This document shows, in pieces, positions 1 through 47,888 of a stretch of DNA of 47,888 nt. Each line of letters starts with the position of its first letter. Positions within the stretch are counted from its first letter, which is position 1. Source of the DNA: Propionibacteriaceae bacterium (GTDB lineage Bacteria > Actinomycetota > Actinomycetes > Propionibacteriales > Propionibacteriaceae); contig JAIRYW010000044.1 of assembly GCA_031267645.1 (NCBI GenBank), positions 1 to 47,888 of the forward strand, in the 5' to 3' direction. The notes below the pieces were generated by a model. It was not told where the DNA came from and did no database searches. It was given only the letters and a program-made list of their open reading frames with translations. The position numbers and the translations under genes were made by a program.

Positions 1-2
1 AC

Positions 3-122
3 TACACCCGCGATCTGATCGCGGCCGTGCCGGTGCCCGACCCTGTCGAGCAGGCGGAGAAGCGCCAGCTGCGCCGGGCCTTGCGAGCCGAGGCCGCCGC
101 CAGCCGGGCTCGGGCCGACTGA
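3..122 (+). CDS. Oligopeptide/dipeptide ABC transporter ATP-binding protein, C-terminal fragment
   Basis: Only the last 39 codons lie in the window, ending at the TGA at 120-122. The visible start of the fragment, YTRDLIAAVPVPDP, matches the conserved end of the oligopeptide-transporter ATPase extension of OppD/OppF/DppF proteins, which usually reads like PYTRALLxAxPVPDP. It is followed by a charged, alanine-rich tail. In the family this ATPase drives peptide uptake at the inner face of the membrane. The nucleotide-binding core is outside the window, so the substrate cannot be judged. Two GC-rich hairpins lie just downstream. Confidence 0.75.
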   Translation, partial: YTRDLIAAVPVPDPVEQAEKRQLRRALRAEAAASRARAD

Positions 123-149
123 GTCGGCGCCGCCCCGGCGGGGGAGCCT

Positions 150-197
150 GAGCCGGCCCCGGCTCGCCTGACGGACGGCCTTGACAGGGCGTCCGTC
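150..197 (+). terminator. Two GC-rich hairpins after the peptide-transporter gene
   Basis: A 7-bp stem (150-156 with 159-165, tight 2-nt loop) is followed by an 8-bp inverted repeat, GACGGACG at 170-177 with CGTCCGTC at 190-197. Neither has a T tract. They may end the upstream transcript. The second repeat also encloses the TTGACA at 181-186, so it could instead be a regulator site on the ilvB promoter. Confidence 0.4.
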
Positions 198-210
198 GGT
201 GCGACAGAGT
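181..210 (+). promoter_or_regulatory. Probable ilvBNC promoter
   Basis: A perfect -35 hexamer TTGACA (181-186) is followed after 18 bp by CAGAGT (205-210), which keeps the A2 and T6 of the TANNNT -10 consensus. A start site near 216-218 would put the leader-peptide ATG (226) within about 10 nt of the 5' end. The -35 sits in the loop of an inverted repeat (170-197). This is a prediction from sequence only. Confidence 0.5.
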
Positions 211-225
211 TGCGCCGTGGCCTTC

Positions 226-243
226 ATGGTGCTCGTAATCTAG
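226..243 (+). CDS. ilv leader peptide (MVLVI)
   Basis: ATG GTG CTC GTA ATC TAG encodes Met-Val-Leu-Val-Ile, so every codon after the start specifies a branched-chain amino acid. It lies between the predicted promoter and a hairpin plus terminator directly upstream of acetolactate synthase. Ribosome stalling on scarce Val, Leu or Ile tRNA is the known control logic for ilv and leu leaders in other bacteria. No clear Shine-Dalgarno sequence is seen, so initiation may be close to leaderless. Five residues is very short, but the composition and position make chance unlikely. Confidence 0.7.
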   Translation: MVLVI

Positions 244-246
244 ACG

Positions 247-303
247 GCGTGTCTTAATAACTAAGACACGCACCCTCGTTTGCTCAAGCAGCGAGGGTTT
301 TTT
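247..303 (+). terminator. ilvBNC attenuator: stable hairpin followed by intrinsic terminator
   Basis: Two adjacent structures follow the leader peptide. A perfect 10-bp stem pairs 247-256 with 262-271 (5-nt loop). A terminator stem pairs CCCTCG at 273-278 with CGAGGG at 292-297, with extra pairing inside the loop (281-283 with 288-290), and is followed by six T residues (298-303). The terminator ends 38 nt before the ilvB start, so it must be read through for ilvB expression. GGTGC at 228-232, inside the leader codons, can pair with GCACC at 270-274 and compete with the base of both hairpins. The true antiterminator pairing is not certain. Confidence 0.75.
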
Positions 304-341
304 CATGCTGGACCACAAGCCGAGACTGACAAGGAGCGAGG

Positions 342-2099
342 ATGGCAAACCACTTAGAGTCCCCACCGCCCACCGTCAACCTGACCGGGGCCGAGGCCTT
401 GGTACGTTCACTCGAACTGCTCGGTGTGGAAGTCACCTTCGGCATTCCGGGGGGCTGCATCCTGCCCCTTTTCGACCCTCTGTTCGGCTCCTCCATCCGG
501 CACATCCTGACCCGCCACGAGCAAGGGGCGGCCCACGCCGCCGAGGGCTACGCCCACGTCACCGGCCGGGTCGGTGTCTGCGTCGCCACTTCGGGGCCGG
601 GCGCCACCAACCTGGTGACCGGTTTGGCCGACGCCTACATGGACTCGGTGCCGGTGGTCGCCATCACCGGCCAGGTCAACTCCAGCGCCATCGGCACGGA
701 CGCCTTCCAGGAGGCCGACATCCGGGGCATCACCTTCCCCATCACTAAGCACAGTTTCTTGGTGACCGACCCGGATCGGATCGCGCAGGCCGTGGCCGAG
801 GCTTTCCACATCGCCGCCAGCGGGCGGCCCGGCCCGGTTTTGATCGACGTGGCCAAGGACGCTCTGACCGGACGGACCGAGTTCAGCTGGCCGGTCTCGG
901 TCGAACTGCCCGGCTACCGGCCCACCGTGACGCCCCACTTCCGTCAGATCCGCGAGGCCGCCGCCCTGATCGGGGCGGCCCGTCGGCCGGTCCTGTTGGT
1001 CGGCGGCGGCGTGGTCAAGGCCGACGCCGCCGAGGTCCTGGCGGCGGTGGTGGAGCGGGCCCAACTGCCCACCGTCACGACCCTGATGGCCCGGGGCGCC
1101 TTGCCCGACTCGCATCCCCTCAACTACGGCATGCCCGGCATGCACGGCACGGTGGCGGCGGTCGGCGCCCTGCAACGGGCCGACTTGTTGATCGCCGTCG
1201 GTTCACGCTTCGACGACCGGGTGACCGGTCGGCTGTCCAGCTTCGCGCCGACCGCCAAGGTCATCCACTGCGACATCGACCCGGCTGAGATCGGCAAGAA
1301 CCGGGCCGCCGACCTGCCCATCGTGGGCGACTGCCGGCTGATGTTGGAGGAGTTGGCCCTCCGGCTGGGCGACGTCGTCCTGCCCGACCTCGGTCCTTGG
1401 ATCCGCTACCTGGACGGTTTGCGTCGGAAGTACCCGACCTGGGCCGGCGACGCGGCCGACGCCGTCATCCAGCCTCAGGAGGTGATCCGTCGGATCGGCC
1501 AGCTGTCCGGCCCGGACACCATCTTCGTGACCGGTGTGGGCCAACACCAGATGTGGTCGGCCCACTTCGTGCCGCTGGAACGGCCCCGTCGTTGGCTGAC
1601 CTCGGGCGGAGCTGGCACCATGGGCTACTGCGTGCCGGCCGCCATGGGGGCCAAGGTGGGCCGGCCCGACCAGGTGGTCTGGGGCATCGACGGCGACGGC
1701 TGCTTCCAGATGACCAACCAGGAGTTGGTGACCTGCGCCCTCAACGGCGTGCCGATCAAGATCGCCGTCATCAACAACCAATCCCTGGGCATGGTGCGCC
1801 AGTGGCAGACCCTGTTCTACGACCAGCGCTACTCCGCCACCGACCTGCAGACCGACCGGCTGCCCGACTTCGTCAAATTGGCCGAGGCGCTGGGTTGCGT
1901 GGGGCTGAGGGCGGAGCGTCCGGACCAGGTCGACCAAGTCATCCGTCAGGCCATGGCGGTGCAGGATCGCCCGGTGGTGGCGGAGTTCATCGTCAGCAAG
2001 GACGCCATGGTCTGGCCCATGGTGGCCGCCGGCACCAGCAACGACGACATCATGATCGCCCGGGACTTGGCCCCGGATTGGGAGGAGGACGACCTATGA
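342..2099 (+). CDS. ilvB: Acetolactate synthase large (catalytic) subunit
   Basis: Thiamine-diphosphate enzyme that condenses two pyruvates to 2-acetolactate (valine/leucine branch), or pyruvate with 2-oxobutyrate (isoleucine branch). It is 585 aa, normal for the family. The N-terminal TPP-binding domain has the activating Glu60 ([14 protein letters not shown]). The C-terminal domain has the cofactor motif starting GDG at 451-453 and ending in the INN of VINNQSLGM. The ATG at 342 follows AAGGAG at 331-336. The gene is first in ilvB-ilvN-ilvC and its stop overlaps the ilvN start (ATGA, 2096-2099), which suggests coupled translation of the two subunits. Expression should depend on the upstream leader-peptide attenuator. 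The recognition is secure. Confidence 0.98.
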
Positions 2100-2638
2100 G
2101 CAGCATCCACACCCTGTCGGTCCTAGTCGAGGACAAACCCGGCGTGTTGGCTCGGATCGCCGGACTGTTCGCCCGGCGGGGCTTCAACATCGAGTCTTTG
2201 GCGGTCGGGCCGACCGAACGGGACGGCTACTCCCGTATCACCCTGGTGGCGGTGACCGAGTCGCCGGAACAGGTCGAGCAGATCGTCAAGCAGCTGAACA
2301 AGCTGGTCGAGGTCATCCGTATCACCGAGATGGAGAAGGGCAACGCCGTCCGCCGCGAGCTGGTCCTGGTCAAGGTCAAGGCCGACCCGGCCAACCGGGG
2401 CGAGATCGTTCAATTGGCGGAAATGTTCCGCGGGCACGTCATCGACGTCAGTGCCGATAGTCTGACCATCGAAGCCACCGGCGGTTATGGCAAATTGCGC
2501 GCCCTGCTGGATCTACTGGAGCCGTACGGCGTCCGCGAACTGGTCCAGTCCGGCTCGGTCGCGCTGGGCCGAGGCGCCCGCGCCATGACCGACCGCAGCA
2601 AACACGACCGGTCGCCCAAGGCCGACCGCAAACAGTGA
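2096..2638 (+). CDS. ilvN: Acetolactate synthase small (regulatory) subunit
   Basis: Regulatory partner of IlvB that raises its activity and normally confers valine feedback inhibition. It is 180 aa. An ACT domain occupies about residues 4-75 ([20 protein letters not shown], then [12 protein letters not shown]), followed by the usual C-terminal ALS-subunit domain. The ATG at 2096 overlaps the ilvB stop, so the two genes are likely translationally coupled. The last 14 or so residues are a charged Lys/Arg/Asp-rich tail beyond the conserved fold. Confidence 0.97.
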
Positions 2639-2669
2639 CCGTCACGCCACGATCCAAAGGAGCAACCCC

Positions 2670-3695
2670 ATGGCACATATGTACTACGACGCCGACGCCG
2701 ACCTGTCCTTGATCCAAGGCCGCCGGGCCGCCGTCATCGGCTACGGCTCGCAAGGCCACGCCCACGCCCTGTCCCTGCGCGACTCCGGCGTCGATGTCCG
2801 GGTCGGGTTGAAGGAGGGTTCGAAGTCGAGGGCCAAGGCCGAGGCCGAGGGCCTGCGCGTGGTGTCGGTGGCCGAGGCCGCCCAAGAGGCCGATCTGATC
2901 ATGATCCTGGCCCCCGACCAGGTCCAGCGCGGCCTCTACGCGGCTGAGATCGCGCCCTGGCTGAAGCCCGGCGACGCCCTCTTCTTCGCCCACGGCTTCA
3001 ACATCCGTTTCGGCTACATCCAGCCTCCGGCCGGCGTCGACGTCTGCATGGTGGCCCCCAAGGGTCCCGGCCACCTGGTCCGTCGGGAGTACGCCGCCGG
3101 GCGCGGCGTGCCGGTCGTGGTGGCGGTGGAGAAGGACGAGACCGGATCGGCCTGGCCCTTGACCCTGGCCTACGCCAAGGCCATCGGCGGCCTGCGCGCC
3201 GGCGGCATCGAGACCACCTTCACGGAAGAGACCGAGACCGACCTGTTCGGCGAGCAGTCGGTGCTGTGTGGCGGTGTCTCCCACCTCATCCAAGCCGGCT
3301 GGGAGACCCTGGTCGAGGCCGGGTACCAACCCGAGGTGGCCTACTTCGAGTGCTTGCACGAGATGAAGCTGATCGTCGATCTGATGTACGAGGGCGGCAT
3401 CGCCAAGATGCGCTGGAGCATCTCCGACACGGCTGAGTACGGCGACTACGTGTCCGGGCCCAGGATCATCGACCAGCAGGTCAAGCGACGTATGCGGGAG
3501 GTCTTGGCCGACATCCAGTCCGGTGCCTTCGCCGCTCGCTTCATCGCCGACCAGGACGCCGGCGCGCCCGAGTTCAAGGCCATGCGGGCCAGCGAGGAGG
3601 CCCACCCGATCGAGGCCGTGGGCCGGCATTTGCGCGGTCTGATGAGCTGGGTGCGGAGCGACGACGACTATCAGGAGGGCACGGCCGCCCGCTGA
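2670..3695 (+). CDS. ilvC: Ketol-acid reductoisomerase
   Basis: Converts 2-acetolactate or 2-aceto-2-hydroxybutyrate to the dihydroxy acid by Mg-dependent alkyl migration and NADPH reduction. It is 341 aa, the class I (short) length. The N-terminal Rossmann domain has [17 protein letters not shown], and the loop with [14 protein letters not shown] is the NADPH-specificity loop. [12 protein letters not shown] and the C-terminal knotted domain, with [16 protein letters not shown] and [14 protein letters not shown], carry the metal-binding acidic residues of the family. The start at 2670 has AAAGGAG at 2656-2662. It lies 31 nt after ilvN and ends in a strong hairpin. Confidence 0.98.
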
Positions 3696-3705
3696 GGCTG
3701 TTCGA

Positions 3706-3748
3706 CGGCGGTGGTCCGGGGCCCTGCGGGAGCCTCGGACCGCCGCCG
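3706..3748 (+). terminator. Hairpin after ilvC
   Basis: A 13-bp GC-rich stem pairs 3706-3718 with 3736-3748 (one G-T wobble) around a 17-nt loop, starting 10 nt after the ilvC stop. There is no T tract after it. Such T-less hairpins are common at 3' ends of high-GC actinobacterial transcripts, so this probably ends the ilvBNC mRNA or protects its 3' end. Confidence 0.55.
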
Positions 3749-3847
3749 CTCCGCTTTGAGCTCCGTCCTTGGCCTAGCCCGGTCGAGCCAGCCCCAGGGC
3801 CACCCCAGCAGTCCTTCGACGACGCTTCGGCCGTACCCGATCCGCTG

Positions 3848-3861
3848 TTGAAACGTATCAA
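3848..3861. promoter_or_regulatory. LacI-family operator 1 upstream of rhamnosidase
   Basis: TTGAAACGTATCAA differs at one base from the perfect palindrome TTGAAACGTTTCAA, the typical shape of LacI-family operators with a central CG. Related 14-mers occur at 3892, 24703 and 26246, all before sugar-use genes in this window. The site lies just upstream of a possible -35 (TTGAAT, 3864-3869). Confidence 0.65.
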
Positions 3862-3863
3862 GG

Positions 3864-3905
3864 TTGAATGGTCTTAATGTATGCTGGGATACTGACACGT
3901 TCCAA
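3864..3905 (+). promoter_or_regulatory. Rhamnosidase promoter with second LacI-type operator
   Basis: A candidate promoter is TTGAAT (3864-3869), an 18-bp spacer, then GATACT (3888-3893). A second operator-like 14-mer, CTGACACGTTCCAA (3892-3905), matches 11 of 14 positions of TTGAAACGTTTCAA and covers the expected start site. A regulator bound here would block transcription, and the pair 3848/3892 (44 bp centre to centre) could allow looping. Confidence 0.5.
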
Positions 3906-3925
3906 ACTTGAGAGAAAGTGGACCA

Positions 3926-6526
3926 ATGGCGGCCCAGCCCTCTGCTCCCACGGTCGAGCACCATCGCGAACCCTTCGGCATCGGTCAAGCCCAGCCTCGG
4001 CTGTCTTGGACCACGGTCGGGGAGCCGGACTGGCGGCAGGCCGCCTATGAGCTGGAAGTCGAGTTGGACGGGCAGACCCTGAGGCGCCAGGTGACCGGCT
4101 CGGACCAGATCTTGGTGCCTTGGCCGGGGCCCGCCCTGGCCTCGCGCCAGGCCGCCTCGGTGCGGGTCCGTCTGCTGGGCCAAGACGGCCTCTGGACCGT
4201 TTGGAGCTCGGCCACCGGGCTGGAGACCGGTTTGCTGCTGGCATCGGATTGGACCGCTCAGCCGGTCGGCGGCGCCTGGCCCGAACGGCCCCACTCGGAC
4301 GATCGGCGTCCCTCCTTGGTGCGACGGGAGTTCTCGGTCGGCCCCGACCTGGTGGCGGCCCGGCTCTACGCCAGCGCCCATGGTCTGTACGAGGTCGAGA
4401 TCAACGGCCAGCGGGTGGGCGACGACGCCATGTCGCCGGGCTGGACTCCGTACGCCAGCCATCTGCGCTACTACACCTACGACGTGACCGATCAGGTCCG
4501 GGCCGGCGACAACGCCATCGGAGCCTGGCTGGGCGACGGCTGGTACCGGGGGCGGCTGGGCTGGGACGGGCTGCGCGACCACTTCGGCTCCGACCTGGCC
4601 TTCATCGGCCAACTAGAGTTGACTTACGCCGATGGGCGGGTCGAGACGGTCGCGACCGACGCCACTTGGCGGGCCGGCTTCGGCCCCATCCTGCGCACCG
4701 GCAATTACGACGGCGAGGACTACGACGCCCGGCTGGAGCGGCCGGGCTGGTCCGCCCCCGGCTTCGACGACTCCGACTTCACCCCGGTGGCGGTCGGTCG
4801 GCGCGACCCGGCCACCTTGCGCGCGCCTTCGGGGCCGCCCGTGCGTTGCACCGACGAGGTGGCCCCGCTGGCGGTTTTGACCACGCCGTCCGGACGCCAG
4901 GTGGTCGATTTCGGCCAGAATCTGGTGGGACGGCCCCGTATCCGAGTGCTGGGTCCAGCCGGCGCGACCGTTTCTCTGCGCACGGCCGAGGTCCTGCAAG
5001 ACGGTGAGATTTGCACCCGACCCCTGCGCACGGCCCGTTCGACCGACAACTACACCTTGGCTGGGCGGCCGCAGGGCGAGAGCTGGGAGCCCCGCTTCAC
5101 CTTCCACGGTTTCCGCTATCTGGAGGTGACGGGCTGGCCGGGCGACTTGCGGCAGGCCGTGGCCGAGGGTGCCATCGTGGCCCGGGTGTATCACAGCGAC
5201 CTCGACCGGATCGGTTGGTTCGAGTGCTCGAACGAACTGGTCAACCGTCTGCACGACAATGTCGTCTGGAGCATGCGGGGTAATTTCTTGGACATCCCGA
5301 CCGACTGCCCGCAGCGCGACGAGCGCCTGGGCTGGACCGGCGACATCCAGATCTTCGGCCCCACGGCGGCCTTCTTATACGACGTCTCCGGCATGTTGTC
5401 GGGCTGGCTGGAGGACGTCGCCCGCGAACAACTGCCGGACGGGACTGTGCCTTGGTACGTGCCGGTGATCGAAGCCAAGCAACGCTGGACGCCGATCCGG
5501 CCCGGGGCGGCCTGGGGCGACGTGGTGACCTTCCTGCCCTTGGCCTTGTGGTCACGCTCGGGCGACCTGGAGATCGTCGAACGGCAGTGGGAGTCGGCCC
5601 GCCGCTGGGTCGATCTGATGGACCGGCTGGCCGGCCCCAGCCATCTGTGGGACAGCGGTTTCCAACTGGGCGACTGGCTCGACCCGGCCGCCCCGCCGGA
5701 CGATCCGGCGGCCGCTCGGACCGACCGTTACCTGGTGGCCTCAGCCTTCTTCGCCGCCTCGACCGCCAAGTTGGCCCAGATGGCCGAGTCGACCGGCCGG
5801 GCCGAGGAGGCCCAGCGCTACGGCCAGTTGGCCCAAGCCGTCCGTCAGGCCTTCGCCCAGGCCTACGTCGAAGCCGACGGCTCCATGACGTCAGACGCCC
5901 AGACGGCCTACGCCCTGGGTCTGGAGTTCGACCTCATCCCGGACCAGCTGCGGGCTCGAGCCGGGCACAGGCTGGCCGAACTGGTGCACCAAGACGACAA
6001 CCGGATCGCCACCGGCTTCGTCGGCACCCCCTTGCTGTGCGACGCCTTGAGCGGCGCCGGCCAGTTGGAGGCGGCCTACGACCTGCTGCTGGAGGAGGAC
6101 TGCCCCAGTTGGCTGTACCCGGTCCGGCAGGGGGCGACCACGATCTGGGAGCGGTGGGACGCCCAGACTCCGGACGGACAGGTCAACCCCGGGGCCATGA
6201 CCTCTTTCAACCATTACGCCTTCGGGGCGGTGGCCGACTGGCTGCACCGGGTGGTGGCCGGTCTGGCCCCGCTGGAGCCGGGCTATCGGCGGATCGAGTT
6301 CCGTCCCCGTCCGGGCGGAACTTTGAGCTACGCCAGCGCCCGGCACCGCTCGCCCTACGGCCTGGTCGCCATCGCCTGGCGGATCGTGGGCGACCGTTTG
6401 ACGGTCGAGGCCGAGGTGCCGTTGGGGGCTGACGCCCGCCTGGTCTGGCCGGGTCAGGAGCCAATCGAGCTGGGGCCGGGGCGACACAATCTGAGCTTGC
6501 CCTGGCCGCCGGTCCGAGCGGACTGA
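3926..6526 (+). CDS. Alpha-L-rhamnosidase, GH78, intracellular
   Basis: Hydrolyses terminal alpha-L-rhamnose from glycosides. It is 866 aa from the ATG at 3926 and shows the GH78 plan: N-terminal beta-sandwich domains to about residue 415, an (alpha/alpha)6 catalytic barrel at about 420-765, and a C-terminal beta domain. The signature DIPTDCPQRDERLGWTGD spans residues 456-473. By family analogy Glu466 is the likely general acid and Glu742 (GATTIWERW) the likely base. There is no signal peptide, so it should act on imported rhamnosides. An upstream in-frame TTG (3908) is possible, but the ATG has AGAGAAAG at a suitable distance. The FGGY kinase follows 16 nt later. Two LacI-type operators precede it, linking it to the distant importer. 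Confidence 0.93.
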   Translation: MAAQPSAPTVEHHREPFGIGQAQPRLSWTTVGEPDWRQAAYELEVELDGQTLRRQVTGSDQILVPWPGPALASRQAASVRVRLLGQDGLWTVWSSATGLETGLLLASDWTAQPVGGAWPERPHSDDRRPSLVRREFSVGPDLVAARLYASAHGLYEVEINGQRVGDDAMSPGWTPYASHLRYYTYDVTDQVRAGDNAIGAWLGDGWYRGRLGWDGLRDHFGSDLAFIGQLELTYADGRVETVATDATWRAGFGPILRTGNYDGEDYDARLERPGWSAPGFDDSDFTPVAVGRRDPATLRAPSGPPVRCTDEVAPLAVLTTPSGRQVVDFGQNLVGRPRIRVLGPAGATVSLRTAEVLQDGEICTRPLRTARSTDNYTLAGRPQGESWEPRFTFHGFRYLEVTGWPGDLRQAVAEGAIVARVYHSDLDRIGWFECSNELVNRLHDNVVWSMRGNFLDIPTDCPQRDERLGWTGDIQIFGPTAAFLYDVSGMLSGWLEDVAREQLPDGTVPWYVPVIEAKQRWTPIRPGAAWGDVVTFLPLALWSRSGDLEIVERQWESARRWVDLMDRLAGPSHLWDSGFQLGDWLDPAAPPDDPAAARTDRYLVASAFFAASTAKLAQMAESTGRAEEAQRYGQLAQAVRQAFAQAYVEADGSMTSDAQTAYALGLEFDLIPDQLRARAGHRLAELVHQDDNRIATGFVGTPLLCDALSGAGQLEAAYDLLLEEDCPSWLYPVRQGATTIWERWDAQTPDGQVNPGAMTSFNHYAFGAVADWLHRVVAGLAPLEPGYRRIEFRPRPGGTLSYASARHRSPYGLVAIAWRIVGDRLTVEAEVPLGADARLVWPGQEPIELGPGRHNLSLPWPPVRAD

Positions 6527-6542
6527 GCGGGAGGGGGCGACC

Positions 6543-8063
6543 ATGGGACAGATCGTCTTCGGCGTCGATCAAGGCACCAGCTCGACCAAGGCGGTGGCGC
6601 TGGACGCGACGGGCCAGATCCGAGCCCAGGCCCAGGTCGCCATCGGCCAGGCCACCCCTCGGCCGGGCTGGGTCGAGCAAGACCCGATCGTCATCTTGGA
6701 CAGCGTCTGCGCCTGTTTGGACAGCCTGTCCGCCCAGTGCCCCCAAGCTCCGGCCAGCGTCGGGCTGTCCAACCAAAGGGAGTCGGCCTTGGTCTGGCGG
6801 GCCGAAGGCTCCCAGCCGCTCAGCGCCTTGTTGGGCTGGCAAGACCGCCGCACGGCCGACCTGGCCCAACGTCTGGCCCGAGACGGGGTGGCCGACGAGG
6901 TCCGGCGGCGCTGTGGCCTGCCTCTGGACCCGATGTTCTCCGCTTTGAAATTCAGCTGGTTGTTGGACCAGGTCGACCCCGACCGGCGTTTGGCCCGAGC
7001 CGCCCGGCTGAGGCTGGGCACGGTGGACGCTTGGCTGGTGGACCGCTTGACCGGTCAGTTCCGGATCGAAGCCGGCAACGCCGCCCGCACCCAGCTGATG
7101 AACATCGAAACCCTGGACTGGGACGATTGGCTGCTCGAACTGTTCCGGGTGCCGAGGGCGGCACTGCCGGAGATCGTGCGTTCGGACCAACCCTCGGACC
7201 CGATCGGCCTGTTGCGCCGGCGCGGCTGGGAGACCGGTTTCGGAGCCGTCCTGGGCGACTCCCACGCCTCTTTGTACGGACATGGCGTCAGGACTGCGGG
7301 CACGGTCAAGGCCAGTTACGGCACCGGCTCGTCGATCATGGGTCTGCTGGAGGAGGCGACCACCGGTCGGACCGCATCCGCCGCTGGGGCGGCGGCGGTC
7401 CCGGCCCCGCCGTCGGCCGGAGCGGGCGATCCGGGTCTGGTCCGGACGCTGGCTTGGCTGACCGACCGGCCGGCTAGAGCTTTCGAAGGCAATATCTTGT
7501 CCAGCGGCGGCACCCTGGTCTGGCTGGCCCGACTGTTGGAGGCCAGCCCCTCCGATCTGGCCCAGTGGGCCCAGTCGGCCCCGGCCGACGACGGCTTGGT
7601 CCTAGTGCCGGCCTTCGCCGGCTTGGGCGCCCCGCACTGGGATCCCGGAGCGGTGGCCGTGTTGTCCGGTTTCGACCAGGGCACCGGTCGACCGGCTCTG
7701 GCCCGGGCTGGCTTCGAGTCGATCGCGCACCAGATCGAGGACGTTTTGGCTCGGGCCGACCAAGCCAGCGGCCGTCCGGTCGACCTGGTCCTGGCCGATG
7801 GCGGCCCCAGTCAGAACGACTGGCTGATGCAGTTGCAAGCCGACCTCTCCGGCCGGGTGGTGGCCCGGCCCGAGCAGGCCCAATTGTCGGTGGCCGGGGT
7901 CTGTCAGCTGGCCGGGATCGGGGCCGGCCTGTGGGACGAAGCCGGCCTGGCGGCCTGGCCCCGCTCCCGCCGCGAGTTCCAGCCCAGCTGGCCCGACGAC
8001 CGCCGGCGACGGGCCCGGGCCGGCTGGGCCAAGGCCGTGGCCCGGGCCCGGTTAAGGACTTAA
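6543..8063 (+). CDS. FGGY-family carbohydrate kinase
   Basis: ATP-dependent sugar or polyol kinase of 506 aa with two actin-like domains. The N-terminal phosphate loop is GVDQGTSSTKAVAL (about residues 7-20). MFSALKFSWLLDQ and VPAFAGLGAPHWDPGAVAVLSG closely resemble glycerol kinase-type members. The C-terminal ADGGPSQNDWLMQLQADL segment is the ATP-binding motif. Canonical glycerol kinases have SSRA where this protein has SSTKA, so I do not call it glycerol kinase. Its place 16 nt after a rhamnosidase suggests a sugar such as rhamnulose or the aglycone sugar, but that is inference. The start at 6543 has GGGAGGGGG just upstream. Confidence 0.88.
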   Translation: MGQIVFGVDQGTSSTKAVALDATGQIRAQAQVAIGQATPRPGWVEQDPIVILDSVCACLDSLSAQCPQAPASVGLSNQRESALVWRAEGSQPLSALLGWQDRRTADLAQRLARDGVADEVRRRCGLPLDPMFSALKFSWLLDQVDPDRRLARAARLRLGTVDAWLVDRLTGQFRIEAGNAARTQLMNIETLDWDDWLLELFRVPRAALPEIVRSDQPSDPIGLLRRRGWETGFGAVLGDSHASLYGHGVRTAGTVKASYGTGSSIMGLLEEATTGRTASAAGAAAVPAPPSAGAGDPGLVRTLAWLTDRPARAFEGNILSSGGTLVWLARLLEASPSDLAQWAQSAPADDGLVLVPAFAGLGAPHWDPGAVAVLSGFDQGTGRPALARAGFESIAHQIEDVLARADQASGRPVDLVLADGGPSQNDWLMQLQADLSGRVVARPEQAQLSVAGVCQLAGIGAGLWDEAGLAAWPRSRREFQPSWPDDRRRRARAGWAKAVARARLRT

Positions 8064-8651
8064 GCCAGCTTCGCCGCGTCGGAACCGGTCCGCCGCCCGG
8101 CCCGGTCGATGTGATCATTTGCTTGGCGGCAGTCGTTTGGCCTTGAGCTTCGCCAGCTCTTCGGCGACGGCTCGGTGGCCGGCTCCGCCAGTCTGTTTGG
8201 CACTAGGCCTTTCACTCGACGGAACGCGTGCTGACAGCCCCCCGCGGTGTCGCGCCGGAACTCGGCCCACAATGGACTACTGCGATGTGCGACCGAGGCG
8301 TGTCGCCGGCGGGGCGTTGGTTCAATGAACCAGGCGGCGATGACCATGAGTCAGATTGATATTGCGGCAGGGAGCTGTCCCAGACCGTGGTCCACAAGTC
8401 TGTCTGAGACAGCTCCGTGTCCGACGACCTCCGTCGGCGCCACGACGGCCACGACGGTTGAAAGCCGGTCTGGATCGGCCTGTGGCATTGGCTCGGATTT
8501 CCGATTTGACTACGGCGAAGACGGTCCAGTCGAACATAGCTGCGGGGGCTACGGCCCCGGCTGGATCCGGCCGGCGGTCGAGCGGCGGTGGCGTTCGTGG
8601 GTCGCTGTCGGCTGAGGTAGGGCGTCTCAATTAGCCAGACGCGCGGTCGGT
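8064..8651. other. Long gene-free interval before the synthase operon
   Basis: About 590 nt without a convincing gene on either strand. Open frames here have arginine/serine/proline-rich, non-conserved translations. Base composition is less GC-rich than in the neighbours, and the codon-position bias of the flanking genes is lost. Visible structure: a short hairpin GAGCT-N5-AGCTC (8145-8159), a 13-bp inverted repeat with one mismatch (8373-8385 with 8402-8414), and GCGTCT/AGACGC (8622-8627 with 8637-8642). It may hold regulatory sites, an unrecognised small RNA, or decayed sequence at an island boundary. Confidence 0.5.
8373..8414. repeat. 13-bp inverted repeat in the gene-free interval
   Basis: AGCTGTCCCAGAC (8373-8385) and GTCTGAGACAGCT (8402-8414) pair at 12 of 13 positions around a 16-nt loop. 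There is no T tract, and the repeat is remote from any stop codon. It could be a regulator-binding dyad or an RNA stem. No function is assigned. Confidence 0.45.
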
Positions 8652-8680
8652 TTGCTTTGGCGCTGACCATTCGCTAGCGT
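8652..8680 (+). promoter_or_regulatory. Candidate promoter of the synthase operon
   Basis: TTGCTT (8652-8657), a 17-bp spacer, then TAGCGT (8675-8680), which fits the actinobacterial TANNNT -10. A start site near 8687 leaves an mRNA leader of about 97 nt before the chosen ATG at 8784. A small stem TTGGC/GCCAA (8758-8762 with 8766-8770) sits just before the ribosome site. Confidence 0.5.
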
Positions 8681-8783
8681 CAACTTGCTCGTCGAGCCTC
8701 CCGGCGATACAGCCTTATGTAGCCGATCTGGTGTGCTTCCAGGCACGGTGAATGTCCTTGGCGGTGCCAACATTGAAGGGATT

Positions 8784-11700
8784 ATGACCACGAACCGTCG
8801 TCTGAAGGCCCAAGAGGTCGTCATCGTGTCCCCCCTGGAACAGCCCGATCCGGAATTGGCCTTGGCCGCCGCCCGAGCCGGGGCCGCTCCCATGTTGGCT
8901 CTGGGCCGGGACCTCACCGCCGCCCGGACCGCCTTGGAGCGATTGTCCGATTCAACCGCCGAACGGTTCGGAGTCAGTTTCGTCGTCCCTTTGCCGGGGT
9001 TGCGCTTGCCCGCCCAAGTGTCCCGGGCCCTGTTGCCGTGGGGGATGGAAGTCGATCTTCCCGACTGGGTCGAACCGTGTTGGCAGGTCCATGACGTCGA
9101 AGAGGCCGCGCAAGCTTTGGCGGCCGGGGCCAGTTCGATCGTGCTGAAGGGCAACGAAGGGGCCGGATTGGTCGGTTCTGAATCGACCTTCGTCCTGTTC
9201 CAGCGCATCGTCGAAGCCGCCGGCCAGGCGGGCGCACGACTGTTCGTCCAAGGCGGCGTGGGCGTCCACAGCGGGGCGGCCTACCTGAATTTGGGAGCCC
9301 ACGGCTTGGTCTTGGACTCCCAGATCGTGCTGTTGCCCGAGTGCCGGGTCCCGAAAGAACTCCAGGACCGTTTGGCTCGGCTCGACGCCAACTCCACCAT
9401 GCTGGTGGGCGGGCGCCGGGTGCTCAAATGGCCCGCCGGGCCCAAACTCGGCTCGGAAGCGACCCCGCAGGCGGTGGCCGCTCGGCTGGGCGGGCTCGAC
9501 CTGGAACACGATCTGATTCCTTTGGGACAGGACTTCGCTCTGGCCGGGGATTGGCGACGCCGATACGGTCGCTTGGACGCCTTGGTGCGCGCCATCCAAG
9601 AGGCCGCTTGGGGGCATGCCCGCCAGGCCCAGCGTCGCCCAGCTTTGCGCCGCGACAGCGAGTTGGCCCGGGCCCATGGCACGGCTCTGCCCATCGCCCA
9701 GGGCCCCATGGCACGGGTCTCCGACGAGCCAGAGTTCATCGCCGCCGTCTCCCAGGCCGGGGCCCTGCCGTTCCTGGCCATCGGCTTGGCCGACCCGGAG
9801 GCGACGACGGCTCTGGTCGAACGGACCGCCGCCCGTTTGGCCGGCCAGCCCTGGGGGGCGGGTCTGCTCGGGTTCATCCCACCGGCCCTGTTCGACGAAC
9901 AGGCTCGTCGGGTGGTCCAGGCCGCTCCGACCGCCGTGGTGATCGCGGGCGGCCGACCGGCCCAAGGCAAGCTCTTCGAACGAGCCGGCATAGCGGCCTT
10001 CTTACATGTGCCGTCAGCCACCTTGCTGTCCCAATACTTGAACGAGGGCGCCCGACGCTTCATTTTCGAGGGCCGGGAATCCGGCGGACACGTCGGACCG
10101 TTGCACTCGACCGTCCTGTGGGAACGTCAATTGCTGACGTTGCTCGATTTCCAGAAGCCGGACGACTTGGAGGCCTACTTCGCCGGGGGCGTCAACGACG
10201 CCTTGTCTTCGGCCTTCGTCTCGCTGATGGCGGCTCCGCTGGCGGCTCGCGGAGCCAAGGTCGGCGCCCTCATGGGCACGGCCTATCTGGCCACGGTCGA
10301 GGCGGTCGCCAGCGGGGCTATCACCCAAGATTTCCAAGACCAGGTCTTGTCCGCCCAGAGCACCGTCTTGTTGGAGTCGGTCCCAGGGCAGGAGACCAGG
10401 GCTTTGCCCACTCCGTTCACCGAGTTCTTCGAGGCCGAGAAACGACGGATCTCCGCCACCGCCGTCGAACCGTTGGACAAGCGTCGGGCCTTGGAGGAGC
10501 TGAACCTGGGCCGGGCCCGTATCGCCTCCAAAGGGACCGACCGGTCTGGTCCGTTGCCGCTGGCCCGCCGGCGGACGGAAGGCCTTTACATGTCGGGCGC
10601 GATCACTCCCTTGATCACGCGGGCGACCGACCTGGAACGGCTCCACCGCGCCGTCACCGACGACGCCGCCCAACTGTTGGCCGAGTTGGACGTGCCCCCG
10701 ACGCCGCCTAAGACCGCCGCCGGTGTCGAACCGATCGCCATCATCGGCTTGGCCGGAGTCTTCCCCGACGCCGCCGACGTGCATGAGTTCTGGCGCAATT
10801 GCCTGATCGGCCACGACGCCATCAGCGAGGTGCCTGTGGCCCGCTGGGACCCGGAGCAATTCTTCGACCCCGACAGCGACGACACCGACAAGGTGGTGAG
10901 TAAGTGGGGCGGCTTCATCGGGCCGACTGAATTCGATCCCTTGGAGTTCGGCATCGCGCCCGGTTCGATGCGGTCCATCGAAACCGCCCAGTTGATCTCG
11001 CTGATGGTGGCCAAGCGGGCCTTGCAAGACGCCGGCTACGCTGATCCGGCCCTGCCCATCTTGGAGGACACCTCGGTCATCTTCGGCGCCGTGGCCCAGG
11101 GCGAACTGGCCAACTCCTATGGTTCGCGCTCCGGGGTGCGCAGCCTGTTCGGCAGTTTGCCCCAGCGGGTCGACCAACAGTTGCCCAAGGTGGACGAGGA
11201 CTCCTTCGCCGGCATCTTGTCCAATGTCATCTCCGGGCGGATCGCCAACCGTTTGAACTGTCGGGGGCGTAATTTCACGGTCGACGCCGCCTGCGCCTCG
11301 TCCTTGGCCGCTCTCGACGTGGCCTGCAACGAGCTCTGGGCCGGCCGGGCCCGGATGGTCCTCTGCGGTGGGGCCGACTTGCACAACGGCATCGTCGATT
11401 ACGTCATGTTCAACGCCACGCGGGCGCTGTCCCGCCAGGGCCGCAGCGCCGCTTTCGACGAGTCCGGCGACGGACTGGCCCTGGGCGAGGGCGTCGGCGT
11501 CGTGGTGCTGAAACGCTTGTCCGACGCCGAGCGGGACCAGGACCGGATCTACGCCGTGGTCCGGGGCATCGACGGCTCCTCCGACGGCCGTTCGCTCGGT
11601 CTGACCGCCCCCAACATGTCGGGCCAGAGCCAGGCCCTGCGCCGGGCCTACCGCACCGCCGGAGTGTCGCCGGCCCAGCTGGGTCTGCTGGAGGCCCACG

Positions 11701-14700
11701 GCACCGGCACCGCGGTCGGGGATCGCACCGAGTTGGCCGCCCTGCAACAGGTCCTATTGGACGCCGGCGCCCTGCCCGGCCAAACCTGGATCGGTTCGGT
11801 CAAAACCCAGATCGGCCACACTAAGTCCGCCGCCGGTCTGGCGGGCACGATCCGGGCCGCTCTCAGCCTGTACCACGGCGTGATCCCGCCGACGCTGCAC
11901 TTGAAGCGTCCGGTGGCGGTCCACACCCCGGATCTGAGTCCGTTCCGTTTCAACGCCGGCGGGCACGCCACGGTCTGGCCAGCCGACCGGCGGGTGGCTG
12001 GCGTCAGCGGCTTCGGCTTCGGCGGCACCAATTTCCACGCCGTGCTGGAGAATTACGCCGAGGTGCCCGACCAGCCGATCATGGCCGCCTGGCCGCGTGA
12101 GCTGTTCGTCTTCCGGGGCCAGACCCGGGAGGCGGCCCAGGCCCGCCTGAGCCAGGTCTTGGAGGCGCACCGGGCCAACCCCAGACTGGTCTTGCGCGAC
12201 GTGTCCTACTCACTGTTCCGCCAGAGCGCGGAACCGGTCCAAATCGCCATCGTGTCCGGCTCTTGGAACAAACTGGTGGCCAAGATCGGCTTGGCCCTGG
12301 AGGGCAAGCCCGGGCCGGGCCTGTTCTACCGCGATCCTTGTCCGGGCAAGGTGGTCTTCCTCTTCTCCGGCCAAGGCAGCCAACGGGTCAACATGGCTCG
12401 GGAACTCTTCGTCATGTTCCCCCGTCTGCGCCACGCCCTGGCCCGGCACCCGGAGTACCAGAGCGTCGTCTTCCCCGACTCGCGCTTCGACGGCCCCGGC
12501 CGCCAAGCCCAGCGTCAAGCCGTCACTGACACCCGCAACGCCCAACCGCTGCTCGGTTTCGTGGACCTGGCCATCGCCGAGTTGCTGACTAGTTTGGGCG
12601 TCGTCCCCGACGCGGTGGCGGGCCACTCCTACGGCGAACTGCCGGCCCTGGTCCACGCCGGCGCCATCGATCCAGAGGATCTGCCGGCTCTGTCCCGCGC
12701 CAGGGCCGAGGCCATCTTGGCCCAGGTGGGCGACGACGCCGGGCGGATGGCGGCCGTCGCCGCCAGCGCCGAATCGGTTCAGACCCTGCTGGACGGAGTG
12801 GAGGGCGTCTGGGCCGTCAACTTCAACGCCCCGACCCAGACCGTCGTGGCCGGGACCAGCGCCGGCCTCGAGCAGTTCTTAGAACGTTGTCAAGCCCAAG
12901 GCGTCGAAGCCAAGCCGATCGAGGCCGCCTGCGCCTTCCACAGCCCCTTGTTGGCCGGGGCCGATGCGGCTTTCGGCGAGGCTTTGGCCGGGCTGGAGAT
13001 CGATCGCCCGCGGCTCACGGTGTGGTCCAACACCACCGCCCAGCCCTATCCGGACCAGCCCAGCCAGATCCGTCAGCGTTTGGCCGAGCACCTGGTCAAC
13101 CCGGTGCGGTTCGCCGAAGAGCTACGGGCCATGTACGACGACGGCGCCCGTGTCTTCATCGAGGCTGGACCGGGCGGCGTGTTGACCGGGCTGGTCGAGG
13201 CCACCTTGGACGATGTGGTGGCGATCCGGACCGAGCAGCGCGACGGTTTCGGACTGCGGACCTTCCTGCGCGCTCTGGGAAAGTACGCCGCCAGCGGCCG
13301 CGACTTCGACTACGAGCCGCTCTTCGCCGGCCGCGGCGCGAGAGCGCTGGATCTGGCCGACGCGGCCGGCCAGGCTCCGTCGGCCACCACCTGGGTGCTC
13401 GACGGCGTGGAGGCGCTGCCGCTGACGCAGTGGCGTGAACAAGGCGAACAGCACATCGCACGCGGATTCAACTACGACTTCGACGCTTTCGAGCGATTCA
13501 CGACGGAGAATGAGGAAATGGCACAGGTCCAGCCGAATAATAATTCCGAGGCGTTGGTCTTCGCCTACCTGCAGAACATGCGGGCCATGTTGGACGACCA
13601 ACGTGACGTCATGCTGGGCTACCTCGGCTACGGCCAGGCCTATGTCCCGGTCGGTGTCGACCAGGCGTCCGGCGGATACCCCGCCGCCCCCATCGGATAC
13701 CCGCCGGCGCCGGCTCTGGCTCCGCCGGCGGCTTGGCCGGCCCCGCCTCCGACGCCGCCTCTGGCCCAGCCCGGAGCGGTCCCGGCCGCGGCTCCGCCGC
13801 TGGACGTCCCGGCCGTCGCAACGGACCCCGGCGCCGCCCCCGCCGCCGTCGGGCTGCCTCGGATCGAGGATCTGTCGGCTGACCAACTGCGCGCGGTCAT
13901 CGTCGAGGTGGTGGCGGAGAAGACCGGCTACCCGGCCGACATGCTCGGATTGGACATGGATCTGGAAGCCGATCTGTCGATCGACTCGATCAAGCGTTTG
14001 GAGATCATCGGTTCGCTGGGGGAGCGCATGATCATTCCGGAGCCGGAGTCCGCTGACAGCGGCGAGGCGGTCTCCGCTTTGGAGAGGCTGACCGCCATCA
14101 AGACGCTGCGCGGCATGGTCGACTGGCTACAGGAGCTGGCCAGCGGCGAACCGGGGACGCCCGCCCCGGCGGCGGAGACCGTAGCGGCGGCGGAGACCGC
14201 CCCGTCTTCGGACGCCCCGACCGGGCCGGCCGTCCCGCCCCCGTCCGCCCCGGAGCCGACTCCAGCCCCGGTCGTCTCCCAAGACTCTCTGACCGCCGCC
14301 TTCCGCTCCTCGGCGGCTGGCGGCCGAGCGACCGAGATCACCCGCCTGAGCTGGCGGGTCGAGGCCTATCCGCTGGCTCAGACAGGTTCGCTCGACATCG
14401 GCGGGCAGCGCGTCGCCGTGGTCGACGACGGCTCCGGCCTGGCCAGCCGCATCGCCGCCGGTCTGACCGAACTCGGCGCCGTGCCCGTCCTGGTGGACGA
14501 TCCGACCACGCCCGAGTTGAGCCAATGCGACGCCCTGATCGGACTGGGAGCGGTCGCGACTGGGCGGTCCTGGTCGGTGGCCGACCTCTTCGCCCTGCTC
14601 AAAGGCATGGATTTGGAACGGGTGGCCTGGGTGCACGTCTTCGACGACACCCCGGGCGCTCTGCTGGACCGGCGGCTGACCGACTTGGAGCGGTTGTCCG

Positions 14701-15791
14701 GTCTGCCCGGTTTCCTCAAGACCCTGGCCCAGGAGTACCCCGGGATCAGGTTCAAAGCCGTCACCGGACTGACTGAATTCGACTTGGACACCATCGTCGA
14801 CACGGTCCTGGGCGAGGCGACCGACCCGGGCCTCTACCCGGAGGTCTACTACCGCGACGGTCAGCGCTGGCGCCATCTGCCCGAGGTCTCGGCTCTGGTC
14901 GAATCCGACCCGGTGGGCCAGATCGCGGAGCTGGAGGCCGAGTCGGTGGTGCTGGTGCTGGGCGGGGCGCAAGGCATCTCGCCTAGCTTGGTGGCCCAGG
15001 TGGCGGCCGCCAACCCCTGCCGCTACATCCTGGTCGGGCGCACCGAACGAGACCAGGCCGAGGCCGGCCGCTATCCCAGCGGGCTGAGCCGTGACCAGCT
15101 GCAACGCCACATCCTGGAGACCGACCGCCCGGCCAGCCCCAAGGAACTGAGCCAGCGAGTGGCCAAGGTGGCCAAGCTCTTGAGCGTCGAGGCCGCCTTG
15201 GCCTTGATCGAACAGGCCGGCGGACGGGCCGACTACATCAGCGCCGACCTGCGCGACGACCAAGCCCTGCGCCAGGTGGCCGAGCGGGTCAAAGCCGAGC
15301 ACGGACGGCTGGACGCCGTCTTCCACGCCGCCGGCGTCTTGGAGGACAAGCTGTTCAAGGACAAGACCTGGGACTCCTTCGAGCGGGTCTACGGCACCAA
15401 GACCGCCCCCTTGAAGGCGCTCGGCGAACTGGCCCGGGAGTTGCGCCTGGTGGTGTTCTTCTCCTCCATGGCGGCCGCCTTCGGCAACCGGGGCCAGTGC
15501 GACTACGCCGCCGGCAACTCGGCCCTGGACCAGGCCGCCCAGGTGCTGACGGCGGTCGGCCCGGCTCGGGCCCTGTCCATCGCCTGGGGGCCGTGGCAAG
15601 GGGCCGGCATGGTGTCGCCGGCGCTGGCGGCCGAGATGGGTCGGCGCGGGATCGATCTGATCCCGCTGGAGCAGGGGTCAAAGTTCTTCGCCCGGGAAGT
15701 GGCCCACGGCGCCGGCCCCGGCACGATGGCCTTGGCCGGCCCGGTCCAAGACATCCAGCGCTTCATCGACCACAGCCTGGCGACTCGCTGA
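8784..15791 (+). CDS. Iterative type I PKS/PUFA-like synthase subunit A: NPD-NPD-KS-AT-ACP-KR
   Basis: Megasynthase of 2335 aa. Domains in order: a degenerate nitronate monooxygenase/PfaD-like TIM barrel (about 12-215); a fuller one (about 300-555) with PIAQGPMARVSD and FEGRESGGHVGP, the FMN enoyl-reductase type; a ketosynthase (647-1090) with Cys837 in DAACASS plus EAHGTGT and KTQIGHTKSA; an acyltransferase (1187-1480) with GQGSQ and Ser1282 in GHSYGE; a Pro/Ala linker; one carrier domain (1695-1780) with LSIDSIKR and Ser1735; and a ketoreductase (2030-2285) with Tyr2241 in QCDYAAGN. It should extend an acyl chain with ketoreduction and probably enoyl reduction, while dehydration lies in subunit B. 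I chose ATG 8784 (GAAGGG just upstream, close spacing) because the upstream in-frame TTG adds residues unlike the domain. Subunit B follows after 10 nt. Confidence 0.9.
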   Translation: MTTNRRLKAQEVVIVSPLEQPDPELALAAARAGAAPMLALGRDLTAARTALERLSDSTAERFGVSFVVPLPGLRLPAQVSRALLPWGMEVDLPDWVEPCWQVHDVEEAAQALAAGASSIVLKGNEGAGLVGSESTFVLFQRIVEAAGQAGARLFVQGGVGVHSGAAYLNLGAHGLVLDSQIVLLPECRVPKELQDRLARLDANSTMLVGGRRVLKWPAGPKLGSEATPQAVAARLGGLDLEHDLIPLGQDFALAGDWRRRYGRLDALVRAIQEAAWGHARQAQRRPALRRDSELARAHGTALPIAQGPMARVSDEPEFIAAVSQAGALPFLAIGLADPEATTALVERTAARLAGQPWGAGLLGFIPPALFDEQARRVVQAAPTAVVIAGGRPAQGKLFERAGIAAFLHVPSATLLSQYLNEGARRFIFEGRESGGHVGPLHSTVLWERQLLTLLDFQKPDDLEAYFAGGVNDALSSAFVSLMAAPLAARGAKVGALMGTAYLATVEAVASGAITQDFQDQVLSAQSTVLLESVPGQETRALPTPFTEFFEAEKRRISATAVEPLDKRRALEELNLGRARIASKGTDRSGPLPLARRRTEGLYMSGAITPLITRATDLERLHRAVTDDAAQLLAELDVPPTPPKTAAGVEPIAIIGLAGVFPDAADVHEFWRNCLIGHDAISEVPVARWDPEQFFDPDSDDTDKVVSKWGGFIGPTEFDPLEFGIAPGSMRSIETAQLISLMVAKRALQDAGYADPALPILEDTSVIFGAVAQGELANSYGSRSGVRSLFGSLPQRVDQQLPKVDEDSFAGILSNVISGRIANRLNCRGRNFTVDAACASSLAALDVACNELWAGRARMVLCGGADLHNGIVDYVMFNATRALSRQGRSAAFDESGDGLALGEGVGVVVLKRLSDAERDQDRIYAVVRGIDGSSDGRSLGLTAPNMSGQSQALRRAYRTAGVSPAQLGLLEAHGTGTAVGDRTELAALQQVLLDAGALPGQTWIGSVKTQIGHTKSAAGLAGTIRAALSLYHGVIPPTLHLKRPVAVHTPDLSPFRFNAGGHATVWPADRRVAGVSGFGFGGTNFHAVLENYAEVPDQPIMAAWPRELFVFRGQTREAAQARLSQVLEAHRANPRLVLRDVSYSLFRQSAEPVQIAIVSGSWNKLVAKIGLALEGKPGPGLFYRDPCPGKVVFLFSGQGSQRVNMARELFVMFPRLRHALARHPEYQSVVFPDSRFDGPGRQAQRQAVTDTRNAQPLLGFVDLAIAELLTSLGVVPDAVAGHSYGELPALVHAGAIDPEDLPALSRARAEAILAQVGDDAGRMAAVAASAESVQTLLDGVEGVWAVNFNAPTQTVVAGTSAGLEQFLERCQAQGVEAKPIEAACAFHSPLLAGADAAFGEALAGLEIDRPRLTVWSNTTAQPYPDQPSQIRQRLAEHLVNPVRFAEELRAMYDDGARVFIEAGPGGVLTGLVEATLDDVVAIRTEQRDGFGLRTFLRALGKYAASGRDFDYEPLFAGRGARALDLADAAGQAPSATTWVLDGVEALPLTQWREQGEQHIARGFNYDFDAFERFTTENEEMAQVQPNNNSEALVFAYLQNMRAMLDDQRDVMLGYLGYGQAYVPVGVDQASGGYPAAPIGYPPAPALAPPAAWPAPPPTPPLAQPGAVPAAAPPLDVPAVATDPGAAPAAVGLPRIEDLSADQLRAVIVEVVAEKTGYPADMLGLDMDLEADLSIDSIKRLEIIGSLGERMIIPEPESADSGEAVSALERLTAIKTLRGMVDWLQELASGEPGTPAPAAETVAAAETAPSSDAPTGPAVPPPSAPEPTPAPVVSQDSLTAAFRSSAAGGRATEITRLSWRVEAYPLAQTGSLDIGGQRVAVVDDGSGLASRIAAGLTELGAVPVLVDDPTTPELSQCDALIGLGAVATGRSWSVADLFALLKGMDLERVAWVHVFDDTPGALLDRRLTDLERLSGLPGFLKTLAQEYPGIRFKAVTGLTEFDLDTIVDTVLGEATDPGLYPEVYYRDGQRWRHLPEVSALVESDPVGQIAELEAESVVLVLGGAQGISPSLVAQVAAANPCRYILVGRTERDQAEAGRYPSGLSRDQLQRHILETDRPASPKELSQRVAKVAKLLSVEAALALIEQAGGRADYISADLRDDQALRQVAERVKAEHGRLDAVFHAAGVLEDKLFKDKTWDSFERVYGTKTAPLKALGELARELRLVVFFSSMAAAFGNRGQCDYAAGNSALDQAAQVLTAVGPARALSIAWGPWQGAGMVSPALAAEMGRRGIDLIPLEQGSKFFAREVAHGAGPGTMALAGPVQDIQRFIDHSLATR

Positions 15792-15801
15792 GGAGCGGTC
15801 C

Positions 15802-18800
15802 ATGACAACGCCAGTCCAAGACATCGCCATCGTCGGCCTCTCCTTGGCTTGCCCGGGCGCCCAAACGGTGGGGGAGTTCTGGCGCAATCTGCGCGACGGC
15901 GTCGACTCCATCGTCGACACTCCTGAAGAGGTCATCGAAGAGGCCTACTTCAACGCCTCACAGGCCGGTCAGCCGGACCGCTTCGTCTGTCGTAAGGGTG
16001 GGTTCACGCAGTCCGGGATAGTCGATTCGATGCGCTTCGGAGTGCTGCCGGTGGTGGCCGAAGGGGCCGACCCCGACCAGCTGCTGTCGCTGATGTTGAC
16101 CGAACAGGCTCTGCACGACGCCGACGTCTTGGAGCGGGGTCTCCCGTTGCAGAACGCCGCCGTCATCATCGGGCGGGGTAATTTCGCCGGCGCGCCGCAA
16201 CTGCGGGCCACTGAGATCGTGCGCATGGCGGAACAGTTCACCGGACTGATCGGCCACGCTCTGCCCGAACTGACCGAAGCGCAGTTGGAGCGCATCCGTC
16301 GCGGCTACCAGAAACTGCACGGCCGTTATCGCGGCGACACCGCCACAGCCACGATGCCGAGCCTGGTGGCCTCGGTGGTGGCCCACCACTTCGACATGCA
16401 CGGCCCGGCCTGTGTCGTCGACGCCGCCTGCGCCTCTGGCATCGTCGCCCTGCAGCAGGGGGCCCAGCTGCTGACCAGCGGGGAGTGCGACCTGGCCGTG
16501 ATCGGCGGTATGCACACCCCGCACAGTTCGGTTTTCTGGAGCGCCTTCAACCTGATGGGGGCGCTCAGCCGCAATCAGCGGATCGCCCCTTTCAGCGCCG
16601 AGGCGGACGGTCTGTTGATCGGTCAAGGGGCCGGCTTCATGGTGATCAAGACCTTGGAACGGGCGGTGGCCGACCAAGACCGGATCTACGCCGTGGTCAA
16701 AGGCATCGCCGTCGGCTCCGACGGCGGCGGCCACTCGCTGCTGACCACCGACGTCGAGGGCCAGTCCCGAGTCCTGCGGCGGGCCTGGCGGCAGTCCGGC
16801 CTCGATCCGGCTGACGTGTCCTACATCGAGGCCCATGGCACCGGCACGCCGGTCGGTGACGCCACTGAGATCGAGACGCTGACCCAAGTCTTCGGCGACC
16901 AGTCGGCCCGACGGGCCTATCTCGGCTCGGTCAAGTCCAATATCGGCCACCTGATGCCGGCGGCCGGAGCGATGGGTCTGATCAAGACCGCCTTGGCCCT
17001 GTTCCACCGCCAGATCCCACCCACCTTGCACTGTCAGCGGCCGCGTTCGGAACTGCTCCGATCCAGATTCGAGGCCGTGTCAGAGGTGGTCGACTGGGAA
17101 GCGGCGGGACTGCCGCTGATCGCCGGGGTGGACGCTTTCGGTTTCGGCGGGATCAACGCCCACGCCGTGTTGACCGCTTACGAGGAGCCGCCTCGTCAGC
17201 GGGCCCGCTATCGGGCCGCCCGGCGCCGTCACGACGCCTTGGCCGTCTACGCCTTCGCCGCCCCCGATCAGGCCGGATTGCTGGCCAAGATCGATTTCAG
17301 AGCCAACCCCAGCCGGGTCGGCGGCTGGCTGGGCCAAGACTCGGACCGTTACCGGCTGGTCGTCTTCGATCCCACGCCGGAGCGGATGGACCAAGCCATC
17401 GAGATCGTCAGGCGGGACCAGCCCTGGCTGGGACGCGGCGACATCTGGTTCACCAACCAGCCGCTGCTGGCCGACGGCGGTCAGATGGCCTTCATGTTCC
17501 CGGGCTGGAACGACAACGTCCCCGTGGAGCACGAGTCCGTCGAGGACGAGCTGGGCCTGGTCTGGTCCGGCCGTGAGGTGGAGGACGACGAACTGGGCTA
17601 CCACCGGCGCAGCATGGACCTCTTCAGCGCCTCTCAGTTCATCGACCAGGCGCTGCGGACGACTGGGGTGGAGGCGGACCTGTACACCGGGCACTCGGTC
17701 GGCGAATGGCACGCCGCCCGGGCCTGCGGCATGCTCGACCAGAGCTTCGACCAGTCCAACACCGACTTCTCCGACAAATACTTCGGGGCGGTGTCGCTTT
17801 CCGAACTGCCCGACTGCCATTTGCTGGCCGTGTCCGGCGGTCTGACCCCAGCCCAATGGGACGCCCTCGTCGAGTCGATCCCGGGGGTCTACCTCCCCAA
17901 CGACAACTGCCCCAGTCAGAAGGTGCTGTGCGTCCTGCCGCCGGCCCTGGACCAGCTGACCGCTCGACTGACCGCCGCCGGCTGCCGTTTCCAAACCCTG
18001 CCCTGGTCGACCATCATCCACACGTCGCTGATGGAGCCCTTCAAGGACTATTCGTCCGAGGCCATGGGCGGGGTGGCGGTCCACCCCGGCCGCGTCCCCC
18101 TTTGGTCCGCCATCACCTTGGCCCCGGTGGCGGCGGACGGGCGCGACGCGGCCGAGGTCTTCGGCAGTGAGCTGAGGCGGCCGGTCCGGTTCCGCCAGTT
18201 GATCGAGCGGCTGTACGACGAGGGCGTGCGGGTGTTCGTCCAGGTCGGCGTCGGCACTCTGCCCGGTTTCGTGGACGACACTCTGCGGGACCGGCCCCAC
18301 GTCGCCCTGCCCTCGCTCAGCCCCCGGCGTCCGGCGATCGAACAACTGCGTCGAGTCCACGCCATGCTCTATGTCATGGGGGGAGCGGCCGACCTGGATT
18401 TCATGGGCATGGGACCGATCCACCGCAGCTTGAAGAGCGCTCATCTGCTGCCGCGCGGCTACCCGCTGATGGTCAAGTTGGACGAGTTGGACGAGATCCT
18501 GGCCGGGTTCGGACCTAAGACGGATGGCTCCGGCGCGGCTTCGCCGGGCGGTGTTCCGTCCGCCGACCGGACGCTGATCGCTGTGCCGGCTGAGGCCGAC
18601 CCCGCTCTGCGCGCTCTGGACGACAACGTGCGGGCGGCGCTGGACGGTCAGGAGCAGGTGGTCCAGGCCTGGCGGGGGACTCCTGTCGCCGCCGCACGAC
18701 GGGTGATCGCGCCGCGTGGCTTCAGCCGCGGCCTGGCCGCGGGCTGGCTAGCGCCACCGCCGGACCAGGTCCGGGCCACGGGCCCGCAGCGGCCGTTGGC

Positions 18801-20469
18801 GGCTTCGGCGTACCCTGCCCCGCCGACCGCCGCCACAGCCCAGCCCGTTCCGCCGCCCGCTGTTCCGTCACCCGTCGTTCCATCGCCCGCTGTTCCGTCC
18901 GTCGCGCCGACCGCCGCCGCGACCGGTCCGGCGCCGTCCGCTCCCGCAGCGTCCCCAACGGTTCCGCCCCGCCGGGCCGGGAGTCGTTTCGAGGTTCCGC
19001 TCCACCTCAGCGTCGATGACTATCCGTTCTTGATCGACCACTCGTTGGTGAACCAACCGGTGGGCTGGCCCATCTCCGGCGACCTGTTGACAGTCGTGCC
19101 GCTGACCATGAGCCTGGAGTTGTTGGCCGAGATCGCGGCCGCCCAAGCGCCCGAGCTGAAGGTGGTCAAACTCGGTTCCATCCTGGCCACCGAGTTCATC
19201 CAGGTCAATCAACCGTGGGACGGCGTGGTCAAGGGCCTGTGGAAGAGTGAGAACCTGATCGGGCTGTCCCTGCCGGGCAAGCTGATGCTGGACGTCACCT
19301 TGGCCGAGGACTACCCCGAGGCCCCGTCTGATTTCGTCGAACGGGCCAAGACTGACATCGGTCCACCGGATTTGGAGCCGCTCGGCCGGGAGGAGCAGTA
19401 CACCACCTACGCCTTCCACCGTTCGCGCTACTGGTCGATGATGCGGACCGAGGTCTCCGGGGAGCATGGCTTCCACAACATCGTCCAGGCCCAAGAGGGC
19501 AAGGGCTCTCTGCTGGACCAGATGGGCCAGGCCATCGGGCTCTACCTGCACCTGCACGCCGAGAACGACCGGATCTCCTTCCCGGTGCGGGTCGGGTCGG
19601 TCACCTTCTATCAGGACCGCACCGACCAATCCGGACTGTTCGACCACTACTGCGTCATCCGTAAAGTGACCGACAATTTCATCATCGGCGACTGCGTCTA
19701 CACCCGCGACGGCCGAGTCTGGGCCATCGCCCGCGACTGGGTGAATCAGCGCGTCGGCACGGACAACGCCGTCTGGGGAGTGTTGAACACGCCCTGGCGC
19801 GAGCTGATCGCCACCCCCATAGCCGACAATGTGCATTATTTCGCTAGCGCCACTCCCAACCGTCAGAACATGATCTTCTGCTTCATGCGCTACCTGACCC
19901 AGCGGGAGAAGAAGGAGGGGCTGGAGGTGACCAACGACGCCCTGAGGGCGGACTACCTGGCCGGACGCATCGCCCTCAAAGACGCCGTCCGCCACTTCCT
20001 GCGCCGTCCCGGGGGCCCGCTGATGTATCCGATCGAGATCGACACCCACTACGACGACTCCGGCAAGCTCTTCGTCAAGGGGAACTGCCAGGAGCTGGAG
20101 CGTCCGGTCCAGGTCTCGCTCGCCCACAAACACGGCCGGGCGGTGGCGGTGGTATCCGACCAGCCGGTCGGCGTCGACATCGAAGCGGTCGAGCCCAAGT
20201 CCGAAGGCTTCCGCCGGCAGGCCTTCAGCGCCGGCGAGTTGGCTCTGCTGGAGGCCGCGCCGGACTTGGACGAGTGGGTGATCCGGTTCTGGTGCGCCAA
20301 AGAGGCCTATGGCAAGATGCTCGGTGTCGGGCTGGCCTTCGATCCCAAGCGTCACCAGATCGAAAGAGTCGATGGTGAGGACGTCTTCATCGCCGGCCGG
20401 CGGATCCGCACGGTCCGGCAAGACGAGGGCTACGCGGTGGCCTGGACCATGGACGGAGATCACCGATGA
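15802..20469 (+). CDS. Iterative PKS/PUFA-like synthase subunit B: KS-AT-DH-PPTase
   Basis: Protein of 1555 aa. The ketosynthase (8-460) keeps Cys210 (DAACASG) and both histidines (EAHGTGT, KSNIGH), so it is not an obvious chain-length factor. The acyltransferase (about 560-855) has Ser632 in GHSVGEW but FPGWNDN in place of GQGSQ. A Pro/Ala/Val linker (about 900-1055) precedes a double-hotdog dehydratase (about 1063-1340) with His1080 (IDHSL) and Asp1239 with Gln1243 (DxxxQ). The C-terminus is an Sfp-type phosphopantetheinyl transferase with VGVDIE (Asp1459, Glu1461) and WCAKEA from Trp1497, which would activate the carrier domains. DH followed by PPTase mirrors the end of enediyne PKSs, while KS-AT-DH recalls PfaB/PfaC. 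The stop overlaps the ACP start (ATGA). Confidence 0.9.
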   Translation: MTTPVQDIAIVGLSLACPGAQTVGEFWRNLRDGVDSIVDTPEEVIEEAYFNASQAGQPDRFVCRKGGFTQSGIVDSMRFGVLPVVAEGADPDQLLSLMLTEQALHDADVLERGLPLQNAAVIIGRGNFAGAPQLRATEIVRMAEQFTGLIGHALPELTEAQLERIRRGYQKLHGRYRGDTATATMPSLVASVVAHHFDMHGPACVVDAACASGIVALQQGAQLLTSGECDLAVIGGMHTPHSSVFWSAFNLMGALSRNQRIAPFSAEADGLLIGQGAGFMVIKTLERAVADQDRIYAVVKGIAVGSDGGGHSLLTTDVEGQSRVLRRAWRQSGLDPADVSYIEAHGTGTPVGDATEIETLTQVFGDQSARRAYLGSVKSNIGHLMPAAGAMGLIKTALALFHRQIPPTLHCQRPRSELLRSRFEAVSEVVDWEAAGLPLIAGVDAFGFGGINAHAVLTAYEEPPRQRARYRAARRRHDALAVYAFAAPDQAGLLAKIDFRANPSRVGGWLGQDSDRYRLVVFDPTPERMDQAIEIVRRDQPWLGRGDIWFTNQPLLADGGQMAFMFPGWNDNVPVEHESVEDELGLVWSGREVEDDELGYHRRSMDLFSASQFIDQALRTTGVEADLYTGHSVGEWHAARACGMLDQSFDQSNTDFSDKYFGAVSLSELPDCHLLAVSGGLTPAQWDALVESIPGVYLPNDNCPSQKVLCVLPPALDQLTARLTAAGCRFQTLPWSTIIHTSLMEPFKDYSSEAMGGVAVHPGRVPLWSAITLAPVAADGRDAAEVFGSELRRPVRFRQLIERLYDEGVRVFVQVGVGTLPGFVDDTLRDRPHVALPSLSPRRPAIEQLRRVHAMLYVMGGAADLDFMGMGPIHRSLKSAHLLPRGYPLMVKLDELDEILAGFGPKTDGSGAASPGGVPSADRTLIAVPAEADPALRALDDNVRAALDGQEQVVQAWRGTPVAAARRVIAPRGFSRGLAAGWLAPPPDQVRATGPQRPLAASAYPAPPTAATAQPVPPPAVPSPVVPSPAVPSVAPTAAATGPAPSAPAASPTVPPRRAGSRFEVPLHLSVDDYPFLIDHSLVNQPVGWPISGDLLTVVPLTMSLELLAEIAAAQAPELKVVKLGSILATEFIQVNQPWDGVVKGLWKSENLIGLSLPGKLMLDVTLAEDYPEAPSDFVERAKTDIGPPDLEPLGREEQYTTYAFHRSRYWSMMRTEVSGEHGFHNIVQAQEGKGSLLDQMGQAIGLYLHLHAENDRISFPVRVGSVTFYQDRTDQSGLFDHYCVIRKVTDNFIIGDCVYTRDGRVWAIARDWVNQRVGTDNAVWGVLNTPWRELIATPIADNVHYFASATPNRQNMIFCFMRYLTQREKKEGLEVTNDALRADYLAGRIALKDAVRHFLRRPGGPLMYPIEIDTHYDDSGKLFVKGNCQELERPVQVSLAHKHGRAVAVVSDQPVGVDIEAVEPKSEGFRRQAFSAGELALLEAAPDLDEWVIRFWCAKEAYGKMLGVGLAFDPKRHQIERVDGEDVFIAGRRIRTVRQDEGYAVAWTMDGDHR

Positions 20470-20747
20470 AGCTGTCGCAGGAGCGGGTGTTGGCCGACCT
20501 GGTGGACGCCCTGGGCCAGGTCATGGGCCAGGACACCATCGCGGTGCTGCGGGTGGACGAACGCACCCGGGTGTTCGGCGAGTTGGAGCTGGGCTCCATC
20601 GAAATGGTGCAAGTGCTGGACGTCCTGAGCGACCGCTACCCGCTGGGCGACGAATTCCTGGAGTGGTTGGCGCAGAAACCGGCCTTAACGCTGGCCCGGC
20701 TGCGGGTCGGCGACATCGTCAGGCACATCGTCGATGCCTCGGATTGA
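20466..20747 (+). CDS. Free-standing acyl carrier protein
   Basis: A 93-aa protein with the size and helical pattern of a carrier protein. The segment FGELELGSIEMVQVLDVL resembles the helix-II region, with Ser44 in LGSIE as the candidate 4'-phosphopantetheine site; the usual D(S/L) context is replaced by G-S. It starts inside the stop of subunit B and its end overlaps the next gene by 14 nt, so it is part of the same translationally coupled operon. It could be a starter-loading or intermediate-shuttling carrier, or could present the product to the hydrolase. Which one is not visible. Confidence 0.75.
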   Translation: MKLSQERVLADLVDALGQVMGQDTIAVLRVDERTRVFGELELGSIEMVQVLDVLSDRYPLGDEFLEWLAQKPALTLARLRVGDIVRHIVDASD

Positions 20748-22551
20748 GGTCGCCGGGCGTCAGGTCTATGTCCAAGACCTGAATCCGAAGGCCGACGAGT
20801 GCGTCATCATGGTCCACGGCATGATGACGAACCACACCGTCTTCCACCGCTGCGGCGCCTTCCGGCTGAGGCGGCGCTTCCGGGTGGTCCTGTACGACTT
20901 GCGGGGCCACGGCTTGACCGGGTCGGACGGCCGACCGCCCGACCTGAGCTTGGCCACCCTGGCCGGCGACCTGTTCGACCTGATGGACGCCCTGGGCCTG
21001 GCCCGGGCCCACTTGGTCGGCTACAGCTTCGGCGCCGCCGTCGTGCTGCGGGCGGCCCTGGCCCAGCCCGACCGGGTGGACCGGATCGCCTTGGTCGAGC
21101 CCTTCGGGCTGAACGCCCAGACGGTGGACGATTTGCCGGGTGTCGAGGCCGTGCGGGCGGACGCCGACCGCGCCCTGCGCGCGTACGGCGTCGCCACCGG
21201 CCGGGACGACCGGCGGATCGAACTGGCGGTCAAACAGTTCTTGGCCCTGACCCAGGAGGACGCCCTGGGGCGGGCGCTGCGTCAAGACGCCGATTTCTTC
21301 GCCACCGCGGCGCTGCCCGAGCTGTCCCACCCGGTGCTGTTGCTGAACGGCCACTCCTCGCCCTACCTGGCCGACGCCGACCTGGCCCACCGACGGCTGC
21401 CGCACAGCGAGTCGCAGCGGACCCGGGGCGACCACAATCTGCCCGTCACCAAGGCGACCTGGGTCCAAGACCTGCTCTGGCAGTGGTTCGGACGGGTCGA
21501 TCGGCGGAGCGGCGACCAGCCGGAGCCGGTGGCCGACCGTCCGCCGGCCGGTCCGGTCCGGTTGGCCCGTCGGGCGATCGACGCCGACGCCCGGGAGAAC
21601 CGGGCGCCGGCCAGCCCCGTGCCGGCCATCCGGGTGCGCGGACTGCGTAAGGACTACGGCCGGGTGCGGGCCGTCAAAGGGATCGACTTCGAGGTCCCGC
21701 AAGGCTGTTTCTTCGCTTTCTTGGGCGTCAACGGAGCCGGTAAGTCCACCACGATCAAGTGTCTGATCACCTTGCTGCGGCCGGACGCCGGCGAGGTCGA
21801 AGTGGCCGGCCAGCGCTTGGGGCGGGCCGATCAAGCCATCCGCGACGCCATCGGCGTCGTCTTTCAGAACTCGCTGCTCGACCGCAGCCTGACCGTGCGG
21901 GAGAATCTGGAGCTGCGGGGGCGCCTCCAGGGGGTGGCGGAGTCGCGGCGGCGGGAACGTATCGTCGAATTGGACCAGATGCTGGGCCTGGGCCAGACCA
22001 TGGACCGCCGCTACGGCCGGCTGTCCGGCGGCCAGCAGCGGCGGGTCGACATCGCACGGGCTTTGTTGCACGACCCGGTGGTGCTGTTCTTGGACGAGCC
22101 GACGGCCGGTCTGGACCCCCAAAGCCGCGAGCAGGTCTGGCGGGCGGTGGAGGAGGTCCGCCGATCCCAGGGCATGACGGTCTTCTTGACCACCCACTAC
22201 ATGGAGGAGACCGAACGGGCCGACTTGGTGTCGGTCATCGACTCCGGGCAGATCGTGGCCCGGGGGACGCCGGGCCAGCTGCGCTCCCAGCATTCCAAAT
22301 CTGAATTGACTTTGCGTCTGTCCGGTCCGACCCAGACGGCCGCCTTCCTGGCCGCCCTGCCCAATGAGGTGGAGCTGGTGTCGGCGGCCGACTCGCTGCG
22401 CTTGCGCCTCAGCACCACCGCTCAGGCCAAGTGGCTGCTGGAACGGTGGTGGCCCGACCTGGTCGATTTCGAGTTCCGACACGGATCGATGGACGACGTC
22501 TTCTTGAGTCTGACCGAGACCGGGGCTGGCTCGGACAGGGTGGTGGCATGA
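20734..22551 (+). CDS. Alpha/beta-hydrolase fused to DrrA-type ABC exporter ATPase
   Basis: A 605-aa two-part protein. Residues 1-255 form an alpha/beta-hydrolase with the oxyanion-hole motif VHGM, nucleophile Ser98 in GYSFG and candidate His234 in GDHNLP. The catalytic acid is not obvious because the usual Asp position reads GHSSPY. After a linker of about 40 residues, 298-605 form an ABC ATPase: Walker A GVNGAGKST (331-339), LSGGQ (430-434), Walker B ending Asp454-Glu455, then TTHYMEE. The order suggests thioesterase-like product release tied physically to export with the permease encoded next. The frame is uninterrupted and both halves keep their motifs, so this is a real fusion rather than a sequencing join as far as the sequence shows. 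Confidence 0.88.
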   Translation: MPRIEVAGRQVYVQDLNPKADECVIMVHGMMTNHTVFHRCGAFRLRRRFRVVLYDLRGHGLTGSDGRPPDLSLATLAGDLFDLMDALGLARAHLVGYSFGAAVVLRAALAQPDRVDRIALVEPFGLNAQTVDDLPGVEAVRADADRALRAYGVATGRDDRRIELAVKQFLALTQEDALGRALRQDADFFATAALPELSHPVLLLNGHSSPYLADADLAHRRLPHSESQRTRGDHNLPVTKATWVQDLLWQWFGRVDRRSGDQPEPVADRPPAGPVRLARRAIDADARENRAPASPVPAIRVRGLRKDYGRVRAVKGIDFEVPQGCFFAFLGVNGAGKSTTIKCLITLLRPDAGEVEVAGQRLGRADQAIRDAIGVVFQNSLLDRSLTVRENLELRGRLQGVAESRRRERIVELDQMLGLGQTMDRRYGRLSGGQQRRVDIARALLHDPVVLFLDEPTAGLDPQSREQVWRAVEEVRRSQGMTVFLTTHYMEETERADLVSVIDSGQIVARGTPGQLRSQHSKSELTLRLSGPTQTAAFLAALPNEVELVSAADSLRLRLSTTAQAKWLLERWWPDLVDFEFRHGSMDDVFLSLTETGAGSDRVVA

Positions 22552-23441
22552 CTGCAGCGCTGGTTCTGTTGGGTCGGCATCTGAGGATCTTCGGACGCGA
22601 ACCGATCACGGTCTTCTTCTCCATCTTGTCGCCCTTGGTGCTGTTCTTGCTCTTCATCCTCTTCTTCCGGGAGAACACGGCCGGCTCCATCGCCGAATTG
22701 ATCCCCCTGGCTCCGAAGGACGACGCCTACGCCCTGTGCGACGCCTGGATGTTCTCATCGGTCGTGACCTTGGCCACCTTTTCCTCCTCGCTCGGGCTGT
22801 TGACCGCTTTCGTGGAGGACCGGGTGTCGGGACGGTTCGGGGACTGTCTGATCACCCCGGTCCGGCGTTGGCAGCTGGCCATCAGCTACGTGGCCTGCTC
22901 CTTCGTCGTCTCCTTCACCATCTCGGCTCTGTTCGGAGGGCTGGGGCAGGTCTGGGCCGCCGCCGTCGGCCAGCCCTTGATGTCGGTCCCGGCCTTCGGC
23001 CGGATGCTGGGCGCCACGGCGGTCTGCTGTTTGTTCTACGCCGCCTTCAACACTCTGATCGTCACCTTCACCTCCACCCCCGGCTCGTTTAGCGGCTACT
23101 CGGTGGTGATGGGCACCGCCATGGGTTTCTTGACCTATTGCTACGTGCCGCCGAGCACGCTGTCCCAGGGCATCAGACGGGTGCTGGAGCTGATGCCGTT
23201 CGCCCAGGGGGCGGCTGCCGTCCGGGAACCGGTCATGACGCCCGCCATCGAACAGCTGGCGCGGTCGGTCCCGCCGGAGGGACAGGACCAGGTGCGGCGG
23301 CAGCTGCTGGATGATTTGGGGGCTCACCTTCAGGTGGGCGGGCACGACCTCACGAGCACGCTCATCGTCGTCATCCTGGCCGGTCTGACCGTCCCGCTGG
23401 CGATTCTGATCGCTTGGCGCATGAACAAGGTCATCCGCTGA
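22548..23441 (+). CDS. ABC-2 type transporter permease (DrrB-like)
   Basis: A 297-aa membrane protein with about six hydrophobic segments, including ITVFFSILSPLVLFLLFILF near the N-terminus and LIVVILAGLTVPLAILIAW at the C-terminus. It resembles drug and lipid exporters of the DrrB family. The ATG at 22548 overlaps the stop of the hydrolase-ATPase gene (ATGA), so the two halves of the exporter are coupled. It presumably exports the polyketide or lipid product. It is the last gene of the five-gene operon and is followed by a hairpin. Confidence 0.88.
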   Translation: MTAALVLLGRHLRIFGREPITVFFSILSPLVLFLLFILFFRENTAGSIAELIPLAPKDDAYALCDAWMFSSVVTLATFSSSLGLLTAFVEDRVSGRFGDCLITPVRRWQLAISYVACSFVVSFTISALFGGLGQVWAAAVGQPLMSVPAFGRMLGATAVCCLFYAAFNTLIVTFTSTPGSFSGYSVVMGTAMGFLTYCYVPPSTLSQGIRRVLELMPFAQGAAAVREPVMTPAIEQLARSVPPEGQDQVRRQLLDDLGAHLQVGGHDLTSTLIVVILAGLTVPLAILIAWRMNKVIR

Positions 23442-23445
23442 GCCC

Positions 23446-23472
23446 GGCCGACCAGGCCCGATCGGGTCGGCC
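23446..23472 (+). terminator. Hairpin at the end of the synthase operon
   Basis: GGCCGACC (23446-23453) and GGTCGGCC (23465-23472) form an 8-bp stem starting 5 nt after the permease stop, with no T tract. This is a probable 3' end of the operon, facing a convergent gene. Confidence 0.5.
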
Positions 23473-23531
23473 AGTTCGATCCGGTCATCCGGCCGACCCT
23501 GTCTGATCCGATCGATCCGGTCTGATAGTGG

Positions 23532-23557
23532 GGTGGGCCCGGCTGGCCGGACCCACC
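23532..23557 (-). terminator. Hairpin at the end of the isomerase-like gene
   Basis: An inverted repeat pairs 23532-23543 with 23546-23557 at 11 of 12 positions around a very short loop. It lies about 12 nt beyond the minus-strand stop at 23569. It is the likely terminator for the isomerase-like gene. Confidence 0.5.
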
Positions 23558-23568
23558 TCGTCAGTCGA

Positions 23569-24555
23569 TCAGCCCTGGGCGGTGTCGAGCAGAGCGTCTT
23601 GGACCACCCGCTGGGCGGCCATGGCGTCTTGAGCGGCTTGGGCTTGGCGCAAGGCCGCCACGTCCAGTCGGTCGAGGGCGCGGTGGAGCGCCTTGAGGGT
23701 GCGGATGGAGGTGCGGGCGGCGTCGACCGGGTCCTCCCGGAAGGGGAACTGGTCGAGTTGCCAGACGCCCTCCCAGTCGTTGATGCGCAGGGTGTGGAAG
23801 AACTCGAAGATCTCGGTCAGATGGACCGTGCCGACCACCAGGTCGTCGTCCCAGCCGCGCAAATTGTCGTTCACGTCCATGCCGTAGAGCAGGCCGTGGT
23901 CGATCAGCAGCTGGGCGGCGTCGGCCGGCGACTCGCCGCCGTAGAGGGAGTGGCCGAAGTCGAGCAGGACGCCGACATTGTCCAGGCCGATCTGTTGGAT
24001 GCCGATGATGGAACGGGCGGCCGAATCCCAGGTCATCTTGACGCGGGGCTCGCGCGGCTTGTACTCGATGGCGAATTTGAGGTCCGGGTGGCCGGCGGCC
24101 AGTTCCCTCATGCCGTCCACAGCCAACCGCCAGAGGTCGCCGTGGTTGACTTGGAAGGGATAGTCCCAGCCGTCCTGGCCGGGCCAGATCTTGACGTACT
24201 GGGCGCCCAACTGACGCACCACGTCGGCGGCCTGGTTCATCAGTTCCAGGGCGGCCCGGCGGGCGGCCGGATCCGGGTTGGTGAAGGCGCCACGGCAGAA
24301 GCGGCGCAGATAGATCTCCGGCGTCACGCCGATGGCGCTCAGCCCTTGGGCGGCCAAGGCGTCCTTGACCTCGTCCAAGCCGACGCCGGGAGTGAAGGGG
24401 TAATTGAGGTCGACCACCGACAGGTCGCCGACTGAGCCGGCCAGTTCGATGGCCTCGATGGTGGTGCGGGGAGGTCCGTAACCGTCGACGGCGTAACGGT
24501 CGACGTAGCTGGCGAAGTGCCACAGACCAGCGCCAAAACGGGGATAGTCAGTCAT
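23569..24555 (-). CDS. Sugar isomerase/epimerase-like TIM-barrel protein
   Basis: A 328-aa protein of the xylose isomerase-like TIM-barrel superfamily. Motifs expected to carry divalent-metal ligands are visible: Glu in [11 protein letters not shown], Asp/His in [11 protein letters not shown], and Asp in [21 protein letters not shown] near the start and [17 protein letters not shown] also fit sugar isomerases of this group. The substrate is not certain. Given the rhamnosidase, importer and kinase under the same operator type, an L-rhamnose or related ketose/aldose isomerase is plausible. The start at 24555 has AAAGGAAA upstream. It is divergent from the glycosidase-like gene, and one operator overlaps both -35 boxes. 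Confidence 0.82.
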
Positions 24556-24688
24556 GATGGTGTTTCCTTTTACGTTCGCTGCGATGCCCGGCCGGAGCAG
24601 CCGACTGAGGCCTGGGCCGCCCTTCTCAGGGGCTGGCCCAGGTCTTCTCGTCTAGGTCGTCACGACGCTGTTCCCACCTTGCGGGACC

Positions 24689-24731
24689 AATATACGACCT
24701 CATTGACACGTTTCAAAATTGGCTGTAGCCT
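24689..24731. promoter_or_regulatory. Divergent promoters sharing one LacI-type operator
   Basis: The operator TTGACACGTTTCAA (24703-24716) is one base from palindromic. Rightward: TTGACA (24703-24708), 17 bp, TAGCCT (24726-24731). Leftward, on the minus strand: TTGAAA (24716-24711), 16 bp, TATATT (24694-24689). Both -35 hexamers lie inside the operator, so a single bound repressor would silence both the isomerase-like gene and the glycosidase-like gene. Confidence 0.72.
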
Positions 24732-24806
24732 CGGGTCATCGCCAGCTCCGCGGGTCTTCGAGAACGGCCTCGAAGGGGACCGGGGCCGGTGACGGGAGGA
24801 GGACTC

Positions 24807-26210
24807 ATGTCCGCACTCGTAGGGATCCAGATCGGCGCCATCTCCTTCGTCGACGAGGGCGTCGAGCCGGTGCTCGACGGCCTCAAAGAGACCGCCGGAG
24901 TCAACGCCCTGTTCATCGCCAGTCAGGCTTTCGACCGCGGCGTGGCCGGCCGCCAGGTGCTGACCCGGCCCTGGCCCGGGCACGGTCCGCAAGATTTCAC
25001 CGACCTCCACCTGGGCGGCTCCTTCGTGACCCAGCACGAGCGCTACTACGGCGGCACGGTGCTGGGGCCGTACCGCGCCCCGGACGCCGAGGTGGCCGGC
25101 TTCGACGCCTTGGGCGACGTCATCGAGCCGGCCCGGCGGCGTGGCCTGAAGGTCTACTCCTGGGTGTTGGAGAACACCCACTCCGGTTTGACCAAGGCGG
25201 TGCCGAACTGGCCCAAGGTGCTCCAAGTCGACGCCTGGGAGCGCACCGACGGTTACGCCTGTCTGCGCAATCCCGACTACGAGGCCTGGTGGTTGTCCTT
25301 GCTGGAGGACCAGGTCAAGACCTATCAGTTGGACGGCCTGCTCTTCGGCTCCGAACGCCAAGGCCCGCTCGACAACGCCTTCTCGGACGGCGGCTTCGCT
25401 CGCAACGGCAATCCGTACTGTTTCTGCCGGCATTGTCTGGCCGAGGCCGCCCGCCAGGGGCTGGACTCCGAACGGGCTCGTCAGGGCTACCTCGAACTGG
25501 ATCGGCTGATGGAGGACCAGGAGCCGGGAGAACCGGCCGGCGACAGCTCCTTCGTGCGCTTCTTGAGCTTGCTTGGGCGCTACCCCGAGATCGTGGCCTG
25601 GGATCAGTTCTGGCAGGACGGCTACACCCGCTTCCAAGCCCGGATGTACGGCGCTTTGAAATTCCTCGACCGCCAGTTGGAGGTCGGCTGGCACATCTGG
25701 CACCACAACTCCTTCTCGCCGCTCTACCGCTCGCAGGTCGACTTCGCCCGCATGGCCCATCACTCCGACTTCATCAAGCCGGTGCTGTACAACAACTGCG
25801 CCGGCTACCGCCTGCACCACTACATCCGCACGGTCGGACGACGGCTCTTCCGGGGGGTGCCGGAACAGGTCCTGTACGACCTCCACCGCCATCTGCTGGG
25901 GTACGACGAGGCGGTTCCCTTCGAGCGCTTGCCCGAACTCGGCCTCAGCCCCGACTACGTCGAACGGGAGACCCGCCGGACGGTGGCGGCGGTCCGCGGC
26001 CAGGCCGCCGTCTATCCCGGCCTGGACGTCGACGTGCCCACGCCCGAAGGGGTCAAGAAGACCACGCCGGACGAGGTCCGGGCTTCGGTCCGGGCCGCTT
26101 TGGCCGGCGGTGGGGACGGCTTCGTGCTGTCCCGCAAGTATTCCGAGATGAGCTGGCAGAACCTGGCCGCAGTGGGGCAGGAGCTGACCAGCCAAGGCCT
26201 ACGGGCTTAA
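24807..26210 (+). CDS. Uncharacterised TIM-barrel glycosidase-like protein
   Basis: A 467-aa protein. I do not recognise a named family with confidence. Its pattern (QIGAISFVDEGVEPVLDGL at the N-terminus, KVYSWVLEN, DGLLFGSE, CFCRHCLAEA, EVGWHIWHHN, DGFVLSRKYSEM near the C-terminus) resembles hypothetical (trans)glycosidase-like TIM barrels whose Cys-x-Cys-x2-Cys motif is probably a structural site. There is no signal peptide, so it is intracellular. The ATG at 24807 has an excellent GGGAGGAGG at 24794-24802. Its promoter carries the regulon operator, and it is separated from the importer genes only by their own operator region. A role in processing imported glycosides is inferred from context only. 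Confidence 0.65.
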   Translation: MSALVGIQIGAISFVDEGVEPVLDGLKETAGVNALFIASQAFDRGVAGRQVLTRPWPGHGPQDFTDLHLGGSFVTQHERYYGGTVLGPYRAPDAEVAGFDALGDVIEPARRRGLKVYSWVLENTHSGLTKAVPNWPKVLQVDAWERTDGYACLRNPDYEAWWLSLLEDQVKTYQLDGLLFGSERQGPLDNAFSDGGFARNGNPYCFCRHCLAEAARQGLDSERARQGYLELDRLMEDQEPGEPAGDSSFVRFLSLLGRYPEIVAWDQFWQDGYTRFQARMYGALKFLDRQLEVGWHIWHHNSFSPLYRSQVDFARMAHHSDFIKPVLYNNCAGYRLHHYIRTVGRRLFRGVPEQVLYDLHRHLLGYDEAVPFERLPELGLSPDYVERETRRTVAAVRGQAAVYPGLDVDVPTPEGVKKTTPDEVRASVRAALAGGGDGFVLSRKYSEMSWQNLAAVGQELTSQGLRA

Positions 26211-26245
26211 GTCCGCGAGGGCGCTCCGTCGTCCCTCAGTCGATT

Positions 26246-26259
26246 TTGTAACGTTCCAT
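26246..26259. promoter_or_regulatory. LacI-type operator before the sugar importer
   Basis: TTGTAACGTTCCAT matches TTGAAACGTTTCAA at 11 of 14 positions, including the central AACGTT. It lies 107 nt before the binding-protein start, in the only sizeable gap before the importer operon. No convincing -35/-10 pair is seen around it. Confidence 0.5.
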
Positions 26260-26365
26260 CTAGGGGTCATGGGCTCCTCCGTCAGCGATAGAACCAATCC
26301 ATCCGATCCAGACCAAGAACCAGACCAAACAAGACGATTGAACCCACTCACAAAGGAGTATCACG

Positions 26366-27691
26366 GTGGCTAATCAAATTCGATCCCGCCTGGGCCTCAA
26401 GGCCATCCTGGCGCTCAGCGCGGCCGGGGCCCTGATCCTGTCCGGCTGTTCCGGCGGCACTGACGACGGCGACGGCTCAAATGACGGCGACGGGAACCGG
26501 GCGACTGAGTTCTCAGTCCTCATCACGGCCGAGAACTCGGCCGGGGCCGACATGCTGGAGCGCTTGGCCGAAGGCCCCTGCGCCGACGCCAACGCGGCCC
26601 TGCCCTACACCCTGGACCAGACTCCGAGCGCGCAGATGCAGCAGAAGATCCTGCTGCTGGCCGGCCAGGACGCCCTGCCGGTGATGTTCGCGGCCGGACA
26701 GCAGTTCATCTACAAGGACGGTCAGTTGGCCGCCGCCGGCCAGGTCTTGGACGTCAAGGCCACCCTGACCGACTTGGGGGTCTTCGACCTCATCACGCCG
26801 GCCGCCCAGTCGGTGGTGGACCAGCTCTACGACGGCGAGTTCCCGTCCCTGCCTTTGCAGTTCAACACCGAGGGCATCTTCTACAACAAGGACCTGTTCG
26901 CTCAGAACGGCATCGACGTGCCGGAGACGGTGGACGAGCTGTTGGAGGCCGCCCGCACGCTGAAGGCGGCCGGCCTCACGCCCATCGTGGCCTCGGGCAA
27001 GACCGGCTGGTCGATCAGCCGTTGGGTCGGCGAGTTCATCTTCCGCGATCTCGGCGCCGACGCCATGATGCGGGTGCGCGACGGTCAGGCCAAGCTGACC
27101 GACCCGGAGTACGTCCGGGCGGCCCAGCGCCTGCAGGACATGGGCCTGGAGGGGCTGTTCATCAACGGCATCACCAACGTCGACATGGACACCGCCTTGA
27201 ACCAGCTCTTCACCGGCCAGGCGGCCATGATGTACAACCTGACCAACACCCTGCAGCGGATCAACGATCCGGCCGTCAACACCCAGAACCTGGGCTTCTT
27301 CCCCTTCCCCGCCATCACCGGCGGCAAGGGCTCGATCGACGACCTGCCGGCCAACGTGGGCTCGCCCAACGTGCTGTCGAACAAGCTCTACGGCCCCAAC
27401 GTCGGCCTCTGGCTGAAGTGCATGGCGGAGAACTACGGCAGCGTCTCGATGGAGTCCCAAGGCGTCTACTCCGGCTTCAAGATCAACACCCCGGTCGCCA
27501 ACGTGGCGCCGCTGACGGCTGAGATCCAAGAGCGCATCGACAACGCCACCTCGACCGTGCTGTGGTTCGAGGCCCTCTTCAATCAGAAGGCCACCACCGA
27601 CGCCAGCAATAACGCCGCTCCGCTGTTGACCGGCGCGATGTCGGCCGAGGAATACATGACCGTCCTGCAGGCCGACCTCGAAGAAGGCTGA
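26366..27691 (+). CDS. Carbohydrate ABC transporter substrate-binding lipoprotein
   Basis: A 441-aa family 1 extracellular solute-binding protein. The N-terminus has positive charges, a hydrophobic stretch and a lipobox LSGC with lipidation at Cys28, then a Gly/Asp-rich linker, so it is anchored outside the membrane. The body shows the usual pattern of this fold (LPVMFAAGQQFIYKDG, SLPLQFNTEGIFYNKDLF, TGQAAMMYNLTNTL). The start is GTG 26366 with AAAGGAG at 26353-26359 in good register. It captures a sugar or oligosaccharide for the two permeases downstream. The cognate ATPase is not in the window, so a shared MsiK-type ATPase elsewhere is likely. Confidence 0.93.
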   Translation: MANQIRSRLGLKAILALSAAGALILSGCSGGTDDGDGSNDGDGNRATEFSVLITAENSAGADMLERLAEGPCADANAALPYTLDQTPSAQMQQKILLLAGQDALPVMFAAGQQFIYKDGQLAAAGQVLDVKATLTDLGVFDLITPAAQSVVDQLYDGEFPSLPLQFNTEGIFYNKDLFAQNGIDVPETVDELLEAARTLKAAGLTPIVASGKTGWSISRWVGEFIFRDLGADAMMRVRDGQAKLTDPEYVRAAQRLQDMGLEGLFINGITNVDMDTALNQLFTGQAAMMYNLTNTLQRINDPAVNTQNLGFFPFPAITGGKGSIDDLPANVGSPNVLSNKLYGPNVGLWLKCMAENYGSVSMESQGVYSGFKINTPVANVAPLTAEIQERIDNATSTVLWFEALFNQKATTDASNNAAPLLTGAMSAEEYMTVLQADLEEG

Positions 27692-27704
27692 CCGGCGGCT
27701 CTCC

Positions 27705-27753
27705 GGGCCCGATCGGGGGCGGTCCACACCGCTCGCCGCCCCCGATCAGGCCC
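27705..27753 (+). terminator. Long intercistronic hairpin after the binding-protein gene
   Basis: An 18-bp stem with one mismatch pairs 27705-27722 with 27736-27753 around a 13-nt loop. It begins 13 nt after the binding-protein stop and 47 nt before the first permease start, with no T tract. Such stems are known to stabilise the binding-protein mRNA and reduce permease expression. That role is inferred here. Confidence 0.65.
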
Positions 27754-27799
27754 TCCCCGGCTACGGCCGACTCAGATCTAGATCCTTCGAGGAGGAGCC

Positions 27800-28684
27800 A
27801 TGAGACACGTCCTGGGCAACAAGAAGGTGGCTGCCGCCTTCCTGCTGCCCGCCCTTTTGGTCTACCTCGGCGTCATGGTGGTGCCGGTGGTGTGGTCCTT
27901 CGTCCTGACCGTCATGAAAGGCAGCCCGGTGCTGGGCTTCGACTGGGTCGGCTGGGACAACTTCGCCCGATTCTTCCGTGACCCGACCGCCCGCCACGCC
28001 CTCTGGTTCACGGTCAAGTACGCCCTCATCATGAGCCTGGGCCAGGTCGTCCTGGGCTATCTGATGGCCATTCTCTACGTCTTCGTGCTGAAGAGAATGT
28101 CGACTTTCGTGCGCACCATGGTCTTCTTCCCGGTGGTGCTGCCCTCGGTCGCCATCAGCTTGCTGTTCAGCCGCCTCTTCGCCGTCGCCCCCCAGCTGGG
28201 CCCGGTCAACAGCCTGCTGTCCTTCTTCGGCCTCGAGCCGGTCGACTGGTTCGCCACCGGGTCGGCCGCCTTCATCGTCATCGTCATCATGGACCTGTGG
28301 CGCACGGTCGGTTTCTACGCCGTCCTGCTCTTCGCCGGCTTGGTCGAGATCCCCGACGAGGTGATCGATTCGGCCCGAGTGGACGGGGCGGGCGGGCCAC
28401 GCCTGATCCGCCACATCGTGCTGCCGATGTCGCTGCCGGTGCTGCTGTCGACCATCATCTTCAGCTTGAACAACAGTCTGAAGGTCTTCGACTCCATCCT
28501 GGCCCTGAACAACGGCGGTCCCGGCACCGCCACCACCCCCCTCAACCTGTACATGTTCCAGACCTCCTTCCTCTACAGCAATTACGGCTATGGCTCGGTG
28601 CTGGCCCTCGTCATCACCGTCCTGTGTCTGACCGTGACCTTGCTGATCTTCCGTTCGTCCCGTCGCGACCTGACCGAGAGCTGA
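27800..28684 (+). CDS. Carbohydrate ABC transporter permease, MalF/UgpA type
   Basis: A 294-aa inner-membrane permease with about six transmembrane helices, the first being AAFLLPALLVYLGVMVVPVVWSF (about residues 13-36). The cytoplasmic EAA loop that contacts the ATPase reads VDGAGGPRLIRHIVLPMSLP. The ATG at 27800 follows GAGGAGGAG. It is followed after 3 nt by the second permease. It forms the heterodimeric channel that takes sugar from the upstream lipoprotein. Confidence 0.95.
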   Translation: MRHVLGNKKVAAAFLLPALLVYLGVMVVPVVWSFVLTVMKGSPVLGFDWVGWDNFARFFRDPTARHALWFTVKYALIMSLGQVVLGYLMAILYVFVLKRMSTFVRTMVFFPVVLPSVAISLLFSRLFAVAPQLGPVNSLLSFFGLEPVDWFATGSAAFIVIVIMDLWRTVGFYAVLLFAGLVEIPDEVIDSARVDGAGGPRLIRHIVLPMSLPVLLSTIIFSLNNSLKVFDSILALNNGGPGTATTPLNLYMFQTSFLYSNYGYGSVLALVITVLCLTVTLLIFRSSRRDLTES

Positions 28685-28687
28685 CCG

Positions 28688-29575
28688 ATGAGTGCCACCA
28701 CCTTGACCCCGCCGGTCGACGTCAAACGCCCGCTCGGCCCCAGAGCGGCTCGCCTCACCCGCAGCACCATCGTCAAAATCCTGGTCGCCTTGATCTTGGT
28801 GGTCGAGATCTACCCGCTGTTCTGGATCTTCACCAACTCTTTCAAGAGCCAGTACGAGTTCCTCAATTCGCCGTTGATGTCGCTGCCCACCGAATTGCAC
28901 TTCGAGAACTACGTCCAGGCCTGGACCACCGGCAACTTGGCGCGCAACGCCGTCAACTCGATCATCGTCACCCTGCCCAGCCTGGCCGTCATCATCCTGC
29001 TGGGGGCGGCCGCTGGCTTCGCCTTGGAGGTCATGATCTGGAAGGGACGCAACACCGTCCTGCTCTTCATCATCGGCGGCATCATGGTGCCGATCCAGAT
29101 CATCTTGCTGCCCTTGTTCACGATCTACTTCAAGACCGGCTTGTCGGGCACCTATTGGCCGCTCATCTTGACCTACATCGGCCACTCTCTGCCGTTGTCG
29201 GTCTTCCTCTTCGCGACCTACTTCCGAGCCGTCCCTCGGGAGCTGTTCGAAGCCGTCGCCATCGACGGCGGCGGTCCGGCGCGGTCTTTCTTCTCCGTCG
29301 CCCTGCCGGTGGTCCGCAACGGCGTCTTCACCGTCGCCCTGTTGATGTTCTTCTCGATCTGGAACGACCTCCTGATCGCTTTGACCTTCAACATCCGCAA
29401 TGACATGTCGACCATCCAAGTCGGCCTGCTGCACTTCAACGACGAGTACGGCTCGACCAACTACGGCCCGCTCTTCGCCGCCATCTCGACCACCGTCTTC
29501 GCCACCTTGGCCGTCTACCTGTCCATCAACCAGCAGGTCATGCGCGGCATGACGGCCGGTTCGGTCAAGGGCTGA
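28688..29575 (+). CDS. Carbohydrate ABC transporter permease, MalG/UgpE type
   Basis: A 295-aa partner permease. The first membrane helix is at about residues 30-50 (ILVALILVVEIYPLFWIF), then IIVTLPSLAVIILLGAAAGFAL and further helices. The EAA loop reads AIDGGGPARSFFSVALPVV. The C-terminus, INQQVMRGMTAGSVKG, is typical of MalG-like proteins. It starts 3 nt after the first permease, so the two are translationally linked, and it is followed by the amidohydrolase after 7 nt. Confidence 0.95.
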   Translation: MSATTLTPPVDVKRPLGPRAARLTRSTIVKILVALILVVEIYPLFWIFTNSFKSQYEFLNSPLMSLPTELHFENYVQAWTTGNLARNAVNSIIVTLPSLAVIILLGAAAGFALEVMIWKGRNTVLLFIIGGIMVPIQIILLPLFTIYFKTGLSGTYWPLILTYIGHSLPLSVFLFATYFRAVPRELFEAVAIDGGGPARSFFSVALPVVRNGVFTVALLMFFSIWNDLLIALTFNIRNDMSTIQVGLLHFNDEYGSTNYGPLFAAISTTVFATLAVYLSINQQVMRGMTAGSVKG

Positions 29576-29582
29576 GGCCGCC

Positions 29583-30455
29583 ATGGTGATCGACGCCCAC
29601 ACCCACGTCTGGCCGCGCTGGCCTTATCGTCCGGCCCCGCCGGACCGGGCCAGTCGGGGCGACTGGGCCAATCTGCTGTGGGAGATGGACGCCGCCGGGG
29701 TCGACCAGGCCCTGCTGGTGAACGCCCGCATCGAAGGGGCGGACGACAACAACGACTACGGCGCGGCGGCGCGGGCGGCTCGGCCCGACCGCTTCCACCA
29801 CCTGATCGACGTCGACTCCCGCTTCGGCCCCGACTACCACCGGCCGGGCGCGCCGGACCGTCTGCGGGCCCTGATCGAGCGCTACCAGCCGGACGGGCTG
29901 TCCCACTACCTGTCGCCGCAGGCCAACGACGGCTGGCTGTTGTCGCAGGAGGGTCTGGCCTGGTTCGGCCTGGCCCAGTCGGCCCGTCTGATGGTGTCCT
30001 TGGCGGCGCCGCCGATCTGGTTGGACGACCTGCGTCAAATCGCCCGTCGCTTCCCTGACCTGCCCTTGCTGGTCAACCATCTGGCGGTCGTCATGCTCCA
30101 ACCCGAGGGGGCGGCCCGGGGCCTCGAACTGGCCCTGGACCGGGAGGATCTGCCCAATCTGATGGTCAAGGTCTCCGGCTATTATTACGGCCACGACCGG
30201 CCCTGGGACTATCCCTACCGCGACCGTTTGGACTGGGTCCGGGCCTTCTATGAGAATTGGGGGCCGCGGCGCCTGGTCTGGGCCTCCGATTGGCCCTCGC
30301 TGTTGCCCCACCACAGCTACCGCCAAGCCGTTCAGCTGTTGGTCGATCAAGCCGACTTCATCGCCCCGGACCACCTGGAGCTGATCCGGGGCGGCAATCT
30401 GGCGGCCTGGCTGGAGCGGTTGGGCCGGAATCGGCCGCCGGTCACGGTGGGCTAG
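29583..30455 (+). CDS. Amidohydrolase family 2 protein, sugar lactonase-like
   Basis: A 290-aa metal-dependent TIM-barrel hydrolase of the amidohydrolase_2 group. The N-terminal metal site is DAHTHVW (HxH). LLVNHLAV supplies the middle His, and WASDWPSLLPH carries the C-terminal Asp. This group includes L-fucono- and L-rhamnono-lactonases as well as decarboxylases. With a rhamnosidase regulon nearby, a sugar-acid lactonase is a reasonable guess, though the substrate is not shown by sequence. It starts 7 nt after the permease, so it is in the importer operon. Its TAG stop overlaps a -10-like TAGGGT for the next gene. Confidence 0.82.
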   Translation: MVIDAHTHVWPRWPYRPAPPDRASRGDWANLLWEMDAAGVDQALLVNARIEGADDNNDYGAAARAARPDRFHHLIDVDSRFGPDYHRPGAPDRLRALIERYQPDGLSHYLSPQANDGWLLSQEGLAWFGLAQSARLMVSLAAPPIWLDDLRQIARRFPDLPLLVNHLAVVMLQPEGAARGLELALDREDLPNLMVKVSGYYYGHDRPWDYPYRDRLDWVRAFYENWGPRRLVWASDWPSLLPHHSYRQAVQLLVDQADFIAPDHLELIRGGNLAAWLERLGRNRPPVTVG

Positions 30456-30458
30456 GGT
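30453..30458 (+). promoter_or_regulatory. -10 box of possible near-leaderless start (hydroxyacid dehydrogenase)
   Basis: TAGGGT lies 8 nt before the ATG at 30467, overlapping the TAG stop of the previous gene. There is no good Shine-Dalgarno sequence. The gene may be expressed both by readthrough and from this site. Confidence 0.35.
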
Positions 30459-30466
30459 CTAGCGCC

Positions 30467-31558
30467 ATGGAGAGACGACCCCGCATCGGGATTGTGGTGA
30501 CCGAGCCCGGCCGGCGTCGCTATTTCGCCGATCGCACGGTCCAGCGGCTGTCGGCCTGGGCCGATCTGGACTGGCTGATCCGTCCCGGGACGGCCCGTCA
30601 ACCGGGGGTGCCCGACGACGCGCGGTCCCAGGCCGAGCTGGCCCGTTTCGCGGCCGACCTGGACGCTCTCATCGTCAGCTACGGCAGCCCCCGGGTGGAC
30701 GCCACGGTGTTGGCCGGAGCGCCGCGGCTGCGCTTCATCGGCGACACCCACGGCGACCGCTCGGCCGCCCGGGTCGATCTGGCGGCGGCCGCCGCCCACG
30801 GCGTCGTGGTGTCGGACACCACCAACGGATCGTCCGACCCGGTGGCCGAATGGGCTTTGGCTTTGACCTTGATCGGCCTGCGCAACGCCGGGGCCCATTT
30901 CCGACGCCTGGTGGCGGGCGAACTGCTGTGGCCCGACCGCGACGTCCTGCTGCGCGACCCCGGCTACCTGAACGGCGAGTTGACCGGCAAGACGGTCGGC
31001 CTGATCGCGCTGGGCAACGTCGGACGGCGCCTGGTCGAATTGTTGGCTCCTTTCCAGGTCAAGCTGTTGGCCTACGACCCCGGGGCCCCGGATGTCTTGG
31101 CCGATGTCTTGGACCTCGACCTGACCAGTTTGGAGCGGGTCTTGGCTGGTTCGGACGTGGTCGTCTGCCTGGTGCCGCTGACCCGGGCTAGCCGCGGCCT
31201 GATCGGAGCCGACCAGTTGGCTCTGCTGCGTCCCGGCACGGTTTTCGTCAACGTCTCCCGTGGCGCCGTGGTCGACACCGAGGCTCTGATCGCCCGGCTG
31301 GAGGTCGGCGACCTGATCGGATGTCTGGACGTGGTCGAGCCTGAGCCGCTGGCGGTCGACTCGCCGTTGCGCCAGATGCCCAACGTCTTCCTCAGCCCGC
31401 ACATCGCCGGCGTCACGGACGCGGCCGAGTTCCGTTTCTTCGAACTGATGGCGGACGAGGTCGCCCGGGTCCTGTCCGGTTGCCGGCCGCGCTACCGCTT
31501 GACCCCGCGGGAGTCGAACCTGGACCCTCCGACAGGGGATAATCGGCTTGTTCGATGA
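30467..31558 (+). CDS. D-isomer-specific 2-hydroxyacid dehydrogenase family protein
   Basis: A 363-aa NAD(P)-dependent dehydrogenase of the phosphoglycerate/formate dehydrogenase superfamily. The cofactor motif is LIALGNVGRRL (about residues 180-190), with Ala in place of the first Gly of GxGxxG. Catalytic residues of the family are visible: Arg in VNVSRGAVVDT, Glu in DVVEPEPL and His in SPHIAGVT. It lies directly after the lactonase-like gene and before the LacI regulator, so it may oxidise or reduce a sugar-derived acid. The substrate is unknown. The ATG at 30467 lacks a clear ribosome site. Confidence 0.88.
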   Translation: MERRPRIGIVVTEPGRRRYFADRTVQRLSAWADLDWLIRPGTARQPGVPDDARSQAELARFAADLDALIVSYGSPRVDATVLAGAPRLRFIGDTHGDRSAARVDLAAAAAHGVVVSDTTNGSSDPVAEWALALTLIGLRNAGAHFRRLVAGELLWPDRDVLLRDPGYLNGELTGKTVGLIALGNVGRRLVELLAPFQVKLLAYDPGAPDVLADVLDLDLTSLERVLAGSDVVVCLVPLTRASRGLIGADQLALLRPGTVFVNVSRGAVVDTEALIARLEVGDLIGCLDVVEPEPLAVDSPLRQMPNVFLSPHIAGVTDAAEFRFFELMADEVARVLSGCRPRYRLTPRESNLDPPTGDNRLVR

Positions 31559-31610
31559 GCCGGGCCGCCGGGCGCGGCTCGGGTTCGGGGCGAGGCAGGA
31601 GGTGACTGAG

Positions 31611-32627
31611 ATGGCAGGTCGCATAGGCATGCGCGAGGTGGCGGAGCGGGCTGGCGTGGCGGTCGGCACCGTCTCCAACTTCCTCAACCACCCAGAACGG
31701 GTGTCGGGGCCGAAGGCGGAACGCATCCGCCTGGCCATCGACCAGCTCGGTTTCGTGCCCAACAGCGTCGGGCGCCAGCTGCGTCTGGGCCGCAGCAATG
31801 TCATCGCCTACGTCGCCCCCGACGTCTCCAACCCCTTCTTCGCCGCCACCGCCGAGGGGGTGGAGCAGCGGGCCCGGGAGCTGGGGCTGTCCGTCTTCGT
31901 GGCCAACACCCACCGAGAGAAGGCCCGCGAGGACGACTATTTGGAGCTGTTCGAGCGGAATCGGGTGCGGGGCATGTTGGTGGCCTCGTACGAGCGCATC
32001 GACGACCGTTTGGCCGATCTGCAACGCCGCGGCACCGCCACCGTCCTGCTGGGCCAGTTGGCCGCTTCGCCGGCTCAGCCCTCGGTCTCGATCGACGAGT
32101 TGGCCGGGGGGCGCCTGGCCGGCCAACATCTGCTCGACCTGGGGCATCGGCGTTTGGCTTTCGTGGGCGGCCCGCTGGGCGTGCCCCAGGTCTTCGGCCG
32201 TTTGCAGGGCATCAGCTCGACCGTGCGCGAAGTCGGCGGGGCGACCCTGGAGGTGATCGACGTGGCCGACCGCACGGTCCAGGTCGGGCGCCAGGTCGGC
32301 CACGAGTTGGCCGCCCGACCGCCGGCCGCCCGCCCCCAGGCCGTCTTCGCGGTCAACGACCTGCTCTCCCTGGGCATCTTGCAAGAGGTGGTGCGGTGCG
32401 GTCTGGAGGTGCCCCGGGACATGGCCTTGATCGGCTACGACGACGTCGAGTACGCCGCCAGCTCGATCGTGCCGTTGAGTTCGATCCGAACCCCGCAGGA
32501 GGAGTTCGGGGCCGCCGCGGTGGACATTTTGATGGACCACCTCGACCATGGCCAGGTCCGCCAGGAGGTCTTCGCTCCCGAATTGGTGGTGCGGGTCAGC
32601 ACGGCCGGCGCCGCCGCGGCCGGTTGA
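31611..32627 (+). CDS. LacI-family transcriptional regulator
   Basis: A 338-aa regulator with an N-terminal HTH and hinge (MREVAERAGVAVGTVSNFLNHPERVSG, from about residue 7) and a periplasmic-binding-protein-like effector domain (AYVAPDVSNPFFAATAEGVE; ending TPQEEFGAAAVDIL). The ATG at 31611 has AGGAGGTGA at 31597-31605; an upstream in-frame ATG at 31548 would precede this ribosome site. A GATAAT (31538-31543) could be its -10. It is the only LacI regulator in the window and very likely the one that binds the TTGAAACGTTTCAA-like sites at 3848, 3892, 24703 and 26246, with a sugar as inducer. Confidence 0.93.
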   Translation: MAGRIGMREVAERAGVAVGTVSNFLNHPERVSGPKAERIRLAIDQLGFVPNSVGRQLRLGRSNVIAYVAPDVSNPFFAATAEGVEQRARELGLSVFVANTHREKAREDDYLELFERNRVRGMLVASYERIDDRLADLQRRGTATVLLGQLAASPAQPSVSIDELAGGRLAGQHLLDLGHRRLAFVGGPLGVPQVFGRLQGISSTVREVGGATLEVIDVADRTVQVGRQVGHELAARPPAARPQAVFAVNDLLSLGILQEVVRCGLEVPRDMALIGYDDVEYAASSIVPLSSIRTPQEEFGAAAVDILMDHLDHGQVRQEVFAPELVVRVSTAGAAAAG

Positions 32628-32654
32628 GGCTGGCTCCACCCGGCCGCAGCGGTC

Positions 32655-32677
32655 CCGGGTCGACTCGACCGACCCGG
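32655..32677. terminator. Hairpin between convergent genes
   Basis: A perfect 8-bp stem, CCGGGTCG (32655-32662) with CGACCCGG (32670-32677), lies 28 nt after the LacI stop. There is no T tract. It probably ends the LacI transcript. The rest of the 217-nt convergent gap holds only GC-rich sequence with short repeats. Confidence 0.5.
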
Positions 32678-32844
32678 CCTGATCTGGCCCGATCGTCCGT
32701 CGCCCGATGCGACCGTCCGGTCGTCATCCGGAATCGGATGGATGGCTCGGGTCGGCCGTCTAAAGCGGGGAGTGATCGGGGCCAGCCCGTCCCAGACCGG
32801 GGAGGAGGCCGGCTCAACCGTCCCGATCGGGGGAGAGGGCCGGC

Positions 32845-33846
32845 TCAGCCGCCGCGTCGCGTCGGCGCCAGCCAGTCCAGCTGGGGGCCGACCGGGACCA
32901 CCCGGGTGGGATTGAGATGGGGATGGGTGACGAAATAGTGCCGCTTGATCTGGTCGAAGAAGGTGGTGCCGCCGAAGGCCGGCTGCTGGTAGAGGAAGCG
33001 GGTGTAGTCCCACAGGTTGGGGTAGTCGACCAGGCGGCGCAGATTGGTCTTGAAATGGGTCACGTAGACGCTGTCGAAACGGGCCAAGGTGGGGTAGAGG
33101 CGGACGTCGGCCTCGGTCAGCCGGTCGCCCAGCAGGTAGACCCGGTCCCGTAGCCGCTCCTCCAACCAGTCCAGGGTCTCGAACAGGGCTTGGACCGCCT
33201 CGTCGTAGGCGGCCTGGCCGCGGGCGAAACCGCAGCGGTAGACCCCGTTGTTGACGTCGCGGTAGACGCGCTGGTTGATCGCGTCGATCGACCAGCGCAG
33301 GTCGGCCGGATAGAGGTCTAACTCGCCGTGGTCGGCCCAGGCGTCGAACTGGGAGCCCAGATCGAGCGAGATGTCCGGGAAGTGGTTGGACACGACGACC
33401 TTGGTCTGACAGTCCCACAGCACCGGCACGGAGATGTGGCCGGAGTAGCCCGGTCGGGTGGCGTCGTAGGCCTGGCGCAGCAAGGTGAAGTGGTTGTAGG
33501 GATCGCCGGTCAGATGCTGGCCGGGGCGGAAGGCCCAGCCGCGGCCGTCGCGCAGCGGATCGACCACGGCCAGTCCGACGACGTCTTGAAGACCCTTGAG
33601 CTGGCGCACGATGGCCTGGCGGTGGGCCCAGGGGCAGGCCCAAGAGATGTATAGGACGTAACGTCCCGGGGCCGGCTGGAAGGGCCCGTCCGGGTCGATC
33701 CGGCCTTTGAAGGGATACTCCGCCCGCACGAAGCGGCCGTCGTCCTTCGCCGTCGGCTTGGCCCAGCCGGCCGATTCGCCGTGGGCCGCGAAGTCGACCG
33801 GGCTGGCCCAGGGGATCGGGCCCGGTCGGGCCGCCGGGCCGCTCAC
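32845..33846 (-). CDS. Glutathionyl-hydroquinone reductase-like (ECM4/YqjG family)
   Basis: A 333-aa member of the GST-like family that reductively removes a thiol from thiol-conjugated hydroquinones. The catalytic Cys71 lies in SWACPWAHR, the family signature. VVSNHFPDI and TEADVRLYPTLARFDSVYVTHFKTN are further conserved blocks. Actinobacteria use mycothiol, so the in vivo thiol is uncertain. I chose GTG 33846 because it overlaps the stop of the upstream acetyltransferase (GTGA) and gives the usual family length. The much longer upstream open frame is a composition artefact crossing that gene. Confidence 0.9.
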   Translation of the reverse strand: MSGPAARPGPIPWASPVDFAAHGESAGWAKPTAKDDGRFVRAEYPFKGRIDPDGPFQPAPGRYVLYISWACPWAHRQAIVRQLKGLQDVVGLAVVDPLRDGRGWAFRPGQHLTGDPYNHFTLLRQAYDATRPGYSGHISVPVLWDCQTKVVVSNHFPDISLDLGSQFDAWADHGELDLYPADLRWSIDAINQRVYRDVNNGVYRCGFARGQAAYDEAVQALFETLDWLEERLRDRVYLLGDRLTEADVRLYPTLARFDSVYVTHFKTNLRRLVDYPNLWDYTRFLYQQPAFGGTTFFDQIKRHYFVTHPHLNPTRVVPVGPQLDWLAPTRRGG

Positions 33847-34388
33847 GCCGGCTCCGTCGGTCCGGGTCGGTCGGTCGGCGCCTCCGGAATGGGGTAGTGG
33901 TAGGCCCACAGCGGGTGTCGCTCCGGCTCGACCCAGGAGTCGCGCTGGGGCTGACGGCTGAAACCGTAGCTCTCGTACAGCCGATGGGCCGGGAGCATGT
34001 GGGGGGCGGTGTAGATGGCCAAGGCGCCGGCGCCGCGCCCTCGGCCCCAGTCGACGGCGTGGTCGAGCAGGGCCCGGGCCACGCCCCGGCCGCGCCAGGG
34101 CGGGTCGACGCCGAGGATGCGGAAGCCGACCTCCGGGCCGGTCGGGCGTTCGACGTAACCGGTCAGATCGTTGTCGATCAGGAGATAGCCGCCGGCCAGC
34201 TCCTGATCCAGCCAAGCGGCCCAGAGCTGGCCGATGGACTCGAACTGTTCCAGATGGAGCAGGTGGTCGAGGTAGTCCGGGCTGACCGGGTGGTCGGAGC
34301 TGTAGGCGCGGGCCAAGACTTGGCCGAGAGCGGGCCAGTCGGCCCGCTGGGCCGGCCGTATGACAGGGGTCGGGGTGATGGTCGACAT
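33843..34388 (-). CDS. GNAT-family N-acetyltransferase
   Basis: A 181-aa acetyltransferase. The acetyl-CoA-binding core is ILGVDPPWRGRGVARALLDHAVDWGRGRGAG (Q/RxxGxG/A motif) and the C-terminal AHRLYESYGFSRQ is typical. The substrate is unknown. The ATG at 34388 was chosen because the longer open frame upstream runs antisense to other signals and lacks GNAT similarity. The upstream region is unusually AT-rich for the window and has a -10-like TACATT. The stop overlaps the next gene's GTG, so it forms a two-gene operon with the hydroquinone reductase. Confidence 0.85.
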   Translation of the reverse strand: MSTITPTPVIRPAQRADWPALGQVLARAYSSDHPVSPDYLDHLLHLEQFESIGQLWAAWLDQELAGGYLLIDNDLTGYVERPTGPEVGFRILGVDPPWRGRGVARALLDHAVDWGRGRGAGALAIYTAPHMLPAHRLYESYGFSRQPQRDSWVEPERHPLWAYHYPIPEAPTDRPGPTEPA

Positions 34389-34390
34389 AA

Positions 34391-34406
34391 TGTATGCAAA
34401 TGTACA
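34391..34406. promoter_or_regulatory. TGTA-N8-TACA dyad in the acetyltransferase promoter
   Basis: TGTATGCAAATGTACA is an imperfect dyad immediately upstream of the acetyltransferase start, in a locally AT-rich stretch that also holds -10-like sequence on the minus strand. It could be a repressor site, but a single copy makes this weak. Confidence 0.3.
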
Positions 34407-34453
34407 CAAACTGTCGGAGCCGGTCAACGCCAACCCCGGTCGGTTCTCGTAGC

Positions 34454-35500
34454 TCAGCCCAAGCGGTCCAAGATGGCGTCTGTCACGGCGGTGGTGGGGC
34501 GGGACGGCTGGCCCAGCTGGGCCGCGATGTCGGCCTCCACAGCGGTCCGGATCGAGTCGGCCGGCTGGGCCAGGCCCAGATGGTCGAGCATCATGGCTCC
34601 GGACAGGATGGCCGCTCGCGGGTCGGCCAAGCCCTGGCCGGCGATGTCGGGGGCGGAGCCGTGGACCGGTTCGAACATCGACGGCCACTGGCCCGAGACG
34701 TTGATGTTGGCGCTGGCGGCCAGCCCGATGCCGCCGGTCACGGCGGCCGCCTCGTCGGTCAAAATGTCGCCGAACAGGTTGTCGGTCACGACGACGTCGA
34801 AGCGGGACGGGTCTCTCACCAGCCAGATGGTGGCGGCGTCGACGTGGAGGTAGTCGGTCACGACGTCGGGGTAGTCGGCCGCCAGCTGGTCGACCAGACG
34901 GCGCCAGAGCCCGCCGGCGTGGACCAAGACGTTGTGTTTGTGCACCAGGGTCAGGTGTTTGCGGCGGCGCTGGGCCAGGTCGAAGGCGTAACGCACCACC
35001 CGCTCGACGCCGAAGGCGGTGTTGATCGAGACCTCGGTCGCGACCTCCTGGACGGTGCCGCCCCGGAAGACGCCGCCATTGCCGGAGTAAAGGCCCTCCG
35101 TGCCCTCGCGCACGACCACGAAGTCGATCGTCCGGCCGGCCACCACCGACTGGGCCAGGGGGGTCGGCACCCCGGGGTAGAGCTTGGACGGGCGCAGGTT
35201 GACGGCCTGGTCGAACTCGAAACGCAATTTCAGCAAGAGGCCGCGTTCGAGCAGACCGGACGGGATGGTGCTGGAACCGGGAGCGGCTCCCACCGCCCCC
35301 AACAAGATGGCGTCGGCCTGGGCCAGCCGCGCCATGGTGTCGGCGTTCAAGACTTCGCCGGTGTCCAGCCAGTGTTGGGCCCCGAGGTCGTGATGGACGT
35401 AGGACAGGTCGGGGCAGACCCGGTCCAACACGCGCAGCTCCTGGGCCACCACCTCGGGCCCGATGCCGTCTCCGCCGATCACGGCGATGGTTTTGGTCAT
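34454..35500 (-). CDS. leuB: 3-isopropylmalate dehydrogenase
   Basis: A 348-aa NAD-dependent oxidative decarboxylase acting on 3-isopropylmalate (leucine) and, in citramalate-using organisms, on 3-methylmalate (isoleucine). Family motifs are clear: the start [30 protein letters not shown] with the substrate-binding Arg, and [30 protein letters not shown] with the metal-binding Asp residues. The gene is divergent from the Gfo/Idh gene across 82 nt. The ATG has no ribosome site but a TAGGCT box six bases upstream, suggesting a leaderless mRNA. With cimA, ilvE and ilvBNC in the window it belongs to branched-chain amino acid synthesis. Confidence 0.96.
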
Positions 35501-35506
35501 GGCAGA

Positions 35507-35512
35507 AGCCTA
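35507..35512 (-). promoter_or_regulatory. -10 box of leaderless leuB
   Basis: On the minus strand TAGGCT is followed by six bases (TCTGCC) and then the leuB ATG, with no Shine-Dalgarno sequence. The expected start site is at or next to the A of the ATG. Confidence 0.55.
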
Positions 35513-35570
35513 GGCCCGTCGGCCGGCTGGGCGGCGGCGGTCCACTCAGCGGAGCCTGGTCTCAGCGGAC

Positions 35571-35576
35571 TAAGCT
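35571..35576 (+). promoter_or_regulatory. -10 box of leaderless Gfo/Idh gene
   Basis: TAAGCT is followed by CACCGC and the ATG at 35583, with no Shine-Dalgarno sequence. It is the same arrangement as for leuB on the other strand, 59 bp away. Confidence 0.55.
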
Positions 35577-35582
35577 CACCGC

Positions 35583-36599
35583 ATGACCGCGCTCGACCTC
35601 GTGCCCGACCCCATGGCCGCTCCCGCCCTCGCTTGGGGCATCCTGGCCCCGGGCGGCATCGCCCGCCGCTTCGCCAGCGAGATCCCTCGTCACACTCAGA
35701 GCCGGATCCTGGCCGTGGCCTCGCGCGACGCCGGCCGAGCGGCCGAGTTCGCCCGCCAGTTCGGCGTCCACCGGGCCTACGGCTCGTACCAACAGCTAGT
35801 CGAAGACCCCGACGTCGACGCCGTGTACATCGCCAGCCCCCACTCCGAACACGCCGCCCACGCCGAATTGGCCCTCCTGGCCGGCAAGCCCTGCCTGGTC
35901 GAGAAGGCCTTCGCCGTCAACGCCGCCCAGGCCCGTCGCGTCTTCGCCCTGGCCCGCTCCCAGCGGCTCTTCTGCATGGAGGCGATGTGGGCCCGCTTCC
36001 TGCCCCATTACGCCGCCCTGCGGAAGCTGGTCGCCCAAGGCCGGTTGGGGCAGATCTTGGGGCTGTTGGCCAGCCACGCCCAAGCCCTCGACCCCGATCC
36101 GACGGCTCGGCTGTGGAACCCGGCCCTGGCCGGCGGCGCTCTGCTCGACCTGGGGGTCTACCCGCTGTCGCTGGCTCAGATGTTGCTGGGCCGGCCCGAC
36201 CGGGTCCAGGCCCAGGGACAGCTGACCGACACCGGCGTCGACCTGTGGGAGTCGATCACCTTGACCTACGGCCGGACCTGGGCCGTCCTGACCAACGACA
36301 TGGCGGCCTCCGGGGCCAACCAGGCCTCCATCATCGGCAGCCAGGCCCGGGTCGACATCCCCGGCTGGTTCTATCCGCCGGCCGACCTCGAACTGACCGA
36401 GGTCGGGGGACGGACCGAGCTCTGGTCCACCAAGGTCGAGGGCGGTTTCCAGTTCCAGGCGGCCGAGGCGGCCCGCCAGATCAAGGCCGGCGCCTTGGAG
36501 TCCGACGTCATGCCCTGGCGCGACACCGTCGAGGTGCTGGAGACGGCCGACCAGGTCCGTCGCCAGCTTGGTCTGCGCTATCCGGGCGAGTCCGAATGA
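35583..36599 (+). CDS. Gfo/Idh/MocA-family oxidoreductase
   Basis: A 338-aa NAD(P)-dependent dehydrogenase. The N-terminal Rossmann domain carries WGILAPGGIARRFASEI (about residues 18-34), and VYIASPHSEHAAHAELALLAGKPCLVEKAFA holds the family's E-K-A/P motif (here EKAF). MEAMWARFLPHY is typical of trans-1,2-dihydrobenzene-1,2-diol dehydrogenase-like members. The substrate is unknown; a sugar or cyclic diol is usual. It is followed by ilvE after a 15-nt gap. It probably has a leaderless mRNA. Confidence 0.9.
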   Translation: MTALDLVPDPMAAPALAWGILAPGGIARRFASEIPRHTQSRILAVASRDAGRAAEFARQFGVHRAYGSYQQLVEDPDVDAVYIASPHSEHAAHAELALLAGKPCLVEKAFAVNAAQARRVFALARSQRLFCMEAMWARFLPHYAALRKLVAQGRLGQILGLLASHAQALDPDPTARLWNPALAGGALLDLGVYPLSLAQMLLGRPDRVQAQGQLTDTGVDLWESITLTYGRTWAVLTNDMAASGANQASIIGSQARVDIPGWFYPPADLELTEVGGRTELWSTKVEGGFQFQAAEAARQIKAGALESDVMPWRDTVEVLETADQVRRQLGLRYPGESE

Positions 36600-36601
36600 G
36601 A

Positions 36602-36607
36602 TAGCCT
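36602..36607 (+). promoter_or_regulatory. -10 box of leaderless ilvE
   Basis: TAGCCT lies inside the 15-nt gap after the Gfo/Idh stop, 7 nt before the ilvE ATG at 36615. There is no Shine-Dalgarno sequence in the gap, so ilvE can be transcribed apart from its upstream neighbour. Confidence 0.55.
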
Positions 36608-36614
36608 CACTGCC

Positions 36615-37709
36615 ATGTCGATGCCATTCCCACTCGTCCCTGAGGTCGCGACCGCCCCAGCCGAGGAGATCGCCCGGATCCTGTCCGATCCGGGCTTCGG
36701 CATTCACTTCACCGATCACATGGCGCAGGCGACCTGGACCGAGGCCGCCGGCTGGCACGACGATCGCATCGAGGGCTACCACGCCCTGGCCCTGGCTCCG
36801 GCCGGCGCCGTCTTGCACTACGGCCAGGAGATCTTCGAGGGCCTCAAGGCCTACCGGCGCCACGACGGCTCGGTCTGGCTCTTCCGCCCCGACATGAACG
36901 CCGCCCGGTTCAACCGTTCGGCCGACCGCATGACCTTGCCCCAGCTGCCACCGGAAGACTTCGTGACCGCCGTCCGACGGCTGGTCGAGATCGACCAGGC
37001 CTGGGTGCCGGACGCCACCGAGATGAGTCTGTACATCAGGCCCTTCATGTTCGGCTCGGAGCAGTTCCTGGGCGTGCGTTCAGCCGCCGAGGTCACCTTC
37101 GTCGTCATCGCCAGCCCCTGCGGGCCCTATTTCGCCGACGGCGTCTCACCGGTCAAGATCTGGATCTCGACCGATCTGTCGCGGGCCGGCCAGGGCGGCA
37201 CCGGCGCGGCCAAGTGCGGCGGCAACTACGCCGCCAGCCTGCTGGCCGGCCGCCAGGCCCATCGGCAAGGCTGCAGCCAGGTCCTCTTCACCGACGCGGC
37301 CGACCACGAATGGCTGGAGGAGTTGGGCGGCATGAACGTCTTCCTGGTAACCAGCGACGGCCGGCTCCTGACCCCCCCCACCTCCGGCACCATCCTGGAC
37401 GGCATCACGCGCGACTCGGTCATGGCCTTGGCCCCCCAATTCGGCCTGACCGTGCAGGAACGGCCGATCTCCTTGAGCGAACTGCTGGCTGGCATCGGCT
37501 CGCAGGACGTGGTGGAGGCCTTCGCCTGCGGCACGGCCGCCGTCATCACCCCGATCGGGGCCTTCCGCTTGGAGCGCGAGGGCCAGATCGAAGAATTCCA
37601 CTTGCCTTCGCCCTTCGGACCGAAGACCGCCGACTTGAGACGCCGACTGGTCGACATTCAATGGGGTCGTACGACCGACCAGTTCGGTTGGACGACCCGC
37701 GTCGCCTAA
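36615..37709 (+). CDS. ilvE: Branched-chain amino acid aminotransferase
   Basis: A 364-aa PLP enzyme of fold type IV (class IV aminotransferase) that interconverts branched-chain 2-oxo acids and Leu, Ile and Val with glutamate. The catalytic lysine is expected in the segment GTGAAKCGGNYAASLLAGRQA. HYGQEIFEGLKAYRRHDGSVWLFRPDMNAARFNRSADR and EELGGMNVFLV are diagnostic, and CGTAAVITPIG is the C-terminal phosphate-binding part. The length fits the actinobacterial/type II form. It completes the last step of the pathways begun by ilvBNC at the left end and cimA next door. Confidence 0.96.
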   Translation: MSMPFPLVPEVATAPAEEIARILSDPGFGIHFTDHMAQATWTEAAGWHDDRIEGYHALALAPAGAVLHYGQEIFEGLKAYRRHDGSVWLFRPDMNAARFNRSADRMTLPQLPPEDFVTAVRRLVEIDQAWVPDATEMSLYIRPFMFGSEQFLGVRSAAEVTFVVIASPCGPYFADGVSPVKIWISTDLSRAGQGGTGAAKCGGNYAASLLAGRQAHRQGCSQVLFTDAADHEWLEELGGMNVFLVTSDGRLLTPPTSGTILDGITRDSVMALAPQFGLTVQERPISLSELLAGIGSQDVVEAFACGTAAVITPIGAFRLEREGQIEEFHLPSPFGPKTADLRRRLVDIQWGRTTDQFGWTTRVA

Positions 37710-37764
37710 TTCCATAGCGCCCAGTCGATTCAGTTCTTCACTTTCCCGACCGAGAGGTTCCATC

Positions 37765-39333
37765 ATGTTTCCCAGCCTGCCCCCAGACTTCCATCTCTTC
37801 GACACCACCCTGCGCGACGGCAGCCAGCAGGAGGGCATCCACCTGACGCCGCACGACAAACTGCGGCTGGCCCGGCTGCTAGACCGCTTCGGCGTCACCC
37901 ACATCGAGGGCGGCTGGCCGGGGGCCAACCCGTCCGACACCGCCTTCTTCGCCGAGGCGGCCCGCTCCCTGCGTTTGGAGAAGGCCACTCTGGTGGCCTT
38001 CGGCTCGACCCGCCGAGTCGGCTGGAGGGTCGACCAAGACCCTCTGACCGAGGCCTTGGCCGAGGCTGGCGCCGAGATCTGTTGCATCGTGGCCAAATCC
38101 CACGTCCGCCACGTCCGGGACGCCCTCAAAACCACACTGGAGGAGAACTTGGACATGGTCCGGCAGACGGTCGAACATCTGCGCGGCTTGGGCAAACATG
38201 TCTTCGTCGATTGCGAACACTTCTTCGACGGCTACCTGGCCGATCCGGGGTACGCCTTGGCAGTGGTCGCCGCGGCCGCCCAGGCCGGAGCCGAGGTGGC
38301 GGTGCTGTGCGACACCAACGGCGGCATGGTGCCGCGGCAGATCGCCCAGGTGGTGGAGCAGGTCCTGCCCCAGGCCCCCAAACTGGGCATCCACTGCCAC
38401 AATGACACCGGCTGCGCCGTGGCCAACACCTTGGCCGGGGTGGAAGCCGGCGTCAGCCACGTCCAGGGCACCGTCAACGGTTACGGAGAGCGCACCGGCA
38501 ACGCCGACCTGACCACCGTGGTGGCCAATCTCCAGCTCAAGTACGGCTGGGACCTGGTCAGCGCCGAGTCCCTGCGCCACCTGACCCAGCTGAGCCAGTC
38601 GGTGGCCGAGATCGTGGGCCAGCACTCCTTCGCCCGTCAGCCCTACGTCGGCGCCTCGGCCTTCGCCCACAAGGCCGGCCTGCACGCCTCGGCCATCAAG
38701 GTCGACGCCGACCTCTACCAGCAGATCGACCCCGCGACGGTCGGCAACGACATGCGCATGCTGATCTCGGACATGTCCGGACGGGCCAACGTCCAGATCA
38801 AGGCCGAGCAATTGGGCCACGACCTGTCCGACCCCGAGTTGGCCGGCCGGGTGGCCGAGGAGGTCAAGCGCCGGGCCGCCGCCGGGTACTCCTACGAAGC
38901 GGCCGATGCCTCCTTCGACCTGTTGGTGCGCCGCCAGTTGGACCAGGCCCCGGATTTCTTCCGGGTCGTCAACTGGCGGGTCGAGACCGATCAGGACGAG
39001 GCCAGCCAGGCCGTCCTGCGAGTGTCCCGGGGCGACCAGGCGGCTCGGCTCTACGTGGGGGAGGGCAACGGGCCGGTCAACGCCCTGGACCAGGCCCTGC
39101 GCCGGGCCCTGACCCCGCTCTACGCCGTGGTGGCGGAATTCGAACTGATCGACTACCGGGTCCGCCTGCTGGACGACGGCCACGGCACCGACGCCATCAC
39201 CCGGGTCCTGATCGACACCGAGCACGCCGGACGGACCTGGACCACGGTCGGGGTGGGCGAGAACATCATCGAAGCCAGTTGGGAGGCTTTGGTCGACGCC
39301 ATCGACTATGGTCTGATCCTGGCCCTGGGCTGA
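37765..39333 (+). CDS. cimA: (R)-citramalate synthase
   Basis: A 522-aa enzyme condensing pyruvate and acetyl-CoA to citramalate, the first step of the threonine-independent isoleucine pathway. The DRE-TIM metallolyase barrel starts with FDTTLRDGSQQEGI (substrate and metal residues), followed by EGGWPGANPSD, VLCDTNGGMVP and GIHCHNDTGCAVANTLAGVEAG with the metal-binding HxH. A C-terminal regulatory domain of the LeuA type follows (about residues 385-520). The EGGWPG motif and overall length place it with CimA rather than isopropylmalate synthase. The start at 37765 has GAGAGG 7 nt upstream. It supports isoleucine synthesis together with LeuB, IlvBNC and IlvE. Confidence 0.93.
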   Translation: MFPSLPPDFHLFDTTLRDGSQQEGIHLTPHDKLRLARLLDRFGVTHIEGGWPGANPSDTAFFAEAARSLRLEKATLVAFGSTRRVGWRVDQDPLTEALAEAGAEICCIVAKSHVRHVRDALKTTLEENLDMVRQTVEHLRGLGKHVFVDCEHFFDGYLADPGYALAVVAAAAQAGAEVAVLCDTNGGMVPRQIAQVVEQVLPQAPKLGIHCHNDTGCAVANTLAGVEAGVSHVQGTVNGYGERTGNADLTTVVANLQLKYGWDLVSAESLRHLTQLSQSVAEIVGQHSFARQPYVGASAFAHKAGLHASAIKVDADLYQQIDPATVGNDMRMLISDMSGRANVQIKAEQLGHDLSDPELAGRVAEEVKRRAAAGYSYEAADASFDLLVRRQLDQAPDFFRVVNWRVETDQDEASQAVLRVSRGDQAARLYVGEGNGPVNALDQALRRALTPLYAVVAEFELIDYRVRLLDDGHGTDAITRVLIDTEHAGRTWTTVGVGENIIEASWEALVDAIDYGLILALG

Positions 39334-39340
39334 CCTCCGC

Positions 39341-39346
39341 TATGGT
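39341..39346 (+). promoter_or_regulatory. -10 box of leaderless hypothetical gene
   Basis: TATGGT lies 6 nt before the ATG at 39353, in the 19-nt gap after cimA. There is no Shine-Dalgarno sequence. Confidence 0.5.
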
Positions 39347-39352
39347 GTCGCC

Positions 39353-39994
39353 ATGACTGGCACCGACCCGGACCCTGCCGGCTTCGAGCCGTTGAACGGC
39401 CCATCGGCCTGGCGGATCTATCCTGACGCCGCGGCTGCGGCTGGCCCCTTGGAGCCGGAGGCCGACCTCAGAGAGGTGGTCTGGGCCCCGGAGGCGGTTC
39501 CGCCGGCTCCGGCGGGGGTGTCGGCCGACCTCTACCAGGCCTGGCGCCAGGCCGTCTCGGCCGGACAGAGCGAAGACAACCCGATGGTCATCCAGCCCGG
39601 CAGCGGCCAGGTCAAGCGGGAGGGCAGCTGGAGCGTGCCGCCCTACCTGCTGCTGAGGGGCGGCATGGGCTCCATCGAGCTCGACTTCCGTCAAGCCGTG
39701 CCGCTCAGCCCGGTCGTGGTGGTCGACGTCAGAGGCGGCCTAGGAACTATTAAGTTGCTTTTGCCGGCTGGCTGGGCGGCCCATGGCGACGGTCTGGCCC
39801 GCGGCTTGGGCAGTTGCCGGATCAAGGTCGAGGACACTCCGGCGGCGGGCCTGCCCTTGCTGATCGTGCGCGGCCGACTCGATGTCGGCTCTTTCACGGT
39901 GCGCCACCCGACCGCTCGGGAGGATCGCAAACTGGCCAAGCGGCTGGCCCGTCAGGCCGAGAAGCTGGCCCGTCGGACCGCGCCCTGGCGTTGA
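39353..39994 (+). CDS. Conserved hypothetical protein, DUF1707/LiaF-like C-terminal fold
   Basis: A 213-aa soluble protein. After a Pro/Ala-rich first half, the region from about residue 95 has repeated beta-strand patterns (LRGGMGSIELDFRQA, VDVRGGLGTIKLLLPAGW, RGRLDVGSFTVRHP). These resemble the beta-helical C-terminal part of actinobacterial DUF1707 and cell-wall stress LiaF-like proteins. The end is Lys/Arg-rich. There are no membrane segments or signal peptide, and no function is assigned. It sits between cimA and a fumarylacetoacetate hydrolase-like gene and has its own leaderless-type promoter. Confidence 0.65.
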   Translation: MTGTDPDPAGFEPLNGPSAWRIYPDAAAAAGPLEPEADLREVVWAPEAVPPAPAGVSADLYQAWRQAVSAGQSEDNPMVIQPGSGQVKREGSWSVPPYLLLRGGMGSIELDFRQAVPLSPVVVVDVRGGLGTIKLLLPAGWAAHGDGLARGLGSCRIKVEDTPAAGLPLLIVRGRLDVGSFTVRHPTAREDRKLAKRLARQAEKLARRTAPWR

Positions 39995-40076
39995 GTCGCC
40001 GCCGGGTGGGGCGGCCGGTCCGCGCGGCGCCCGATCCCAGGTCGGGCCGGGACGGGTCGGGCGGCCCGGGCAGCGA

Positions 40077-40082
40077 TAGGCT
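40077..40082 (+). promoter_or_regulatory. -10 box of leaderless FAH-family gene
   Basis: TAGGCT is followed by CACCGAC (7 nt) and the ATG at 40090, with no Shine-Dalgarno sequence. Confidence 0.55.
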
Positions 40083-40089
40083 CACCGAC

Positions 40090-40893
40090 ATGAGAATCGC
40101 GCGCTACTCCATCGGCGACCAGATCCGTTACGGCACCGTCGAACTGGCCGAGGACGTCGGCCAATTCCCCGACAGCGTGGCCGACCTGTCGGGCGACCCG
40201 GTGGTCGAACCGGTCAAGCTGACCGGGGCCCGTCATCCGCTGTCCGAGGTCCGCCTGCTGGCTCCCGTCCTGCCCCGCTCCAAAGTGATCGGCATCGCCC
40301 GTAGCTATCTGCCCGCCGTCGGAGCCGAAGACCCGGCCCCTGGCCAACCGCCCCAGGTCTTCCTCAAGCCCAACACCTCGGTGATCGGGCCGGACGATCC
40401 CATCGTCATCCCCCGACTCAGCCAAGACACCGGTCTGGAAGGCGAGCTGGCCGTCGTGATCGGCCGGATCTGCCGTCAGGTGCCCCTCGAACGGGTGCCC
40501 GAGGTCGTCTTCGGCTACACCGTGGCCAACGACGTGACGGCGCGCGACCTGTTCGGTCCCGACCTGCCTTGGGGCGTGGCCAAGGGCTTCGACGACTTCA
40601 CTCCGCTGGGTCCCTGGATCGTCACCCACCTGTCGTTGGAGGAGGTCTCCAACCTGACCATCACGACCACGGTGGACGGCCAGGTGACGCAGCATGGCAC
40701 CACCAAGCAGCTGCGGCGGTCGGTGGCCGAGTTGGTGTCTTATCTGTCCCAGGTCATGACTCTGCTGCCGGGCGACCTGGTGTTGACCGGCACGCCGCCC
40801 GGAGCCTGCCAGATCCAGCCCGGCCAGCGGCTGGAAGTGACGATCGAGGAGATCGGCCGCTTGTCCAACCCGGTCATCGCGCAGGAGGCCTGA
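40090..40893 (+). CDS. Fumarylacetoacetate hydrolase family protein
   Basis: A 267-aa metal-dependent hydrolase or decarboxylase of the FAH fold. Conserved motifs: KVIGIARSYLPAVGAE, PQVFLKPNTSVIGP, GLEGELAVVIGR (the acidic metal ligands), FGYTVANDVTARDLF, AKGFDDFTPLGPW and LTGTPPGA. Actinobacteria commonly have this gene next to gltX. Here the following gene is a CPBP protease, with tRNA-Glu and tRNA-Gln close by. The exact substrate (for example oxaloacetate or an acylpyruvate) is not visible. The ATG at 40090 was chosen for the MRIARYSIGDQ start and the TAGGCT box upstream. Confidence 0.9.
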   Translation: MRIARYSIGDQIRYGTVELAEDVGQFPDSVADLSGDPVVEPVKLTGARHPLSEVRLLAPVLPRSKVIGIARSYLPAVGAEDPAPGQPPQVFLKPNTSVIGPDDPIVIPRLSQDTGLEGELAVVIGRICRQVPLERVPEVVFGYTVANDVTARDLFGPDLPWGVAKGFDDFTPLGPWIVTHLSLEEVSNLTITTTVDGQVTQHGTTKQLRRSVAELVSYLSQVMTLLPGDLVLTGTPPGACQIQPGQRLEVTIEEIGRLSNPVIAQEA

Positions 40894-41811
40894 GTGGCGG
40901 ACCGCACCAGGCCAGCGGTCGGCGCGACCTACCCGGTGGCCCTGGTCGACCCGGCGGCCGCCTCCGCGGGGACGGCGGGCCGGATCCAAGGACTGGTCCA
41001 GTTCGTCATCGGATTGTCCGCCTACGCCGCCGTCTTCCCGCTGGTCAACTCGGGGTTGATCGACCTGGGCTGGCTGTTGGGAGGCGGCCCGGAGACGCTG
41101 TCCGATTATCGGGCCGAGGCTGAGTCCTTCGCCCGCCCGATCGGCCTGGTGGCGGCCCATCTCGGCCTGGCCTCCCTGGTGCTGGTGGTCTGGGCGCTCT
41201 ACCGCTTCCTACACCACCGGGGCCTGACCTGGTTGTGGTCGGTCATGCCGGGAGTGCGCTGGCGTTACGCCCTGGCCTGTCTGCTGGTCGCCTTGCCCGT
41301 CTTCGCCCTGGCGGCCGTTTGGGCGGTCGGCTCCCACCCGACCTGGCAACCGCCCAGTCAGTGGGGCTGGTACCTGGCCGCCATCGTCTTGACCTCGCCG
41401 CTGCAAGCTCTGGGCGAGGAGGTCATGTTCCGGGGCTACCTGCTGCAAGCCCTGGGCACGGTGGTGCGTCAGCCCTGGTTCGCCATCGTCGGCTCGGCCG
41501 GGCTGTTCGCCTTTTTCCATGGCACGCAGAACCCCTGGCTGTTCGCCAGCCGCTTCGCCTTCGGGCTGCTGGCCGGCCTGCTGGTCTGGCGCACGGGCGG
41601 CCTGGAGGCTGGCGTGGTGGCCCACACCGTCAACAATCTGGCCGCCTTCGGACTGGCCTTGTTCAGCGGCGATCTGACTGGCGTCCGGGCCGTCAGCGCT
41701 TTGAGTTGGCAGGAGGGGCTGCGCGACCTGGTCGTCTTCGCCGCCTTCGCTCTGGGGGCCTGGCTGCTGGCCCGCGCCATGCGCCTGCCCTGGCGCGTGG
41801 CGCCGGAGTAG
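40894..41811 (+). CDS. CPBP-family intramembrane metalloprotease
   Basis: A 305-aa polytopic membrane protein with about eight hydrophobic segments. The CAAX-protease/bacteriocin-processing motifs are present: ALGEEVMFRGYLLQAL (EExxxR, metal-binding), LFAFFHGTQN (second motif His) and VVAHTVNNL (third motif). GTG 40894 directly follows the previous stop (TGAGTG) and has AGGAGG at 40883-40888, so it is coupled to the FAH-family gene. The substrate is unknown. Confidence 0.88.
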   Translation: MADRTRPAVGATYPVALVDPAAASAGTAGRIQGLVQFVIGLSAYAAVFPLVNSGLIDLGWLLGGGPETLSDYRAEAESFARPIGLVAAHLGLASLVLVVWALYRFLHHRGLTWLWSVMPGVRWRYALACLLVALPVFALAAVWAVGSHPTWQPPSQWGWYLAAIVLTSPLQALGEEVMFRGYLLQALGTVVRQPWFAIVGSAGLFAFFHGTQNPWLFASRFAFGLLAGLLVWRTGGLEAGVVAHTVNNLAAFGLALFSGDLTGVRAVSALSWQEGLRDLVVFAAFALGAWLLARAMRLPWRVAPE

Positions 41812-41848
41812 ACCGCTGCCGGGGCCGGCTCGTCCCCTGGCCGGGCCC

Positions 41849-41954
41849 CGCCTGACGCCCGGGGCCGAGTTCGCCTCGGGCCGCTGTCCGTCTTCCGCCT
41901 CCGCTAGGAGGGGTCTTCGCGCGCCTGACGCCCCGGGCCAGTTCGCCTCGGCCG
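41849..41954. repeat. Imperfect direct repeat pair between the CPBP gene and the tRNAs
   Basis: About 35 bp at 41849-41883 (beginning CGCCTGACGCCCGGGG) recur as about 33 bp at 41922-41954 (beginning CGCCTGACGCCCCGGG), both ending in a TTCGCCTCGG-type block. The copies differ by small indels. No open frame covers them. The function is unknown; they may be remnants of a duplicated 3' structure. Confidence 0.5.
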
Positions 41955-41977
41955 CCCGCCCAACCCGGAAAAGCGTT

Positions 41978-42016
41978 CGGACCCCTAGTCAGAAGGTGTT
42001 TCTGACTAGGGGTCCG
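41978..42016 (-). terminator. Terminator of the tRNA-Gln/tRNA-Glu transcript
   Basis: A perfect 17-bp stem pairs 41978-41994 with 42000-42016 around a 5-nt loop, ending 6 nt from the 3' end of tRNA-Glu on the minus strand. On that strand the stem is followed by AACGCTTTTCC, a short T run. It is very stable and well placed as an intrinsic terminator. Confidence 0.8.
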
Positions 42017-42022
42017 ACTCGG

Positions 42023-42095
42023 TAGCCCCGACGGGATTCGAACCCGCGCTACTGCCTTGAGAGGGCAGCGTGCTTGGCCGCTACACAACGGGGCC
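42023..42095 (-). tRNA. tRNA-Glu (CTC)
   Basis: On the minus strand a 73-nt cloverleaf starts GGCCCCG and ends CGGGGCT plus discriminator A. The anticodon stem CTGCC/GGCAG encloses the loop CTCTCAA, giving anticodon CTC (codon GAG). The T arm has GGTTCGAATCC. It lies 26 nt downstream of tRNA-Gln on the same strand and shares a terminator with it. The 3' CCA is not encoded. Confidence 0.93.
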
Positions 42096-42121
42096 CAAGC
42101 CACGGTCCTAGGACCGTCGCG

Positions 42122-42193
42122 CTGGGGTACTAGGACTCGAACCTAGACTAACGGAACCAGAATCCGCTGGGCTGCCAATTACCCCATACCCCA
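42122..42193 (-). tRNA. tRNA-Gln (CTG)
   Basis: On the minus strand a 72-nt cloverleaf has acceptor stem TGGGGTA paired with TACCCCA and discriminator G. The anticodon stem GCGGA/TCCGT encloses TTCTGGT, giving anticodon CTG (codon CAG). The T arm contains GGTTCGAGTCC. It is the first gene of a two-tRNA unit followed by tRNA-Glu. The 3' CCA is not encoded. Confidence 0.93.
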
Positions 42194-42281
42194 TGGGGGC
42201 ATCGTCAGATGCCGAGGAGAAACTCTAGCCGACGGCCGGGACCGGCTCAACTCGCGGCCGAGCCGGGCGGGTCGAACCCCG

Positions 42282-43913
42282 TCAGTCGGCCGCTGCGGCG
42301 CCCTCAGAGCTGGGCCCACCCGTGCGCCGCCGCCGCCGACGCCGAGGACGATCGGTCGAAGTCCGGTCCGCGGCCGGCGGCCTGGTCTCCGACGGAGGGG
42401 TCGAGGCCGGCTCAGGGGCCGGGCGCGGCTCGGTCGGGGCGGCGGGGCCGCCCGGGGGAGCGGACTGGTCGGGCTGGTCGGACCGCGCCGTCACCTGGCC
42501 GTTGCGCCGCCGGGTCCGCTGCCGGCCGCTACGTTCGGGCGTCGGCCGGCTGGCGGCCGGCCGGGCCGGCGGTCGGGAATTGGGCCGGGCCGTCCGGGGC
42601 CGCTCCGACGGCGGCGTCAGCCGACCGCTGGCGTCGGGCGGGATCATCAGGTCCTCCAGCAGCTGGGGGGTGGTCGAATAGGCCTCCAGCAGGGTTTCGA
42701 AAGACAGGCCGAGGGCCTGGTTGATCAGCTTCCAGCGGGTCAGATCGGCCCAGTCGACCAAGGTCACGGCCACCCCGGTGTGCCCGGCCCGGCCGGTCCG
42801 ACCGATGCGGTGGACGTAGGTCTTCTCATCGTCCGGACAGTCGTAGTTGACGACGTGGCTGACCTGGTCGACGTCGATGCCCCGGGCGGCCACGTCGGTC
42901 GCCACCAGGACCTGGGCCTGGCCGGCCCGGAAGCGGGCCAGGGCGCGCTCGCGCACCACCTGGTTGAGGTCGCCGTGGATGCAGGTGGCGGTGAAGCCCC
43001 GGTCGACCAGATCGTCGGCCAGACGTTGGACCGACCGCTTGGTGCGGCAGAAGACCATGACCCGGGTGGCCGAGGGGGCCTGCAACAGCTTGCCGACGAT
43101 GGTCGGCTTGTCCAGGTCGTGGGCCTGATAGACGAATTGGGTGGTCTCCGGCACCGTCATGGAGGCGTCGTGGGACTCGGCCCGGATGTTGATGGGCTGC
43201 TTCAGATGGGCTCGGGCCAAGGACACGATGGCGGACGGCATGGTGGCGGAGAAGAGCATGGTCTGGCGCCGTTCGGGCGTCTGGGCGATGATCCGCTCGA
43301 CGTCGGGCAAGAAGCCCAGGTCGAGCATCTCGTCGGCCTCGTCCAAGACCAGGGTCCGGATCTGGGACAAGACCAGGGCGCGGCGGCCCAACAGGTCGAG
43401 CAGGCGCCCGGGGGTGCCCACCACCACGTCGACCCCGGCGGCCAGCCCGTCCAGCTGGGACTCGTAGCCGACCCCGCCGTAGACGGTCAGGACCTTGGCC
43501 CCGCGGGCCTGGCCGACCAAGTCCAAGTCGCCGGAGACTTGTAGGGCCAACTCGCGGGTGGGGCAGAGCACCAAGGCTTGAGGGGCCCGGTCGGCCGGGT
43601 CGTAGCCCTCGTCGCCGGGCAGGCTCAGGCGCTGCAGCAAGGGGATGCCGAAGGCCAGGGTCTTGCCTGTGCCGGTGCGGGCCTGGCCGATTAGGTCGGA
43701 GCCCTGCAAGGCGATCGAGATGGCCAGATGCTGGATCGGGAAGGCGTACTCGAAGCCGGCCTTGGTCAGACAGTCGACGATGACGGGGGAGACCCCCAAG
43801 GAGGCGAAGCTGGGTTGTTCGGGCTGACTCGGCTGGGGCTGGTCGGTCTGCTCCGGATCGGCCGGCGGCTGGTCGGCCGGCTGCGGGTCGGTGATGGTGT
43901 TTTCCTGCGTCAT
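42282..43913 (-). CDS. DEAD-box ATP-dependent RNA helicase
   Basis: A 543-aa helicase that remodels RNA or ribonucleoproteins. All core motifs are visible: Q motif with FEYAFPIQ, motif I ARTGTGKT, Ia PTRELALQV, II VLDEADEMLD, III FSATMP, V ATDVAARGID and VI HRIGRTGRAG. The N-terminal 35 residues are Gln/Pro-rich. The C-terminal tail of about 120 residues is Arg/Pro-rich with RRRRRRRTGG, likely an RNA-binding disordered extension. It resembles actinobacterial DeaD/RhlE-type proteins linked to cold adaptation and ribosome assembly. ATG 43913 has GAGGAG upstream, overlapping the stop of the DUF3107 gene. Confidence 0.95.
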   Translation of the reverse strand: MTQENTITDPQPADQPPADPEQTDQPQPSQPEQPSFASLGVSPVIVDCLTKAGFEYAFPIQHLAISIALQGSDLIGQARTGTGKTLAFGIPLLQRLSLPGDEGYDPADRAPQALVLCPTRELALQVSGDLDLVGQARGAKVLTVYGGVGYESQLDGLAAGVDVVVGTPGRLLDLLGRRALVLSQIRTLVLDEADEMLDLGFLPDVERIIAQTPERRQTMLFSATMPSAIVSLARAHLKQPINIRAESHDASMTVPETTQFVYQAHDLDKPTIVGKLLQAPSATRVMVFCRTKRSVQRLADDLVDRGFTATCIHGDLNQVVRERALARFRAGQAQVLVATDVAARGIDVDQVSHVVNYDCPDDEKTYVHRIGRTGRAGHTGVAVTLVDWADLTRWKLINQALGLSFETLLEAYSTTPQLLEDLMIPPDASGRLTPPSERPRTARPNSRPPARPAASRPTPERSGRQRTRRRNGQVTARSDQPDQSAPPGGPAAPTEPRPAPEPASTPPSETRPPAADRTSTDRPRRRRRRRTGGPSSEGAAAAD

Positions 43914-43919
43914 ATCTCC

Positions 43920-44144
43920 TCAGATCGTGCCGAAACCGACCGGTCGGGCGTGCTCGGCGCCCAATTCGACGTAGCCGATGCCTTCACTGGGCACTAACAC
44001 GCGGCGGCCGTGGACGTCGCGCAAGGTCAACAGGCCATGGCTGGACAAGGCCTCGCGCAAGGCCTCCGTCAGCTGATCGGCGGTCTGATCCGACTCCACC
44101 ACAATCTCTTTGGCCACCTGTCGGATGCCGACTTTGACTTCCAC
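43920..44144 (-). CDS. DUF3107 family protein
   Basis: A 74-aa actinobacterial conserved protein. VEVKVGIRQVAKEIVVESDQ at the start, GLLTLRDVHGRRVLVPSEGIGYVELG in the middle and the short VGFG-type end match the DUF3107 family, whose function is unknown. GTG 44144 was chosen because it follows an AGGAGGAAC ribosome site at ideal distance and matches the family's start; an upstream start would add 20 unrelated residues. It lies 6 nt before the helicase gene, so the two probably form an operon. A TAAGCT (44182-44177, minus strand) is a possible -10. Confidence 0.85.
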   Translation of the reverse strand: MEVKVGIRQVAKEIVVESDQTADQLTEALREALSSHGLLTLRDVHGRRVLVPSEGIGYVELGAEHARPVGFGTI

Positions 44145-44300
44145 CGTTCCTCCTACCACGTCATGAACCGCAGGACAGCTTACCGGAGCCGCTCTCAGAA
44201 GCACTGATCGATCAGGTTCAGACGGGGCCAGGCCGACTCGGGCCCCCCGGCAGGGCGGTTCGGCCCGGTTCCGGCGGAGCCCGATCCCAGGGGCTCTCCG

Positions 44301-45317
44301 TCAGCTGGAGAGGTTGTCTGGGTCGACTTCGCCGGGCAAAGCCGGGCGGACCACGATCCGAGTCCAGGCCCCCAGATAGATCCGGTCGTCCGGCCCGACC
44401 GGCCGCCGGCCGCCGATCGGTTGAGTGGGCAGGTCGCCGCCGGCCGGGGCCACAAAAGTTCCATTGGCCGAGTCGAGGTCGGTCAGGTGCCACTGGCCGG
44501 CCAGCTCGGTCAGTTCGGCTTGGCGGCGGCTGCAGCCGGAGTCCTGGCCGCAGTCGATCTGGGGGGCCGAGCGGCGACTGGTCGAACGACGTCCGATCAA
44601 AGCCGGCGAGGTCAGCCGGAAGACGCGGGGCAGACCGACCGCCGGCAGCGGATCGGGCGGGGCCTGGGCGGCGTACCAATCCGGGTCGATCCAGACCTCG
44701 GCCACCCAGAGCGGACGGTTCGGCGACGACGTGAGGGGCAACTCGGCCCAGGGGTGACGGGTCGGCGGCGGGGGCGCGGCCAGGTCCGTCGAGTCGAAGC
44801 TGGTCGGCGCCGCCGGGCCGGAGTCAGTCGGAACCGGATCGAGCCAGGCCGCTGGCGCCGACGGCTCGGACTGAGCCGCCGCCGGCTGATCGGCCGCGCC
44901 CGTCCCGCCCGGCTCCGGTCCGGCGGACCGGTCTGGAGTGGGCGACCCGGCGCTGGACCGGCCTGGAACGAACGACCCGGCGCTGGGAGTGGGGACGGAC
45001 CGATCCAGACTCGGTTGGTCGACCGGCCCGCTCCCGGCGGAGTCAATCGGAGCTTGACTGTCGGGCGGGTCGGCCGCGGGGCGGGCCAAGCCCAAGGCTT
45101 GGGCCAGGTCGGTCGTGGGTCGGGCGCCGGTGGTGTAGTCGTAGCCGCAGGCCTCGCAGAAGAGGGCGGCCGGCGGCCGGGGGGCCCCGCAGTGGGGGCA
45201 GTTCTCGACCGCCGGCGGCGGGGCGGCCGGGGCCGGCCCGCCGTTGGCCAAGGGCAGGCCGCAGACGTCGCAGAAGTCGATGGTGTCGGAACGGTGGCCG
45301 GCGGGACAGATGCTCAT
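44301..45317 (-). CDS. FHA-domain protein with N-terminal zinc ribbons
   Basis: A 338-aa protein. The N-terminus has two Cys-pair motifs: MSICPAGHRS with FCDVCGLPL, then NCPHCGAPRPP with FCEACGYDY, which are zinc-ribbon-like. A long Ser/Pro/Ala-rich disordered linker (about residues 85-205) follows. The C-terminal FHA domain has LIGRRSTSRRSAPQID, CSRRQAEL and LTDLDSANGTFV, the phosphothreonine-binding pattern. ATG 45317 is 1 nt after the VWA stop, with GAGG upstream. It is the fourth gene of the kinase/phosphatase block and would read out phosphorylation of partner proteins. Confidence 0.88.
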   Translation of the reverse strand: MSICPAGHRSDTIDFCDVCGLPLANGGPAPAAPPPAVENCPHCGAPRPPAALFCEACGYDYTTGARPTTDLAQALGLARPAADPPDSQAPIDSAGSGPVDQPSLDRSVPTPSAGSFVPGRSSAGSPTPDRSAGPEPGGTGAADQPAAAQSEPSAPAAWLDPVPTDSGPAAPTSFDSTDLAAPPPPTRHPWAELPLTSSPNRPLWVAEVWIDPDWYAAQAPPDPLPAVGLPRVFRLTSPALIGRRSTSRRSAPQIDCGQDSGCSRRQAELTELAGQWHLTDLDSANGTFVAPAGGDLPTQPIGGRRPVGPDDRIYLGAWTRIVVRPALPGEVDPDNLSS

Positions 45318-45318
45318 G

Positions 45319-46599
45319 TCAACCTCGGATACGAGTCGTCTTGGTCGAGGCCGTGTCGAGGGCCATCTCGTCGGCCTTGTCGACGTCGCGGCGCAGCTTG
45401 ACCAGGCCGCTGGTGGCGTCGGCCACCTCGACCACGCGGCGCAGCTTGCTGGTGGCCTCGTCATTGCCGGTCTGAGCCGCCAACTGGACGGCTCGGCCGA
45501 GTTTGACCGTGGCGGTGCGGTCGTCGCCGGCGGCCCGCGCCGCCAAGCCTTCCTGGATGGCCAGGGCCAGTTCGGTCTGGCCGGTGTAATGGGCCACCTC
45601 GGGAGAGATCTGGGCGGTCAAGCCGGGGTCGGCCGACCAGCGGGCCTTGACCAGCCCCTGGGTCAAGACCTGGGCCCCGACCGCCAGCTGGACTCGGGCG
45701 GCCAACTGTTCGACCCCGAGCGACTTGGCCGGCAGCCGGACGGCGATGTGGTAGTCGCGCGACTCGTCGCCCCAGGCGCCGGTCGGGTAGCCCTGGGTCA
45801 GGGGGTTGATGGGGGAGCCGCGGTGGGTCAGGTCCTCGACCGTGGGCGAGACCTGGCGCACGAACAAGATCTGGGCGTCCTGGGGTATCCAGACCCGCAG
45901 CTGGGCGTCGGCCACCCCCCGGCTCATGGCCTGCTGGACCAGACCGGCCATGATCTGGGGCAGGTCGTGGGCGTCGGGGATGATGTCGACGCTGCCCAGC
46001 AAGGCTTGGGCGATCTTCCGCACCTCGTTGACCTTCCAATCCACCCCGATGCCCCGGCAGTCGGCTTGGAATTGGCCGATGCACTGGCGGATGGCGCTGT
46101 CCAACTGAGTCGGCGTCTCGTTGTAGTCCTCGCCGTCGGTCAACAAGATGGTGTGGCGGCCGACCAGACTGGGGACGGAAGCGAAGAGCTTGCGGGCCAA
46201 CAGCAGCCACTGGCCGATGGCGGTGCCGCCGTCGGCCCGGAAGGAGGCGATGGCGGACTTGGCGGCCAGGCGCGAGGAGGGGTCCATCCGCACCATGCCC
46301 TGGCCGTTGAGGACCCGCGGATAGGCCAAGAAAGCTTGATGGGTGCCGGCCACGATGGCGAACCAGGTGCCGTCCAGAATGGAGTCGACGGCCACGGCGG
46401 CGGCCCGCTTGGCCATCTCGATGCGGTCGCCCATCATCGAGCCGGAGGCGTCCACGATGATGATCTCGCCGACCTCGCCCAGCCCGCTGCGGCCAGCCGA
46501 GCCAGCCCCCTGACAGGTCAGCTGGACGATGGCGTGGACGTCGGTGCCCTGGTCGGGCAGGAACTCGTTTTGGTAAACGGCGGAGCTGAAGTCGACCAT
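45319..46599 (-). CDS. VWA-domain protein (MIDAS intact)
   Basis: A 426-aa protein without signal peptide or membrane segments. The von Willebrand A domain runs from about residue 43 to 215: the metal-ion-dependent adhesion site is DASGSM (Asp50, Ser52, Ser54), the Thr of GGTAIGQW is the likely second-loop ligand, and LLTDGED follows. The C-terminal part from about residue 345 is helical and rich in Ala/Glu/Arg. It probably scaffolds the neighbouring PknG, PP2C and FHA proteins. GACAAT lies 6 nt before the ATG, so a leaderless internal start is possible. Confidence 0.9.
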   Translation of the reverse strand: MVDFSSAVYQNEFLPDQGTDVHAIVQLTCQGAGSAGRSGLGEVGEIIIVDASGSMMGDRIEMAKRAAAVAVDSILDGTWFAIVAGTHQAFLAYPRVLNGQGMVRMDPSSRLAAKSAIASFRADGGTAIGQWLLLARKLFASVPSLVGRHTILLTDGEDYNETPTQLDSAIRQCIGQFQADCRGIGVDWKVNEVRKIAQALLGSVDIIPDAHDLPQIMAGLVQQAMSRGVADAQLRVWIPQDAQILFVRQVSPTVEDLTHRGSPINPLTQGYPTGAWGDESRDYHIAVRLPAKSLGVEQLAARVQLAVGAQVLTQGLVKARWSADPGLTAQISPEVAHYTGQTELALAIQEGLAARAAGDDRTATVKLGRAVQLAAQTGNDEATSKLRRVVEVADATSGLVKLRRDVDKADEMALDTASTKTTRIRG

Positions 46600-46605
46600 G
46601 GGGCA

Positions 46606-46611
46606 ATTGTC
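46606..46611 (-). promoter_or_regulatory. Possible -10 of leaderless VWA gene
   Basis: On the minus strand GACAAT is followed by TGCCCC and the ATG, in the 12-nt gap after the PP2C stop. It is a weaker match than the TANNNT boxes elsewhere. Confidence 0.35.
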
Positions 46612-47661
46612 TCAGACGCCGCAGCGGGCCAGGCCCACGGTGACGTTGTCGTGTCCGCCTTGGCCGTTGGCCCAGTCCACCAAACGGCGGGCCAGCGCCA
46701 GGGGCGAGTCGGTCGGCTCCGGTTGGCTGGCGGCCTGTTCGAAGGCTTGGCGCAGGGCCGGGGCGGACGAGGCGTAATTCCACAGGCCGTCCGAGCAGAC
46801 CAGGACCCAGCCCGGTCGGTCCAGTTGGAATTGGCCGGCGCTGGGCTCCAGGTCGACGGCGTCCAAACCCAGCCACTTGGTGATGGTGTGGGCCAGGACC
46901 GAGGCCTCGGCCGCCTGACGGGACACTCCTTGGTCGATCTGGGCCTGGGCCAGGGAATGGTCCTGCGACAGCAGGACGGCTTCGGCCTGGTCGGGCAGCC
47001 AATAGACCCGGGAGTCGCCCAGAGTGGCCCAGAAGCAGGTCGAGCCGGCCACCTCGGCCAGCGCGATGGTGGCCGAGGCCGGATTGGGGCTGTCGGGCGC
47101 GGTGGCCTCGATGACGGCCCGGTTGGCCGCTTGGATGGCCTGGCGTAGGCGTTGGGCGGTGGCGGCGGCTTGGGTCCGGCTCAGACCGAGACCCTGGGGC
47201 TGGTCCGACCACAGCAGGTCACGGGCCCGGCGGGCGGCTGCCAAAGAGGCCAGGTCGGAGTCCTGCGAGGTCGTCACCCCGTCGCAGACCACGATGACGG
47301 CCCGGCGGCCGGGCTCGGCCGTGGCGGCCGTGGCCAAAGCGTCCTCGTTGTGGGGGTGGACCAGACCGCTGTCGCAGACGCCGGCCACCCAGTCGGCCGG
47401 GGCCTCGATCCAATGGTCGCGGACCGATTTGGCCTTGGCCCCGCACTGGGTGCAGTAGCCGTCCGGGTCGACCACTCCGCCGCAGACCGAACAGGTGTCG
47501 GAGGCGGGCCGGTCCCGCTCGGCCCGGCCGCTGGGCCAGGGCTGGGTGGGGAACTCCTCGGTCGGGCCGGTCCAAACCACTCCCAGAGTCTGGTCCAGCT
47601 GGTCGGCCGGGGTCGGCTGATCGTCGCCGGAGCCGGCGGCGGTGGGATCGGTCTGGCTCAT
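46612..47661 (-). CDS. PP2C-family Ser/Thr protein phosphatase with zinc ribbon
   Basis: A 349-aa metal-dependent phosphatase. An N-terminal zinc-ribbon-like module, CSVCGGVVDPDGYCTQCG (about residues 57-74), precedes the PP2C core. Metal and phosphate residues appear in GLVHPHNEDALAT, VVCDGVT, LGDSRVYW, LVCSDGLWN and GGHDNVTVGL. It should reverse phosphorylation by the adjacent PknG. ATG 47661 overlaps the kinase stop (ATGA). A GTG 12 nt upstream is a less likely start. It is cytoplasmic. Confidence 0.92.
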   Translation of the reverse strand: MSQTDPTAAGSGDDQPTPADQLDQTLGVVWTGPTEEFPTQPWPSGRAERDRPASDTCSVCGGVVDPDGYCTQCGAKAKSVRDHWIEAPADWVAGVCDSGLVHPHNEDALATAATAEPGRRAVIVVCDGVTTSQDSDLASLAAARRARDLLWSDQPQGLGLSRTQAAATAQRLRQAIQAANRAVIEATAPDSPNPASATIALAEVAGSTCFWATLGDSRVYWLPDQAEAVLLSQDHSLAQAQIDQGVSRQAAEASVLAHTITKWLGLDAVDLEPSAGQFQLDRPGWVLVCSDGLWNYASSAPALRQAFEQAASQPEPTDSPLALARRLVDWANGQGGHDNVTVGLARCGV

Positions 47662-47888
47662 GTCAGGGTCCACCTTCTGGTCTGGTTGGCCTGGTCGATC
47701 AACTCGACCCGGCGCTTGGGATCTTGCTCCAAGCCGGCCCAGTCGCGCAGGGTCCGCTCCAGCTGGCGGCGCAGGGCCGGCCGGGTCAAGGGGACGCCGC
47801 CGAGCTGGCCGGCCGGCTGGTTACGGCCGGCCGCCCGGATCAGGTCCAAACCCCGCTGGTAGACCTTGACTTCGATCTTGGCTTGGGC
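47658..47888 (-). CDS. pknG: Ser/Thr protein kinase PknG, C-terminal fragment
   Basis: The last 76 codons of a gene running off the right end of the window. The visible part, including RPALRRQLERTLRDWAGL and RRVELIDQANQTRRWTLT, resembles the C-terminal TPR region of actinobacterial PknG. That family ends in a similar '(A/V)DxAN..RP.T' motif. The kinase domain is not in the window. The identification is supported by the directly overlapping PP2C gene and the VWA and FHA genes. PknG regulates 2-oxoglutarate/glutamate metabolism in mycobacteria and corynebacteria through FHA proteins. Confidence 0.6.
   Translation of the reverse strand, partial: AQAKIEVKVYQRGLDLIRAAGRNQPAGQLGGVPLTRPALRRQLERTLRDWAGLEQDPKRRVELIDQANQTRRWTLT

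Follow-up and report, generated by a model that had tools for sequence, protein, structure and literature searches.

What does a five-gene operon make whose synthase seems to draw on both enediyne polyketide synthases (PksE) and polyunsaturated fatty acid (PUFA; Pfa) synthases, and does that synthase indeed stand between the two, as the original prediction held? Our analysis of the window (the whole stretch of 47,888 nucleotides) points elsewhere: judged from sequence comparison, the operon probably encodes a full synthase for a secondary lipid together with a dedicated exporter, the synthase being of the PfaDA plus PfaBC-PPTase kind, related to ArsA/ArsD and belonging to an exporter branch. 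The operon comprises:

8784..15791, + strand: subunit A, NPD1-NPD2-KS-AT-ACP-KR, a PfaD-PfaA fusion, ArsA-like
15802..20469, + strand: subunit B, KS-AT-DH-PPTase
20466..20747, + strand: free acyl carrier protein
20734..22551, + strand: alpha/beta hydrolase (20734-21513) fused to a DrrA-like ABC ATPase (21619-22533)
22548..23441, + strand: ABC-2 permease

The domain order proposed at the outset, from the two NPD domains through to the permease, was borne out by open frames, Pfam and comparison alike, as were the overlaps of 4, 14 and 4 nt between the last four genes; A and B are separated by 10 nt. Subunit A (stop at 15791) starts at TTG 8685 or, likelier, at ATG 8784, which has GAAGGG just 5' of it, and the earliest start of the permease (stop at 23441) is GTG 22431, the likelier one being ATG 22548. 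A promoter scan of positions 8000-8900 found no sigma-70-like site, a pattern that says little for an actinobacterium. Pfam called KS, AT, ACP, KR and one NMO/FabK-like domain in subunit A, KS, AT and PPTase in subunit B, an alpha/beta hydrolase and an ABC ATPase in the fourth gene and an ABC-2 permease in the fifth; NPD1, DH and the free ACP, which received no Pfam call at its cut-offs, were assigned by comparison. Even at E 1, Pfam matched nothing in the window's free ACP; its homologues in loci L008 and L010 were called PP-binding, and the Ser was present in 12/12 free ACPs. Against the drrA model the ABC ATPase scored 262 bits, below the cut-off of 312.

Locus L008 (taken as one contig with G043:C32, which has the same domain scores, and counted once) encodes the same genes, so the operon is not a chance assembly. 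Its A and B proteins are 51% identical to those of the window over nearly their full length, with 37% for the ACP, 37% for the hydrolase, 58% for the ABC ATPase and 51% for the permease; the hydrolase and the ATPase, fused in the window, are split in L008. When the window's flanks were compared with those of 11 same-family loci (ORFs of at least 100 aa, E 1e-8; several contigs carry little or no flank), no shared gene was found, and the operon is therefore probably a complete five-gene unit, as had been suggested. We also considered whether it had inserted between conserved flanks and rejected this: no empty site was shown, and the isomerase beside the operon (P0007) had only 28-32% matches, in genomes G021 and G043.

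Subunit A contains the following domains:

8811..9644, + strand: NPD1, FabK/PfaD-type, without the catalytic His, a putative inactive partner
9657..10490, + strand: NPD2, FabK-type enoyl reductase (ER) with a GGH motif
10725..12062, + strand: KSa, Cys-His-His intact, grouping with ArsA-type KS
12345..13307, + strand: ATa, malonyl-type, GHSYGE, Arg present
13869..14090, + strand: ACP of subunit A, LSIDSIK
14325..15719, + strand: KR, Ser, Tyr and Lys present

By hhalign, NPD1 and NPD2 are paralogues (probability 97%, E 7e-11; 0.4% for the reversed control). In an alignment of relatives, the catalytic His was present in 14/14 NPD2 and 0/13 NPD1 sequences (SC52 gave no NPD1 row), and NPD2 matched FabK (2z6i) with an E of 1.5e-12. 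The LSIDSIK motif agrees with the PUFA-type ACP that had been expected; the window's subunit A has one ACP, and those of its relatives have 1-3.

Subunit B is built as follows:

15814..17199, + strand: KSb, Cys-His-His present and hence not a chain length factor-type CLF domain; nearest to PfaC KS
17422..18381, + strand: ATb, Ser and His retained, malonyl-binding Arg absent
18982..19851, + strand: DH, ArsD-like, predicted fold, His and Asp conserved
19897..20448, + strand: PPTase, GVDIE and WCAKEA

The malonyl-binding Arg was found in 0/11 ATb sequences vs 20/20 comparison ATs; these counts leave out three partial matches, in L019, L045 and L049, whose GHSxG could not be read, and the AT of SC52, with Cys at the Arg column, was counted apart from the 11 ATb. 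Since four of the 11 (G235, G420, G398, G138) have an Arg one column from the tested position, whether the family as a whole has lost it depends on how the sequences are aligned; the window's own ATb has none nearby. PfaB likewise lacks this Arg and carries GYSxG where ATb has GHSxG. The DH matched PS-DH only below the threshold (E 0.065), and its His and Asp were conserved in 14/14 compared sequences, the window among them. In the PPTase, the P1b' motif hShxH is present (VSLAH), a motif that the available part of PMC3098273 reports for Types M, N, O, P, R, S and T. The P1a motif x(G/D)xP is absent (SGKL in the window, GRP in five alignment partners); according to the same excerpted source it occurs in all examined secondary-lipid types except Photobacterium and is not specific to Type M.

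Between them, A and B carry KR, DH, ACP and PPTase, a single malonyl-type AT, a single intact FabK-type ER and two KS whose catalytic residues are intact, which supports the split, self-activating synthase originally envisaged. In phylogenetic trees, KSa grouped with ArsA-type synthases (support 93/88), with the SC52 row inside the group, and fell outside the PfaA clade (100/100). Constraining KSa to just the two Ars rows, with the long-branched SC52 left out, cost 3.1 log units (p-AU 0.114), an arrangement absent from the best tree but not rejected. KSb leaned towards the PfaC KS with support that was not strong (93/75). Long branches in the KS tree belonged to two CLF rows and the Embleya PfaC, and from L021 (S. 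cattleyicolor), where KS-AT and ACP-KR lie in two overlapping frames, only the KS was used.

PksE enzymes contain KS, AT, ACP, KR, DH and PPTase, as do A and B of the window, and the linear domain order matches if the two subunits are joined. Indeed, in G235 (locus L038) A and B form one 3365-aa frame without KSb (NPD-NPD-KS-AT-ACP-KR-AT-DH-PPT). The synthase could therefore be read as a split enediyne/polyene PksE relative, with KS-AT-ACP-KR of A and DH-PPTase of B acting as PksE to give a conjugated polyene. We consider this highly improbable. Grouping KSa with SgcE and Gloeothece, the only two PksE rows (Gloeothece being PksE-like by our own label), was rejected (p-AU 0.0095), and a DH-PPTase profile from 21 family members gave two ArsD-type proteins 315 and 283 bits vs 34 for SgcE. 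Moreover, NPD2 is an intact ER, a domain not found in SgcE, and the partner genes of SgcE (DUF1702, CRTAC1, thioesterase) are all absent from the operon. The enediyne reading is thus rejected for KSa and the DH-PPTase and not for KSb, for which the same grouping, absent from the best tree, was marginally disfavoured at a p-AU of 0.063, above 0.05. The proposed intermediate between PksE and Pfa falls with the ArsA-type KSa and the ArsD-like DH-PPTase, and the enediyne link on which it drew survives, weakened, in KSb. A PUFA synthase (EPA/DHA/ARA-like) serving the cell's own membrane would fit the PUFA-type ACP motif, the ER and the best NCBIfam match of subunit A, TIGR02813 PfaA (846 bits, below its cut-off of 1010), but is very unlikely and was rejected: KSa lies outside the PfaA clade, KSb keeps its Cys, the window has no CLF and a single ACP in A rather than a tandem array, and an exporter would argue against membrane use.

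Least credible of all is an ars-like alkylresorcinol or phenolic-lipid pathway with its type III PKS encoded elsewhere. The relationship of the window synthase to ArsA/ArsD speaks for it, but no match to PF00195 (chalcone/stilbene synthase) was found in the window's own genome, which is 98.56% complete, an assembly gap or a too-divergent gene aside; the same search returned 5 matches, 3 of them above cut-off, in 14 control genomes. We therefore rejected this pathway.

The last rival concerns the exporter. An ABC ATPase followed the synthase in 11/11 loci that reach past it, all from the window's genus or from g8, one genus of its family, and a glycosyltransferase (GT) did so in 18/19 readable actinobacterial loci outside the family. 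The A-B-ACP-hydrolase core recurs in Streptomyces plasmids and in other actinobacteria. The GT and ABC branches formed separate clades in trees; one tree holds 9 ABC rows, two of which (G666 and G619) bore the label 'separate', and leaves out G773 and G774, and another includes three rows labelled PfaC that are PfaA KS domains by motif and serve only as its root. L011, a near copy of L010, was not counted, and G227 (L041), a lone PPTase match included in one tally, is not a family member. The opposite strand of L093 (G661) carries a weak ABC match (30 bits) beyond its GT. Given the GT loci, a glycosylating or esterifying enzyme encoded outside the operon might act on the chain, with the ABC pair flipping the finished glycolipid, of the same product class as in the GT branch. 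This is unlikely: the two branches are separate clades, and a single query, one Streptomyces GT, had no match in operons of the ABC branch.

We therefore favor the secondary-lipid synthase with its own exporter, for which we propose the following route. The PPTase of B would activate the ACPs and ATa would load malonyl units, which KSa would elongate on the ACP of A; KSb perhaps takes over in late cycles, as PfaC does. Each unit would be reduced by KR, by DH (from B) and by NPD2, so that a long acyl chain results, saturated or mostly so, as with ArsA, and NPD1 may pair with NPD2 within the polypeptide as an ER partner devoid of catalytic activity. ATb, PfaB-like in lacking the malonyl-binding Arg, might then hand the completed acyl chain over to the free ACP, from which the hydrolase would release it for export by the attached ABC ATPase and the permease. 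Export, as originally predicted, is probable, even though the ABC-2 exporter might instead have some other cargo or act as a lipid flippase. Release by hydrolysis does not extend to the whole branch, since no hydrolase was found at two ABC-branch loci, G666 and G619, the latter also lacking the ACP there. A further proposal, which we regard as less likely than not, is that the ABC branch makes and exports a long-chain lipid without any tailoring, its release hydrolase being in some cases covalently linked to the ATPase of the exporter so that the two steps of release and export are coupled, and that the A subunits of the family and its Ars relatives hold an intramolecular pseudo-heterodimer of two FabK-type ERs, only one of which can be catalytic.

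To our knowledge, no product is known for any member of the exporter branch. As this five-gene branch has no tailoring enzymes, its product should be the bare chain, and expression of some 15 kb in a laboratory host could reveal it. Such a product could give the first chemistry for this kind of synthase and show the substrate of the sister branch's glycosyltransferase, and the operon could show whether an exporter can incorporate an enzyme for acyl release. A genome-based listing of 2011 placed this kind of synthase among the types whose products were uncharacterised (PMC3098273, in part), and the Renibacterium example was still called uncharacterised in 2026 (PMC13291983, in part).

The architecture of the window synthase is already known from the accessible part of PMC13291983, which describes a fused PfaDA plus PfaBC-PPTase, including hybrids of Aquimarina and Flavobacterium, and likens it to the uncharacterised Renibacterium cluster (Type M); Renibacterium salmoninarum is listed under Type M of Shulse and Allen in the excerpted PMC3098273. 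The window synthase shares with this kind an ER fused to the PfaA part (in the window, ahead of KS-AT-ACP-KR) and a PfaBC part (in the window, KS-AT-DH) fused to the PPTase. Compared with Renibacterium, known here by description rather than DNA, the window adds the hydrolase-ABC ATPase fusion and the permease. Further excerpted literature cited for a lipid synthase is PMC12895367 and PMC4824345. Two ER domains have been called unique to thraustochytrids (PMC13311796), where they lie on separate polypeptides and both keep the His.

Pfa PUFA synthases share with the window the PUFA-type ACP, a PfaD-like ER and an AT without the malonyl Arg, whereas the window lacks CLF and tandem ACPs and has its PPTase fused. 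SgcE differs as a single chain of another KS group, without a detected ER and with a barely similar DH-PPTase. Closer are the Ars relatives (Type P), represented here by Beijerinckia indica pBIND02 and Methylosinus pMSC49a (the latter assigned by our own comparison) and not by the Azotobacter genes. Both encode NPD-NPD-KS-AT-ACP(s)-KR, DH-PPTase, a type III PKS and ABC genes; they share with the window the subunit A architecture, the nearest KSa group, a DH-PPTase protein and nearby ABC genes, annotated in their case as permease, ATPase and RND-type adaptor. Unlike subunit B, however, their DH-PPTase protein has no KS-AT, and the window has no type III PKS gene. For Beijerinckia, according to the available part of PMC3098273, production of phenolic lipids is not on record. 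The known Ars product is from Azotobacter; the window synthase thus falls beside a group with a known product without sharing the full domain order of the Ars relatives compared. Clusters of the GT branch (Streptomyces plasmids NZ_CP108492 and NZ_CP108735, among others) match the window's gene order from A through B and the free ACP to the hydrolase, and the identity between L010 and the window is 44% (NPD to ACP) and 40% (KR) in A, 38% (KS-AT) and 26% (DH-PPTase) in B, 30% in the hydrolase and 31% in the ACP. They differ in their separate KS clade and in having a glycosyltransferase, sometimes also a methyltransferase, at the position of the window's ABC exporter, and the presence of this exporter in place of the GT, in the window's own genus and in g8, is apparently new relative to the open-licence literature.

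Five open frames, with the overlaps stated in the original prediction, were read from the sequence of the operon, whose setting in the window is as follows.

342-3695 and 36615-39333: genes for branched-chain amino acids, one group on each side of the operon
3908-8063: alpha-L-rhamnosidase-like protein, then an FGGY kinase, upstream of the operon
8784-23441, + strand: operon of subunit A (NPD1-NPD2-KSa-ATa-ACP-KR), subunit B (KSb-ATb-DH-PPTase), a free ACP, gene 4 and gene 5

In subunit A, Pfam returned KS, AT, ACP and KR domains together with a single domain of the FabK/NMO type. For B the hits were KS, AT and PPTase; gene 4 matched both a hydrolase and an ABC ATPase, and gene 5 was called as an ABC-2 permease. 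NPD1 is a true paralogue of NPD2 (hhalign 97% at E 7e-11 from 23 and 31 rows, against 0.4% for a reversed control), and the DH of B, which stayed under the Pfam threshold, nevertheless aligned along its length with ArsD-type proteins. Among the flanking genes, the rhamnosidase-like protein and the kinase (nearest glycerol kinase) both fell under their cut-offs; the pair acetolactate synthase and ketol-acid reductoisomerase lies on one side of the operon, and the opposite side has branched-chain aminotransferase and citramalate synthase.

One scan of named genomes yielded two loci, of which L009 was a partial match (29%) and was left out of further comparison. The other, L008 from the MAG Propionibacteriaceae bacterium TD116_bin43 (taken to be the same contig as the G043 locus), carries the same genes as the window, with 51% identity for each of A and B, but its hydrolase and ABC ATPase are two separate genes. 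When the window's DH-PPTase piece served as query, matches at E 0.001 turned up in 5 of 47 family genomes, with a full match confined to G043 and the own genome. At 1e-20, a profile built from six DH-PPTases hit 10 of 396 actinobacterial genomes, G227 among them showing a lone PPTase. Within the order it hit 23 of 391 genomes, and these included 11 of the 17 that are listed under the genus of the window.

The stretches around the DH-PPTase matches were then read and scanned with single-sequence queries. An ABC ATPase followed the synthase in all 11 loci reaching beyond it (ten in the own genus, one in another genus of the family, g8; the cut contig of G683 lies outside this count), and a permease was present in 10 of these, the contig of G619 ending first. 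Outside the family, a glycosyltransferase (GT) was present in 18 of 19 readable actinobacterial synthase loci (L010 and 17 other genomes), with none in view at the G250 locus; in G579, of the window's family, these queries detected neither ABC nor GT beside the synthase. A 100/100 branch of the KSa tree (36 rows) parts 9 ABC rows from 18 GT rows, and the KSb tree, rooted with three rows that are PfaA KS domains by motif, agrees (10 ABC versus 14 GT rows, 100/100). Hydrolase and ATPase are fused in four of the 11 ABC loci (window, G774, G590, G718) and separate in five (G043, G730, G773, G693, G702), while no hydrolase was found in G666 and G619; fusion versus separation requires two changes among the 9 ABC rows, in a poorly resolved part of the KSa tree.

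Several relatives depart from the two-subunit layout. L038 (G235:C42, 1993-12087) joins A and B in a single 3365-aa frame without KSb, NPD-NPD-KS-AT-ACP-KR-AT-DH-PPTase, a PksE-like order inside the window's synthase family. KSb is also absent from the AT-DH-PPTase subunit of L020 (CP049030.1, Rhodobacteraceae SC52 plasmid, 11587-26441), which additionally holds a small ACP-like frame, a dioxygenase gene and a methyltransferase gene. The B subunit of L095 (G579, 8875-14360) has an internal ACP match and a KSb spread over two frames. In the GT-branch locus L082 (G516, 10455-17326), A reads in several frames (NPD1 / NPD2-KS-AT / ACP-KR), which is decay or an assembly error.

In a 40-row tree, the KSa family (11 rows) forms a single clade (97/93) adjoining the SC52 row (97/83) and then two Ars rows, from Beijerinckia and Methylosinus (93/88); the PfaA rows (100/100) and the group of SgcE and Gloeothece (100/100) lie elsewhere. 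Constraining KSa with the two Ars rows without SC52 cost 3.1 log units (p-AU 0.114); grouping it with SgcE and Gloeothece cost 18.3 (p-AU 0.0095). The KSb family (9 rows, 100/99) adjoins the PfaC KS (93/75), and its constraint with SgcE and Gloeothece was 11.4 log units worse (p-AU 0.063). A profile of 21 family DH-PPTases scored 315 bits for Beijerinckia, 283 for Methylosinus, 267 for G579 and 185 for SC52, against 46 for Gloeothece, 34 for SgcE (identified from its record: C-1027 plasmid SGLP1, SgcE6 as neighbour) and 18-35 for Pfa proteins. The proposal of a synthase intermediate between enediyne PksE and PUFA synthases is therefore unsupported, given the KSa test and the low SgcE score.

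Cys-His-His is kept in both KSa and KSb of the window; KR Ser/Tyr/Lys, DH His/Asp, PPTase Asp/Lys and ACP Ser are present in 14/14 sequences (P1b' Ser of the PPTase is Thr in G398), free ACP Ser in 12/12 and hydrolase Ser and His in 11/11. The catalytic His occurs in 0/13 NPD1 and 14/14 NPD2. The malonyl-binding Arg is found in 20/20 ATa-type domains, PfaA, Ars and SgcE included, and in 0/11 ATb, where Ser and His are kept and the next column is Arg in 4/11; the SC52 counterpart has Cys at that column.

The best reading, which we consider likely, is a synthase that builds a long acyl chain by iterative, reducing cycles, followed by release and ABC export. A would act like ArsA, and B would be an ArsD-like DH-PPTase preceded by KS-AT; ATb could pass the finished chain to the free ACP, from which the hydrolase would free it for export by the ABC pair. 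Alkylresorcinols are an unlikely product, because the own genome (2.85 Mb, 76 contigs, 98.56% complete) has no match to the type III PKS family. It does hold adjacent FabF-like and ACP-like frames, so this acyl chain synthase is probably a second system alongside primary fatty acid synthesis. Two neighbouring KS-like stretches in the same genome (L004 and L006, G000:C1:9463-11363; 29% and 23% to KSb) are possibly a type II KS pair.

As to whether the unit is complete at five genes, the operon's flanks in the window (8.6 kb before it and 12.5 kb after it) were compared with those of 11 further loci from the family. Among ORFs of at least 100 aa, no window flank ORF had a match there at E 1e-8; several of the relatives' contigs carry little flank. 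Some relatives do have flanks in common (L008 with L075, L077 with L083, L085 with L087, with weak matches to L088). The lack of a shared flank gene thus supports completeness, though it does not prove it.

The synthase architecture is already known, since the part of PMC13291983 available describes pfaDA and pfaBC fusions, with a PPTase domain, and likens them to an uncharacterised Renibacterium salmoninarum cluster, which the available part of PMC3098273 lists as Type M. Our search of the open-licence literature (most subscription papers and all preprints lie outside it) found no description of the exporter branch or of the hydrolase-ABC fusion. The observation in the original prediction is confirmed, and the operon is best read as a lipid synthase plus exporter that forms a new branch within a kind already known yet chemically uncharacterised. 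Two Streptomyces plasmids differ in that genes for a glycosyltransferase and for a methyltransferase follow A-B-ACP-hydrolase. Beijerinckia pBIND02 and Methylosinus pMSC49a combine NPD-NPD-KS-AT-ACP(s)-KR with a DH-PPTase protein, a type III PKS and ABC genes. Beijerinckia indica ATCC 9039 carries a Type P (ars) cluster, phenolic lipids not being known from the strain according to the available text of PMC3098273; by our sequence comparison this cluster would be the one on pBIND02, and Methylosinus appears to have a similar one. PfaB is reported, in the accessible portion of PMC12895367, to be a terminal acyltransferase for long chains, and it likewise lacks the malonyl-binding Arg; its motif, however, is GYSxG, against GHSxG in ATb. 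Thraustochytrid synthases are called unique, in the passages available from PMC13311796, for a heterodimer formed by two ER domains of the TIM-barrel fold, each of which keeps its His; judged by sequence, the tandem NPD1-NPD2 with one His lost is a further case.
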